DNA from: a virus
DNA length: 50,371 nucleotides
Reading direction: 5' to 3' (one strand)
IMG/VR virus record: IMGVR_UViG_3300009526_000016
Span: 1-50,371 of that record
Part shown: positions 1-50,371 of the stretch, piece after piece
Layout: each line of letters opens with the position of its first letter
Position numbering within the stretch: the stretch's first letter is position 1
Notes under the pieces: model-generated
Database searches by the model: none
The model's input: the letters and a program-made list of their open reading frames with translations, nothing else
Told to the model about the DNA's origin: nothing
Translations under genes and position numbers: made by a program

Positions 1-1
1 A

Positions 2-103
2 ACTTATCATGTACCAAAGCCAAAAGTGTGGTATAAAACTAATGTATGTTTTATAATACTATTCATTTTGTTTTGGGGAGGGTTATTTACCTTCATATAT
101 TAA
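2..103 (+). CDS. Possible 3' end of a small membrane protein (partial)
   Basis: This frame is open from the window edge to a TAA at 101-103. Its last 33 residues are a short basic/polar stretch followed by a strongly hydrophobic segment (VCFIILFILFWGGLFTFIY) ending at the C-terminus, which reads like a C-terminal transmembrane helix. No start is visible; the in-frame GTG at 26 is the only internal candidate. The AT-rich composition could give a short hydrophobic frame by chance, so it is only a candidate. Sequence left of the window would settle it. Confidence 0.25.
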   Translation, partial: TYHVPKPKVWYKTNVCFIILFILFWGGLFTFIY

Positions 104-110
104 GATTTAC

Positions 111-211
111 CTTGACTTTATGTCAAGTGTGCGTAAAACTTAGGTACTGAAATGGAAACAAGTATACGACAACAGTAAATAGTGGTGATTACCATAATCC
201 ACAACGCACAC
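111..211 (+). ncRNA. Structured leader, domain A
   Basis: Non-coding stretch with nested inverted repeats. A perfect hairpin pairs CTTGAC (111-116) with GTCAAG (122-127). An 8-bp long-range stem pairs GTGTGCGT (127-134) with ACGCACAC (204-211). Inside it are GTACT (144-148) with AGTAT (161-165), and a bulged hairpin: GTG 182-184 with CAC 200-202, and GATT 187-190 with AATC 196-199, loop 191-195. A further 6-bp hairpin lies at 232-249 (TGAGAT/ATCTCA). I recognise no known RNA family. Structure is inferred by eye and was not folded. Confidence 0.3.
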
Positions 212-263
212 AATTTAAATTATACAGAAGTTGAGATGAATTAATCTCATGTATAGTTTATAT

Positions 264-414
264 AAAAAATAGGCACTAACCAGCAAGCCACTAAGAATAT
301 TTCTTCAGTGATCTGACTTGTATAAGACTAAAGTCGTCTGCAGACGGTTAAACATTAGTGCGAACTACAACATACCCCAACGTGGGACTCGAGTGTGTTG
401 TGGCCTATTTTTTT
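264..414 (+). ncRNA. Structured leader RNA, domain B, ending in a U-run
   Basis: A roughly 150-nt element that appears to close on itself. The outer stem pairs 264-273 (six A then TAGG) with 404-413 (CCTA then T-run). An inner stem pairs CACTAA (274-279) with TTAGTG (355-360). Within it are a hairpin at 289-310 (CACT-AAGAA, TAT loop, TTCTT-C-AGTG) and a 12-base palindrome CGTCTGCAGACG at 335-346. The 3' part is an 11-bp stem, 365-375 with 393-403 (two G-U pairs), capped by CCCA/TGGG (376-379/383-386) and followed by seven T. TAACC (277-281) could instead pair with GGTTA (346-350), a possible alternative fold. It lies just before the first early gene. It could be an independent ncRNA with an intrinsic terminator, an attenuator, or a set of DNA hairpins used as promoters. 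No known family is recognised. Confidence 0.45.
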
Positions 415-452
415 ATTTTAACACAAATTATTCATTAAAAACATTAAACATT

Positions 453-656
453 ATGGCAACAGCCGAACAAAATACAAATTATATTATATTGTCTAACCAA
501 ATTGAAGAGCATTCAAAATTATTAGAAGAGATTGTAAGATTATTAAGTGATATGACTGATAATGTATCAGACAATAGAGCTATGATTGGTACAAATGCTG
601 ATCTAATTAAAAGAGTATGTGAGACATTAGATACAATAACAAAAGAAATCTATTAA
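453..656 (+). CDS. Small coiled-coil protein, first gene of the early block
   Basis: A 67-residue hypothetical protein, mostly helical by composition, with heptad-like spacing of I/L in residues 11-35 (LSNQIEEHSKLLEEIVRLL), so a short coiled coil is likely. The frame is open upstream to 318, but those residues would run through the structured leader and its U-run. ATG 453, in the A-rich context AAACATTATGG, is therefore the better start. It is followed 2 nt later by the next gene. No function can be given. Confidence 0.65.
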   Translation: MATAEQNTNYIILSNQIEEHSKLLEEIVRLLSDMTDNVSDNRAMIGTNADLIKRVCETLDTITKEIY

Positions 657-658
657 TT

Positions 659-838
659 ATGGAATTATATAATAAAGAGAAAGTATTAGAGATTTATAAG
701 AACTTACAACATACTTATGATACTATGAAAGATAGTAAGGTAATGGTGCCTTCTAATCCAATGTTCAAACCATCAAGAGCATCAAAAGCATCAATCAAAA
801 GAAAATTAGACGAGATAAAAAGAAAATACAAATTATAA
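659..838 (+). CDS. Small basic hypothetical protein
   Basis: A 59-residue frame starting 2 nt after the previous stop, so probably translationally coupled. The C-terminal third is strongly basic (RASKASIKRKLDEIKRKYKL), suggesting nucleic-acid or protein binding; nothing else is recognisable. It fills an otherwise empty 200-nt gap and has codon use like its neighbours. Confidence 0.55.
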   Translation: MELYNKEKVLEIYKNLQHTYDTMKDSKVMVPSNPMFKPSRASKASIKRKLDEIKRKYKL

Positions 839-857
839 ACATTAAATAACATTATAC

Positions 858-1196
858 ATGAAGACAATAACAGTTAAGGTAAAAACAAAAGAATTAGAAG
901 TTACAAACAAGGTAAAAACATACTATTATAAAGATTGTGATGGTAAAGAAGTATTAATTGGATCACAAATATCTATGGATAAATTTCATTTAGGTAAGAC
1001 GGCAGATCAATGTCACATAGAAGTATATTCTAAATGGACTAAAGCTAGAAGATTCAAAACTAAACTTCATAAAGTTATAGTAGACAATGTTAAATTAGGA
1101 GGAATTCAGAGTCACATTAATAATATAATGACCAAAGTTAATGGTTATGCATATCAATATAGTATTAATAATGAATCTGGTCCTTTATGTCAATAA
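858..1196 (+). CDS. Hypothetical protein, 112 aa
   Basis: Starts at ATG 858 after an A-rich leader with no Shine-Dalgarno site. The N-terminus is made of alternating K/V/T residues (MKTITVKVKTKELEV), typical of a beta strand. The middle is basic (SKWTKARRFKTKLHK, about residues 58-72), and there are a few Cys but no metal-binding pattern. No family is recognised. It is part of the run of small early genes ahead of the DNA polymerase. Confidence 0.65.
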   Translation: MKTITVKVKTKELEVTNKVKTYYYKDCDGKEVLIGSQISMDKFHLGKTADQCHIEVYSKWTKARRFKTKLHKVIVDNVKLGGIQSHINNIMTKVNGYAYQYSINNESGPLCQ

Positions 1197-1198
1197 TC

Positions 1199-1270
1199 AT
1201 GATGGTAATATTTATTACAATAATTGTAGGTATTGCTATTGAAAACATAATAAAAGCATGGAAAAAATAA
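1199..1270 (+). CDS. Possible 23-aa membrane micropeptide
   Basis: ATG-ATG at 1199-1204 opens a 23-codon frame. It encodes a hydrophobic segment (MVIFITIIVGIAI) followed by a basic tail ending in AWKK, the pattern of a single-pass micropeptide. It begins 2 nt after the preceding stop and overlaps the next gene's start by 13 nt, as do many gene junctions here. Very short AT-rich frames are easily hydrophobic by chance, so support is weak. Confidence 0.3.
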   Translation: MMVIFITIIVGIAIENIIKAWKK

Positions 1271-1893
1271 ATGTATTAAATAGTTGTGCTCCAGAAGATT
1301 GTCAAACTGGAGACACTATACTATTAAGAGCAACAGTAGATCAAACAGGTGAAGGTATGTTTATGGAATTTGGTTCAATAGTGGTTAGGAAAAATCACTT
1401 GCGAGCTAGATTCAATAAACATAGAACCAATGGTTTTGTTCCTGGAATGCGTAGAGCATGGGAACCGTGTACAATGGAAGATATAAAAGATGAGTTTAAT
1501 ATAGATTTATTAGACTTAGAATCTGAAATTGATTCTGAAGGTAGAGAGTTTTACACATTAAATGTATTACATCCAATGTCATACAACTCACAAACAAGAG
1601 AGATGATGAAATTATGTGTACAAATAAATGAGACTACAAAGCCAACAGAAAACCAATCAAAGAATTGGAGAAAGAAAGCTAAAAAAGTCAATGATGAATA
1701 CTTTAAACACGAAGGACAGCTTATCTTTGCCAACACATCTATTGTTTATGGGCTACCAAATCATGTATATCTGGAACACGATTTACCAGAGTATATAATT
1801 ACTGATAGTAAAATAATTAATTCAAACCAGGAGTTTGATAACGTACCTGAATTGATGGAAGACACGGAAATGAAAGAATCCTTTTTAGATTAG
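1258..1893 (+). CDS. Hypothetical early protein, 211 aa
   Basis: A soluble protein with no family recognised. It has a polar, mixed N-terminal half (residues 1-75), a Lys-rich stretch around residues 125-145 (KNWRKKAKKVNDEYFKHEG) and an acidic C-terminus (VPELMEDTEMKESFLD). Starts at ATG 1258. Its position just upstream of replication genes suggests an early function, but the sequence does not show which. Confidence 0.7.
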   Translation: MEKINVLNSCAPEDCQTGDTILLRATVDQTGEGMFMEFGSIVVRKNHLRARFNKHRTNGFVPGMRRAWEPCTMEDIKDEFNIDLLDLESEIDSEGREFYTLNVLHPMSYNSQTREMMKLCVQINETTKPTENQSKNWRKKAKKVNDEYFKHEGQLIFANTSIVYGLPNHVYLEHDLPEYIITDSKIINSNQEFDNVPELMEDTEMKESFLD

Positions 1894-1895
1894 AT

Positions 1896-2036
1896 ATGAA
1901 ACAAATAGATGAAATGTTAAATAGATGGATACATAATACCATCGTAAGAGAAGCACTAAGAAAATTAATAATCGAGTATGCACAATCTGCCTTTCAAGAA
2001 GGACGAGGAGAAGATGGATTTGGTGATTACTCATAA
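1896..2036 (+). CDS. Small hypothetical protein, 46 aa
   Basis: Starts 2 nt after the previous stop and runs to TAA at 2034-2036. Residues 1-33 look like an amphipathic helix (MKQIDEMLNRWIHNTIVREA); the tail is Gly/acidic (GRGEDGFGDYS). It is preferred over the overlapping upstream extension of the next gene because it fills the gap exactly. No function is recognised. Confidence 0.5.
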   Translation: MKQIDEMLNRWIHNTIVREALRKLIIEYAQSAFQEGRGEDGFGDYS

Positions 2037-2046
2037 AACAAATAAT

Positions 2047-2286
2047 ATGGGACATATGAAATGGATATACTCAATGATACAAGACGGTACTATTGATGTA
2101 TATAGATTGCTGTACAATAATGCAGTGAAGTATAAATTAGAAGAGTTTATATTTGAGAGTAGAGTGCACAGTATATCATACGCACAAGGTGTTCTTGCTA
2201 TTGCAGTGAAAGCTGAACAAGAATATGATAAATATATAGATGCATGTGCAGATGCAGAGTATGATGCTCAATTTTTAGAACAATGA
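2047..2286 (+). CDS. Small helical hypothetical protein
   Basis: A 79-residue protein, probably all-helical, with several Ala/Tyr/acidic residues in its C-terminal half (YDKYIDACADAEYDAQFLEQ). The frame is open from ATG 1978, and ATG 2013 has a GGAG-like sequence before it. ATG 2047 is chosen because it avoids overlap with the preceding 46-aa gene and has the A-rich context typical here. Its stop overlaps the DNA polymerase start by 4 nt (ATGA), so the two are likely co-translated. Confidence 0.55.
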   Translation: MGHMKWIYSMIQDGTIDVYRLLYNNAVKYKLEEFIFESRVHSISYAQGVLAIAVKAEQEYDKYIDACADAEYDAQFLEQ

Positions 2287-4190
2287 TATACTTTGTAGGA
2301 CCTGATTCTATTTTACCATGTTGTGAAACAGCAACAATTAATGACGTGGTAGAATATTGTCAAACTAAAAAATATCTAGGTGTTGATACTGAAACTGAAG
2401 GATTTGATTTTACTTGTAAGAAAATGATTATGTTTCAGATAGGTGATACAACTAATCAATATGTAATTGACACTAGACATGTAAGTATTGAGCCATTAAG
2501 GTCCGTGCTCGAAAGTAAAGATATAGAAAAGATATTTCACAATGCTAAATTTGATTATAAGTTTATATTAAAATGGGCAGATATAAAATGTGAGCATGTA
2601 TTTGATACATTTCTTACTGAGCTTGTATTAAACTGTGGTAAGAAAATAGGATTTGGACTAGCTGATGTAGTAAAAAGATACTTTGGAGATACATTAAACA
2701 AAGAGACTCGTAATTTATTTATTAAATTAGAGGGTAATCCTTTTACTCAAGATCAAATAGTTTATGGCGCTAAAGATGTAGAGTATTTATGTAGAATAAA
2801 ATGGGAACAAAGACATAAATTAACTGAGTTACAATTAGGACCAGTTGCTAATCTTGAGAACCAGGCTGTGTTAGCATTTGCAGACATGGAGTATAATGGT
2901 TTAGATTTAGATATACAACAATGGAAATCTTTAGAAGGAGCAAATACTACTAGAGCTGATGCATTGCTTATAAATCTAGACGAGACATTAACTGAAGATA
3001 GTAAATTAGAAAAATTTGTGTCTAGATATATACAGAGTGATATGTTTACACCAATAGAAGAGTTAAGAAAAGTTGATGTTAAATGGACATCGCCTAAACA
3101 GGTGCTTGAAGTATTTCAGTGTCTTATACCTAGTCTAGAGAATGTGAATGGTAAAGAAATGTATAAACATAGATATAGACATGAAATTATTAATACTTAT
3201 GTTCAATATAAAGAAGCTATGAAGTTGTGCACATCTTATGGTGAGGCATTTCTTAAGAATCTTAAAGGGGACAATAGGATACATACAAGTTTTCACCAAA
3301 TTCTAGATACAGGTAGAGTTAGCTCATCTAAACCTAACATGCAGCAGATTCCAGCTGATAACAGCTTTAGGAATTGTTTTACTGCACCAGACGGATGGAG
3401 TTTTGTAAGTGCTGATTACAGTTCGCAAGAATTAAATGTAATTGCCTTTGGATCTAAAGACCCTGTGTGGTTGAAAGCCTTAGAAGAAGGACAGGATTTA
3501 CACTCTACTTGTGCAGAATTGGTGTATGACAAACAGTGGTTAGACGCAGCTGAAGATAATTGTGCATATTATTATAATAATGCTAAACAAAAATGTAATT
3601 GTAAAGAACATAAAAAACTTAGAACAAATGTCAAAACTATTAATTTCGGGCTTGCTTATGGGATGGGCCCTAATAAGCTTTCTGATACTCTTAATATCAG
3701 TGTGGAAGGAGCTAAAGAACTCATCGAAAAATACTTCCAAACCTTCCCATCAATCAAAGGATTCTTAGAGAAACTAGGTAACTATGGTAAGAAGTATGGA
3801 TATATAAAAACATTTCCTCCTTACAATAGAAAGAGATGGTTTACTACTTGGCACCCTAGAATACATCAAAGTAAATCTTCTTCATTTGAACTTGGAAGCA
3901 TTGAACGTGCTAGTAAGAACACACCTATACAAGGCGCATCTGCAGACATGACAAAGCTTGCTTTAGTAAGAATTAGAGAATATATTAATGAAATACTACA
4001 TTGGAAAGATGAATGCCCTATTAAAGTAGTAATGACTGTACATGACCAGATCGACACAATATGTAGAGATGATTATTTAGATACTTGGAAAAAAGACATT
4101 GTTATGTTAATGGAGTGGGCAGCTAAAGATATAGTAACAAATGGCTTGTTAAAGGCTGAAGTCACAGTGAGTGATTGTTGGGAGAAATAA
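2283..4190 (+). CDS. Family A DNA polymerase with 3'-5' exonuclease
   Basis: Replicative phage DNA polymerase of the Pol I family, 635 aa, lacking the N-terminal 5' nuclease; that activity is on a separate gene at 16,529. The DEDD proofreading domain occupies about residues 25-185: Exo I DTE at D35/E37, Exo II HNAKFDY near 86-92, Exo III YGAKDVEYL near 160. The polymerase domain has motif A (DYSSQEL, D378), motif B (R447, K451, then NFGLAYG 454-460) and motif C (VHDQ, H587-D588-Q589). Motif C carries Gln where most members have Glu. An insertion between motifs A and B has C427, C438, C440 and H443, a possible zinc site. It opens the replication cluster; a 210-nt non-coding gap follows. Confidence 0.93.
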   Translation: MIYFVGPDSILPCCETATINDVVEYCQTKKYLGVDTETEGFDFTCKKMIMFQIGDTTNQYVIDTRHVSIEPLRSVLESKDIEKIFHNAKFDYKFILKWADIKCEHVFDTFLTELVLNCGKKIGFGLADVVKRYFGDTLNKETRNLFIKLEGNPFTQDQIVYGAKDVEYLCRIKWEQRHKLTELQLGPVANLENQAVLAFADMEYNGLDLDIQQWKSLEGANTTRADALLINLDETLTEDSKLEKFVSRYIQSDMFTPIEELRKVDVKWTSPKQVLEVFQCLIPSLENVNGKEMYKHRYRHEIINTYVQYKEAMKLCTSYGEAFLKNLKGDNRIHTSFHQILDTGRVSSSKPNMQQIPADNSFRNCFTAPDGWSFVSADYSSQELNVIAFGSKDPVWLKALEEGQDLHSTCAELVYDKQWLDAAEDNCAYYYNNAKQKCNCKEHKKLRTNVKTINFGLAYGMGPNKLSDTLNISVEGAKELIEKYFQTFPSIKGFLEKLGNYGKKYGYIKTFPPYNRKRWFTTWHPRIHQSKSSSFELGSIERASKNTPIQGASADMTKLALVRIREYINEILHWKDECPIKVVMTVHDQIDTICRDDYLDTWKKDIVMLMEWAAKDIVTNGLLKAEVTVSDCWEK

Positions 4191-4198
4191 GCCAAAAA

Positions 4199-4228
4199 TG
4201 TCCAGTTTTTTAACGAATAAACTGGACA
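4199..4228 (+). promoter_or_regulatory. 10-bp perfect inverted repeat downstream of the polymerase gene
   Basis: TGTCCAGTTT (4199-4208) and AAACTGGACA (4219-4228) are perfect inverted copies around a 10-nt AT-rich loop. No T-run follows, so it is not a standard terminator. It could be a transcript-end hairpin, a repressor operator or a hairpin promoter for the next gene cluster. Confidence 0.4.
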
Positions 4229-4257
4229 AATGTGTACCAATTATGTACCAACAGAAG

Positions 4258-4306
4258 TGTAACTTATATGAAACAAAACAAGGTAAAATGTAACTTAGAT
4301 GAAACA
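4258..4306 (+). repeat. Two 18-bp direct repeats, 31 bp apart
   Basis: TGTAACTTATATGAAACA (4258-4275) and TGTAACTTAGATGAAACA (4289-4306) differ at one base. Their 31-bp period is close to three helical turns. Just upstream, TGTACCAA occurs twice (4233-4240, 4244-4251), 11 bp apart. A similar AACTTAT...TGTACCAA combination sits at bases 1-18. Spacing in whole helical turns suits a protein-binding site, but part of the second copy also lies inside a tiny reading frame. Confidence 0.45.
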
Positions 4307-4318
4307 TTAACAAACTAA
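4268..4318 (+). CDS. Possible 16-aa leader peptide
   Basis: ATG 4268 opens MKQNKVKCNLDETLTN and stops at 4316-4318. It has the MK start common in this block and sits in the only long gap of the replication cluster. Its stop codon is the first base triplet of a duplicated 20-bp start-site repeat. A frame this short may be chance. Confidence 0.2.
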   Translation: MKQNKVKCNLDETLTN

Positions 4319-4409
4319 AACAATAGATATGAAAAAGATATGGGATACGGTAGTACCACATGATGTAACAAAAAAGTTATGGTAATAAATAAAACAATAG
4401 ATATGAAAA
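4316..4409 (+). repeat. Identical 20-bp translation-start repeats
   Basis: TAAAACAATAGATATGAAAA occurs at 4316-4335 and again, identically, at 4390-4409. In both copies the ATG inside the repeat opens a reading frame: an 18-aa frame at 4329 and the 74-aa gene at 4403. This looks like a duplicated ribosome-binding/start region and supports 4403, not 4379, as the start of the downstream gene. Confidence 0.6.
4329..4385 (+). CDS. Possible 18-aa leader peptide
   Basis: MKKIWDTVVPHDVTKKLW, starting at the ATG of the first 20-bp repeat copy and ending 17 nt before the next gene's start. The shared initiation sequence is the main argument that it is translated. It could be a leader peptide, or the remnant of a gene that lost its body after the duplication. 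Confidence 0.3.
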   Translation: MKKIWDTVVPHDVTKKLW

Positions 4410-4627
4410 CAGAACTAGTTAAACATTTTGTAATGGAATGCAAACAAGAACAAGAATGGAAAAAAAGATTCAAAGCTAATCATATTGAGTTTGATAATTA
4501 TTTCAAATACAGTGGGCAAGTAGAACGAGAAAGACAAATTTATATGAATACAAACTTATGGAATTATGAAAACAAAACAGAGAGAGAAGCAGCAAAAATT
4601 AGCTGTGAACTCGTGGGCCAAGAGTAA
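4403..4627 (+). CDS. Hypothetical charged protein, 74 aa
   Basis: A small, highly charged, probably helical protein (MKTELVKHFVMECKQEQEWK...). The start at 4403 is set by the duplicated 20-bp initiation repeat; the frame is open to 4379. Its last 62 nt overlap the helicase gene in another frame, suggesting coupled translation. No family is recognised. Confidence 0.55.
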   Translation: MKTELVKHFVMECKQEQEWKKRFKANHIEFDNYFKYSGQVERERQIYMNTNLWNYENKTEREAAKISCELVGQE

Positions 4628-5747
4628 TTTTACAGGTACTATAATAGCAGGTACAGGATTTGGTAAGTCTAGATGCTGTGTCCTTGCTGTTGGAGAAACA
4701 TTACGTAGAATCGTTGAAGATGGTGAATATAAGGGCTTAGTATTAGTACCAACTGTACAATTACAGGACCAATTTAGAAAAGAGTTTATTAAATGGGGGT
4801 ATGAAGATGTATTAGATGATGTAAATTTTATGTGCTATCAAAGTGCATATAAGTTAGTAGGGCATCATTATGATATAGTTGTGTGTGACGAAATACATTT
4901 AGGGTTAGCACCAGAATATAGAAAATTCTTTGAGAACAATTTATGGGACAGACTATTGTGTGTAACGGCTACTATACCAGAAGAAGAAGAGTATGAGCAC
5001 TATTTAAGATCTCTTGCACCTACAGTGTATGAGATTGATTTAGAAACTTGTATTAAATTAGGATTTGTAAGCCCTTATAATATCTCTTGTATTTCTGTTA
5101 AGTTAACACCAATAGAGCAGAAAGAGTATAATAAAGCTAATCAATCCTTTGTTCACTATAAGTATAATCTTGGACAGTTTGATGCATTTAATGAGGCTAA
5201 AAGAATAATGGCTAATAAAAATGCATATGCAGAAGAGAAGAAAAATGCTATTATGTTTTACAGAGCTATTAAAAACAGAAAATCTGTAGTAGACAATGCA
5301 TCTAATAAGATAACAGTCTTACAAAAGATAGTATTAAATAATTTAGATAAAAAAATACTAACTTTTGTAGGTTCTAATGAGTTCACTAATAATATGTGTG
5401 AGGCTGTTTCTCCTTTAGCTGTTACATATCATTCTAAGATGACTAAAAAACAACGAAACCTTAGTTTAGAATTATTTAATAATGATACTAAAAATGTACT
5501 GTGTTCAACTAAAGCTTTGAATCAAGGATTTGATATTCAAGGTGCAGAGCTAGGTATAATATGCGGATTAACTAGTAAATCTTTAACTATGATACAAAGA
5601 ATTGGTAGACTGCTAAGATACAAAGAGAACAAAATAGGAAAAATTGTTATAGTCTATGTAGCTGATAGTCAAGAAGATAAATGGTTGAAGAATGCAATCA
5701 AGAGTTTTAACAACGTCAAGTATATTGACGATATAAAAAAATTATAA
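4566..5747 (+). CDS. SF2 DNA helicase (DEIH box)
   Basis: A 393-aa superfamily 2 helicase, the short type found in phage replication or recombination clusters. Visible motifs: motif I GTGFGKS (K34), motif Ia-like VLVPTVQLQ, motif II DEIH (D108-H111), motif III VTATIP, a C-terminal motif with TKALNQGFDI, and motif VI QRIGRLLR. Both RecA-like lobes are present and no extra domain is obvious. ATP-driven translocation or unwinding at replication forks or recombination intermediates is expected from the family. It overlaps the preceding small gene and is followed by a candidate promoter. Confidence 0.88.
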   Translation: MKTKQREKQQKLAVNSWAKSNFTGTIIAGTGFGKSRCCVLAVGETLRRIVEDGEYKGLVLVPTVQLQDQFRKEFIKWGYEDVLDDVNFMCYQSAYKLVGHHYDIVVCDEIHLGLAPEYRKFFENNLWDRLLCVTATIPEEEEYEHYLRSLAPTVYEIDLETCIKLGFVSPYNISCISVKLTPIEQKEYNKANQSFVHYKYNLGQFDAFNEAKRIMANKNAYAEEKKNAIMFYRAIKNRKSVVDNASNKITVLQKIVLNNLDKKILTFVGSNEFTNNMCEAVSPLAVTYHSKMTKKQRNLSLELFNNDTKNVLCSTKALNQGFDIQGAELGIICGLTSKSLTMIQRIGRLLRYKENKIGKIVIVYVADSQEDKWLKNAIKSFNNVKYIDDIKKL

Positions 5748-5776
5748 ATAATGTATAATCTTATTGATATTTTTTG

Positions 5777-5784
5777 TATATTTG
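5777..5784 (+). promoter_or_regulatory. Bacteroidota-type -7 box (TATATTTG)
   Basis: TATATTTG matches the TAnnTTTG -7 element used by the Bacteroidota primary sigma factor. It lies 38 nt before the ATG at 5822 in one of the few gaps of the early block. A TTG at the expected -33 spacing is not present, so it is a partial match in AT-rich sequence. Confidence 0.4.
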
Positions 5785-5821
5785 CATATATATAAATATC
5801 AACGGTATAAAAAAAATTGTT

Positions 5822-6364
5822 ATGAATATAGAAATAAACACAGATTTTCTTACAGCATATGGAATTAGCGCAGATGATTATTTGTACCTCTATATTGTAC
5901 AAAGAAACGGACACAAATACTTGCAAACCCTTACTTTAAACCCTGATATAGACTCGATGATAAACAAAGGTTATCTTAGGCTTAGTGAAGATAAACATTT
6001 AATTACAGAAGCTTTCAAATTGTTAGTTACTAGTAATTATGATGATATGTTCGCTGAGCTTATAGATGCCTATCCTATGAAGGTACAATCACCTGGTAGA
6101 GGTGTAAGGATACTCCACGCTAAAGATCCTAAAGCACGAGCTAATGAAAAAGCTAAGAAAAGATATAAACAAATAGTCAAAGCCAACAAGAATACGCATG
6201 ATCATATTATAAAGTGTCTTAATATACAGTTAGATGTAGATAAAGACAATTTAGGATATTTGCAAAATCTTGAAACTTGGTTAAATAATCACACTTGGGA
6301 AAAATACGAAGATATAAATGAAAACAAATCAGAAGACTCCCAAAGAATTACAAGACAACTCTGA
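5822..6364 (+). CDS. Winged-helix-like hypothetical protein, possible helicase loader
   Basis: A 180-aa protein. Residues 1-70 resemble the small winged-helix proteins found next to phage helicases, with a pattern like 'MINKGYLRLSEDKHLITEAF' near the end of the domain. The middle is Lys/Arg-rich (ARANEKAKKRYKQIVKANK) and the C-terminus acidic. ATG 5822 is chosen over the open frame from 5774 because the extension would run through the promoter-like region. It overlaps the DnaB-like helicase gene by 47 nt. A role in loading that helicase or recognising an origin is inferred from position and fold resemblance only. Confidence 0.55.
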   Translation: MNIEINTDFLTAYGISADDYLYLYIVQRNGHKYLQTLTLNPDIDSMINKGYLRLSEDKHLITEAFKLLVTSNYDDMFAELIDAYPMKVQSPGRGVRILHAKDPKARANEKAKKRYKQIVKANKNTHDHIIKCLNIQLDVDKDNLGYLQNLETWLNNHTWEKYEDINENKSEDSQRITRQL

Positions 6365-7280
6365 TGTATTCAGCAAAAGAGGATTTCAAACTATAGATAA
6401 GGCTGTAAGACAGTCTATAAAGATAGTAAAAGATGCTAAACGTGGTATACGTAGTGTATACCCGACTGCTTGGCCGCGTCTAAATAGAAATCTTCTTGGC
6501 GGATTACAGAAAGGGAAAATGTATGTAATTGCTGGCCGACCTGGCGTAGGTAAGTCAGCCTTTAGTAATCAATTAATATTTGATGTGCTTGATACTAATC
6601 AACATAAAAATGTTATTGTATTATACTGGAGCTTTGAAATGCCAGGCTATCAACAAATTATGAGAACTGTGTCTAACAAAGTAAATAAAAACGTAGCAGA
6701 TTTATTATCTGTAGACGACACTTTAGATGACACTAGTTTACAAAATTATGTAGATAAAGCAGAGGTATACAGTAAGTACCCTATATACTTTCATAATGTT
6801 CCAAAAGATATGGAATTTATTAAGAAAGTAAATATAGATGTATTTAATGATTACCCTGATGCAACAGTAATAAATTTATATGACCATTCTAGATTAATAG
6901 CCGGTGAATCTGATTCAGAACTGCAACGTTTAAATAATGTTTCTAAAACAGCTATGTGGTTACAATCTAAAATGGGGGTAATAAATATATTATTGTCACA
7001 ATTAAATAGAAACATAGAACAAGAGTATAGAGCTAAAAATCAATACCAACCAATGTTAACAGATTTGTTTGGTGGTGATAGTATAGGTCAAGATGCTCAT
7101 GTTGTTATGATTCTTAACAGGCCTTATGATTTATATGGTATAACAGAATCTTATTGTGATGAAGCACCACAAGGATTATTAGCCTGTCATGTAGAAAAGA
7201 ATAGAGATGGTATGCTTGGTATGATTCCATACGAAGCAGACTTATCAACATTCACAATTTATGAACGTAAAAAATTATAA
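6318..7280 (+). CDS. DnaB-type replicative helicase
   Basis: A 320-aa RecA-fold helicase corresponding to the C-terminal ATPase domain of DnaB. Walker A is GRPGVGKS (residues 73-80). An FEMP-like motif follows (YWSFEMP; a catalytic Glu after strand 2 is typical of DnaB). The Walker B region reads ATVINLYDHSRLI, and LLSQLNRNIE matches the DnaB sensor motif (usually QLNR). The last part, VVMILNRPYD...VEKNRDG, is also DnaB-like. At about 320 aa it lacks most of the usual N-terminal primase-interaction domain. Hexameric 5'-3' unwinding at the fork is expected from the family. Confidence 0.88.
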   Translation: MKTNQKTPKELQDNSDVFSKRGFQTIDKAVRQSIKIVKDAKRGIRSVYPTAWPRLNRNLLGGLQKGKMYVIAGRPGVGKSAFSNQLIFDVLDTNQHKNVIVLYWSFEMPGYQQIMRTVSNKVNKNVADLLSVDDTLDDTSLQNYVDKAEVYSKYPIYFHNVPKDMEFIKKVNIDVFNDYPDATVINLYDHSRLIAGESDSELQRLNNVSKTAMWLQSKMGVINILLSQLNRNIEQEYRAKNQYQPMLTDLFGGDSIGQDAHVVMILNRPYDLYGITESYCDEAPQGLLACHVEKNRDGMLGMIPYEADLSTFTIYERKKL

Positions 7281-7282
7281 TT

Positions 7283-7510
7283 ATGGAAATTGTAGCAATT
7301 ATACTTGCACTAGGCGCATCGTTTGCGCTAGGCATGTATGTAATAACACAAATAGAGAAAGATATAGATAAGAGAACAGGATCTGACTATGATGTTGAAC
7401 CTGAATTTGCTAAAAGGAAAGGTTTTAAGTGTACTCAAAACGAAAAATTAATTAATAACATGAATAAAATTAAAACTAATGGAACTACCGACAACGAAGG
7501 TAAAGGCTAG
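7283..7510 (+). CDS. Small single-pass membrane protein
   Basis: A 75-aa protein with an N-terminal hydrophobic helix (residues 3-22, IVAIILALGASFALGMYVIT) and a hydrophilic, charged C-terminal part. The helix could be an uncleaved anchor. It sits between two replication ATPase genes and overlaps the next one by 32 nt. It might tether replication components to the membrane, but nothing in the sequence proves that. Confidence 0.6.
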   Translation: MEIVAIILALGASFALGMYVITQIEKDIDKRTGSDYDVEPEFAKRKGFKCTQNEKLINNMNKIKTNGTTDNEGKG

Positions 7511-8177
7511 CCGCAAATCGCCTAAAAGAATGGTTATTTATGGTCCTCCAAAAATTGGAAAGACTACAGTATTAAGCCAATTAGATAATTGCCTTATTAT
7601 TGATCTAGAAGATGGTTCAGATATGATTGATGCTTTAAAGATTAAAGCAAACAATTTTAAAGAATTGTCTGAAATTGGACAACAGATAATAAAAAATGAT
7701 AAGCCATATAAATACATAGCTATTGACACAATAACCAAACTAGAAGAATGGTGTGAGCTTGAAGGTAAGAAGATATACCAATCAGTTCCTCAAGGTAAAA
7801 ACTTTGATAAGAAAAACGAAGGGTTGTCTGTACTATCATTACCAAATGGTGGTGGGTATTTATATCTAAGAATGGCATATAAAAAATGGATTGAAAAGTT
7901 AAATAAACTAGCAGATCATATTATACTAGTAGGACATTTGAAAGATAAAATGATTGAAAAGAAGGGCAAAGAGGTAAGCTCTAAAGATCTTGATTTAACT
8001 GGTAAGATAAAACAAATTACATGTACAAATGCTGATGCTATTGGCTATATTTACAGAGAAAATGGAGAAACTATGATTTCATTTAATGCTGGAGATGATA
8101 TAGCAGCAGGTAGTAGATGTGATCACTTAAAAGGGCAAGAGATGCCACTAGACTGGAATAAAATATATATAGACTAA
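7479..8177 (+). CDS. Sak4-like RecA-fold ATPase
   Basis: A 232-aa P-loop ATPase of the phage AAA_24/Sak4 type. Walker A is GPPKIGKT (residues 22-29), followed by the family's CLIIDLEDGSDM after strand 2. A YIAIDTITKLEEW stretch acts as Walker B-like, and ILVGHLKDK is the sensor strand. Sak4-like proteins support ssDNA annealing or recombination together with the phage SSB, and here the SSB gene lies two genes downstream. Start ATG 7479 lies inside the preceding gene. Confidence 0.8.
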   Translation: MELPTTKVKASRKSPKRMVIYGPPKIGKTTVLSQLDNCLIIDLEDGSDMIDALKIKANNFKELSEIGQQIIKNDKPYKYIAIDTITKLEEWCELEGKKIYQSVPQGKNFDKKNEGLSVLSLPNGGGYLYLRMAYKKWIEKLNKLADHIILVGHLKDKMIEKKGKEVSSKDLDLTGKIKQITCTNADAIGYIYRENGETMISFNAGDDIAAGSRCDHLKGQEMPLDWNKIYID

Positions 8178-8178
8178 A

Positions 8179-8589
8179 ATGAATAGTAACTTAGAAACAA
8201 AAAAAATGATTGAAACAAATGTACCAACTGAAGGCACGGTTGTAAAACAAGAAACGCCAACAAGAATGACTACTACTATGATCTTAAATGATTTAGAGAA
8301 TGGAATTGGTAGAGATGGAATTAAAGAGAAGTATAATCTAGAAGCATGGATGGTTGTAGAATTATTTAAACATCCTACATTAAAAGGTAAGAAAGTTAAG
8401 AAAAAAAGAGCTCTTCCTTTTGAGTTTATAGATGATACAGTAGAAGCAATAGATCCTAATCAAACTACTATTGAGCAAATTATCGAAGAGGAAGAATTGG
8501 AAACTCCAACTGTTGAAGATACTATGAAACTAGTAGAAGATCAACAAGCTGAAGAGTTTGGATCAGATTATGATGAAGACGAATTTTAA
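8179..8589 (+). CDS. Hypothetical protein with acidic tail
   Basis: A 136-aa protein between the Sak4-like ATPase and the SSB. Residues 33-60 look like a small helix-turn-helix (MILNDLENGIGRDGIKEKYN...), then a Lys cluster (LKGKKVKKKR). The rest is an acidic tail ending DYDEDEF, reminiscent of tails that bind partners of SSB. An alternative start is ATG 8206. The function is unknown; a replication or recombination accessory role is inferred from position. Confidence 0.6.
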   Translation: MNSNLETKKMIETNVPTEGTVVKQETPTRMTTTMILNDLENGIGRDGIKEKYNLEAWMVVELFKHPTLKGKKVKKKRALPFEFIDDTVEAIDPNQTTIEQIIEEEELETPTVEDTMKLVEDQQAEEFGSDYDEDEF

Positions 8590-8613
8590 ATTAATAAATA
8601 AAACTAAATAATT

Positions 8614-9360
8614 ATGGCAATTGAAAGCAATGCAAGTACGGAAGAAGTAATGACTGGAGGTATGACTTTATACTCTGGGTTATCAAATTTTACAGTGATA
8701 GCTATTAACCCTAATCTAGAAAAATTACATGGGTTAGGAATAATGCTAAAAACAGAACCTGAGTATACAATCGACCTTAACGGTGAGGAAAGATTCAAAA
8801 TTACATTTTGGTTAAAGAATGAAGATACTACTATTAGAATGGAAGTGTTAGCAAGCGACAACTACAGACAATCTAAGACTGGTAAATATTTATGGATGAA
8901 TTCTATTGGGCAAGAAACTTGGTCTGAAGAAGCACCTACATATGAATGGTGGAAATCAGAAGGCCAACGTAAATCTTATATTGGTGAAGACACTCTTATA
9001 AAATTTGTTAAATCATGGGCTAATGTAGCTTCAGGTGGGAAAGTATCCTTTGAAACTATTGAGGATATATGTGGTGGTAGTGCTTTAGGTGAACTCCAGG
9101 ATTTAGCAACAGCTCTTAAACAAAATGAAGTTAGATGTTTAGTTGGTGTTAACAATGGTAAATATCAAAAAGTTTATACTAGAGTATTTGGTAGAGTAAA
9201 ACCACAAAGAGATGATTTCTTTGTTAAAGAATTAAATACTGAATATGGTGAGTTTAAGGCTGATTACGATATGACTCTTGCTTGGGGACCATTTATTCCA
9301 ACTATAGAGCCTATTACTGCAGATGTAGAAGCAGTAAGTGAATCAGACGACTGGGTTTAA
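8614..9360 (+). CDS. ssb: Phage single-stranded DNA-binding protein
   Basis: A 248-aa protein resembling the SSBs of crAss-like and other Bacteroidota phages. The N-terminal half has the strand-rich pattern expected of an OB fold, with a TGKYLWMNSIGQ motif near residue 90 that recurs in this group. The C-terminus is acidic and ends in SESDDWV, an acidic tip with an aromatic residue, as in SSBs that recruit partners. It has a clean A-rich leader and ends in TAATG, sharing a base with the primase start. Role: coating ssDNA at the fork. Confidence 0.72.
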   Translation: MAIESNASTEEVMTGGMTLYSGLSNFTVIAINPNLEKLHGLGIMLKTEPEYTIDLNGEERFKITFWLKNEDTTIRMEVLASDNYRQSKTGKYLWMNSIGQETWSEEAPTYEWWKSEGQRKSYIGEDTLIKFVKSWANVASGGKVSFETIEDICGGSALGELQDLATALKQNEVRCLVGVNNGKYQKVYTRVFGRVKPQRDDFFVKELNTEYGEFKADYDMTLAWGPFIPTIEPITADVEAVSESDDWV

Positions 9361-10394
9361 TGCCTATAGATAGTAGAAATAGTAAAGACCATTTATCAAA
9401 AGATGTCATACTTAGTAGAATTACTGAGTATGACATTTTTAGATATTATTGTCCAAGTTTTAAAGAGCTTAACAGTAAATTTTGTAGTGAGTTACGTAAA
9501 GATCAAACTCCTACTGTTTCTATTATTAAATGGAATAATAAATTGCTCTATAAAGACTTTGGATTTAGTGAGCACACTTTTGATTGTTTTTCTTATGTTC
9601 AATATGTTTATACTCTTACATTTTTTGATTGTCTTAGAATTATAGATAACGATTTTAATTTAAATTTAGCACATCAACAAGATGTTATAAATTTTACTAA
9701 AGGATGTTTAGGATACAGGCATAATAAGGTAATAGAAGACAAAAAAGTTATAATTATTAAAAAGAAAAAAAGAAATTGGACTCTAGAAGATAAAAACTTT
9801 TGGTCTAAGTACTCTATTACTAAAAAAACTTTATGTATATTTGCCGTTGAGCCGCTTGATTACTATTGGGTTAACTATGATAGATTTAAATGTAACCCAA
9901 TAACTTATGCTTATAAGATAGGGAATAAATATAAAATATATTCTCCTTACAGTGACGTTAAATGGACAAGTAATACAACAAAAAAACATGTCCAAGGCTA
10001 TGAACAGCTCCCAGATGCATGGGGATTATTAATAATAACCTCCTCATTAAAAGACATTATGTGTCTATATGAAATGGGATACTATGCTATTGCTCTTCAA
10101 AGTGAAATGCAATTACCTAGTGAAAAGTTGATAGAAGAATTAAATGAAAGATTTGAACAAATAATGATTTTGTATGACAATGATTTAAAAGAACCTAATC
10201 CGGGACAAGTAATGTCCTCTAAAATATGTAATACATATGGATTTAAGAATTTATGCATACCAGATGAATATAAATGTAAAGATATTTCAGATTTGATTAA
10301 AGAACGTGGTATAGAGATGGCTTCTAACTTAATTAAAATATTAATAAATGAAGAAGTATCCAAAAAGAAGAACAAAAGTAAAGAATGCAGTTAA
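9360..10394 (+). CDS. DnaG-type primase (TOPRIM)
   Basis: A 344-aa primase. Residues 8-65 match the CHC2-like entry region (FCSELRKDQTPTVSI...LYKDFG...FDCFSYVQ) but without the zinc-binding Cys/His set. The C-terminal half holds the TOPRIM domain: IITSSLKDIMCLYEMGY for the first motif, with Ser where the catalytic Glu usually lies, and LYDNDLKEPN (D273, D275) for the second. This variant recurs in Bacteroidota primases. It would make RNA primers beside the DnaB-type helicase. Starts at the TAATG junction with the SSB. Confidence 0.8.
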   Translation: MPIDSRNSKDHLSKDVILSRITEYDIFRYYCPSFKELNSKFCSELRKDQTPTVSIIKWNNKLLYKDFGFSEHTFDCFSYVQYVYTLTFFDCLRIIDNDFNLNLAHQQDVINFTKGCLGYRHNKVIEDKKVIIIKKKKRNWTLEDKNFWSKYSITKKTLCIFAVEPLDYYWVNYDRFKCNPITYAYKIGNKYKIYSPYSDVKWTSNTTKKHVQGYEQLPDAWGLLIITSSLKDIMCLYEMGYYAIALQSEMQLPSEKLIEELNERFEQIMILYDNDLKEPNPGQVMSSKICNTYGFKNLCIPDEYKCKDISDLIKERGIEMASNLIKILINEEVSKKKNKSKECS

Positions 10395-10782
10395 AAATAT
10401 ATATAAAGGCATTCAATTTCAATCCAAATTAGAATTATCTTGTTATAAAGAACTAGAAGCAAATCAAATAGAAGTAGAATATGAGAAACACACATATACA
10501 GTATTTGATGGTATAGTTTACCCGCAAGCATGCTACGAAGGAACAGCAAAGAAATTATATAATAAAGGTAGTAAGATTAGACCAATCACTTATACACCTG
10601 ACTTTGTAGATCCTAATGGTAAATGGATTATTGAAACAAAAGGCTATGCAAATGAGTCTTTCCCACTAAGGTGGAAATTATTCAAAAAACACCTTAAAGA
10701 TAACAACAAACAATATGTGCTTTTTATGCCTCGGAATAAGAAACAGGTAATAGAAGTCGTAGAACTGATCAAACAATTATAA
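10348..10782 (+). CDS. PD-(D/E)XK endonuclease, phage endonuclease I/DUF1064-like
   Basis: A 144-aa nuclease with an SKLE element (E29), YTPDF (D85) and IETKG (E96, K98), which together form the PD-(D/E)XK active site. The layout matches the T7 endonuclease I/DUF1064 group of small phage nucleases that resolve branched DNA or degrade host DNA. A basic N-terminus (KKYPKRRTK) suits DNA binding. It overlaps the primase end by 47 nt and is the last gene before a strong terminator. Confidence 0.75.
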   Translation: MKKYPKRRTKVKNAVKNIYKGIQFQSKLELSCYKELEANQIEVEYEKHTYTVFDGIVYPQACYEGTAKKLYNKGSKIRPITYTPDFVDPNGKWIIETKGYANESFPLRWKLFKKHLKDNNKQYVLFMPRNKKQVIEVVELIKQL

Positions 10783-10783
10783 C

Positions 10784-10809
10784 AAAGGGCCCTTAACAGG
10801 GCTCTTTTT
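10784..10809 (+). terminator. Intrinsic terminator after the first replication operon
   Basis: A 10-bp stem pairs AAAGGGCCCT (10,784-10,793) with AGGGCTCTTT (10,798-10,807), with one G-U pair, a TAAC loop and a T-run to 10,809. It begins 2 nt after the nuclease stop. Confidence 0.88.
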
Positions 10810-10833
10810 CATTAACCAATTAAAATTAAAATT

Positions 10834-11004
10834 ATGGCAGAAAATGCAAAAGAATTTTTACACTCTGATGAAATGAGTGAATGGGATACAGTATTTGACC
10901 CAGGAGGTAAACAAGAATACACAGAAGAACAATTAATACGCTTTGCAGAGATATGGGCAAAGTTGAAAGTTGATCAACTACACCAAATCCATTTGGAGAA
11001 CTAA
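10834..11004 (+). CDS. Small acidic hypothetical protein, 56 aa
   Basis: Starts at ATG 10,834 after a typical A-rich leader (AAATTAAAATTATGG) and ends in TAATG, sharing one base with the next gene. It is acidic and probably helical (WDTVFDPGGKQEYTEEQLIR). First gene after the terminator, so it may open a new transcript or depend on read-through. Function unknown. Confidence 0.65.
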   Translation: MAENAKEFLHSDEMSEWDTVFDPGGKQEYTEEQLIRFAEIWAKLKVDQLHQIHLEN

Positions 11005-11264
11005 TGGGAAGTCTAGTAAGCCCATGCTGTGGGGATGAATACACAGATAATGAAGACGGGCGTAGTTACTGCTGCGACGCACCAATAATGAATGGTATAT
11101 GTCAAAATAAAGACTGTTTAGATCATGCAGAACCTGCAGAAGGATTTGTATGTGAAAAGTGTGAAGAGTTCTTTGAAGAACCTGAAGTAGATTATGAGTA
11201 CGCAGCAAAGATGCATGATTCTTATCTAGAAGATCGTATGGACGAAGAAAGATTAGGATTATGA
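11004..11264 (+). CDS. Small Cys-rich zinc-ribbon protein
   Basis: An 86-aa protein with Cys at 8, 9, 23, 24, 33, 38, 50 and 53. These suggest two small zinc-binding units (SPCCG...YCCDAPI and GICQNKDC...CEKC), followed by an acidic helical tail. Such proteins are common in phage early regions and bind nucleic acid or proteins; the target here is unknown. Its stop overlaps the next start (ATGA). Confidence 0.65.
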   Translation: MGSLVSPCCGDEYTDNEDGRSYCCDAPIMNGICQNKDCLDHAEPAEGFVCEKCEEFFEEPEVDYEYAAKMHDSYLEDRMDEERLGL

Positions 11265-11659
11265 ACACTCCAAAATATAAAAAATGGGTTAAAAACCTAA
11301 AAGAGGGAGATATTGTTATGTACCTGGATGGTAAATGGAGTGAACCTGTAATGTTTCTTTCGTTTAATGGAGATAGTTCTTCTTCTGGGTACAGGGCGCA
11401 ACACGTATACATACCTAGTTGGAATATTGATTCCTGGAATTCTTCAACGAAAGATAATCCACAAGAACATGTTGATGAACAATGGAACTCAACACTTACT
11501 GAGCTTGAAAAACAAGGACTTAAGTCTAGAAGTTTTACAATATGTTCAGTAAATGCAAGAGCAGAAGAACGATATCTGCCATACCCAATAGAATTCTTAA
11601 CTAAAAATCAACTAAAATTTATAAAAATAATAAACAAATTAAAAGGATATGAGTATTAA
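11261..11659 (+). CDS. Hypothetical protein, 132 aa
   Basis: A soluble protein with an SH3-like opening (LKEGDIVMYLDGKWSEPVMF) reminiscent of small beta-barrels; the rest is Ser/Asn-rich with no motif. It overlaps its neighbours by 4 nt upstream and 11 nt downstream, so it is translationally tied to the RIIA-like gene. Confidence 0.6.
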   Translation: MNTPKYKKWVKNLKEGDIVMYLDGKWSEPVMFLSFNGDSSSSGYRAQHVYIPSWNIDSWNSSTKDNPQEHVDEQWNSTLTELEKQGLKSRSFTICSVNARAEERYLPYPIEFLTKNQLKFIKIINKLKGYEY

Positions 11660-14399
11660 ATCGATCAACAAACCAATGCAAGGAGACGCCGGCATTGCTA
11701 AAAAGATTAACAAAGGCGCTGAGAAGATGGTATTTGACATTCTTCAATCTACACAATATTCTATGCCAGTTCAGTCTACAGTTAGAGAGTTAGTTACAAA
11801 TGCATGTGACTCTCAACGTGAAAAAGAAATAGCTATAGAAATATTAATGGGTACAAAGAAAGTTGAAGACTATTATATTGAAAGGCATGGTGATGCTTAT
11901 GAAGATAGTAATTTTGATAAAAGTTATTACAATAGAGATCATTTTAATGTACATTCTGAAATAGATTTAGTATATACTAAAAATGAAGGTGTGGGTTACT
12001 GTGATACATTTGCAGTCACTGATTATGGTGTAGGTATTGGAGCAAGACGTTTAGAAGGTATATTGGAACTAGGTTATTCTACGAAAAGAAATACTAGTGA
12101 AAATTTTGGTGCCTTTGGCCTTGGAGCTAAGGCTGCGCTATCAACCGGCGTAGACTTCTATACTATAGAGACTGTATATAATGGTATGAGATTTAAATGT
12201 AATTGCTTTAACTATAAAACTGATTTTATTATACCTGCATTTAATGTAAAGACAGGTAAAACTAATCCTTTTGTTACATTTACTGATGGCACTAAAGTAT
12301 ATTATGTACCTACTGAAGCTACTAATCAGACTACGGTATCGTTTGGAGTTAAGAAACACAATCGTAGTAAGTTTGAAGAGGCTGTAGAAGAACAATTAAT
12401 GTACTTTGATAATGTTAACTTTAAGGTTCTAGATACAGATGAAGATTCTTATGAGTCAGAAAGGAAAGTTAGGTTTCAAGCTGAGATATTGTATAATTCT
12501 AAGAATCTAATAATATCTGATTCTTACTATTTTAATAAACCACACATTGTGCTTGTTAAAGATGAGAACGCTACTACAGGTATTAACTACGGTTATATTG
12601 ACTTTCGTGAATTAGAAATGGAACAGATGTATGGTTCTATTGCGTTCAAATGTCCTGCTCGTCAAGTTGTTGTTGATGAACGTGGCGTAGAGACTGTTTT
12701 ACAAGAAGGTGTAGATGTTACTCCATCTCGTGAGAAAGTTATATGGAATGAGGCTACTAAAAACTACATTAAAAGTGTAATTATGGCTGCAGCTCAAGAA
12801 GCTAGTGATATTATAGAAGAAGAATTACAAGAAACTGACTTTCTTAAGTGGGTTGATGCTTGTAGATCTATTATTACTGGTAACAGTAGTGAGAATAGAA
12901 TTCTTAATAAACTAGCACGTATAATAGATACTGAGGCAATAAAACCTAAGTTTGGACCTGATCGTAGAATTAAATATGGTCCTGCTAATACGCTATTTGA
13001 AGGCATGATTCTTATGAAGCCTTACCAAGATAGAGGAGGTGATGGTGTAAAACGTGAAGCAATTAAAGACTGGAATGGATTTGATGCTAAACATTTTTAT
13101 GAGAGAGAAGATAAATGGTCTAAGTATAAGGATATGTATCTTATGGACGATCCAGATAACAACTATAACCAACATCATGTTTGTACTTATACTTTAGATG
13201 ATTTAGACGAAAAATTTAATAGTGCTCTTGTAAAAGCTGCAGGTAATCCTGATGCTATTCAAAAAGTTATGAAAGAAAAGAATAGAGTTACATCTAAACG
13301 TACTGCTATCCTTAAATTTATTGAAGCATCGGAGTGGTATAAAAACTATGATGATACTGAAATCCCTGAAGAGTGGTTAACAAGCTATAAGGAAGAGGAG
13401 TCTCAAGAAGAAGAAAAAGCGAAGTTTAATAATTTATCAGCTGCAGAACGCCGGGAGATAGAAAAGCGTATGGTCGCTTACACTGTTAGATACGATGATA
13501 GAAAACAGGATCATTTTACTATGGATAAGATAGAGCCTAAAACTATAGATCTTATGAATAGTAAATATCGTACTTATTATTGTACTAGAGCAGATGAAGG
13601 TAAAATGAAACAAGCTGCTATGCTTCTTAAGAATATTCAACCTAGTCATCGTGAAGTATATCCAGATACTAATTTAAGTAGTTGGGATAAAGATTATCAC
13701 TGGCCTATTTTCTGGTTTGATAATGCCCCTGTTAGATTTATGAAATACAACAGCGATGAATATGAAACTTGGGCTAAGCCTACTCAAGGATGGGATGCAC
13801 CTCAACTTATACGTGTTAGTGAAAACAAGGTTAAGTTTATTAAACAAAACCCTAATGTACAACACATTGATCAACTATTTTTACAAACTAACGATAATAA
13901 CGAATACATTATGGATGAAACATTAGTAAACTATTACACAGCATCTAAACTTAATAAAATAAATAACTTTAAATTTATGCAAGGTTTAGGCTGTATACAC
14001 GAGGAATTACAAAAAGATTATTGTGAACTGCAAGATATGAGAGATAATAATTATTCTGAGTATGACTATAGAGATGTGAAAAGTATAGCACCAGCTATAA
14101 CTGATCACATGGATAAACTATATGAGTTCCAAATGTTTTGTAATGAATGCGATGATGCAGAAATGATACAAGATAAGTCAAGAGAATTATTTGTATTATC
14201 TGATATAAGTGCCGCACGAGCTGTAAATTTAGATATATTAGCTAAATATGATAATATAGTTGAGTTTGCAGAAGAAGTAAAACCGCTCCTGGATGAGCTA
14301 GATTGTCTTAACACAAGAGAGTGCAAAATGTCACCTACTTTAGAAAAAGAAATCAGAATCTACCTACGAGCTAAAGCCCGTGAAGTTTGGGACTCATAA
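11649..14399 (+). CDS. rIIA: RIIA-like protein (GHKL ATPase)
   Basis: A 916-aa protein with an N-terminal GHKL ATP-binding domain: N box ELVTNACD (E47, N51, D54), G1 box DYGVGI (D125, G127, G129) and G2 box GAFGLGAKAAL (from G154). This layout matches the phage RIIA family, membrane-associated proteins that counter exclusion or affect lysis timing in T4-like phages. The remainder is long, charged and without further recognisable domains. An RIIB-like gene lies two genes downstream, supporting the pair. An equivalent role in this phage is inferred from homology only. Confidence 0.78.
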   Translation: MSIKSINKPMQGDAGIAKKINKGAEKMVFDILQSTQYSMPVQSTVRELVTNACDSQREKEIAIEILMGTKKVEDYYIERHGDAYEDSNFDKSYYNRDHFNVHSEIDLVYTKNEGVGYCDTFAVTDYGVGIGARRLEGILELGYSTKRNTSENFGAFGLGAKAALSTGVDFYTIETVYNGMRFKCNCFNYKTDFIIPAFNVKTGKTNPFVTFTDGTKVYYVPTEATNQTTVSFGVKKHNRSKFEEAVEEQLMYFDNVNFKVLDTDEDSYESERKVRFQAEILYNSKNLIISDSYYFNKPHIVLVKDENATTGINYGYIDFRELEMEQMYGSIAFKCPARQVVVDERGVETVLQEGVDVTPSREKVIWNEATKNYIKSVIMAAAQEASDIIEEELQETDFLKWVDACRSIITGNSSENRILNKLARIIDTEAIKPKFGPDRRIKYGPANTLFEGMILMKPYQDRGGDGVKREAIKDWNGFDAKHFYEREDKWSKYKDMYLMDDPDNNYNQHHVCTYTLDDLDEKFNSALVKAAGNPDAIQKVMKEKNRVTSKRTAILKFIEASEWYKNYDDTEIPEEWLTSYKEEESQEEEKAKFNNLSAAERREIEKRMVAYTVRYDDRKQDHFTMDKIEPKTIDLMNSKYRTYYCTRADEGKMKQAAMLLKNIQPSHREVYPDTNLSSWDKDYHWPIFWFDNAPVRFMKYNSDEYETWAKPTQGWDAPQLIRVSENKVKFIKQNPNVQHIDQLFLQTNDNNEYIMDETLVNYYTASKLNKINNFKFMQGLGCIHEELQKDYCELQDMRDNNYSEYDYRDVKSIAPAITDHMDKLYEFQMFCNECDDAEMIQDKSRELFVLSDISAARAVNLDILAKYDNIVEFAEEVKPLLDELDCLNTRECKMSPTLEKEIRIYLRAKAREVWDS

Positions 14400-15247
14400 C
14401 TAAGGATACTAGAAAGACGTTTATAATACGTCCTTCTGGTAGATCCACGGATTTTATAAGTCCTAGTTTTGGCTACGGATGCTTGTATGATTGTTCATAT
14501 TGTTATATGAAACGACATAAAGCAGAGGGATTGTCTATTGCTGTGAATGCGGGTGATATATTAACTGCGGTTAATAATCATGCGTATTTCACACCAGTGG
14601 AAAAACCTAATCAAACACATCCTGAATTCACAACATATGACATCAGTTGTAATGAAGATTTTTCACTACATGCTAAATACCATGATTGGGAACGAATATT
14701 TGAATTCTTTAGAGAGCACCCAATAGCTATGGGTTCTTTTGCAACTAAATATGTAAATAAAAATCTACTTAAATTTAACCCTGAAGGTAAAATAAGAATT
14801 AGATTTAGTCTAATGCCTCAAAATAAAGCAACTCTACACGAGCCTAATACTTCTATTATAATAGATAGAATACAGGCTATAGATAGATTTATAGATGCAG
14901 GATATGACGTGCACGTAAATTTTAGTCCTATCATTGTATACGATGGGTGGCTAGATGATTACACTTACTTATTTGAATTACTAAATGTTTATGTAAGAAA
15001 CCAAGAGACAGTGTTTGCAGAATGTATATTTTTAACGCACAATTTTAAAAAACATACAGATAATATGAATGCTCACCCAAAAAGTGAAGAAGATCTTTGG
15101 ATGCCTGCAATGCAGGAACCAAAAACTTCACAGTATGGGGGAGAAAATATTAGATATAAACTAGGACATAAGTCTGAGTTTATTAAACGATTTATAAATT
15201 TACACAATTCCAAAATACCGTGGAATAAAATACGGTATATTTTTTAA
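14387..15247 (+). CDS. Radical SAM enzyme, spore photoproduct lyase-like
   Basis: A 286-aa protein with a radical SAM CX3CX2C cluster (C32, C36, C39 in CLYDCSYC), which would hold a [4Fe-4S] cluster and cleave S-adenosylmethionine. The surrounding pattern (RPSGRSTDFISPSFGYGC...CYMKRH) resembles SplB-type DNA photoproduct lyases and their relatives. No in-frame ATG precedes the cluster and an in-frame TGA lies at 14,381. The start is therefore probably TTG 14,387, inside the end of the RIIA gene (13-nt overlap). The substrate is unknown: DNA repair is possible, but so is modification of a protein or nucleotide. Confidence 0.75.
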   Translation: MGLITKDTRKTFIIRPSGRSTDFISPSFGYGCLYDCSYCYMKRHKAEGLSIAVNAGDILTAVNNHAYFTPVEKPNQTHPEFTTYDISCNEDFSLHAKYHDWERIFEFFREHPIAMGSFATKYVNKNLLKFNPEGKIRIRFSLMPQNKATLHEPNTSIIIDRIQAIDRFIDAGYDVHVNFSPIIVYDGWLDDYTYLFELLNVYVRNQETVFAECIFLTHNFKKHTDNMNAHPKSEEDLWMPAMQEPKTSQYGGENIRYKLGHKSEFIKRFINLHNSKIPWNKIRYIF

Positions 15248-15265
15248 CCAATTAAATATTTATTT

Positions 15266-16432
15266 ATGATTACATTAAATGTAATAGACGACAAAATCTG
15301 TGGGAGCTATGGAGACAAAGCTTTTACAGTTGATTATAGTGATGAGCTATATGAAAGAATGAAACAACTTGACCATAAAGCTCAAGGTGTAACTACAGTA
15401 GAAGAATACAATGAAGTAATGGAAGAGTTTGCTCCGTTATGTGTTGTAGATTATACTAAAACTATTGAAACACAATGTGAATTTATTCATGTTAACAAAT
15501 CAACAGGAGAATTCTTCCTTAAGCACGACAGCGTGGTATCTACGATACCTATGCCTCAAGCTTTAGTGGATAGAATATTTGATTCTATTGATAAAGAGGT
15601 AGATTTTATGCCCTTAGTTAAGATGTGGACTAGATGGTTACGTAACCCAATCTTGTGGAGAAAGATGAAACAAGGTCACGGAAACGATTTCTGTGAGAGA
15701 TTCTTTAATTTTGTGAATATGCAATATGTTCACCCTAAACTGAAAGAAGATCTTATGGAGCAAGGTCTTACTACTGAAGCAGCTTCTAAAAGAGCAACAA
15801 TGTACCAAATGAAAATCACCCATGAGGGATTACTCAACGGTTACAAAGTCTCTAGAGAAGTGCTTCATAAGTATGACCAAGAAACTGGTGAATCAGAGAG
15901 CCGCTATAAACGCACGTTCAATATTGACACCGGGGAAATAGAAGGCGATGGATTACCAGAGCATGTAGAAGACAGATTATTTGAACCATCTATGATGGGC
16001 TCAAGTGGAGACGCATTCTTTTGTGAAGGCGCTAATGGCTTTGGCAATCCTCAGCATTTTATTAAAGTTGGATGTACACATAGACTAGCATCATGGGACC
16101 AAGTTAACGTTGACGATAGACAGTCATGTGTTAAAGGTCTTCATATTGGTGGTCTAATGTACATAAATTGCTACAGTGGAGAAATTCACAATATCTTTGT
16201 AGATCCTATGCACATCGGAGCAGTACCAGATGATAATACAGGAGCTATTAGATGTAAGCAATATTTTGTTCATTCATCCCTAGTAGGTGTGAATGGTTCA
16301 ATTTATCACAGTTCTAGTTATGCAGCTATGACAGATGCAGAGTGGGATGATATGAGAGCAAAAGCGGTTGAAGAGAGATCTGAACGCAAAGCTCAGTGTG
16401 ACAAGGAAGTTGCGGAGATAAACTCACTGTAA
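15266..16432 (+). CDS. rIIB: RIIB-like protein
   Basis: A 388-aa protein. Its C-terminal half carries the pattern of phage RIIB proteins: a Cys-containing turn followed by KGLHIGGLMYINCYSG and a strand-rich VDPMHIGAVPDD. The N-terminal part (residues 30-230) is charged and includes a WTRWLRNP...FCERFFNFV segment. RIIB acts with RIIA in T4-like phages. Pairing here with an RIIA-like gene, with a radical SAM gene between them, supports the call. Starts at ATG 15,266 after a short AT-rich gap. Confidence 0.7.
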   Translation: MITLNVIDDKICGSYGDKAFTVDYSDELYERMKQLDHKAQGVTTVEEYNEVMEEFAPLCVVDYTKTIETQCEFIHVNKSTGEFFLKHDSVVSTIPMPQALVDRIFDSIDKEVDFMPLVKMWTRWLRNPILWRKMKQGHGNDFCERFFNFVNMQYVHPKLKEDLMEQGLTTEAASKRATMYQMKITHEGLLNGYKVSREVLHKYDQETGESESRYKRTFNIDTGEIEGDGLPEHVEDRLFEPSMMGSSGDAFFCEGANGFGNPQHFIKVGCTHRLASWDQVNVDDRQSCVKGLHIGGLMYINCYSGEIHNIFVDPMHIGAVPDDNTGAIRCKQYFVHSSLVGVNGSIYHSSSYAAMTDAEWDDMRAKAVEERSERKAQCDKEVAEINSL

Positions 16433-16454
16433 CTGTGTTTAATTGGTAATATAT

Positions 16455-16506
16455 GAGGAGAGAGGTATGGAAGAGATCCTACTAAGACAACGTCACCTCA
16501 CTCCTT
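16455..16506 (+). promoter_or_regulatory. Long hairpin upstream of the flap-exonuclease gene
   Basis: AGGAG (16,456-16,460) pairs with CTCCT (16,501-16,505), and GAGGT (16,462-16,466) pairs with ACCTC (16,495-16,499), with one A-A mismatch and a G-T closing pair. The loop is about 28 nt and no T-run follows. It fills the only gap between the RIIB-like and exonuclease genes and may be an RNA regulator, an operator or a promoter hairpin. Confidence 0.4.
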
Positions 16507-16528
16507 TATATTATATAAAACTTATAAA

Positions 16529-17272
16529 ATGGAAAATAAAATAGCGTTAATAGACGCAGATAGTCTTATCTATTTTGAAATGGGAAAGCCTACACTAGAA
16601 GAAGCATTAGAAGGAATAGATTCTCGCATTAATCAAATGTTAATAGAAACAGGAGCTACACATTATGCAGGTTTTCTTACACAAGGCAGATGTTTTAGAT
16701 ATGCAGCAGCTATAAGTAGGCCTTATAAAGGTAATAGAAAATATGGTAATAAACCTATTATATTTCCTGCAATTAAGGAATATTTAAGACAAGAATGGAA
16801 TTGTATTTCTATTTCTGCATTAGAAGCAGATGATTTAGTTTCTATATATCATAGTCCTTATACAGTAATATGTAGTCCAGATAAAGATGTTCTATATCAA
16901 AATGCTGGAATACATTATAACTATGGTAAAGCAGAGACTATAGTGCAAGATACTAAAGGAGCAACATACTTTTTATGGAAACAAATGTTAATGGGAGACT
17001 CTACAGATGGTATAACAGGTATACCAAAAGTAGGTCCAAAAAGTGCAGAAGCAGCATTAAAAGACGTAAAAGTAGAAGATATGCCTGCTATTGTTTTAAA
17101 TAAATATATAGAAAAGTTTGGTATGTCAGAAGGAATTAGTAAATTTGCAGAGACACATAAGCTTGTTTATATGCTGCAAACCAAGGAAGATGTGATAAGA
17201 GAAACTGGATTAGACTTATCAGATCTTGTTTTTTATAAATATGAAAAAGAAGAGGAAGAACAAATCGTCTGA
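16529..17272 (+). CDS. 5'-3' exonuclease (FEN/XPG family)
   Basis: A 247-aa flap endonuclease/5'-3' exonuclease, the domain missing from the phage DNA polymerase. Metal-binding acidic residues are visible in LIDADS (D9, D11), EADDL (E99, D101, D102), SPDKD and GDSTDGITGIPKVGPKSA (D157, D160). The last of these is followed by the helix-three-turn-helix DNA-binding element. It would remove RNA primers and flaps. Starts at ATG 16,529 after an AT-rich leader; overlaps the next gene. Confidence 0.88.
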   Translation: MENKIALIDADSLIYFEMGKPTLEEALEGIDSRINQMLIETGATHYAGFLTQGRCFRYAAAISRPYKGNRKYGNKPIIFPAIKEYLRQEWNCISISALEADDLVSIYHSPYTVICSPDKDVLYQNAGIHYNYGKAETIVQDTKGATYFLWKQMLMGDSTDGITGIPKVGPKSAEAALKDVKVEDMPAIVLNKYIEKFGMSEGISKFAETHKLVYMLQTKEDVIRETGLDLSDLVFYKYEKEEEEQIV

Positions 17273-17783
17273 GTTTATACTCCCTATGTTAGGAGGTAGT
17301 AAGCAATTATTTCTATATGATGCTTTATTAGAAAATTGTTATATAGGAACTAGTGAAGATAAAAATTGTATAGTATTAGTGTATCAAGATAGTAATAGTA
17401 AACTATTTGCTAAGTTTGAAAACGCATTGATTAGCTTTAGAAATTTTCTAAAAGCATATGATCTTAAAGATTATATAGTTTTTATTTTCAGGGTTCCACC
17501 CTCACACAGAAAAGATTTTACACGGTTTTTAAAAGGACAATATTCAAGAATGTCTACAGATTATAAACTACAAGTATTAGATTTTCATGATCAAGACATA
17601 GAAGATAGATTAGGAGGTATACTGTTTAAAAGCGAAGAAAGAAGAGAAAGAATGGAATATGCATTAAATGCTAAAATAGATGAGTCTTCTGAGCTATACA
17701 GCATTCCAACATTAAAGGAAGAGATTTATAATATTAATAAAAAAAATATATACTATGAGCACAATTTTAAAGAATCAACTTAA
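17241..17783 (+). CDS. Conserved-type hypothetical protein
   Basis: About 180 aa. ATG 17,241 (MKKKRKNKSSEFILPMLGG) is preferred to 17,226 because of the MKK start and lysine-rich context common here. A FILPMLGGS opening, central strands (IVFIFRVPPSHRKDF, about residues 75-95) and a charged helical C-terminus are visible. I have the impression that relatives occur beside UDG and exonuclease genes in Bacteroidota phages, but I cannot name a function. Overlaps both neighbours by about 30 nt. Confidence 0.65.
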   Translation: MKKKRKNKSSEFILPMLGGSKQLFLYDALLENCYIGTSEDKNCIVLVYQDSNSKLFAKFENALISFRNFLKAYDLKDYIVFIFRVPPSHRKDFTRFLKGQYSRMSTDYKLQVLDFHDQDIEDRLGGILFKSEERRERMEYALNAKIDESSELYSIPTLKEEIYNINKKNIYYEHNFKEST

Positions 17784-18495
17784 AGGTTGGTATCCAGTTT
17801 TAGAAAAAACTTTACAATCAGATTATTTTAAGGGCGTTAAAAGTGCCATTAAAAAAGATTTAAAAAGAGAAGAAGTATACCCAAAAGGATCTGATATTAT
17901 GAAAGCTTTTTCATTATGTCCTATAGAAAAAACCAAAATAGTGATATTAGGTCAAGATCCATATCATGATGGGACAGCAACAGGATTAGCTTTTGCAAAT
18001 CCAACACACTGTGACGTCATAAGTCCTAGTTTAGAGATTATAATAGAAGAGATTGAAACTAATGTGGGTTTAATAGCATTACCTTTTAATCAAAATTTAG
18101 AGCATTGGGCAAAACAAGGTGTATTATTATTAAACACATCATTAACTGTTATTCACGCAGCTCCAGGATCGCATTTAGATTTATGGGAACAGTTTACAGA
18201 AAGATTTATATCAGATTTCTCTCAACTTAAACCTAATGTAATTTATATGTTATGGGGAGCACACGCTCAAAAATATGAAAAATATATACATAAAAATAAC
18301 CATATACTAAAAGCAGAGCATCCTATTAAAGATTACTATGCGATCAAAGATAAAGATAAGAAATTTATAGGATGTAAGCATTTTAATATAGCTAATGATA
18401 TGTTAAAGGAAGACGCAATTGAATGGAGATATACAAAGCAACAATTAGAATTCCTTAATGGAGACACAATAAAAAACAATTTTGACGAGATATGA
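17755..18495 (+). CDS. ung: Uracil-DNA glycosylase, family 1
   Basis: A 246-aa family 1 UDG, which removes uracil from DNA. The catalytic water-activating loop GQDPYHD is at residues 66-72 (D68), the uracil-binding strand LLNTSLTV follows, then a SHLDLW segment and MLWGAHAQKY. The C-terminal His motif is EHPI (H189) where the usual form is HPSPL. Length is typical. It probably limits uracil incorporation or deamination in the phage genome. A DUF1599-like gene overlaps its 3' end by 4 nt. Confidence 0.9.
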   Translation: MSTILKNQLKGWYPVLEKTLQSDYFKGVKSAIKKDLKREEVYPKGSDIMKAFSLCPIEKTKIVILGQDPYHDGTATGLAFANPTHCDVISPSLEIIIEEIETNVGLIALPFNQNLEHWAKQGVLLLNTSLTVIHAAPGSHLDLWEQFTERFISDFSQLKPNVIYMLWGAHAQKYEKYIHKNNHILKAEHPIKDYYAIKDKDKKFIGCKHFNIANDMLKEDAIEWRYTKQQLEFLNGDTIKNNFDEI

Positions 18496-18908
18496 AGAAA
18501 AAAGTAAAAATGTCTGTTCCAGAAGGATTAGAATTTGGTAAACCTTATACTATGACTTCTACACACGGTGAATATCACAACTATAATAAGAATGACCTTT
18601 ATTGGGATACTGAACGAAATAAAGATCCTTGGAAAGTCCCTGCAGCAGCAGACTTTTCTTGGCATCTTGATAAAGTTACTGAGCAAATTACTAATTTATT
18701 AAAAGAAAAAAATAAAGCTTACGGAAACAGTGCTTTAAATCCTTTAAATATTTTTAGTAAATTAGATGCAGTAGAATCTTTATGTTGCAGATTAGATGAT
18801 AAAATAGCTAGAATAAGTAATAAAGGAATAAATGATCAAACAGAAGACACTGTTGATGATTTGATTGGATATTTATTATTACTTAAAATGGCGATGGAGA
18901 AGAGATGA
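18492..18908 (+). CDS. DUF1599/nucleotide-modification-associated domain protein
   Basis: 138 aa. The C-terminal 75 residues match the DUF1599 (Nmad1-type) pattern: LLKEKNKAYGNSALNP (68-84), then LDDKIARI (101-108) and EDTVDDLIGYLLLLKM (118-133). This is an all-helical, acidic-site fold related to the MazG-like nucleotide hydrolases. The N-terminal 60 residues are unfamiliar. A role in nucleotide-pool metabolism or base modification is plausible next to UDG, but unproven. Last gene of the rightward block. Confidence 0.68.
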   Translation: MKKKVKMSVPEGLEFGKPYTMTSTHGEYHNYNKNDLYWDTERNKDPWKVPAAADFSWHLDKVTEQITNLLKEKNKAYGNSALNPLNIFSKLDAVESLCCRLDDKIARISNKGINDQTEDTVDDLIGYLLLLKMAMEKR

Positions 18909-18978
18909 CTGATAATATTGTAGTAATATGGCCATAAATTGGCTATTATAATGTGTGATTGCTTTGGTTAGCAAAAAG

Positions 18979-19006
18979 AAGGGGACTTAATTGTCCCCTT
19001 TTTTTT
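18979..19006. terminator. Bidirectional terminator between the two gene blocks
   Basis: An 8-bp stem pairs AAGGGGAC (18,979-18,986) with GTCCCCTT (18,993-19,000) around a TTAATT loop. It is flanked by eight T on the right and by an A-rich tract on the left (T-rich on the other strand). It sits between convergent stops and overlaps the stop of the leftward gene, so it serves both transcripts. Confidence 0.9.
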
Positions 19007-20972
19007 AATCTTTCTTTTTATGTTTTTTATTATATGCTTTCTTTTTATCTGATCTTCGTTTTTTAGCTAATTCTGCTTTATAATCCTTTGAATTCTTAGG
19101 AAGATGCACAGAAGAGTCTTCAATTAAAGCTGTAGGATAATACCCATCATCTATACGTGTACTAGAATGAAGTTTACTAGAAGACACACCCATTTCACAA
19201 GCTAATGGATTACCAGGTATACTTCCTGTTGCCTTGCAATCATTCTGAGTAACATACACATTACAACAATTAGCAGGCTGATAGGTTGCATGCCAAGGGT
19301 AACACATAGTAATTCCTGTTGGAGCTGATGGATTCCAATCTATACAGATTGATGGGAACTCATACATAGCAAAATTAGAATAAGTTGTAGATGATGGATT
19401 TCCTAACCAAGTTTCATTAATTGCATTTTCAAAAACATAATTTGATGCAGGATTGGCAGTATGTGCGCACTCAATTTTAATATACGCCCCACTAGAACTT
19501 CCATAAGATCCATTTATATGTCTAGAATAATCTATCACAGGGTAATCTCCAAGCAAATGAGTTGCATTTATAAGTTTAACAGTTATCCGTGGCTCCATAA
19601 CCATTGGCCCTGAAGACTCTGATACCACCGGTATATTATTTATTCTAAAAAGATTAGCGTAATGCCATTTACCTAGAAACATAAAATCTGCATCCCACAT
19701 AGTAATTGTGTATCCTTCTGATTCATCTAACCAATCGTTTTTAGTTATAGTTTGACCTTTAACGTCTTTTTTGTTTAAATAAAGAAATGCATGATGACTA
19801 CCCATAACACTATCACCTTCTAAAGGGCTTTGTAGCACTCCTGCTGGTTGTGCTCCGGGCCCTCCACCACCAGAATATACAGTAGTTGTATCTAGAATAG
19901 GAGTACCATTACCAGGATGAACACCACTCCATCCACACAGAGATCCAGGTACTGAACCACACGTACCGTCTCTATAGTTATAATCAACACATTCAGGAGT
20001 CATGTCAGGACACGAAACCCCTCCATTTGTAAGTACAAAATCATCTATTGGCCCTATTACAACAGGCTTAACACATGTAAACTTTCTAACAGCTCTAACT
20101 CTTCTCGTAAAACATCTATAGCTAGAATCAAAATCCCAATTTGTAGTGTCAGACCTCATACTTATAGCGGCAGTTTCTGGTCCTTGAGGAAATGAAAGAT
20201 TAAAATTTTGTATATTTGCTCCGTCAGTAGCGCTAGAAGTCCAATAATGTACAGGAGAAATACCATCAAGTCCTACTAAATCAAACTGAGCTGCATTGTA
20301 TTGAGGGTTAGACGTTCCTTGCATAACACCTACAGTCCATTTCGCTACTAAAAATTCAGCAAAAGAAGGTAAAAACCAATCTGTTTTATTTCCACCTTGA
20401 TAGTCTTTAGCTAATCTAAAAGCAACATTTCTTGAATTATTATTTGGAGAACAAGGTGTGTACGGCGCACATGCGCTATCTCCACCTGGATTGATTGAAA
20501 GGTCACTGCTGTACAGATTAGTGTCAGCAGTATACATAGTATTAGTATTATTCTGACCTTGTCCCCACCACATATTTGTACCTGAATTTAAGCCAGTAAC
20601 ACCAAGTAGCCCCCATTCAGAACCACCGGGATGGTAACTACATCCTTTTGTTTTTGGATGAAGAGCAGGATAGAATATTCCTAAATCTAATCCTAGTCTC
20701 CAATCTGGCTCATCAATACTAGATAAATCATGGCTTATTTCCCAATATTCATTTGCAGGAATCATTGATGGGCTTCCTGGTATTCCAAAAATAATACCAC
20801 CTCCAGGACCTACATCACCTATCTTATAGCATAACGTATGAGTTGAAGGATTATATGCATTAGCAGCAGACGGTAAAGGAAAATTATCAGCATTATAAGG
20901 TGTTCCTTCTTTTGAGCTTCCTTTAGGTATTTGAAATTCTTTTATTTTAGTATCTTTATATTTTATTGCCAT
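19005..20972 (-). CDS. Tail-fibre-like protein with an Lcl/DUF1566-type domain
   Basis: A 655-aa virion-type protein, last gene of the leftward block. Residues about 45-300 have the layout of surface domains of the Lcl/DUF1566 group: YKIGDVGPGGGIIFG, then EYWEISHDL, WFLPSFAEF, HYWTSSATDG and YRCFTRRVRAVRKF. These are often C-type-lectin-like binding modules. The rest is Gly/Ser/Pro-rich beta sequence, and the C-terminus is a lysine-rich tail (KKAYNKKHKKKD). A receptor-binding role is inferred from the domain and the position. It lies 4 nt downstream of the giant gene. Confidence 0.6.
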   Translation of the reverse strand: MAIKYKDTKIKEFQIPKGSSKEGTPYNADNFPLPSAANAYNPSTHTLCYKIGDVGPGGGIIFGIPGSPSMIPANEYWEISHDLSSIDEPDWRLGLDLGIFYPALHPKTKGCSYHPGGSEWGLLGVTGLNSGTNMWWGQGQNNTNTMYTADTNLYSSDLSINPGGDSACAPYTPCSPNNNSRNVAFRLAKDYQGGNKTDWFLPSFAEFLVAKWTVGVMQGTSNPQYNAAQFDLVGLDGISPVHYWTSSATDGANIQNFNLSFPQGPETAAISMRSDTTNWDFDSSYRCFTRRVRAVRKFTCVKPVVIGPIDDFVLTNGGVSCPDMTPECVDYNYRDGTCGSVPGSLCGWSGVHPGNGTPILDTTTVYSGGGGPGAQPAGVLQSPLEGDSVMGSHHAFLYLNKKDVKGQTITKNDWLDESEGYTITMWDADFMFLGKWHYANLFRINNIPVVSESSGPMVMEPRITVKLINATHLLGDYPVIDYSRHINGSYGSSSGAYIKIECAHTANPASNYVFENAINETWLGNPSSTTYSNFAMYEFPSICIDWNPSAPTGITMCYPWHATYQPANCCNVYVTQNDCKATGSIPGNPLACEMGVSSSKLHSSTRIDDGYYPTALIEDSSVHLPKNSKDYKAELAKKRRSDKKKAYNKKHKKKD

Positions 20973-20976
20973 AATT

Positions 20977-23900
20977 TTATTTTATTAATCCATATCTATT
21001 CAACTCGTACTGTACTGACCAAAATGGTACATTTTTACTTAATTGTTTTAATCCTCTTATTTGTCCATCTCTAGTTCTTTCCCCTCCTATAATACCATTA
21101 CCCATAACTTCCATAAAAGAAGCACTAAAATCATGAGCCATTTGTACGGTGGCAAAAGGCAGCTTAGCAGTACGTGCAATTTCTAAAGGATTATACCCTT
21201 GCATCATATCACTAGCTAAAAATTGTAATTTTTGACCATAAAACTCTTCTTCTTCCCCATCACCTTCAGCAACAGCTAAAGATAATTGCATAATAAATGT
21301 TAACATAGCAGCTTTAGTTAAAAAGTCAATAGCCCCTTCTTTATCTCTTGGGCTCAATTCGCTCCACGCAAATCTATCTCCAGTTTTACCTAAACTAATA
21401 ATTCTTGCAAACATACCTAAAACAACATAAGCTCTACCTCTATGTACCGCGTTAGTCCATTCCATTGCAGGTAACTCTGAAGTAATTTGATTACCTGCAG
21501 CGTCTGTAGTAGTAATGGTTTGTAGATTTTCAGGTCTATTACCATTTTTATCTACTAATCCATTGTAAACCTCTGTATTACCGTCATGCCAATTCTCGTA
21601 CCAACCTAAAGATTGACTGCTTTGTTTACCTTGCCAAGCACTAGCAAGTAAAGAAGGTAAATATTTTTTAAATTGTAAAAACCAAGACCCTAAAGCATGT
21701 GCCTCCATCATTGTTCGCTCATGTCTTCTGTATCCCCCGTGTAGTAATGTAGACACATTATACATTCTTTGGATTTCTTCTGTTGTTAAATCTGTAACAA
21801 CTGTCTCTAATCCTCCTGCGTCTTTTTTAACAAATCTAGCATTATATTTTTTCTTTCCTGTGTTTTTATCTATTTTATATTCTAACCAATTTCCTTTGTT
21901 GTCATAATTATCCCAAATACTACTACCATCTGTATGCTTCATTTTTTTCATTTGAGCTGCTAAAAGTACTGCGTGTCCCCACTCTTCATGTATAGCGTGG
22001 AAAAAGAATAAATTACCATATCTAAATGCAGGGTTCTTTAAGGCTCTAAGATCAGACTTATCTATTGCATAATCATAATTATCTGGTAAATAGTTATATC
22101 TATTCATAAGATTATATAACTTGTTTTTATGCCTAGTACCTGTAATCTGAGATCCAAAATATTTACGGACTTCTCTCATTCCAAATCTTATATCACCCAT
22201 ACTAAAGTCTATAGCGCTTTCCGGCACACCTACTCTCTTGGCTATACTCCCTTTCATACCTGCAGCTAATGTATACATAGTAATAATAGCACCATTAAAA
22301 GTACCTCCACCAACTCTTAGCCATAAAGCTACTCCTGTTCTTAAATCTTTCATTGCCATCATGGCTTGATATAGATTTATCTTATATTTTTTAGGAATTC
22401 CATTCTCATCTACATTAAAAGGATTTTCCACAGTAAGATCTTGCGAAGCCCAATCAGCATCAATCATTTTACGATTAAGTATGTTAAGCATTATTTCTTT
22501 TTCCATAAATGCTTCAAATCTTTTAAAGTTTCTTCCTGCTTTAGTTCCTAATTTAGCTATCTTTCTAAATGAATACCAACCCTTTAATCCTTGAGCAAAC
22601 GCCAATGCAGGGTCCATATTATTCTTTTTAAATAAAGAGTTCATAAATTCTAAATGCATTCTTTCTACATCAAAACTGTGCTCTCCACTACTAATTACTG
22701 AAGAATTACCTAAGAACTGTATAGGTATTAAATTACCAGCAGTTACATAATCTTCTTGATACACTTTTTCGTAGTAAAAAGATAAATTTCTTCTCTTCCA
22801 GTCTCTAAAACTATCTCTAGCTCGTTTACCAGTTTTTGATATAGTAGAATCGTTTTCATAACGTTCTAATATTTCAGCTCCACTAGCCGGTAACCTAGGT
22901 GCAAAATATTCTGTTAACTTCCCTTCTTTAGTAACATCAGTTCTATTTTTTAAATTTAACATAGTACCAACATCCTGTTTATATCCATATTTATCTACAT
23001 AAGCTGTTTTAGTAGTTACTTTACTAAATTCTTCATTTTGCCTTTTATGCATATATAAGATAATATCATGCTGAGCTTGTGTAAGTTTTCCGTCTTTAAA
23101 TTCTTTTTTAGCTTCTGCTACAGTTTTTGCATAGTATCCAGGACTATTCTGAATTCCAGAATCTCTATATACCCAATAAAAACTCCACATATCCCTCATA
23201 TTTAAAAGATTAATTTGTCTAGCTGTAACCATAGCAACTGCACCTTTAACAGATCTACTTGCTACATACTCAGATCTTATGTTTTCTACATATTGTCTAA
23301 AAGCTGCTTGTTCATTAAATCTATCTTTCATAAAAGAGTCGTGGTGATCTCCCCACATCTTAGTATAAGTTTGTATTCTTTTAGAGCCTATATTCCAAAG
23401 CATACCAACCCATTGTTTAAATACTCCTAAATTTTCAGATCCATCTAAATCTCCTTTTGAGCTTTGTTGAGTTTTCATTAACTCATCTGTTAACTCTCTT
23501 AGATCTTTCTCATCTCTAGTGGGATTAGTAGATTCGTTCATACTTAGTCTATTACTAAGCAGCTCTGCTTGCATTTTATAATATTCTATTCTTTCTTTAA
23601 TAGGCATAGCTGCACCTTTAATAAAGATATCTTTAGTTATATTTTCATCTTTAGCTAAATAATTTCTAAAATCTAATAACCCTTTAGTTTTAAGTTTATT
23701 ATAAATATCAGAATTAGTTCTTTTGTAAAATTCTCCTATTATAGGTAAGAAGTCTTCTAAATTTACTTGCTCTGGTTCTTGTTTTAAATTACTTCTATCT
23801 AAATGATGAACAATTATTTTAGAAAATTTAGCTTTAGGAGAATGCTCTTTAATCATTATAGCACGCATAGTAAGCTCTAACTTAGCTCTGTTTAACTTAG

Positions 23901-26900
23901 TATTATAAATATCACTAGTAGCTCCATCTGCAAATGGCATATACTCTGCGTACGTATCAGAAGAGTAAAACCTACTACCAGATTTATAATCTACCATATG
24001 TAAAGTTCCATTAGGTTTTTGTACTAGAACGTCAATTTGAGTTGCTACTCCCATTATAGGACTATGTAGCATTAACTCTGCAGATATATTATCTGAATCT
24101 GTTATACCTAGCATTTTTATGTATATGTCTTTAACTTGCTCTAGCCAATTTACTTGGTATTGGTGTATTTCATCTTGATCTCCTTTAGCTTGCATTAATT
24201 CTTGTTGCTCAGCTCTCAGCTTTGCAATAGTTGCTTCAGTTTCTTTACCCTGATCAACCATTCTTTTTGCTAAATTTATTTGCATAATTTTATGAGCGAC
24301 ACTACCATAAGCTGATGCGGTAGCTGCATTCTTATTAAAATAAGACACTAACTCTGTGTATGTATATTCTACACCATTTAAAGTAACTTTATCTGTTTCT
24401 AAACTCTTTTTATAATTTTCAAAAATACTATTAGCTATAGATTCAGAATTAACTTTATCAGGATCATTACCAAAGTTTTTTTGAATATCATTAGTAAGTC
24501 TTTCATATTTTCCATCTCTTCCTGCATATGTTTTTTGATCTGGAGATAAATTTAACAATTCTTGTGCTGCAGTATCTTTAAGCTCTTTAATAATATCAAC
24601 AGGACTACTCATTTTAGTTTGGTCAGTGCCGGACTCTTCTTCCATTTTCTGATACCTAGTAGTCATATTCTCTGTAGTAGAAATATTTTCTTTTGTAGAC
24701 ATATCAGCCATTATCTTTTGAATACTAATACCAGTACTTGACATAAAATCAGACTCAGACGTCATAATTTTAGATTCTCCATATGCCATATAGTATCCTA
24801 AAATATTTAAAGGAGTAGTTGCATTCAAATCTCCTGGTTTAATAATATAATCTTTATTCATAAATTGTTTCCACACCCTTTTAAGATATTTCATCAATTT
24901 TTCAATAACCTTAAACAAAACACTCCCAGTGTTAGTAATAGCTTTTCCAGCATATTTACCAATAGCTTCTACTATAGCTTCTTCTATTTGATCCTCCTCA
25001 CTTAATTCTGGATATCTTCTTTTTACTCCATTTAAAATATTACCTTCTGATAATATAGCGTTTCTTAAATTAGTGTACAAAGGCTTATTACTTTTTCTTA
25101 TAGAAGCTACCCATGGATGCGCTATCTCATGAAAAGGAGTATCTAATGTAGCATAAGCTAAATTAACAACAGCTATTCCGTCTTGGAACTTTCCTTTAAA
25201 TAATAAATTTTTATCATTTTCAATTTTATATTCAATTCCAAATCTAGCTTGTAGCTTTTTTAGAATGTTTTCCATTATTTGTTTAGGAACTGTTTCTTGA
25301 TCTTGTTCTTGAGCAAATTTATCTATTTTTTGTTGCTTTATATCTACAGTAGGAGTTTCATTAATATCCTCTATAGTTTCTGTAGTAGGCTCTACTAGAT
25401 GCAAAGAAGCAGGCTGTCCTAAAATATAATCATATCTATTTTTACTTTTCTTTGTCGTTTTGTCAAGAAGATCATCTAGTTGTTTATTATATTTTTCTAT
25501 AGTTTTATCAGTTTTAGAAGAATTGATTTTTTCTTCTAACTGTGCTATTTTTTTAACAGTGTCTTTACCCCAATTATCTACAATACCAAGAACGTTATAC
25601 ATAACAGCTCTTTTCCTTGTATGATCATCATAAGTTCTTAGAATCATATTACCTCCATCTTGCACTCCTCTTATTTTCTTATTATTTCTAGGGGTGTATA
25701 TAATTTCTTGTTTAATCTCTCCTTCTTCAGTAAATAAATTTTCTATAGCTCTAGTTAAAACATCTTTTCTAAAATAGACACTATGATCATATGGTAAATC
25801 TCCTACAGTTTTATCTGATGTATATTTAGATGTACTAAACGCTTCTTGACCGTCTCCTACTTTTTGATAATATGCGTGACCACCTTCTTCTAATTCATCC
25901 ATGTATACTCTTATATATACAGCACCATTTTTTTGGTTAGACATTAACAAAGGAGGGTTACTTCTTAAATCTTTAGATGTCTTTATATCATACAAAATTT
26001 GAGATTCTCCTAGAGACTCTACACCTCCAAAATCTACAATAGAACTTTTAGTTGTCTCTGTTCTAGCACTACTATCAATTTTATAATGTGATGGTAGTGT
26101 TTTATAGTTATTTAAAGCAAATTGTATTAAAAAATCAGTTCTAAGATTATTTAGTTGTGTAACTCCCTTGTCTGTATAAGCAAATTTTCTAGCTAGTGTG
26201 TTTATAGCGGTATCAACTTTACTTAAGTATGTTGGATTTAAAACCATAGTAATATTTGATGCTCCGAAAGCTAACCCCTCATTTAAAGTAGCATATTTAA
26301 CAATATCTTCTTTTAAATTTGGACTTAACTTCTCAAATTGCTCATATATACCGTGGATTTCTTCAACATTTAATCCAGCTGCATTAGAATATTTCATATA
26401 TCTTAATCCAGATTTACGCTTAACTATAAGTAAATTACTTAAAAACCCATTAGTATTTTTATCTTCATGATTTTTTATTTGATCAATAAGAGTTTCGTTA
26501 AATGCGTCAATACCACCTATAGTAACTTTTTTACTACCATATGATAAATACTCTGTAGTCTCTTGTTGATCTGTGTTATAATAAGAAGCAGCTAAATATT
26601 TTGTAAACTCGCCTCTTACATATTCTGACACACTATGAGGTGTTTCTCCAAATTCTACACTATACCCATTAATCATTTTGTTACTAAAATCTACTAGTTG
26701 AGGAGCATGTTTTGGAAGCATTGCACCTATAAGATCATGTAATACAGATACAGATTTAATAGCACTTCGTATGTGAGGATTTCTATTTAAAAATTGAGGT
26801 ATAGTAAATTGTATACCCTCCCCTTTATTACTAATATATTCTGTAGTTTCTTCTGTTTCACCTGTAATTTGCTCCCATGCCTCTTTACTAGAAGCAATCT

Positions 26901-29900
26901 CATTAAATGTTCCAGGTAATTTTTTTAGTATGTTTAACTCCCTAGATATAGTATTTAAATTTTTAGCTGGTATAATTAAAGTATTAAATAGTCTTAATAC
27001 TTGGTGTTGGAATATAAGCTCATTTTTAGTTAGATCAGAAAGTTCTTTTATTTTATTATTTTTCTTATCAAAAGATTTATTAAGTTTTGAGCTAGTAATT
27101 TTTACATCTTTATTTGATAAAGCTTCGTACTGAGCTTCTGTCATACCTTTTTCTAATAGCTCATTTTTTAAAGCGGATCTAGCAGATATCATAGCTTGAT
27201 ATTGACCTTTATTACTAGTACCTATTTGTCTTACAATAGGTTGAGACACAATATTAGTTGCTGTCTTTAAAGGAACTCCAAACCCAATCATTAAAGCTAA
27301 CTCTGATCCTGTATTATTGTTTATATTAAGTATGTATAATATTTGTTCTTTTGCATTATCAATAGCTGCATTAATAAACATATCTAATGTTTGCCATATA
27401 GTATAGTCTGACTTAACTATCTTTCCAGAGCTATTTTTAGATATTTCATATCTATGGAATTGACCATAATCTACATCATCTATATTAAAAGAAATGTCAT
27501 TACCATTAGAGTCGACTAGTTTAGGTGTTAAATTTGTAAATCTTTTTCTACCTTTATAATCTTTAGCCATTACCTGTTCTCCTGCACTAAACATATAAGC
27601 CATTGCTTTCATTAAATTAGCAAACTGACCAACAAGCTGTGCACCATCTTTATTACTTTGATGCATATGAGACTCATCTAAAGGTAACATTAAATTTTTA
27701 GTAGGTAGCAGTTCATTTACTTGTACACCTAACTTCTTTGCAAAATCAGAAAATACAGAATTTTCTTGACCATTTATTAAATCTAAACTAATAGGAGTCA
27801 TCATTGACATTCTATTCTTATCAGCTTGAATAACATCTAAATAAATTTCTAATAATCTATTTTTCTTAGCAGCTAATTTAATTTCTTGTATTTTTTTAAG
27901 ATTTCTATTTAGAGCTTTTATTTGATTCTTATCAAGAGTTTGATTTAAAAGATCTGCTGTGATTAAACCTTCAATATGCTCAGCTTGTTCAAAATTTAAT
28001 TCTCTATCTATAGGGATTAAAATATTTGACGGATCTAAAGCATCAACTAATCCTTCAGCATTAGTAGCATATATATATCTACCATTCTTATCTTTATCCA
28101 TCATTATAGCTCTTCTTATAATAAATAATGAATCGACATCAAAATCAGAACCATGTAAAGGAACAACTTCTTTAGGTGTTATTATTACATTAGTTTCAGA
28201 TGAGTCATAAAAACCTACTACTCTTAAAGCTATAGCAGAATGAAGCTCTGTAGATGGTATACGGAACCCTAAGATATTGCCTTGGTCTGTTTTTTGATAT
28301 ACATCAGAACCTATAGGTATTTGCTCTCTATATATAGCAGGCATTATAACTTCTACGTAAGGTTTAGACCCTGTAATATGTTTAAGTTCTCTTTCTTTAG
28401 CGTTTAGCTGTCGCTTCATAGCGCTTAGCGTTACTCCCTCAGCTTCAGCTCTGTTTACTAAATCATCATAAGTTAATATTCCTTCAGTAGTTTGATATAT
28501 ATCTATACCATATGAAGATTGTAATACTAATTTAGAACCAGGTAATCTAAATGATACTGTAGATTTACTAAATTGTGATGATAAAGTAGATACTACTTTA
28601 TTTACAAGTCCTGGAAAATTTAAATCTACTGCATTCTCAGTTACAAAAGTGTTTCCTTTTTGTGTTGTTACTTTAGCATTTAACATTTCAGCTTCTTTCT
28701 GCCCAGACTCCAAAGCCTTCATAGACGCTAATACTCTAGATCTAACTTTAGATCTTACAGATTCTTTATTCTTTACATCTCTGTACGTTTTAACTTGTCC
28801 TGAAGCATTTAGCAATCCAAGTTCTCCTAAAAAATTATGTAAACCCATCTCCATAATTTCAGAAGTTACTTTATAGTATTCTGCAGCTTCTGTTCTATTG
28901 TTACCGTTAGTATTTATAAGGTATGTGAGCTGAGACATATTAGCTACTAGAGCATTCACATCTGCTATTGGATCTAACTGAATTCTAAACCCTTTATTAG
29001 ACAACTCTACAATAGAGTCTGTATGTATAATAGGGTTAAAATCTCTGGTAGATGTTTTTGTAACAACATTATTTCCGTTTACATTTACTATTGTTTTATA
29101 CCCATGTTTAGATAATACTAAAGGTTGGCCGTTTTTAAAACCACTTGCAAAAACAGTTTCGTCTACCTCATTCTTTCTCATTTCTTCTAAAACCTTTTTA
29201 AGCTTAGGTTGTTTAGATATTAACTCATCACTTAAAACTATACTAGAATACTTCATAGTTCTTAGTATGCCGTTATTGTCTACTTTTGCATACACACCCT
29301 TCATTACCTTTCCTAAATTAAGTCCAGGGAATCCTCTCATTATGTCGGCAGCTCTCTCTGGAGTCATCAATCCTTGTGCATCAGCTAAATCAAATGTAAT
29401 GCCATGTATATTTTTAAGATCGTCTTGTAGTTTATTATATTCTCTTTGAGTTAAATAATCAAATGCACTGCCTTTAGGATCTTCCATTACAGCAACTTTA
29501 AACTTTTCCTTCATACCAAAGTTCTGATTGATAGTCCCTGCAGTACCTGGTGCAAACACAATAGACATTCTTTTAATTAGATCATACTCATTTTTAAATG
29601 CCCCTTGATCTCCTACTACTAATTGATTTAAAAAGAAACTGTTAACTGCATAATTCTGAACAAAAGTACTAACTAAAGCACTTAGTGCCATTTCAGATGT
29701 AACCTCTTGTTGTGCGTCCATGTCTTTTCCTGTAACACCTTCAGCCATAGCAAGTCCTATATCTAAACCTAAAGGAGCTAAAACATTTTTATCTGTTAGT
29801 TTCTTAGCAATGCTAATTAAATTTTGAGGAAGTTTTATATTATTCTCTGTTATATAATTTAATGTCTCAAGAGTATGTTCATTTATAGCTTTTAAAATAT

Positions 29901-32900
29901 CTTTTGTTCTTTGAGATGATGATTTACCATTATTAAGTATGTCTTCAAACATAATAGCATGTGAAGCATTATGCTTACCAACTAAAAATCCTTCTTCATT
30001 TCTAACTCTCTGTTCAGAAGATGTGTGTATTTTTTTAGTAGACTTACTTTTAGCGTCATGCTGATTAACAATTGCAGCAACAGCATCTCTAACTTGTTCT
30101 TTACTAAGAACTCTTACAGTAGCACCTACTGGACTAGGTTTATCAGATATAGTATATAACTGTTGATCGTAAGATATAAAGTTAGATCCTGTACTTTTTA
30201 ATCCTGTTAAAAACATATAAGTAAAATTACGCTCTAACCATTCAGGCTTACTCTCTCTTTTATACAATCTTGGAGAAGAGTAATTATTTGCATCTTCTAT
30301 CCCATCTAAATCTTGTATAGATGTAATTTTATTTTTCACATCTGTGTCTCCTACAAAAATATTATACTTATAAAAAGACTCATAACCAGCTGCTTTCTTT
30401 TGTAAATGCTCAGGTTTAACGTTATCTGCAAGAGATATTATAACTTCATCACCAAAAGAACTGTCATGATATTTGTGGACCACATTACCTTCTATGTTTC
30501 TAATACTTTGAGACTTTGCTCTAGAATCTGTAGCATTTAAACTGCTAGATAATAAATCAAATAGAGTACTATGATCATTTATAACATCTTCTAGAGTTTT
30601 TTCTCTAGTTATTTTCTTTTCTACTATATTACCTTTAGCGTCTTCAATTTCTTGTACGTCTTTTATTTTATCCCCTATAGTATTTAAATCAGTTAAAAAG
30701 AATTTTAATGCTATAGCAATTTCTGACCCTTTTGATGCGTTAATGACATGATTGTCAAATGGAAACTTAATAATATTAAAGAAATCTTCTATACCTTCTG
30801 CTGGATTTTTTTGAATTTTCTTTAATAACTTAGTAGTAATTAATTTCTTTTTTAATTGTGGCACAGACTGCTCAATAAAACTTTCTATTTTTTGTTCTAT
30901 TGTAGCTTGATTACCAAATGTTTTTCTAAGAAACCATTTAAATTTAGTAATAACAGTTTGTTGCTCTGCATTATAATCGCTTCTATACTGACCAACTTTT
31001 AATTTTTCTTCTCTTTTATTAGCAGTATTATTATAAATATTTCTAAGAGCTTTACTAGCTATTTCTTTTATATACAACGCATGTAACCCTCCAGCTTCTA
31101 CTTCTATCTTATTATCTTTTAAGGCTTTCATTATACGGCCCCAAAACTCTGAAGAAGATTCCATTGCTGACCCTTGTCTTCTTCTTTTTATAGCTATTAC
31201 ATTCTCATTACTTTGTACCTTAGGGTTATATTCTTTAGAAATATTAATTGTATCGTCTTTAGATAATAAAAATAAATCTTCATCATAAAACTGTATATTA
31301 GTAGGTAAAGATTTAAAGTTATAATCAGTAGTATGAGCCTTATTAATAAGATCTATTACAGCATCTTTCACAGCTAGGCCAGCTAAATTCTTAGCTCCTC
31401 CTAATTTATTAAACTTAGCATCTATATAGGTTACCATTTTTTCTTGAGTCATATCCATATCCATACCATAGAATAATTGTAATAATCTAAAGTATCCATT
31501 TCTAACTCCAACCATTTTAGTTTCGTCTCCTACTTTATAACTTACGCTATTTATAAAATCAAGTGTGTGATCTCTTAAACTGTTTACAGAGTCTTTACCT
31601 TTAGCAGATAAAATGTGATCTCTTAAATCTACATTAGATAGCTCTACTTCTGTATCTTCAAATCTTTCAGAAGATTCTTCATATAAAGTTTTAACTTTTT
31701 TTCTGTATAATTCATTGTGTAATGATCGTAATATACTAGTTTTAGATAAAGCGGAAAAAGCTTTATATAAATCAGATTCCCATCCTTTTAAATCTGCTAC
31801 TGTCTCTCCCTCTTGTAAAAACCCAGCAGCCTCTTCTCTAAATATTTCTACTGTTTCTTTTAAAGCCTCTTCAGGATTAAGCGCAGGGTTAATGTAAAAA
31901 TCCCCATCAATTTCTTGGCCTTCTTTACTATCATTATATAATAGATCATGATAAGCCATTAAAAATCTTTTCTTAGCTACTCTATAAACGCTAACAGATC
32001 CAAAGTCTTTAACAATATCTTGAAAATTTCTAGTAGGAGCTTCTACATTAATCTCGCCTTTAAAGTCTGAGAAATATCCATTATCTATATTTTGAAAGAA
32101 TTTATCAATTTCAGTAACATTCTTATTTACTATACCAAAGAACTTTAATATCTTCTTAATATATTTTCTAAGCGTTGCAGAAATACTAGTATCCTTATCA
32201 AGAATCATAAAGTCTCTAAACAACTTCTCTTCAATCATTTCATCACTATATAAATTAGTGTCAAGAAATTTGGCTTTATCTCTTAGCATTCTTATCTGAT
32301 TTTCAATCGCTTGCATTTCAGCTTCTGTGGTATACTCCTGAAAAGTATCTCCGGACATCTTTTGGATAATACTCTCCTGCTCTGAAATCACCCGTAGCTC
32401 CCGAAGCTCTTTTGTCAATTTACGAAGTCTGCCACTTTCTGCAAAATGCTCTCTAGCAGCTTGAAATAGTTTAACTCTTTCTCCTTCTGTTAAATAATGT
32501 GCAACAACTTTATGTCCTACCTCATGTCTAATCACATTTTCATAAACACCTGAGCCATCATTAACAAGATATATAACATGATTCATAAATCTACCTAAAG
32601 TATTAGGCTCAGCTCCTGTTCTTTTTATTAACTCTAAAGCGCTTAGAATTTCAAATCCAGTTGTAACATTCTTACCATCATTGTAAGTTAATAGTTTTGC
32701 CCTGCCATTTTTAGTAAATAAATCTGGCATTAGCTGACCAAGTATCTCTTTTGCTTTTTTATTAGATACTTTATTACCTTTTAAGTCTTGTACCCCAAAG
32801 TTATCCATAAAATCTCTACTACGACCTCTACCGTTAACGTTCTTTCTTCTTGTTTTATCTTCAGTTTTTTCTTTTGTCTTTCTTTTTGAAGAGTCTTCTA

Positions 32901-35900
32901 ACCTTGGGCTTTGTTCAGTACCTCTCTCTATAGATATAGATGTAGGGTGTACTCTGACTAGTATGTTTTCTAAATTAAGCCCTGCTTCTTTTCTATTAGT
33001 ACTAACTTCATCTTGACCATTAAAAGCTTTTGATGCTTCTCCGTATCTAAAAGTTTTTAAATTTATTGGAATTCTAATTCCTGACATTAAATATCCTTGA
33101 CTATCTTGTTCTACAAACCATTGTCGTAGTGAGTCTAAATTCCATTGAAACTTACCTCCCATAGAAAATAACCCTTTACCCATTCTAACATTTTTACCAT
33201 CTATTTTTTGCATGATGGCTAAGTTTGAATTAGCTTTAGCTAGTAAATGTATAGCGTGCTGCGCTCTTCCAGTTTGTTTTCTTACTTCTCCTTTGTACTC
33301 TACTTGAGTCTCATGTAAGTCATTAGCTTTAGCTCTTAACTGCTCAAGTATTTGTCCTTCCTCACTGTTAGGATCAATCTTTTGCGGCATTGAAAGCCAT
33401 ATTTGCTGCTTAATAGATGTCCAAGACTTCCCTTCGTATCTACTTTTTTTGTCTGAATTACCAGCTTCTGGGTAAAATTGGCTTTTCATAAATTCTCTAA
33501 ACTCATTAGTACCCATTATAAGACCAGTCATATCTTGAATACGTTCAACTGTTTCAACAAACTCTTCAATAGGAGCTAAATACATTTGATAATCTTCTTG
33601 TATTTGGCTAGAAATTTTTCTAGGCCTCATCTGAACAAACTGTTTTTTAGCCTTACCTTGCGTACCTTCTGTTTCAACATTGTCTAGCACTAAATAAGGA
33701 ACTCCAGCTTTAACTTTGTACTGAGCTTGTTTAATATTATCTACATTATTTTTAATATCTGAATCAGTATATACTCTGACTTTAGATTTAAGTAATGCAC
33801 TACTGTTTGCTGGCCTTTGATAATCACTGTAGAAGTCTGAAATGAACTGAGATATCATATTTTCTACTACATTTTTATTTTCAGTTACAAACTCTGATGC
33901 AGGAACCCTTGTATAAAACTTACGATCTTGATCTTCATATCCTGCATACTCATAGTTTAAACGCTGCCTTCCTCTTATATATACATCGTCTAATAATGCT
34001 ATACCATCTATATCTCTAGATGTAGTCCCGTCAGGAGAAGCTAAGATCCCTCTAGCTACTGAATCAAACTTAACAATACTTGCATTTTTATCAGCTAGAA
34101 CTCTTTTTAATTCTGCTTTCTCTGTGTCTTTTAAGAAAGATATTTTATCTATCTCACCTTCTCCTAGCACAGCTACTCTTTGATATAAACCTCTGGTTTG
34201 TTTATAGCTAACCTCAAACCCATTCATGTCTTTAGCTCTTGTAATTAACACAAGGCCTTCTACAATTTTCATTTTACCCTTAGCATCTTTCTTCTGAACT
34301 TTAGCTTTAACTATAAGTACTTTAGCTCCTTTACCATCTTCACTTCTAGCTGCTATATTGGCAATCTCTGTCCCTTCTATATTCTCTCCGTGCCATACAG
34401 GTAAGCCATTACTGTCTTTACTATAGTATCCCTTAACAGATGCGTATTCAGGAAATCTTAATAAATGAAATTCATTATTATCTAAATGTTTTTGATTGTC
34501 ACCTAATAGTAGTTCTTCACCTTCATATAAATCTTCAAAGTCTTGTTGTGTGTGCTCAGACCATTCTTCTACTTCTTCTACAGTATTAGTAAAAGCCTCT
34601 ATGTCTTGTTGATCTTCTTCACTTGCTTCTTCTACCTCATCTGTTAACTCTACCTCTTCTACTTTATCTATTTTAGTTTCAATAGTTTCGTTTATACCTT
34701 CTTCTTCTAAATTAGTATCTTCTACCATGTCCTCCTCCTCTTTAGATAGAGCCCCTGGGTCAGAATAGTTTAATTCTTTACCGTGAGCTTTAACCCAATC
34801 TAGATTACCTTGTACTTCTGTTAAGTACTCTTTACCTCTTTCTATTAACTGCTCACTAGTTCTTCCACTAGCTAGCCCTAAATTAAGATCAGCATGATTT
34901 TTTATATCTAGATTACCTATCATTAAGAATCTTTCTGCTCTAGAAGAAGCAGTATAAATAGCTCTATTATAAGATCTATTATCTTTAAAGTACTTTGGAT
35001 CTTTAGGTAAATCTACATACACTTCAGATATACTCCTTCCTTGAGCTTCTGTTACTTCTAATACTTCAACTCCTTCTATCATTGCTTCTTTTAACAATTC
35101 TTGATAGTGTTCTATGTTTTCAGGTAAAGTTATTATAGCTCTTGTCTTTTTATCTTCTGCTGTAGTTTCTCTAAGACGTCGTATTATATTTTCTTTTAAT
35201 TTATGCTCACTAGTATTTGTACCCCAAACTCCAATTACTTCATCTGTTTTTCTAACTCCGTAAGGGTTAGTAGCATTCATCTTAACATCTATCTTACTAC
35301 CAGCAACGTCGTGTGTCTTACCTCTAAATAGATCTTGAAAGTTTGTTATTGCAGCAACATCTGTTCTATACACTGTTGAGATAGGTGTAACAATTTCTAC
35401 TGTCACCGCATCAATAGGAGCATATTGCCCACTGTAATCAGCTGTAATTTGATTAGGGTCTCCAGTAACTACAACTTTAAGTATATTATCTTTAGATCTT
35501 TCTGAGTTTATTTTAGCAACAGCCTGCCCTAAATTTTCTAGCGTTATGTCATCTATACCTGCAACCTCATCTATCATTAGTAATTTAATATCGTCACTTA
35601 CTCCATTGTTAGTTGCTAGGTCTAAAAACATAGGTATAGTAAAAGGCTTTTCTTTACCTAATGCTGAAGCAAGTGTTTCTGATGAATGGTCATTATGACC
35701 AATAGCTAATACATCTTCTAGTCCTATTCCTGAAGTGTTTAACATCCAAGGTAATATAACTTTAGTTTTTCCTGTACCTGCAGGAGACTTTAGATATACC
35801 CAAGCAGAGTATAAATTGTCTTCACTTATTTTAGGAGTGCTTTTTATAAACTGTACTAAATTTCTTATAGCTATTACTTGTTGCTTTGAAGGGTATGCTC

Positions 35901-38900
35901 CTTGCGGGGCATTTTGAGAAGTAGCAAACTCACTAGCTATTTGAGCATCTATTCTAAAATCAGAATTTATATATTCATAGACTCCCATCTTTCCTTCTAA
36001 ACTTATTTGATCTTGTATTAAACCTACTAACTCATCCTTAGTAAGAGTTTTATCTTCTGGTCTTTCTTCTGCTTTTTGTACATCTCTTAAAAACTTATGT
36101 AAATTTTTATGAACTGTAAACTCTTGGTAAGCTCCTTGATCGTCTAACCCTGTAGCAGAGTCATTGACGTCCATTAAAAGATTAAGTATAAAAGAAAATT
36201 GATTTCTAGGAGCAGCCATGTATTCATCTATGTTAGGCTGTATACTTTTTTCAGTTCGTCCTGTTATTTTTAATACTCTTTTTAAAGCTTCGTTTTTAAT
36301 TATAGCTTTCTTTTGTGCGTCAATATCTTTTTTTAGTGAAGATATATTTGTGTCTATTTTAGATTCAAGTGCCATCTGTATTAGCAATAAAGCTGCAGCA
36401 TGCTTGTCAGAAAGTTTACCAGATTTTATATCTTCCCTCCATTTAATTACATTCTCAGATCCAATTGCTCTTTCTATATCTTCAGCCATTTGAGTCTTAG
36501 CTTCTAAGTTCTCGAAGTCAAAACCTATTACATCCATTAAAGAATTAAAGACATCATTTTCATATATATATTGTTCTCTAGTTCTGTCATTAACTCTGTC
36601 TGTTACAACTGTAAGGTACTCTTCTAGCTTATCTATGTTTGTGTCTATTTGTGTTAGCAGCTCATCAGTAATCCACGGGTTCTGCTCTCTATCTCTTAAA
36701 GTAAAAATATTTTTTAATTTCTTTAAACCTTTAAGAGCTCTTTCTACTATATTCTGATCTGAAAAAGTTTCATTAGCTTCTACATTAGATTGTATATATT
36801 CTAAATTGTCAAATATAAATTGATCTGCAACCATTTTTTTATATTGATCATCTGTAAGTTCTCCAAACTCTGAATCATCCATTAAGAATTGAGAATAGCC
36901 ACCATCGTTATCTCTTCTATTTCTAAACTTTTTAATTAACTCAGAAGTTTTTTGCGCATCATTAGTAGCTTCTTGCTGTCCGTCTATAGCTTCTTGAAGT
37001 TTATTTATTTGAAAACTTTTCTCTGCTTCATTAGCCAGTGTAGCAAGTTCTTTCTCTTGTTCTCCTGTAATACTGCCCTCTTCTTTAAATTTTCTTAATG
37101 TCTTTAATCTTTCTACTTTTTCGGTAGTCATCTTATCAGCTCCTAACATAAATTTTTGGCCCTGAGCCTCTTGTAAAGAAGCTTGCATTTGTTTAGAGTA
37201 ATGATGGTAGTATCGCTGTAATTTACTAACTTCGTCTAAAGTTATATTATCTATCTTAATGTTTCTATCTAACATCTCTTCAAGTATAGTGCCTAAATTA
37301 CCTCTAGGGTTCTCTGTCATTAATTGAGATATAGTAGATGCGTTAAATAAAGCAAGACTTCTTTTTAATTTTTGTTGTTTACGGAGCCTTTTAACTTCAG
37401 AAGTTTCTACAATCATTTCATATTGCTCCATCTCTGCCTCTTGCTTTAAAGCTTTTAATTCAGACTCTCCTTCTGGAGTAAGTTTACCTTCTGTTTTTAA
37501 TCTTTCAAGGCCTGCAATCTCAAACATTATTCCTGACACTAGTTCTGGATTTCCTTCTGAGTCTACTTCATACTTGTTAAGAGCTTCATATCTTTTTCTA
37601 TTTACAGTTTGAATACCGTGAGCTCCCATAGTTAACATATTTTTATCTCCTATAAGGTCTATACTTTCTAATTGTAAGCTTTTTAATTCTTGTTCTGATT
37701 CTTTTATTTTTAAATCAAAAGGAGTTTCACCTAACCCTTTTTCTTGTAGTGTGTTTCTAACTTGGTCTTTTTCTTCCTGAGACATAAAGTCGCTTTCTAG
37801 CCAAGACTCTGATTGCTCTTCTTGGTTTTCTAGCCACGATTGTTTATCATCATTTAAAGTTGTTAAAGATTTTTTTAACCTAGCAACCTGCATAGCATTT
37901 TGAAACAATTCAAATTGTTCCATTTCATTTAAAGGTTTAACGCCTCCTAATGATTTAGCAATGCTCTTCCTGCCACTCATACCTAGTTGGTCTTGCATTT
38001 CTGAAGTATAAATACTTTCTCCAAAACGCTTCTGACCTGCCCACATATCATACTGCTCTTTAGCATCTGATATTAAATCAATAGACTGTTCTGCTTCTTG
38101 CTCAGTCATAAGACCTTCTTTAGCAGATTTATATATAGCTGACAGTAAATGTTTAACAGTACCATTTTTAAAGTGTTTAAACATATCAGCTGCTTTAACT
38201 TTAGTATCTATTTCAGCATCAAATGCTTCTCCATCTTTACCTAATGATGTAACTGCTTGTCTAAATCTATTATAATCCATTATCCCTCTACCTAACCTTG
38301 GACCAGCAACCATCATAGTACCCATATCTCTACCTGATTGCACAGCTTCTTTAAAAGCATGATTATTATATATATCAGGATTAGCTCCTACCATATCATG
38401 CATACTGTGCGGCATCATAGCTTTAGCTACTTCCTTACCATCACTCCAAAAATCTCCAGCTAAATCCATTACTCCATGATTTGAAGAGTATCCACTAAGA
38501 AAATCATTACTCCATTTCCATTGTTGACCTTCTTCCCACCCTTCCATTTGTCTGTTCATGTTAACAAACGTACCGTATCTAGCGGCATTGATTCCCATTC
38601 TACCAGGGTAGGTTGCATTCAATCTAGCATAAGCTCCCTTATTAACAAAGTTCCTTCCAAACGCTGTTCTACTAAATCCTTTAAGAGCAAACCAAGTTAG
38701 AGCAAATTGTGCCATATCGTTACCAACAAGCATTCTATTTTTAATACGCATGTCTCTCATGCCATCCATAGAAGCTACACGTATTTCTCTTTTCTCTTCA
38801 TCATTTAAAAGCCTGCCTAGTTTATCTTGTTCTCTAGCTATTTCAGCATCTACTTTTCTCCAGTAAGATTCTCCAAGCTCCATACTTCCTTCAGCCTCTC

Positions 38901-40077
38901 TACTGTACGCTAGCCCTGATCCTATAGCTCCCAATTGAGCTGTCTTTGTAAGCAGTCTTCCTGTTACGGACTTAGGTAGTCCTAGTTTTTTTGCACCAAT
39001 TCCAACAGCTAAAGCTCCTAACCCTGCTATTATATGCCCTTCAAATGTAGACATAGTTCCCGCTAAATCTTCTCCAGATTGATATCTAAAATAGTTGTCT
39101 CCGCCCAAATCAGTTTCTTTACCTAGTCCTAAAAGACCAGATATTTTACCAACAATTGGAATAGAAGACATAAATGTTTCCTCATTAAGTCTAGATTTTG
39201 AAGCTCGATTTACCCAATTAGGATTAACTCCAGCGTAAGTACCTGTCCAATCAGGTCTTTCCTGATCAATCATACTTTTCTTATCATTAACTTGTTTACC
39301 TAGCTTAAGTACTTGTTTTTGAAACTCTTCATAAGTTTGAGGCTTATCTGTAAATATACTATTAACCCAATTATCTGCTGTGTTTAAAAATGATAACGCA
39401 CTTCCTTGATCCTTGTATCCCGCTTTAACATCTTCTTGATTCTTTTTAGCCATCTCATCAACAAACTTACCCATAACGTCTTTGTTCAACCATTGAGATA
39501 TATCTTTACTACCAAATAGTTGAGCATTCATATACTCATTAAAAGTATCATCAAACCCTTGAGATAGTATGTCGTTAAAAGCTCCAGCTTTTATTTGTTC
39601 TTTTAATCCGGTTGCTTCAAGCACACTAAGTCTGCCACTCTCAGCCATATCATCAACATCTGCAGTATACTTATCCATTAAATCTAGATAATTCTGATAG
39701 TTAGCTGTCTGATCTTGCAGCTTCATGATTCTGAATTCTTTTACACGGTTCCTATGGTCATTAAGCATACTAGGCCAATCACCTTGAAAATTTGTTTGAT
39801 ATCTTTCAGGACTATCCTCATATGATACAATAGTAGGATCAGTAATACCGTAACTTACTAAAGGGTCTTTAAACCCACTAGTTAAATCTACTCCAGGAAC
39901 ACCTGCGAAAGGGCTATTACCACCTGAAGAGGATATATTATTTATTTGATTAAATAATATCTGATTATTTTCTGAGGCGCCAGTTAAATCTATAGCATCG
40001 TTAGAAGGTACAGAATTTGATTGGAGATTATTTTGATTTAATATATCCCCATTTTGAAACTTTTTAGTCTTGCTCAT
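20977..40077 (-). CDS. Giant multidomain virion protein: helicase, two zincins, RNA polymerase, nuclease
   Basis: One uninterrupted frame of 6,366 codons. Domains in order: N-terminal KKFQNG motif; weakly hydrophobic Gly/Ala segments near 340-365; long coiled-coil-rich region, about 690-1050; SF1 helicase, 1395-1722 (Walker A SPAGTGKTK 1431-1439, Walker B D1503-E1504, TGDPNQ near 1541, a QGRSISEVYV...ASSRAERF end); acidic linker 1778-1856; Lys/Arg-rich linker about 2383-2426; zincin 1, HEVGH 2518-2522; RNA polymerase, about 3440-4150; zincin 2, HEIAH 4983-4987; RecB/Cas4-like nuclease about 5255-5370 (GSVAHKIM, then IDVLV, DYKSG with D5363 and K5365); helical C-terminal region. In the polymerase, AQGLMTPERAADIM precedes the first barrel with RTMKYSS (K3609) and FASGFKNG (K3648); the second barrel has DFDVD (D3978, D3980, D3982). 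This matches the virion polymerases of crAss-like phages, which enter the cell with the DNA. The zincins may process this protein. Confidence 0.88.
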   Translation of the reverse strand: MSKTKKFQNGDILNQNNLQSNSVPSNDAIDLTGASENNQILFNQINNISSSGGNSPFAGVPGVDLTSGFKDPLVSYGITDPTIVSYEDSPERYQTNFQGDWPSMLNDHRNRVKEFRIMKLQDQTANYQNYLDLMDKYTADVDDMAESGRLSVLEATGLKEQIKAGAFNDILSQGFDDTFNEYMNAQLFGSKDISQWLNKDVMGKFVDEMAKKNQEDVKAGYKDQGSALSFLNTADNWVNSIFTDKPQTYEEFQKQVLKLGKQVNDKKSMIDQERPDWTGTYAGVNPNWVNRASKSRLNEETFMSSIPIVGKISGLLGLGKETDLGGDNYFRYQSGEDLAGTMSTFEGHIIAGLGALAVGIGAKKLGLPKSVTGRLLTKTAQLGAIGSGLAYSREAEGSMELGESYWRKVDAEIAREQDKLGRLLNDEEKREIRVASMDGMRDMRIKNRMLVGNDMAQFALTWFALKGFSRTAFGRNFVNKGAYARLNATYPGRMGINAARYGTFVNMNRQMEGWEEGQQWKWSNDFLSGYSSNHGVMDLAGDFWSDGKEVAKAMMPHSMHDMVGANPDIYNNHAFKEAVQSGRDMGTMMVAGPRLGRGIMDYNRFRQAVTSLGKDGEAFDAEIDTKVKAADMFKHFKNGTVKHLLSAIYKSAKEGLMTEQEAEQSIDLISDAKEQYDMWAGQKRFGESIYTSEMQDQLGMSGRKSIAKSLGGVKPLNEMEQFELFQNAMQVARLKKSLTTLNDDKQSWLENQEEQSESWLESDFMSQEEKDQVRNTLQEKGLGETPFDLKIKESEQELKSLQLESIDLIGDKNMLTMGAHGIQTVNRKRYEALNKYEVDSEGNPELVSGIMFEIAGLERLKTEGKLTPEGESELKALKQEAEMEQYEMIVETSEVKRLRKQQKLKRSLALFNASTISQLMTENPRGNLGTILEEMLDRNIKIDNITLDEVSKLQRYYHHYSKQMQASLQEAQGQKFMLGADKMTTEKVERLKTLRKFKEEGSITGEQEKELATLANEAEKSFQINKLQEAIDGQQEATNDAQKTSELIKKFRNRRDNDGGYSQFLMDDSEFGELTDDQYKKMVADQFIFDNLEYIQSNVEANETFSDQNIVERALKGLKKLKNIFTLRDREQNPWITDELLTQIDTNIDKLEEYLTVVTDRVNDRTREQYIYENDVFNSLMDVIGFDFENLEAKTQMAEDIERAIGSENVIKWREDIKSGKLSDKHAAALLLIQMALESKIDTNISSLKKDIDAQKKAIIKNEALKRVLKITGRTEKSIQPNIDEYMAAPRNQFSFILNLLMDVNDSATGLDDQGAYQEFTVHKNLHKFLRDVQKAEERPEDKTLTKDELVGLIQDQISLEGKMGVYEYINSDFRIDAQIASEFATSQNAPQGAYPSKQQVIAIRNLVQFIKSTPKISEDNLYSAWVYLKSPAGTGKTKVILPWMLNTSGIGLEDVLAIGHNDHSSETLASALGKEKPFTIPMFLDLATNNGVSDDIKLLMIDEVAGIDDITLENLGQAVAKINSERSKDNILKVVVTGDPNQITADYSGQYAPIDAVTVEIVTPISTVYRTDVAAITNFQDLFRGKTHDVAGSKIDVKMNATNPYGVRKTDEVIGVWGTNTSEHKLKENIIRRLRETTAEDKKTRAIITLPENIEHYQELLKEAMIEGVEVLEVTEAQGRSISEVYVDLPKDPKYFKDNRSYNRAIYTASSRAERFLMIGNLDIKNHADLNLGLASGRTSEQLIERGKEYLTEVQGNLDWVKAHGKELNYSDPGALSKEEEDMVEDTNLEEEGINETIETKIDKVEEVELTDEVEEASEEDQQDIEAFTNTVEEVEEWSEHTQQDFEDLYEGEELLLGDNQKHLDNNEFHLLRFPEYASVKGYYSKDSNGLPVWHGENIEGTEIANIAARSEDGKGAKVLIVKAKVQKKDAKGKMKIVEGLVLITRAKDMNGFEVSYKQTRGLYQRVAVLGEGEIDKISFLKDTEKAELKRVLADKNASIVKFDSVARGILASPDGTTSRDIDGIALLDDVYIRGRQRLNYEYAGYEDQDRKFYTRVPASEFVTENKNVVENMISQFISDFYSDYQRPANSSALLKSKVRVYTDSDIKNNVDNIKQAQYKVKAGVPYLVLDNVETEGTQGKAKKQFVQMRPRKISSQIQEDYQMYLAPIEEFVETVERIQDMTGLIMGTNEFREFMKSQFYPEAGNSDKKSRYEGKSWTSIKQQIWLSMPQKIDPNSEEGQILEQLRAKANDLHETQVEYKGEVRKQTGRAQHAIHLLAKANSNLAIMQKIDGKNVRMGKGLFSMGGKFQWNLDSLRQWFVEQDSQGYLMSGIRIPINLKTFRYGEASKAFNGQDEVSTNRKEAGLNLENILVRVHPTSISIERGTEQSPRLEDSSKRKTKEKTEDKTRRKNVNGRGRSRDFMDNFGVQDLKGNKVSNKKAKEILGQLMPDLFTKNGRAKLLTYNDGKNVTTGFEILSALELIKRTGAEPNTLGRFMNHVIYLVNDGSGVYENVIRHEVGHKVVAHYLTEGERVKLFQAAREHFAESGRLRKLTKELRELRVISEQESIIQKMSGDTFQEYTTEAEMQAIENQIRMLRDKAKFLDTNLYSDEMIEEKLFRDFMILDKDTSISATLRKYIKKILKFFGIVNKNVTEIDKFFQNIDNGYFSDFKGEINVEAPTRNFQDIVKDFGSVSVYRVAKKRFLMAYHDLLYNDSKEGQEIDGDFYINPALNPEEALKETVEIFREEAAGFLQEGETVADLKGWESDLYKAFSALSKTSILRSLHNELYRKKVKTLYEESSERFEDTEVELSNVDLRDHILSAKGKDSVNSLRDHTLDFINSVSYKVGDETKMVGVRNGYFRLLQLFYGMDMDMTQEKMVTYIDAKFNKLGGAKNLAGLAVKDAVIDLINKAHTTDYNFKSLPTNIQFYDEDLFLLSKDDTINISKEYNPKVQSNENVIAIKRRRQGSAMESSSEFWGRIMKALKDNKIEVEAGGLHALYIKEIASKALRNIYNNTANKREEKLKVGQYRSDYNAEQQTVITKFKWFLRKTFGNQATIEQKIESFIEQSVPQLKKKLITTKLLKKIQKNPAEGIEDFFNIIKFPFDNHVINASKGSEIAIALKFFLTDLNTIGDKIKDVQEIEDAKGNIVEKKITREKTLEDVINDHSTLFDLLSSSLNATDSRAKSQSIRNIEGNVVHKYHDSSFGDEVIISLADNVKPEHLQKKAAGYESFYKYNIFVGDTDVKNKITSIQDLDGIEDANNYSSPRLYKRESKPEWLERNFTYMFLTGLKSTGSNFISYDQQLYTISDKPSPVGATVRVLSKEQVRDAVAAIVNQHDAKSKSTKKIHTSSEQRVRNEEGFLVGKHNASHAIMFEDILNNGKSSSQRTKDILKAINEHTLETLNYITENNIKLPQNLISIAKKLTDKNVLAPLGLDIGLAMAEGVTGKDMDAQQEVTSEMALSALVSTFVQNYAVNSFFLNQLVVGDQGAFKNEYDLIKRMSIVFAPGTAGTINQNFGMKEKFKVAVMEDPKGSAFDYLTQREYNKLQDDLKNIHGITFDLADAQGLMTPERAADIMRGFPGLNLGKVMKGVYAKVDNNGILRTMKYSSIVLSDELISKQPKLKKVLEEMRKNEVDETVFASGFKNGQPLVLSKHGYKTIVNVNGNNVVTKTSTRDFNPIIHTDSIVELSNKGFRIQLDPIADVNALVANMSQLTYLINTNGNNRTEAAEYYKVTSEIMEMGLHNFLGELGLLNASGQVKTYRDVKNKESVRSKVRSRVLASMKALESGQKEAEMLNAKVTTQKGNTFVTENAVDLNFPGLVNKVVSTLSSQFSKSTVSFRLPGSKLVLQSSYGIDIYQTTEGILTYDDLVNRAEAEGVTLSAMKRQLNAKERELKHITGSKPYVEVIMPAIYREQIPIGSDVYQKTDQGNILGFRIPSTELHSAIALRVVGFYDSSETNVIITPKEVVPLHGSDFDVDSLFIIRRAIMMDKDKNGRYIYATNAEGLVDALDPSNILIPIDRELNFEQAEHIEGLITADLLNQTLDKNQIKALNRNLKKIQEIKLAAKKNRLLEIYLDVIQADKNRMSMMTPISLDLINGQENSVFSDFAKKLGVQVNELLPTKNLMLPLDESHMHQSNKDGAQLVGQFANLMKAMAYMFSAGEQVMAKDYKGRKRFTNLTPKLVDSNGNDISFNIDDVDYGQFHRYEISKNSSGKIVKSDYTIWQTLDMFINAAIDNAKEQILYILNINNNTGSELALMIGFGVPLKTATNIVSQPIVRQIGTSNKGQYQAMISARSALKNELLEKGMTEAQYEALSNKDVKITSSKLNKSFDKKNNKIKELSDLTKNELIFQHQVLRLFNTLIIPAKNLNTISRELNILKKLPGTFNEIASSKEAWEQITGETEETTEYISNKGEGIQFTIPQFLNRNPHIRSAIKSVSVLHDLIGAMLPKHAPQLVDFSNKMINGYSVEFGETPHSVSEYVRGEFTKYLAASYYNTDQQETTEYLSYGSKKVTIGGIDAFNETLIDQIKNHEDKNTNGFLSNLLIVKRKSGLRYMKYSNAAGLNVEEIHGIYEQFEKLSPNLKEDIVKYATLNEGLAFGASNITMVLNPTYLSKVDTAINTLARKFAYTDKGVTQLNNLRTDFLIQFALNNYKTLPSHYKIDSSARTETTKSSIVDFGGVESLGESQILYDIKTSKDLRSNPPLLMSNQKNGAVYIRVYMDELEEGGHAYYQKVGDGQEAFSTSKYTSDKTVGDLPYDHSVYFRKDVLTRAIENLFTEEGEIKQEIIYTPRNNKKIRGVQDGGNMILRTYDDHTRKRAVMYNVLGIVDNWGKDTVKKIAQLEEKINSSKTDKTIEKYNKQLDDLLDKTTKKSKNRYDYILGQPASLHLVEPTTETIEDINETPTVDIKQQKIDKFAQEQDQETVPKQIMENILKKLQARFGIEYKIENDKNLLFKGKFQDGIAVVNLAYATLDTPFHEIAHPWVASIRKSNKPLYTNLRNAILSEGNILNGVKRRYPELSEEDQIEEAIVEAIGKYAGKAITNTGSVLFKVIEKLMKYLKRVWKQFMNKDYIIKPGDLNATTPLNILGYYMAYGESKIMTSESDFMSSTGISIQKIMADMSTKENISTTENMTTRYQKMEEESGTDQTKMSSPVDIIKELKDTAAQELLNLSPDQKTYAGRDGKYERLTNDIQKNFGNDPDKVNSESIANSIFENYKKSLETDKVTLNGVEYTYTELVSYFNKNAATASAYGSVAHKIMQINLAKRMVDQGKETEATIAKLRAEQQELMQAKGDQDEIHQYQVNWLEQVKDIYIKMLGITDSDNISAELMLHSPIMGVATQIDVLVQKPNGTLHMVDYKSGSRFYSSDTYAEYMPFADGATSDIYNTKLNRAKLELTMRAIMIKEHSPKAKFSKIIVHHLDRSNLKQEPEQVNLEDFLPIIGEFYKRTNSDIYNKLKTKGLLDFRNYLAKDENITKDIFIKGAAMPIKERIEYYKMQAELLSNRLSMNESTNPTRDEKDLRELTDELMKTQQSSKGDLDGSENLGVFKQWVGMLWNIGSKRIQTYTKMWGDHHDSFMKDRFNEQAAFRQYVENIRSEYVASRSVKGAVAMVTARQINLLNMRDMWSFYWVYRDSGIQNSPGYYAKTVAEAKKEFKDGKLTQAQHDIILYMHKRQNEEFSKVTTKTAYVDKYGYKQDVGTMLNLKNRTDVTKEGKLTEYFAPRLPASGAEILERYENDSTISKTGKRARDSFRDWKRRNLSFYYEKVYQEDYVTAGNLIPIQFLGNSSVISSGEHSFDVERMHLEFMNSLFKKNNMDPALAFAQGLKGWYSFRKIAKLGTKAGRNFKRFEAFMEKEIMLNILNRKMIDADWASQDLTVENPFNVDENGIPKKYKINLYQAMMAMKDLRTGVALWLRVGGGTFNGAIITMYTLAAGMKGSIAKRVGVPESAIDFSMGDIRFGMREVRKYFGSQITGTRHKNKLYNLMNRYNYLPDNYDYAIDKSDLRALKNPAFRYGNLFFFHAIHEEWGHAVLLAAQMKKMKHTDGSSIWDNYDNKGNWLEYKIDKNTGKKKYNARFVKKDAGGLETVVTDLTTEEIQRMYNVSTLLHGGYRRHERTMMEAHALGSWFLQFKKYLPSLLASAWQGKQSSQSLGWYENWHDGNTEVYNGLVDKNGNRPENLQTITTTDAAGNQITSELPAMEWTNAVHRGRAYVVLGMFARIISLGKTGDRFAWSELSPRDKEGAIDFLTKAAMLTFIMQLSLAVAEGDGEEEEFYGQKLQFLASDMMQGYNPLEIARTAKLPFATVQMAHDFSASFMEVMGNGIIGGERTRDGQIRGLKQLSKNVPFWSVQYELNRYGLIK

Positions 40078-40085
40078 ATTTAGTT

Positions 40086-42209
40086 TTATTGAGTTAACAT
40101 ATTATACAGATTGTTCAGCTTGGTAGTTCGTGCTTTATCGTCCATCTTTTGAGAAACAGCCATCTTAACTTGGGCCAAGATACCGTAAATATATTGAGTA
40201 GATGTCATATCTTTAGGGTATTTTCCTTTATTTTTTAACACTTCAAACTGAATACTTGCTTCAGGGATGGAGCCTATAATACTTTGAATAATCCTATCAT
40301 CATTACTACCTTTTGTTATATAAGGTCTTATGTTAAACTCTTGTAATTCGTTACCACTCAAATAAGGTAATACTCCATCGTTAGAATAGTTAGCAGTCAT
40401 TATTGTAGTTGCTCTTTGAAGATCTTGATAGTACCCTACTTGATTTTTCATATTTTCAGCCGACTCTGCAGCATCAGTTGTTCCAATACTTACTCTATCT
40501 TGATCAAGAGTTTCTTGTAGTTTTGTATTAACTTCTTTTGGCATCCATATATCTACATAATACCCTTCAGTTTCTGTAGCGCTGCTTCCAAATCTATACG
40601 TACCTCTTCTGTATATTAAATCATTTGTTCCAGGATACTTAAGTTCATCTATATCTACCTGACCAAATGCAGGTTCTCCACCAGGTAAGAAAGAAAAGAA
40701 CTGAGCACCAGGTTGTCCTACACCCCCGCTTTTATCATTCCAACTACTTTGTGCCTGTAAATCTACTTGATCCTCTGTATAAAAATGAGGAACTTTAGTA
40801 TACAATGTAGTTACGCCTCCTTCATTAACTTTTTTTATTTCTAAGTCTTTACCTCCTGGAACTTGAATACCTCCAGACATGTCCCAATTATACATCATAC
40901 CCATAGACGCATACAATTCATCTGCCTCTAACCCACTAACAGATTTAGTGAATTTTTCTATATCTGTTAATAGTTGCTCTTTATTATTACCATATGCCTC
41001 TACAAACCCTGGAAGAGTTTTAGCTAACTCTGCAGCTTCTGCTTGTCTACCAGTTTGTATTAAATTAGCAATCTGCATTATTTCCATAACTTTAGTAGCT
41101 TTTAAGTTATCATTTAGACCTTCAAAAGGTTTCCATCCTGGAGTTATTTCGACACTGCCTGAAACTTCATTAAGAAATCCTAAGCTAGGCATAGCAGCAA
41201 AACTCGATAACAATCTAGTACCAGAAGCACTAGTTGTTCCTGACTCAATGCCTATACTAACTTGTTGGTCTTTATCTATTGTAGTTGTATTACCCCTCAT
41301 AATATCTAATAATATAGAAGGCTGTTTAAACATATCTCCACTACCACCACTACCACTACCATCACCACTACCAAGTGCAGAAGAAGATCTACTTCCACTA
41401 GTCCATCCAACTTGATTTTCAATTAATGGTCTAAATCTATTAAAGAGTATTTTTAAAGCTTCATCTCTATCTTCAGTTAGAGGAGGCTTACCGTTAACCA
41501 TTTCTGTAATTTCTCTTAAAGCTTGTATACCTTCAGGAGTACTAGTTACAAATTGCTCCATAAGTCCTTTTACTATTTTATCGGCCTTACTATTTGACAC
41601 TCCTTTTCCTCCTTGATAAGTAGTCAAAACATCATAAATCTGATCGTTGTTTAAATCTTCAAACATTGTACCTGACTTACCACCTGATTGTGCAATTGTG
41701 CCAACCATTTTTATAAATTTACTTTCTTGATCAAGTCTTTGTTCAGCCTGATGTTGATATTTATTTATACTACCATCATCATTTAATGTTCTAAAGTAAT
41801 TAGGATCTTGCCCAAACATTAACATGCTAGAAAACCCACCAGGAGTTTGTATAGCCATTTGCTTAGTTATTTCGTATTCTGTAGCGTTTCGTCTAAACGC
41901 AGATGCTACAGGATCTGATGTGTAAAATTGCATAGCTTTGTTTACACTAGACGTAGCATCTTCAGGTGCATCCATTACAGAGCCTAATATATTTTCTACC
42001 CCATCTTCTAAATACGTTCTACCATATTCATCTCCTGGCATAAAATTCATTTTAGCTACACCCTCTTTAAGTAAAGAAGATCCTGCTACATTTTTATCGT
42101 ATGTATCTCTTAAAGATTTAATTGATTCAATATACTTATCTACACCTACATCATAGTATAAAGATTCATAATCAGATAATCCACTTGTTATATCGTATTT
42201 ACTTGCCAT
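40086..42209 (-). CDS. Putative internal virion protein, 707 aa
   Basis: A largely helical 707-aa protein with a Ser/Gly-rich flexible linker at about residues 269-292 that separates two halves. No enzyme motif or signal peptide is visible. Its place just upstream of the giant polymerase gene, with 8 nt between them, is where crAss-like phages encode capsid-internal 'cargo' proteins. I infer that role from position only. Confidence 0.6.
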   Translation of the reverse strand: MASKYDITSGLSDYESLYYDVGVDKYIESIKSLRDTYDKNVAGSSLLKEGVAKMNFMPGDEYGRTYLEDGVENILGSVMDAPEDATSSVNKAMQFYTSDPVASAFRRNATEYEITKQMAIQTPGGFSSMLMFGQDPNYFRTLNDDGSINKYQHQAEQRLDQESKFIKMVGTIAQSGGKSGTMFEDLNNDQIYDVLTTYQGGKGVSNSKADKIVKGLMEQFVTSTPEGIQALREITEMVNGKPPLTEDRDEALKILFNRFRPLIENQVGWTSGSRSSSALGSGDGSGSGGSGDMFKQPSILLDIMRGNTTTIDKDQQVSIGIESGTTSASGTRLLSSFAAMPSLGFLNEVSGSVEITPGWKPFEGLNDNLKATKVMEIMQIANLIQTGRQAEAAELAKTLPGFVEAYGNNKEQLLTDIEKFTKSVSGLEADELYASMGMMYNWDMSGGIQVPGGKDLEIKKVNEGGVTTLYTKVPHFYTEDQVDLQAQSSWNDKSGGVGQPGAQFFSFLPGGEPAFGQVDIDELKYPGTNDLIYRRGTYRFGSSATETEGYYVDIWMPKEVNTKLQETLDQDRVSIGTTDAAESAENMKNQVGYYQDLQRATTIMTANYSNDGVLPYLSGNELQEFNIRPYITKGSNDDRIIQSIIGSIPEASIQFEVLKNKGKYPKDMTSTQYIYGILAQVKMAVSQKMDDKARTTKLNNLYNMLTQ

Positions 42210-42225
42210 ATTTAATTAATATTTT

Positions 42226-45200
42226 TTATTCATAAAGCTCATCGCCTCCATTAGCTCGAATCATTGCTTCTGTAATACCCATAGAGTTCATAAGCTTAAT
42301 CGTAGTTTTTCTTTCCATCATACCAGTACCAGCTGTTAAAGCTGTTGATACCATTGCCATTATATTTTTATCTGAATACATTTTTCTTGAATCTAACGTA
42401 ACTCCTGATATAGTCCTCATTAAATTATCCATTATATCAATCTTAGCTTTCTTAGTAGCTGTCCTAAAGTCCATCTCCTCAAGTTTCATTTTAATGTTTT
42501 TAACTTGATTTTGTTTTTCAGCATCCATATAATAACCAGCCGTTAATTTCTTACCTTCATTATCAGCTTTCATTAATAGATCTTGTTTCTGAGCTTCTAA
42601 TCCACTCACAGCTTCTCTTCTTTTCTTTTCTACTGATAGTATTGCTGCAGCACTTGCTCCTTTCTCTTTTAATAAATTGGCTGTCATTACAGCGTCTTCA
42701 TTAGTTGTAGCTATTTGTTGATCTACTTCTTTTACAGGAGCTTTTATATTTATAATAGGAGACTCTATGTCAGGAACTTTTCCAAACTCTCCAACTTCAC
42801 CTTCCATTAAGTTTGCTTGACTCCAGGCTGTAATAGCCGGTATAACACTCATACCTAAATCTCCAGCCATTTTAAATGCTCCTGCCCATTTATTCGTTTT
42901 TAAACTTGGTACTACAGTTCCGTCGCCGCCAGTATTATTAATTTCTGGTGGTATAGGTATACAGTTCCCTGAGCCATCATCCATCATTCCTGCTCCACAA
43001 GTACCTGTAATATCATCTTCTTCTTCGACAACTATATCTTCACCTGTAGTTGCTTCTGTTCTATTTTGTGTTGTCCAAGCCCAAGCTCCTTGATGCTGTT
43101 TACCCCATTGAGTAGTATTATTCCAATCATATGAAGTAAAGTCTTGTTGTTTTTTTATAAAGCTTCTCCAATCATTATAGTTTTGAAATCCATACTTATT
43201 AAGCTCTGCCATACCAGGTTGAGTAAACTTACCGTCTTTACCATCATAGTTTAGCATGTCTGTATAAGTATTGTTAGGAGTAGTAATTGATGGGTATGGA
43301 GATTCCATTCCTTGATAGCCTGCAGGTAATCCTATAGCATTTGAATTATTATTACCTTGATATTTTAAAATACCTCCTTGTTTAAATTCTTGTACAAACT
43401 GAGGTGTTTGTGCGTTTGTATTTACAAAACCTCCTTGTTGTTTTTGCTCCATATTATCGTTATTAACTTGCCATTTTTTAGATCCAAAATCATATACATC
43501 ACCCACGCTGTCTCTCTCTGCTTTGTATCCAGATTCAAACTCTACCACTTCATCTTCTGGATAATAATATCTCATATTCTGAAAATCTACAGAATCTTGA
43601 AAATATTGGTCTCCCTTATTGTCAAATAAAGTTTCTATTTTTTTGTTCTTGTCTACATCTGAACTGTCAGATTGCATAATTTGATCAAACTCTGATATAA
43701 ACTTCTGACTTTCTTCAGACCATACGTCACCTGCATCTTTACCAAAAACAAACTCTCTACCTCCAGGAGTAGCTAAGAGTAAACTTATACGAGCACCATA
43801 TCTAGTAACCATATTTTGACCACTTTTCATAGTGATAACTTTCATCATATTTCTTATTGGCCCTTGATCTTTCCATGCAGTTTTTGCTACTTCTCTCCAA
43901 TATTTTCCTCCTGTCCACTTTTGAAGTCCTTCTCTTAATCTATTAAATTTTGACGCTTTATCTGCACCCCAATCTTTAGATTTAGCTAATCTTTGTCTCC
44001 ATCCTTTTTCTTTATCAGGGTCTTCATTGTCTTCTGGTGGCGCTGGTGGAGGACCAGTAGCAGTCATTGTGCTTGAAGCTTCATTTTCAAAAGCCTTACT
44101 TCCACTTTCTAAATCTACTTCCATAGGTCCATCTTCTATTGTACCACTTGGAAATGCTTCTTCATAAGCAGCATCAGCATCTGACATTTGATTTGCTGCA
44201 GCCATTGGCAGTACTTGAGATATTTGTGCTCTAGACATAAACACTTCTCCATTAGCTGTAGGTACCATAATACCTTCAAGGTTATTTTGCGTTGTATATA
44301 TTCTTTCTCCTATCGCAGTTTGAGTTAAGGTTTCAAAACTTGCTTTTAAAGTATTTTGAGCTGATATTGATAAATCAGAGTAAGCGCCTGAAGATGTGGT
44401 TTGAGCCCATATGTCGCTCCATGGAATTGATGCAGCTGCGTCTACTGCTAAAGCCGTAGCAATAACAGGTAACAAAACATCGTCAACAACTCCTATAACT
44501 GTAGCGTCGTCTGCTACTAACATTACCGCCGCTCCCTTTAAAAAATCTTTAGAGCCTTCACTTAACAAGCCTTCATTTTCTTTTGTAGGAGACCCATCTG
44601 ATCTTATTCCAGCTTGAACACCTAAGGCATTCTCCTTCTTAGACTCTTGGCTAATTAAATTATTATATGCGTTTTTTATTTCTGATATTGAAGGCTTTAC
44701 CCAATTACCATTAGCATCTTTATAAAACCCTTCTCCTTTAGTTCTATTACCTTCTGTGTATATATAATCTACCTGTTTATCTTGATAAGCATTAAGATCC
44801 CCTTGGAATCTTTTAAACTCTCCATCTAAAGAAAAGTTATAATCGTTTTTATTAGGAGCTTCTCCAATCGCTAAGATTTCTCTTTCCTTTTCGCTTTGCA
44901 GGGACATGTTATCACGATCTTCTTGTGTTTCAACTCTTCCATACAGATACTCATTTATAGGTACTTTTAGTATTTCTTGTGTGTTATTTTCGCTACTTCC
45001 TCTTACAGTAGATACATGGGTTGCTTTATTTACATCAAATGTAAATTCATCTCCCATTATATACATACCATTAGTGTATTGATTTTTATACCCATATTCT
45101 GCTGTACCAAAAGGAATCTCTGGAACAGTACCTGCAGACCACATAGTATTATATCTAGATAGTCTACCGTCTAATGTTTCATAAGCTGCTTCTGAATCTT

Positions 45201-45393
45201 CCTCTGTGTAATAAGAATTTGGATATCTTGAGGCTTTAACTGGCACTTCTGCTAACTCTATAGGATTAGCTTGAGTACCCATACCACTTTCAAATCCTGT
45301 CTCAGGAGTTTCTTCAACTATATTAGTATTAGTTTGACCTTGATACTTTCTTAATATTTTTCTTTGCTGTATTAAACTATTTAAATCTGCCAT
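42226..45393 (-). CDS. Putative internal virion protein with KYQG motifs, 1,055 aa
   Basis: A large structural-type protein. A short KYQG element occurs at the N-terminus (LRKYQGQ, K16) and again near residue 677 (QGGILKYQG), close to QQGGFV. There are hydrophobic stretches in the first third (about 285-320, FLKGAAVMLVADDATVIGVV) and a Pro-rich linker (PPPAPPEDNEDPDKEKG). The C-terminal 180 residues are highly helical and charged. No enzymatic motif is seen. It is likely packaged in the head or tail with the neighbouring proteins, judging from position and shared motifs. Confidence 0.6.
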   Translation of the reverse strand: MADLNSLIQQRKILRKYQGQTNTNIVEETPETGFESGMGTQANPIELAEVPVKASRYPNSYYTEEDSEAAYETLDGRLSRYNTMWSAGTVPEIPFGTAEYGYKNQYTNGMYIMGDEFTFDVNKATHVSTVRGSSENNTQEILKVPINEYLYGRVETQEDRDNMSLQSEKEREILAIGEAPNKNDYNFSLDGEFKRFQGDLNAYQDKQVDYIYTEGNRTKGEGFYKDANGNWVKPSISEIKNAYNNLISQESKKENALGVQAGIRSDGSPTKENEGLLSEGSKDFLKGAAVMLVADDATVIGVVDDVLLPVIATALAVDAAASIPWSDIWAQTTSSGAYSDLSISAQNTLKASFETLTQTAIGERIYTTQNNLEGIMVPTANGEVFMSRAQISQVLPMAAANQMSDADAAYEEAFPSGTIEDGPMEVDLESGSKAFENEASSTMTATGPPPAPPEDNEDPDKEKGWRQRLAKSKDWGADKASKFNRLREGLQKWTGGKYWREVAKTAWKDQGPIRNMMKVITMKSGQNMVTRYGARISLLLATPGGREFVFGKDAGDVWSEESQKFISEFDQIMQSDSSDVDKNKKIETLFDNKGDQYFQDSVDFQNMRYYYPEDEVVEFESGYKAERDSVGDVYDFGSKKWQVNNDNMEQKQQGGFVNTNAQTPQFVQEFKQGGILKYQGNNNSNAIGLPAGYQGMESPYPSITTPNNTYTDMLNYDGKDGKFTQPGMAELNKYGFQNYNDWRSFIKKQQDFTSYDWNNTTQWGKQHQGAWAWTTQNRTEATTGEDIVVEEEDDITGTCGAGMMDDGSGNCIPIPPEINNTGGDGTVVPSLKTNKWAGAFKMAGDLGMSVIPAITAWSQANLMEGEVGEFGKVPDIESPIINIKAPVKEVDQQIATTNEDAVMTANLLKEKGASAAAILSVEKKRREAVSGLEAQKQDLLMKADNEGKKLTAGYYMDAEKQNQVKNIKMKLEEMDFRTATKKAKIDIMDNLMRTISGVTLDSRKMYSDKNIMAMVSTALTAGTGMMERKTTIKLMNSMGITEAMIRANGGDELYE

Positions 45394-45402
45394 AATTATA
45401 TT

Positions 45403-46791
45403 TTAGTATTTCATAACTCTTCCTATGAAGCCTCCTTTTTTCATATTTCCTCCTTGAGATAAATCCATCATTTGCTGCTCTCCACTAGGGGTTGGGCTGT
45501 AACCAGACCCTCCTTGATCTTGCATGATTCTATTAATTAATTCTGCTTCTTTATCTGTTCTTGTAGGCATAGTCTGTTTAGCTGCGCCGTCATCTTGTTG
45601 AGACTCATTAGTCATAAAGTTAATCCATTGCATTTGCTCTTCTTGAGACATGTTTTCAAAATCCATTTTAACTTTATCTTGTGCTTCTGGTGGTAATGAC
45701 TCAATACCTAACCCTCCAGAAAACTTTAGCATACCCATCATTTTATTAACAATTCCTTGACCTTGTGGAGGCATTGGCCCTTGCGGTCCTTGTTGTTCTT
45801 GCATTTGAGTCTCCATTTGAGGCATAGATCTTTCTACTCCTTCTCCTGAACTCATATCTAAGGGCATTGGTCCTCCAGCTTGATATTTATAAGCACCTCC
45901 ATGCCTCATGATTCTTTGCCCTAACATTGCTGGATTGTCAGACGGTATACCTTGCATTTGTTGTGGCTGTAAAGAATTCATAACTCCACCTCTTTGTCCA
46001 TACCCCATAGCTTCTCGATCTTCAGAATTAATAGTACCCGTGTAATCAGTAGTCTCATTACTCCAATTATTACCACGACTATATGCGTCCCCAATACTTT
46101 GATCATTTCCATATGTTTTACCAGTAGCTTGCTCAGTCATTATCTCGGTGCCCATCTTTACACCTCTAGTCAATTGTCCTCCTAACCAATTAAGAGGTTG
46201 AAACGCTTTTTGATACCACTTTCTCTCATCAACTCCATGTTGTAATTGTCGCATACCTCTCTGTCTTTGTATAGCAGGACCAACATCAGATCCTTCACCT
46301 GAGTATACACGGCCACCTTCGTTATATTTCATTTTACCTCCATAACCATATTTCATTACACCTCCATAGTGGCCACGATTGTTTTTATTATTCATATCTG
46401 TATTATTTAAATTGTTATAAGCACCCCCTCTTTGTGCGGGAGTTACCTGTATGTCGCTTGATTGTCTTTTAGCTTTACCGTCTTGCTCTGAAGCTAAAGC
46501 ATCTACTTGTGTTTGCGGTGCATTTGAGTTAATCAACGAATCAAACTCATCTGCATATGAAACGCCTCCTCTTCTTTTTACATACTCTGAAAATATAAAA
46601 GGCTGTCTACCTTGATTGGTATTAACTTCACCTACAGACTCTCCACCTTCTACTTCAATCATCCCTCCGTTTCCTCCAATCTGAGTTTTAATTCCATTAT
46701 TAGCATGTTTAGGTCCATAAAATTTACCAGAGCGTGGCCCTGTTTTTTTATAACTTCCTTGTCCCACTACGTTAAAGTTTAATTTAGACAT
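45403..46791 (-). CDS. Gly-rich virion protein with repeated GG-MKY motifs
   Basis: A 462-aa, low-complexity, Gly/Gln/Met-rich protein. The N-terminus has the GPKHANNGIK...GGMIEVEGGESV pattern that I associate with structural proteins of Bacteroidota phages. The rest carries repeated short units around a GG-x-MKY core: GGVMKYGYGGKMKYNEGG near 142-160, GGAYKYQAGG near 300, and KKGGFIGRVMKY at the very C-terminus. The sequence is probably largely disordered between units, suggesting a scaffold, linker or docking protein. Its exact role is unknown. Confidence 0.6.
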   Translation of the reverse strand: MSKLNFNVVGQGSYKKTGPRSGKFYGPKHANNGIKTQIGGNGGMIEVEGGESVGEVNTNQGRQPFIFSEYVKRRGGVSYADEFDSLINSNAPQTQVDALASEQDGKAKRQSSDIQVTPAQRGGAYNNLNNTDMNNKNNRGHYGGVMKYGYGGKMKYNEGGRVYSGEGSDVGPAIQRQRGMRQLQHGVDERKWYQKAFQPLNWLGGQLTRGVKMGTEIMTEQATGKTYGNDQSIGDAYSRGNNWSNETTDYTGTINSEDREAMGYGQRGGVMNSLQPQQMQGIPSDNPAMLGQRIMRHGGAYKYQAGGPMPLDMSSGEGVERSMPQMETQMQEQQGPQGPMPPQGQGIVNKMMGMLKFSGGLGIESLPPEAQDKVKMDFENMSQEEQMQWINFMTNESQQDDGAAKQTMPTRTDKEAELINRIMQDQGGSGYSPTPSGEQQMMDLSQGGNMKKGGFIGRVMKY

Positions 46792-46794
46792 ATT

Positions 46795-47724
46795 TTATGA
46801 GTATTTAGTGTTCCACCAGTTGTATGATAAAGGTTGAGTACCTTGAATTGTATTCGCCTTTCTTGATTTTTTTCTAAACGCTAATAGTTTAGCGTCATAT
46901 TGTTTCTTAAGTTGATCTTTTCTAGCTTTAGCTTTTTTAGCAGCTTTATCACCTAAACTTGTACTGATTAGTGCAGCGGTAATTGCAGCAGGTATAGCTA
47001 ATATAGGTCCTGCTCCTGGGATAAGCATTGCCATTTGAAATGCTGTTGAACCCCAAGACATAGCATCTCCCGCTTTTTCATTACCTGTATAAGTAGTAGG
47101 ATCTTTATCGTCAGCTAGATATTTTGTAGCAGCTCCAAGAACTCCAACTCCAGTCGCAACTCCAGATAAACTACTCACTGTTGATGCGTATTGACTACCT
47201 GCCATTTTATTACCAAAATTTTGCAACCCTTTACCAACAGACCATTCAGCATTTTTTGTAACTAAAGCTCCGTCTACAATTTTCATACCTTTTGGTGCCG
47301 TACCTGCGTTAAATAAAAGTTGATCTGCTTTACTAAGTTTTGTCATATCAACAGCAGTAAACTTAGGCGTCGCTTGAAAAGTACTAGCAGATGAAGTGTT
47401 CCACCATTTACCAGCATTAGCTGGATCATTTGATCCCCACATTCTTGTAGGGTCATTTAAATTTTGAGCAGTAGTTTTAAGATTGTTACCTTTGTATTGG
47501 TTAAAAGTATACAGTTGAGCTTGATTTCCTATGCCCTTTCTTTTTTGATCTCCGTAAAAATCTAATTGTGATTGTTGCTGACCAGTAGTATTTAGAGCAG
47601 CTATATCACTTTGATACCCTGTATTTAAAGCGTATAAGTCGCCTGCTCTTTTACCATTCCAATAAGTACCACGCTTTTGATTTGTCTTATCTAGTAAATT
47701 ATTATATGAGAAAATATCTGCCAT
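46795..47724 (-). CDS. Virion-type protein with hydrophobic Gly/Ala segments, 309 aa
   Basis: The N-terminal half is polar and Gln/Asn/Tyr-rich. Residues about 180-270 contain two hydrophobic Gly/Ala-rich segments (SLSGVATGVGVLGAATKYL and MLIPGAGPILAIPAAITAAL), followed by a Lys-rich helix (KAKARKDQLKKQY). The pattern resembles ejected or membrane-penetrating virion proteins. The start overlaps the previous gene's stop by 1 nt. Function is inferred only. Confidence 0.55.
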   Translation of the reverse strand: MADIFSYNNLLDKTNQKRGTYWNGKRAGDLYALNTGYQSDIAALNTTGQQQSQLDFYGDQKRKGIGNQAQLYTFNQYKGNNLKTTAQNLNDPTRMWGSNDPANAGKWWNTSSASTFQATPKFTAVDMTKLSKADQLLFNAGTAPKGMKIVDGALVTKNAEWSVGKGLQNFGNKMAGSQYASTVSSLSGVATGVGVLGAATKYLADDKDPTTYTGNEKAGDAMSWGSTAFQMAMLIPGAGPILAIPAAITAALISTSLGDKAAKKAKARKDQLKKQYDAKLLAFRKKSRKANTIQGTQPLSYNWWNTKYS

Positions 47725-50371
47725 TATCTATAACTTATTTTTTTATATGCGTCTACCGAATACAAAGATACAAAATTATTTTGTATATTACTATAATAAT
47801 ATCTAATTCCTAACCATTTATCTGTGAATTTACCTCTTTCATGCCATTGTTTAGTAGCTGACAGGTAATCAGTGTTAAATCCAGGTAGCCAATCTTCTGC
47901 AAATCCTGCCCCAATTGATGATGTGTCTGGCCATGAACCAGGATCAACATAGTTATTAACCATAGGCTCATTACTAGGTGGATTATTAAGAACACTGTAG
48001 TCTACGTCATCTCTAAATCCATTGAAGTACCAAGATCTTTCTGTCTTTCTACCATTAATTCCCTCTGCATAAGGAATTACCGCAGACAACTGTCTTGAGT
48101 TATATACTTGAAAGGAAGATACTGGAGGATTAAAAGGAAGATCCATATAAGATCCTGAAATTACGTCTATATGCGTAGCTACCCAAGTAATAGATTTATA
48201 TGTTTTTGTTAGCTCAGGACCTTCATTATCAATATAGTCTACCATAAACCCGTAGTTGGTATTATAGAATCGCCCAGGAGTTTGGTAAATTAAATTTTCT
48301 ACTGGAGGTTGATGCTCCCACAAATTATTACCAAGTTCATGTTGGGGTACGCTAAAATTATAAGATCTCCCTTCTACACTATAAAATCTCTTTAGTCCGG
48401 CTAAATAGTGCACAGGTTTGTAACTATGAAAAGATACCCACGCTTTACTTTGAGGGTCATATGATGCCGTCCATTCTTTATGTCTTAAAAAATGCTCTAA
48501 CGTCACTTGCGCACCTGAGTCGGAAAACCATCTTGTTTCAGGATCATAAGAAACAGTACTCCAATCAGAGTTTGGGTTTGGCTTTAAATCTTTTTTAGTT
48601 AATATAAATCTTTTAAGAGAAGGATCATATGTAGCAATTATACCTATCCTTTTAATAGGATTATCATAATTATACGGTAATCCATACTGAGTTAGCTCTT
48701 TTCCAGTTTGAAGATGTTCTGCAAAAAAATGTTTTAACCCGTGTGAAGAAATTTCTTCAAGTTTTTCACCCATTAAAAATATCTTTCCTGCATCTTTATC
48801 TGCAAAAAAGTATCCAAACTCAGAAGATACTGCTCCCCATTGACTTCCGCTACCTCCATAACCTCTATCAGTAAGTAGTATTTCTGCAGGATCTTTTTCA
48901 AATAAGTCTCCGGTACCAAGAAAAGCCTCAGAAGCATCTGATACTTGTAGTGTTTCTTTACCTTTAGTAAGGTACATTGCTCTTTCCATGTGTGGAACTA
49001 CAACATTATTCCAAGATTTAACTTTCCACAACTCACCTCTATGTCTAGGAAGATCTCTATAATCTTCAGGTAAATAAACCCTAAAATTATCTCTTAATCC
49101 TGACTGGTTATATTTAATACTTCTTATTATTCTTGTAGGAAAATCTGTAAAACTTTGTAAAGGCTCATCTTTATCAAAAGCCTGCACAATCCTAGTCATG
49201 TTTAATTTATTAAAATCTAAATTATATGTAGCTAGTTTTTTAGTTGGGGCTTCATGATCCATTAATAATGAATGACTAGCAGGATAAGATGGATAATAAG
49301 CTGTGTCATCTGAATCGGTATGCCTCATATAAGGATTATGTCTAGACTCAGTCATAAAAACATAAACTGCATAATCCCAAATTTTAGAATTGTTTATCAG
49401 CATTACCGATGATGGGGCAAACATTTCGTCATGACTCATCGCAGCTCCACCTCCTAAGATATGTTGATGGTACTGAGTTGAACCACCTGCTGGATAAGTG
49501 GTGTATCTAGTGGATTTTCTATATCTGTCATATGAATAGTACCCAATATACGTATCTCCTCCCATGCAAATATCACCTTCACCAAACCAATCTCCTGTAC
49601 TGTTTGGATTGTGCATGTATCCCAGACCTCCACCTGGATCAATAATATTTTGTGCATATCCTGTATATACAAATTGAGTTTGATTATTAAATCCTAAATG
49701 CACATTTAATTTAAACGAATGAAAATTAGCGTGGCTATGATAATAAACTGCTACTTTGTTTATCTCATTTGTTGAGCTTGCTGAGTCTCTATATATATCC
49801 TGAACTGATCCGTTATTATGGTACCAATTATCAAACCCCCAAGAATCATACATCTCAAACGCAATACATTCAGTTCCATTCTCATTATCTACAGGATTAG
49901 AAAACCCAGAAGGTTGCATAATGGATCCTCCAGGTACACGAGTCTTAGCTCTAAGAGCAAATGTTCTCTTCATATTTCCAACGCCCCATAGGTTATGTTT
50001 ACAAAAATCATAACTTAGATGAGTTTCATTTTGCCTGTTACCAAAAGTTACACCATCAGAAGATTGTTGCCAAATAGAAAAGCCATCACCATTTATCGCA
50101 TATTCAGTGTCTTCAAATTGCACCCAATCTATAGAATCAATAGTATCCCCACTCAGCATTGAGTCTAAAGGCAAGGCTGTAAAAAATGGAGTAGGCACTT
50201 CACTCAAACCACCAGTTGGCCCTGCAATGTACTGATCGTCTAGCCATTGGTGAGGAAAGGCAAGCCATGCAGATCCAAAGTTATCAAAATGTTTACCTCC
50301 ATTTTCTCTCCCTCCTTGTATTGGAGCGTAATCAACACAGACTTTTTCGTTTGTAGTTTTTTCTAAATAAT
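47724..50371 (-). CDS. Tail/hub-like virion protein with YDP repeats (5' end outside the window)
   Basis: The frame stays open to the window edge, so the gene is partial; the TTG near 50,207 is not a needed start. At least 882 codons are present. Short repeats around a YDP core (TYDPSLKRFILTKK, SYDPETRWFSDSG, SYDPQSKAWVSFHSYKP; about 48,410-48,630) suggest a beta-propeller-like or strand-repeat region. The WVSFHSYKP signature is one I recognise from large tail or 'stabilization' proteins of crAss-like phages. A tail hub or tail-tube-adjacent role is likely but unproven. Confidence 0.65.
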   Translation of the reverse strand, partial: YLEKTTNEKVCVDYAPIQGGRENGGKHFDNFGSAWLAFPHQWLDDQYIAGPTGGLSEVPTPFFTALPLDSMLSGDTIDSIDWVQFEDTEYAINGDGFSIWQQSSDGVTFGNRQNETHLSYDFCKHNLWGVGNMKRTFALRAKTRVPGGSIMQPSGFSNPVDNENGTECIAFEMYDSWGFDNWYHNNGSVQDIYRDSASSTNEINKVAVYYHSHANFHSFKLNVHLGFNNQTQFVYTGYAQNIIDPGGGLGYMHNPNSTGDWFGEGDICMGGDTYIGYYSYDRYRKSTRYTTYPAGGSTQYHQHILGGGAAMSHDEMFAPSSVMLINNSKIWDYAVYVFMTESRHNPYMRHTDSDDTAYYPSYPASHSLLMDHEAPTKKLATYNLDFNKLNMTRIVQAFDKDEPLQSFTDFPTRIIRSIKYNQSGLRDNFRVYLPEDYRDLPRHRGELWKVKSWNNVVVPHMERAMYLTKGKETLQVSDASEAFLGTGDLFEKDPAEILLTDRGYGGSGSQWGAVSSEFGYFFADKDAGKIFLMGEKLEEISSHGLKHFFAEHLQTGKELTQYGLPYNYDNPIKRIGIIATYDPSLKRFILTKKDLKPNPNSDWSTVSYDPETRWFSDSGAQVTLEHFLRHKEWTASYDPQSKAWVSFHSYKPVHYLAGLKRFYSVEGRSYNFSVPQHELGNNLWEHQPPVENLIYQTPGRFYNTNYGFMVDYIDNEGPELTKTYKSITWVATHIDVISGSYMDLPFNPPVSSFQVYNSRQLSAVIPYAEGINGRKTERSWYFNGFRDDVDYSVLNNPPSNEPMVNNYVDPGSWPDTSSIGAGFAEDWLPGFNTDYLSATKQWHERGKFTDKWLGIRYYYSNIQNNFVSLYSVDAYKKISYR

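Follow-up and report, generated by a model that had tools for sequence, protein, structure and literature searches.

The DNA analysed here, which we call the window, is a linear metagenomic contig of 50,371 bases from IMG/VR. Its plus strand carries early genes (DNA polymerase, helicases, primase, a Sak4-like annealing protein, RIIA/B-like proteins and an exonuclease), and its minus strand carries late genes that terminate in a crassvirus-type muzzle (tail tip) protein at 47724..50369, truncated by the contig end (phrog_15100, 2.7e-32; PF25729 crAss_MUZ_C, E 9e-4, under its cut-off). Judged by its sequence, the muzzle protein places the contig among crassvirus-like phages; it adjoins the cargo genes, and these include a giant block that contains an RNA polymerase (RNAP) with a DxDxD motif. 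No genes for TerL, portal, MCP or gene75 were detected along the 50 kb.

All features described below lie on the minus strand. A fused cargo/virion RNA polymerase ORF of 6,366 aa, with 0 cysteines, occupies 20977..40077 and is colinear with three crassvirus cargo proteins. An earlier reading made without database searches (the sequence-only reading) had described it as a single 6,366-codon frame over more than a third of the window, and the frame is indeed open under table 11, with one terminal stop only, and takes up 19,101 of the 50,371 bases (37.9%). A PHROGs search with the giant ORF gave no match. Synteny puts two upstream neighbours in cargo positions: a 707-aa protein (40086..42209) in that of cargo protein 2 (gp46-like), with 0 cysteines and no family match, and a 1,055-aa protein (42226..45393) in that of cargo protein 1 (gp45-like), with two cysteines 12 residues apart (799, 811). 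Such internal doublets, about 9–20 residues apart, recur in or near the cargo-1 position in crAss001 gp45 (390, 398), phi14:2 gp69 (369, 378) and a 661-aa protein of cr273_1 (543, 563), and perhaps form an internal disulfide. Four nucleotides downstream of the giant gene, a 655-aa ORF (19005..20972) has 17 cysteines and a weak Lcl_C-like match; to judge from this composition it is not in the cargo chain, and it probably encodes a surface or fibre protein.

Modules of the giant ORF

The sequence-only reading had placed an SF1 helicase, two HExxH motifs, an RNA polymerase and a RecB/Cas4-like nuclease in this frame, and all of them are recovered here. Unit 1 (aa 1 to ~2407; 32857..40077), with a boundary taken from split relatives by alignment, is the equivalent of phi14:2 gp67 and crAss001 gp47. 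It contains an SF1 (Pif1/RecD/Dda-like) helicase core at ~aa 1396–1745 (34843..35892), which is matched by Pfam AAA_30 slightly under the cut-off (1.5e-5, aa 1426–1576) and by Pif1/RecD/Dda-like structures in a PDB profile search. Across 18 sequences, Walker A/B and motifs III, IV and VI are all present in this region, with no variation in the Walker A residues, DE (1503–1504), D/Q of GDPNQ, R of YR or N/R of motif VI. Joint 1, a low-complexity linker at ~aa 2380–2470 (32668..32940), is the place where split relatives have a gene break with a cysteine pair nearby. Zincin-like domain 1 (aa 2400–2720; 31918..32880) carries HEVGH at 2518–2522, an HExxH that is invariant in a 15-row alignment. Its AF2 model has strands followed by the active-site helix, at moderate pLDDT, and a structure search of the PDB with this domain was uninformative, giving no fold match.

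The RNA polymerase unit (~aa 2720–4790; 25708..31920) is the equivalent of phi14:2 gp66 and crAss001 gp50. Residues 3461–4120 alone match residues 866–1539 of the crystal structure PDB 6VR4 (phi14:2 gp66) over 660 residues at E 1.1e-12, tblastn with the window RNAP finds matches in 76 phage records, and the GSDFDVD block (3976–3982) aligns with every crassvirus RNAP tried. This block includes the catalytic DFDVD (aa 3978–3982; 28132..28146), which by alignment is the DxDxD motif of the beta'-like barrel, and the unit has the two barrels in one chain with catalytic DFDxD that characterize a gp66-like virion RNAP.

The joint 2 linker (~aa 4800–4960; 25198..25680), where split relatives again have a gene break with a cysteine pair, is followed by zincin-like domain 2 (~aa 4880–5250; 24330..25440), with HEIAH at 4983–4987 and E5033 as candidate third ligand, invariant in 15 sequences. 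Relatives conserve His/Glu/His of both motifs together with a candidate third Glu, and structure search recognized the zincin fold in neither HExxH domain; we call both putative zincins. The RecB/Cas4-like PD-(D/E)XK nuclease (~aa 5250–5480; 23638..24330) is matched by Pfam PDDEXK_1 over the cut-off (1.4e-5, aa 5251–5372). Among 15 sequences, D5349, K5365 and G5258 never vary, and D5363 and H5262 hardly do. Zincin 2 and the nuclease were modelled together with AF2 (mean pLDDT 73), and the model is similar to nucleases of the Cas4, MGME1 and lambda-exonuclease types (best E 2.7e-3) and to crAss-phage exonuclease-like proteins. The region shows both the catalytic D...DxK and the fold of this superfamily. 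The profile of zincin 2 and nuclease also weakly matches the virion protein gp10 (PDB 23sg; residues 374–489, around HELIH, E 2.7e-4), which might serve as a template for the structure of zincin 2. The C-terminal region (aa 5500–6366; 20980..23580) is conserved in 17 sequences and has a weak colinear match to crAss001-type gp49 at aa ~1000–1172 (iE 0.015–0.28); a PDB profile search with it was uninformative. Searches of phages by tblastn with the N-terminal 3,000 aa or the C-terminal 1,366 aa gave no matches.

A crassvirus cargo set in one polypeptide

In alignments, the giant ORF is colinear with phi14:2 gp67-gp66-gp65 and crAss001 gp47-gp50-gp49, and by this homology it encodes, as one polypeptide, the three members of the crassvirus RNA-polymerase cargo set, namely the helicase protein, the virion RNA polymerase and the nuclease protein. 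The sequence-only reading expected relatives to spread these modules over several virion genes, as phi14:2 and crAss001 do with three genes each. The phi14:2 proteins are annotated as virion proteins (MS) and those of crAss001 are cargo detected in virions by MS (PMC10172136); by analogy with these relatives, the protein of the window would also be located in the virion. The same reading had proposed a complete package that would accompany the DNA into the cell, start transcription and handle DNA ends. Its entry with the DNA and its part in starting transcription are well supported by the colinearity with both phages, and it may also handle DNA ends; uniqueness of the fusion is not supported.

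Phi14:2 (Crassvirales, Steigviridae) shares with the window an identical module order and a homologous RNAP core, and its gp66 is an active virion RNAP (6VR4). It differs in having three genes with terminal cysteines (gp67 1797/1797; gp66 3 and 2179/2180; gp65 3), whereas the window has one gene and no cysteine, and it is without HExxH 1, which is present in the window. CrAss001 has three matching units, but its gp50 and gp49 lie on the opposite strand to gp47, its zincin 2 motif is missing, and its terminal cysteines (gp47 C2339/2341 and gp50 C5; gp50 C2404/2412 and gp49 C5) have no counterpart in the window. Existing annotations of CrAssphage ZA, cr127_1, Fpv1 and cr273_1 already include partial fusions of this chain. 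CrAssphage ZA (Carjivirus; 1,962 + 4,091 aa) and Fipvunavirus Fpv1 (gp33/gp34; 4,401 + 1,596 aa) each keep one break, with cysteine on both sides, and the partial fusion of cr273_1 amounts to 5,794 aa when TAG is read as recoded. RNAP genes of up to ~6,000 aa in crAss-like phages are covered in a review (PMC10136315), and Yutin et al. 2021 (PMC7886860) has large transcription proteins made up of several domains, which in some of them include PDDEXK. Giant crAss RNAP genes (~6,000 aa) are thus already published, and the unexpected result of this analysis is the terminal-cysteine rule described below.

The N4 virion RNA polymerase (Schitoviridae gp50, ~3,500 aa) is, like the product of the window, a giant injected RNAP made as one cysteine-free chain. 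It is a single-subunit T7-like polymerase, unrelated to that of the window, and we know of no split relatives or terminal cysteines for it. The absence of cysteine from N4-type polymerases is published and has been put down to their route through the tail and the oxidising periplasm (PMC3715699, PMC3915230), and the N4 enzyme carries an HExxH domain (PMC12633501). By our own count, N4 gp51 and gp52 are cysteine-free.

Recurrent fusion and fission

A single-protein scan of IMG/VR contigs with the RNAP region gave no matches, and an RNAP-core alignment was used as the query instead, which retrieved 80 IMG/VR relatives. Complete fully fused ORFs number 13, the window included, and span 5,385–7,427 aa. 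The fusion is confirmed as real but not unique, given that 12 other complete ORFs are fully fused, one of them 7,427 aa long. Relatives also encode the chain in two to four pieces, with breaks at joint 1 (before zincin 1), at joint 2 (before zincin 2) or just after a zincin. By parsimony, the fully fused state changes at least 8–9 times on the tree, joint 1 at least 10 times and joint 2 at least 12 times. Among the nearest relatives of the window are the close sisters L019, which is split, and L020, which is fused.

Cysteines at the gene breaks

The giant protein of the window is devoid of cysteine along its 6,366 residues, compared with 1.8% in its own early genes. In split relatives a lone cysteine lies on either side of nearly every break, within the last 1–12 residues of the upstream protein and at residues 2–8 of the downstream protein. 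Nearly all cysteines of these relatives sit at gene breaks, and the outer module ends are without them. Among middle polymerase proteins (n = 64, mean 2,508 aa), 49 contain two cysteines and no others, each in a terminal position.

In the discovery set, which consists of the loci of the first alignment (A1, from the RNAP-core search), the RNAP ORF ends in cysteine in 45 of 46 loci split at joint 2 and in 0 of 26 fused there (p = 1e-18), and the next ORF has an N-terminal cysteine in 41 of 42; for background ORFs, terminal cysteines occur at 11% and 8%. The validation set consists of 67 further nonredundant loci outside the first set, obtained from a phi14:2-led alignment scan, and includes phi14:2 itself, which had already been seen here to obey the rule. 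Here the N-terminal cysteine is found in 53/53 and the C-terminal cysteine in 57/58 split cases, and over both sets the RNAP ORF has its C-terminal cysteine in 102/104. In four validation loci, length alone would suggest fusion at joint 2, yet the ORF has a C-terminal cysteine; where visible, the next gene starts with cysteine, so these breaks lie further downstream. The N-terminal cysteine and the C-terminal cysteine of the neighbour co-occur (63/4/0/28, p = 4e-20). Phylogenetically independent pairs at joint 2 all point in the same direction (10/10, p = 0.002). At joint 1 the test is weak (3.6 the same way and 0 opposite, of 8 pairs), in part because breaks further upstream, such as those of L063, L066 and L090, are wrongly assigned when length is the criterion.

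Extra breaks carry extra cysteine pairs, on both sides, in L048/G028 and L090, which have four pieces each. The tags are kept in crAss001 though its genes lie on opposite strands, and in csAssE at a distance of ~11 kb (a 2,208-aa protein ending KEC, a 752-aa protein MGVKC...LECR, and MTSTC at ~38 kb of the locus), so the rule acts on the protein. The position of the cysteine (−1 to −12; 2 to 8), its codon (both are used) and the stop–start gaps all vary, and with codon and position varying the pattern is not a nucleotide signal.

There are exceptions. Terminal cysteines are missing from cr273_1 gp35, where the nearest is at −50, and from the upstream protein of L144; those of L089 and L199 are at −11 and −12. 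The breaks in L043, L095 and L211 lie away from the joints, without a full cysteine pair, and look like frameshifts in their sequences, with L095 only 0.008 changes per column from the fused L097. In L075 and L094 the upstream neighbour on that strand is unrelated, and the next listed ORF in L153 is probably an unrelated gene. Two starts appear to be called too early, in L009 ZA_4091 (the Carjivirus 4,091-aa protein; residue 22) and in L180 12725, where the true N-termini are probably MSCGNIK... and MVCRRK..., respectively. The rule can also be used as an annotation tool, in which breaks without a pair flag frameshift-like gaps such as the three above and mis-called starts such as these two. 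Neither the absence of cysteine nor the cysteine-marked breaks in relatives had been remarked on in the sequence-only reading.

Discussion

These results bear on the open question of how, and in which order, phages force megadalton protein cargo along a tail too narrow to admit it in folded form. Crassvirus cargo must partly unfold to pass tail constrictions under 50 A, and the ejection order has been attributed, as probable, to packing and mutual interactions (PMC10172136). The authors of that study expect partial unfolding in the tail, and crAss001 virions contain inter-protein disulfides other than these. The analysis shows which domains the chain holds, that it is colinear with known cargo, that it has repeatedly been fused and split, and that terminal cysteines mark its breaks; in our judgement, the cargo set quite probably forms one chain for ordered injection, translated as such in the window and disulfide-coupled in split relatives. 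With cysteine-free injected polymerases and tail passage in mind, the best reading of cysteines retained precisely where two ends face each other is that they act as couplings.

By homology, the cargo would be stored within the capsid and would enter the cell before the DNA, and the polymerase would transcribe the early genes after injection, as has been shown for phi14:2 gp66. Normally, the cargo would need to move as a single chain of ~5,400–7,400 residues, covalently linked head to tail. In the phage of the window this chain would be made by translation, with peptide bonds and no cysteine; in split relatives, a disulfide in the virion would join the C-terminus of piece n to the N-terminus of piece n+1, the coupled pieces would be pulled in order through the narrow tail, and reduction in the cytoplasm would free them. 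We lean towards such a protein train, in which separate cargo giants are coupled C- to N-terminus by single disulfides in a fixed order and uncoupled in the cytoplasm, and for which the window and 12 others use peptide bonds. That the disulfides form, their direction and their role in ordered ejection are what we infer from the sequences. In the open literature we found no mention of a disulfide between cargo proteins and no earlier report of the terminal-cysteine rule. The rule makes cargo ordering a simple prediction for existing cultured phages.

Terminal cysteines could serve a use other than coupling neighbours, such as anchoring to another virion protein, formation of homodimers or marking of the ends for packaging. 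We consider this unlikely, even though the N-terminal cysteine lies within a recognizable segment, of the MxCPNxxSxxYKxL or DENGEP type, which might direct docking or sorting. The cysteines are found at inner ends on both sides and neither at outer ends nor at the ends or joints of fused chains, which fits pairing across the joint better, and extra breaks are tagged on both sides (L048, L090).

A self-processing polyprotein, in which cleavage by the two zincins at the joints would release the helicase, polymerase and nuclease proteins from the chain, has still poorer prospects. The mapped breaks in relatives do fall within a few hundred residues of either zincin, with two exceptions, and one crAss annotation names a cargo protein ‘fused to zincin protease’. 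However, independent pairs that differ in fusion state mostly keep the zincin unchanged (6.7 of 8 at joint 1 and 8.0 of 10 at joint 2), zincins are retained in split proteins, the fully fused L064 and L083 are without HExxH near both joints, and joint 2 is fused in Carjivirus and cr127_1, which have no zincin 2. The presence of the protease does not track the fused state, and internal processing of the chain by zincins is not supported.

Frequent state changes on the tree and many stop–start gaps of only a few bases are what would be seen if fusion and fission were neutral, without functional meaning, and the cysteine pattern a by-product of translation signals, but the variation in cysteine position, codons and gaps does not fit a nucleotide signal and the rule holds with genes on opposite strands; we regard this explanation as very improbable. 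An assembly or sequencing artefact joining genes, conceivable for a linear metagenomic fragment and named in the sequence-only reading as hidden internal stops, is practically eliminated by equally long, colinear fused frames in at least 12 other contigs, at 16–36% identity in the zincin 2–nuclease region.

Coupling by disulfides is less certain in the gut families (Carjivirus and the L057–L096 type), given their 8–23 cysteines and life without oxygen. Internal cysteines in such numbers occur in L009 (ZA), L014 (cr273_1), L057, L062, L069, L070, L075, L077 and L087, a set that combines named gut phages, from some families, with several metagenomic relatives, and marine and freshwater isolates have almost none. 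A relaxed constraint in anoxic habitats is a possible explanation.

Two types of N-terminal segment adjoin the cysteine, MxCPNxxSxxYKxL mostly in third genes and DENGEP/FGDW mostly in RNAP genes (for example, the L012 4133-aa protein, L028, L139 and L160). The DENGEP type occurs in a single third gene (L050), and a profile built from it matches the N-termini of 16 RNAP genes (E below 1e-3); the two types may be one adaptor family. We rejected the idea that the N-terminal CPN segment is a domain lost on fusion, as the partner cysteine at the C-terminus showed the cysteine to be the constant part. A crassvirus-like muzzle and a cargo chain with a cysteine pair (1552 C1552 and 2748 C4) are also present in the cyanobacterial phage record L005/L008 (Leptolyngbya phage Lbo-JY46).
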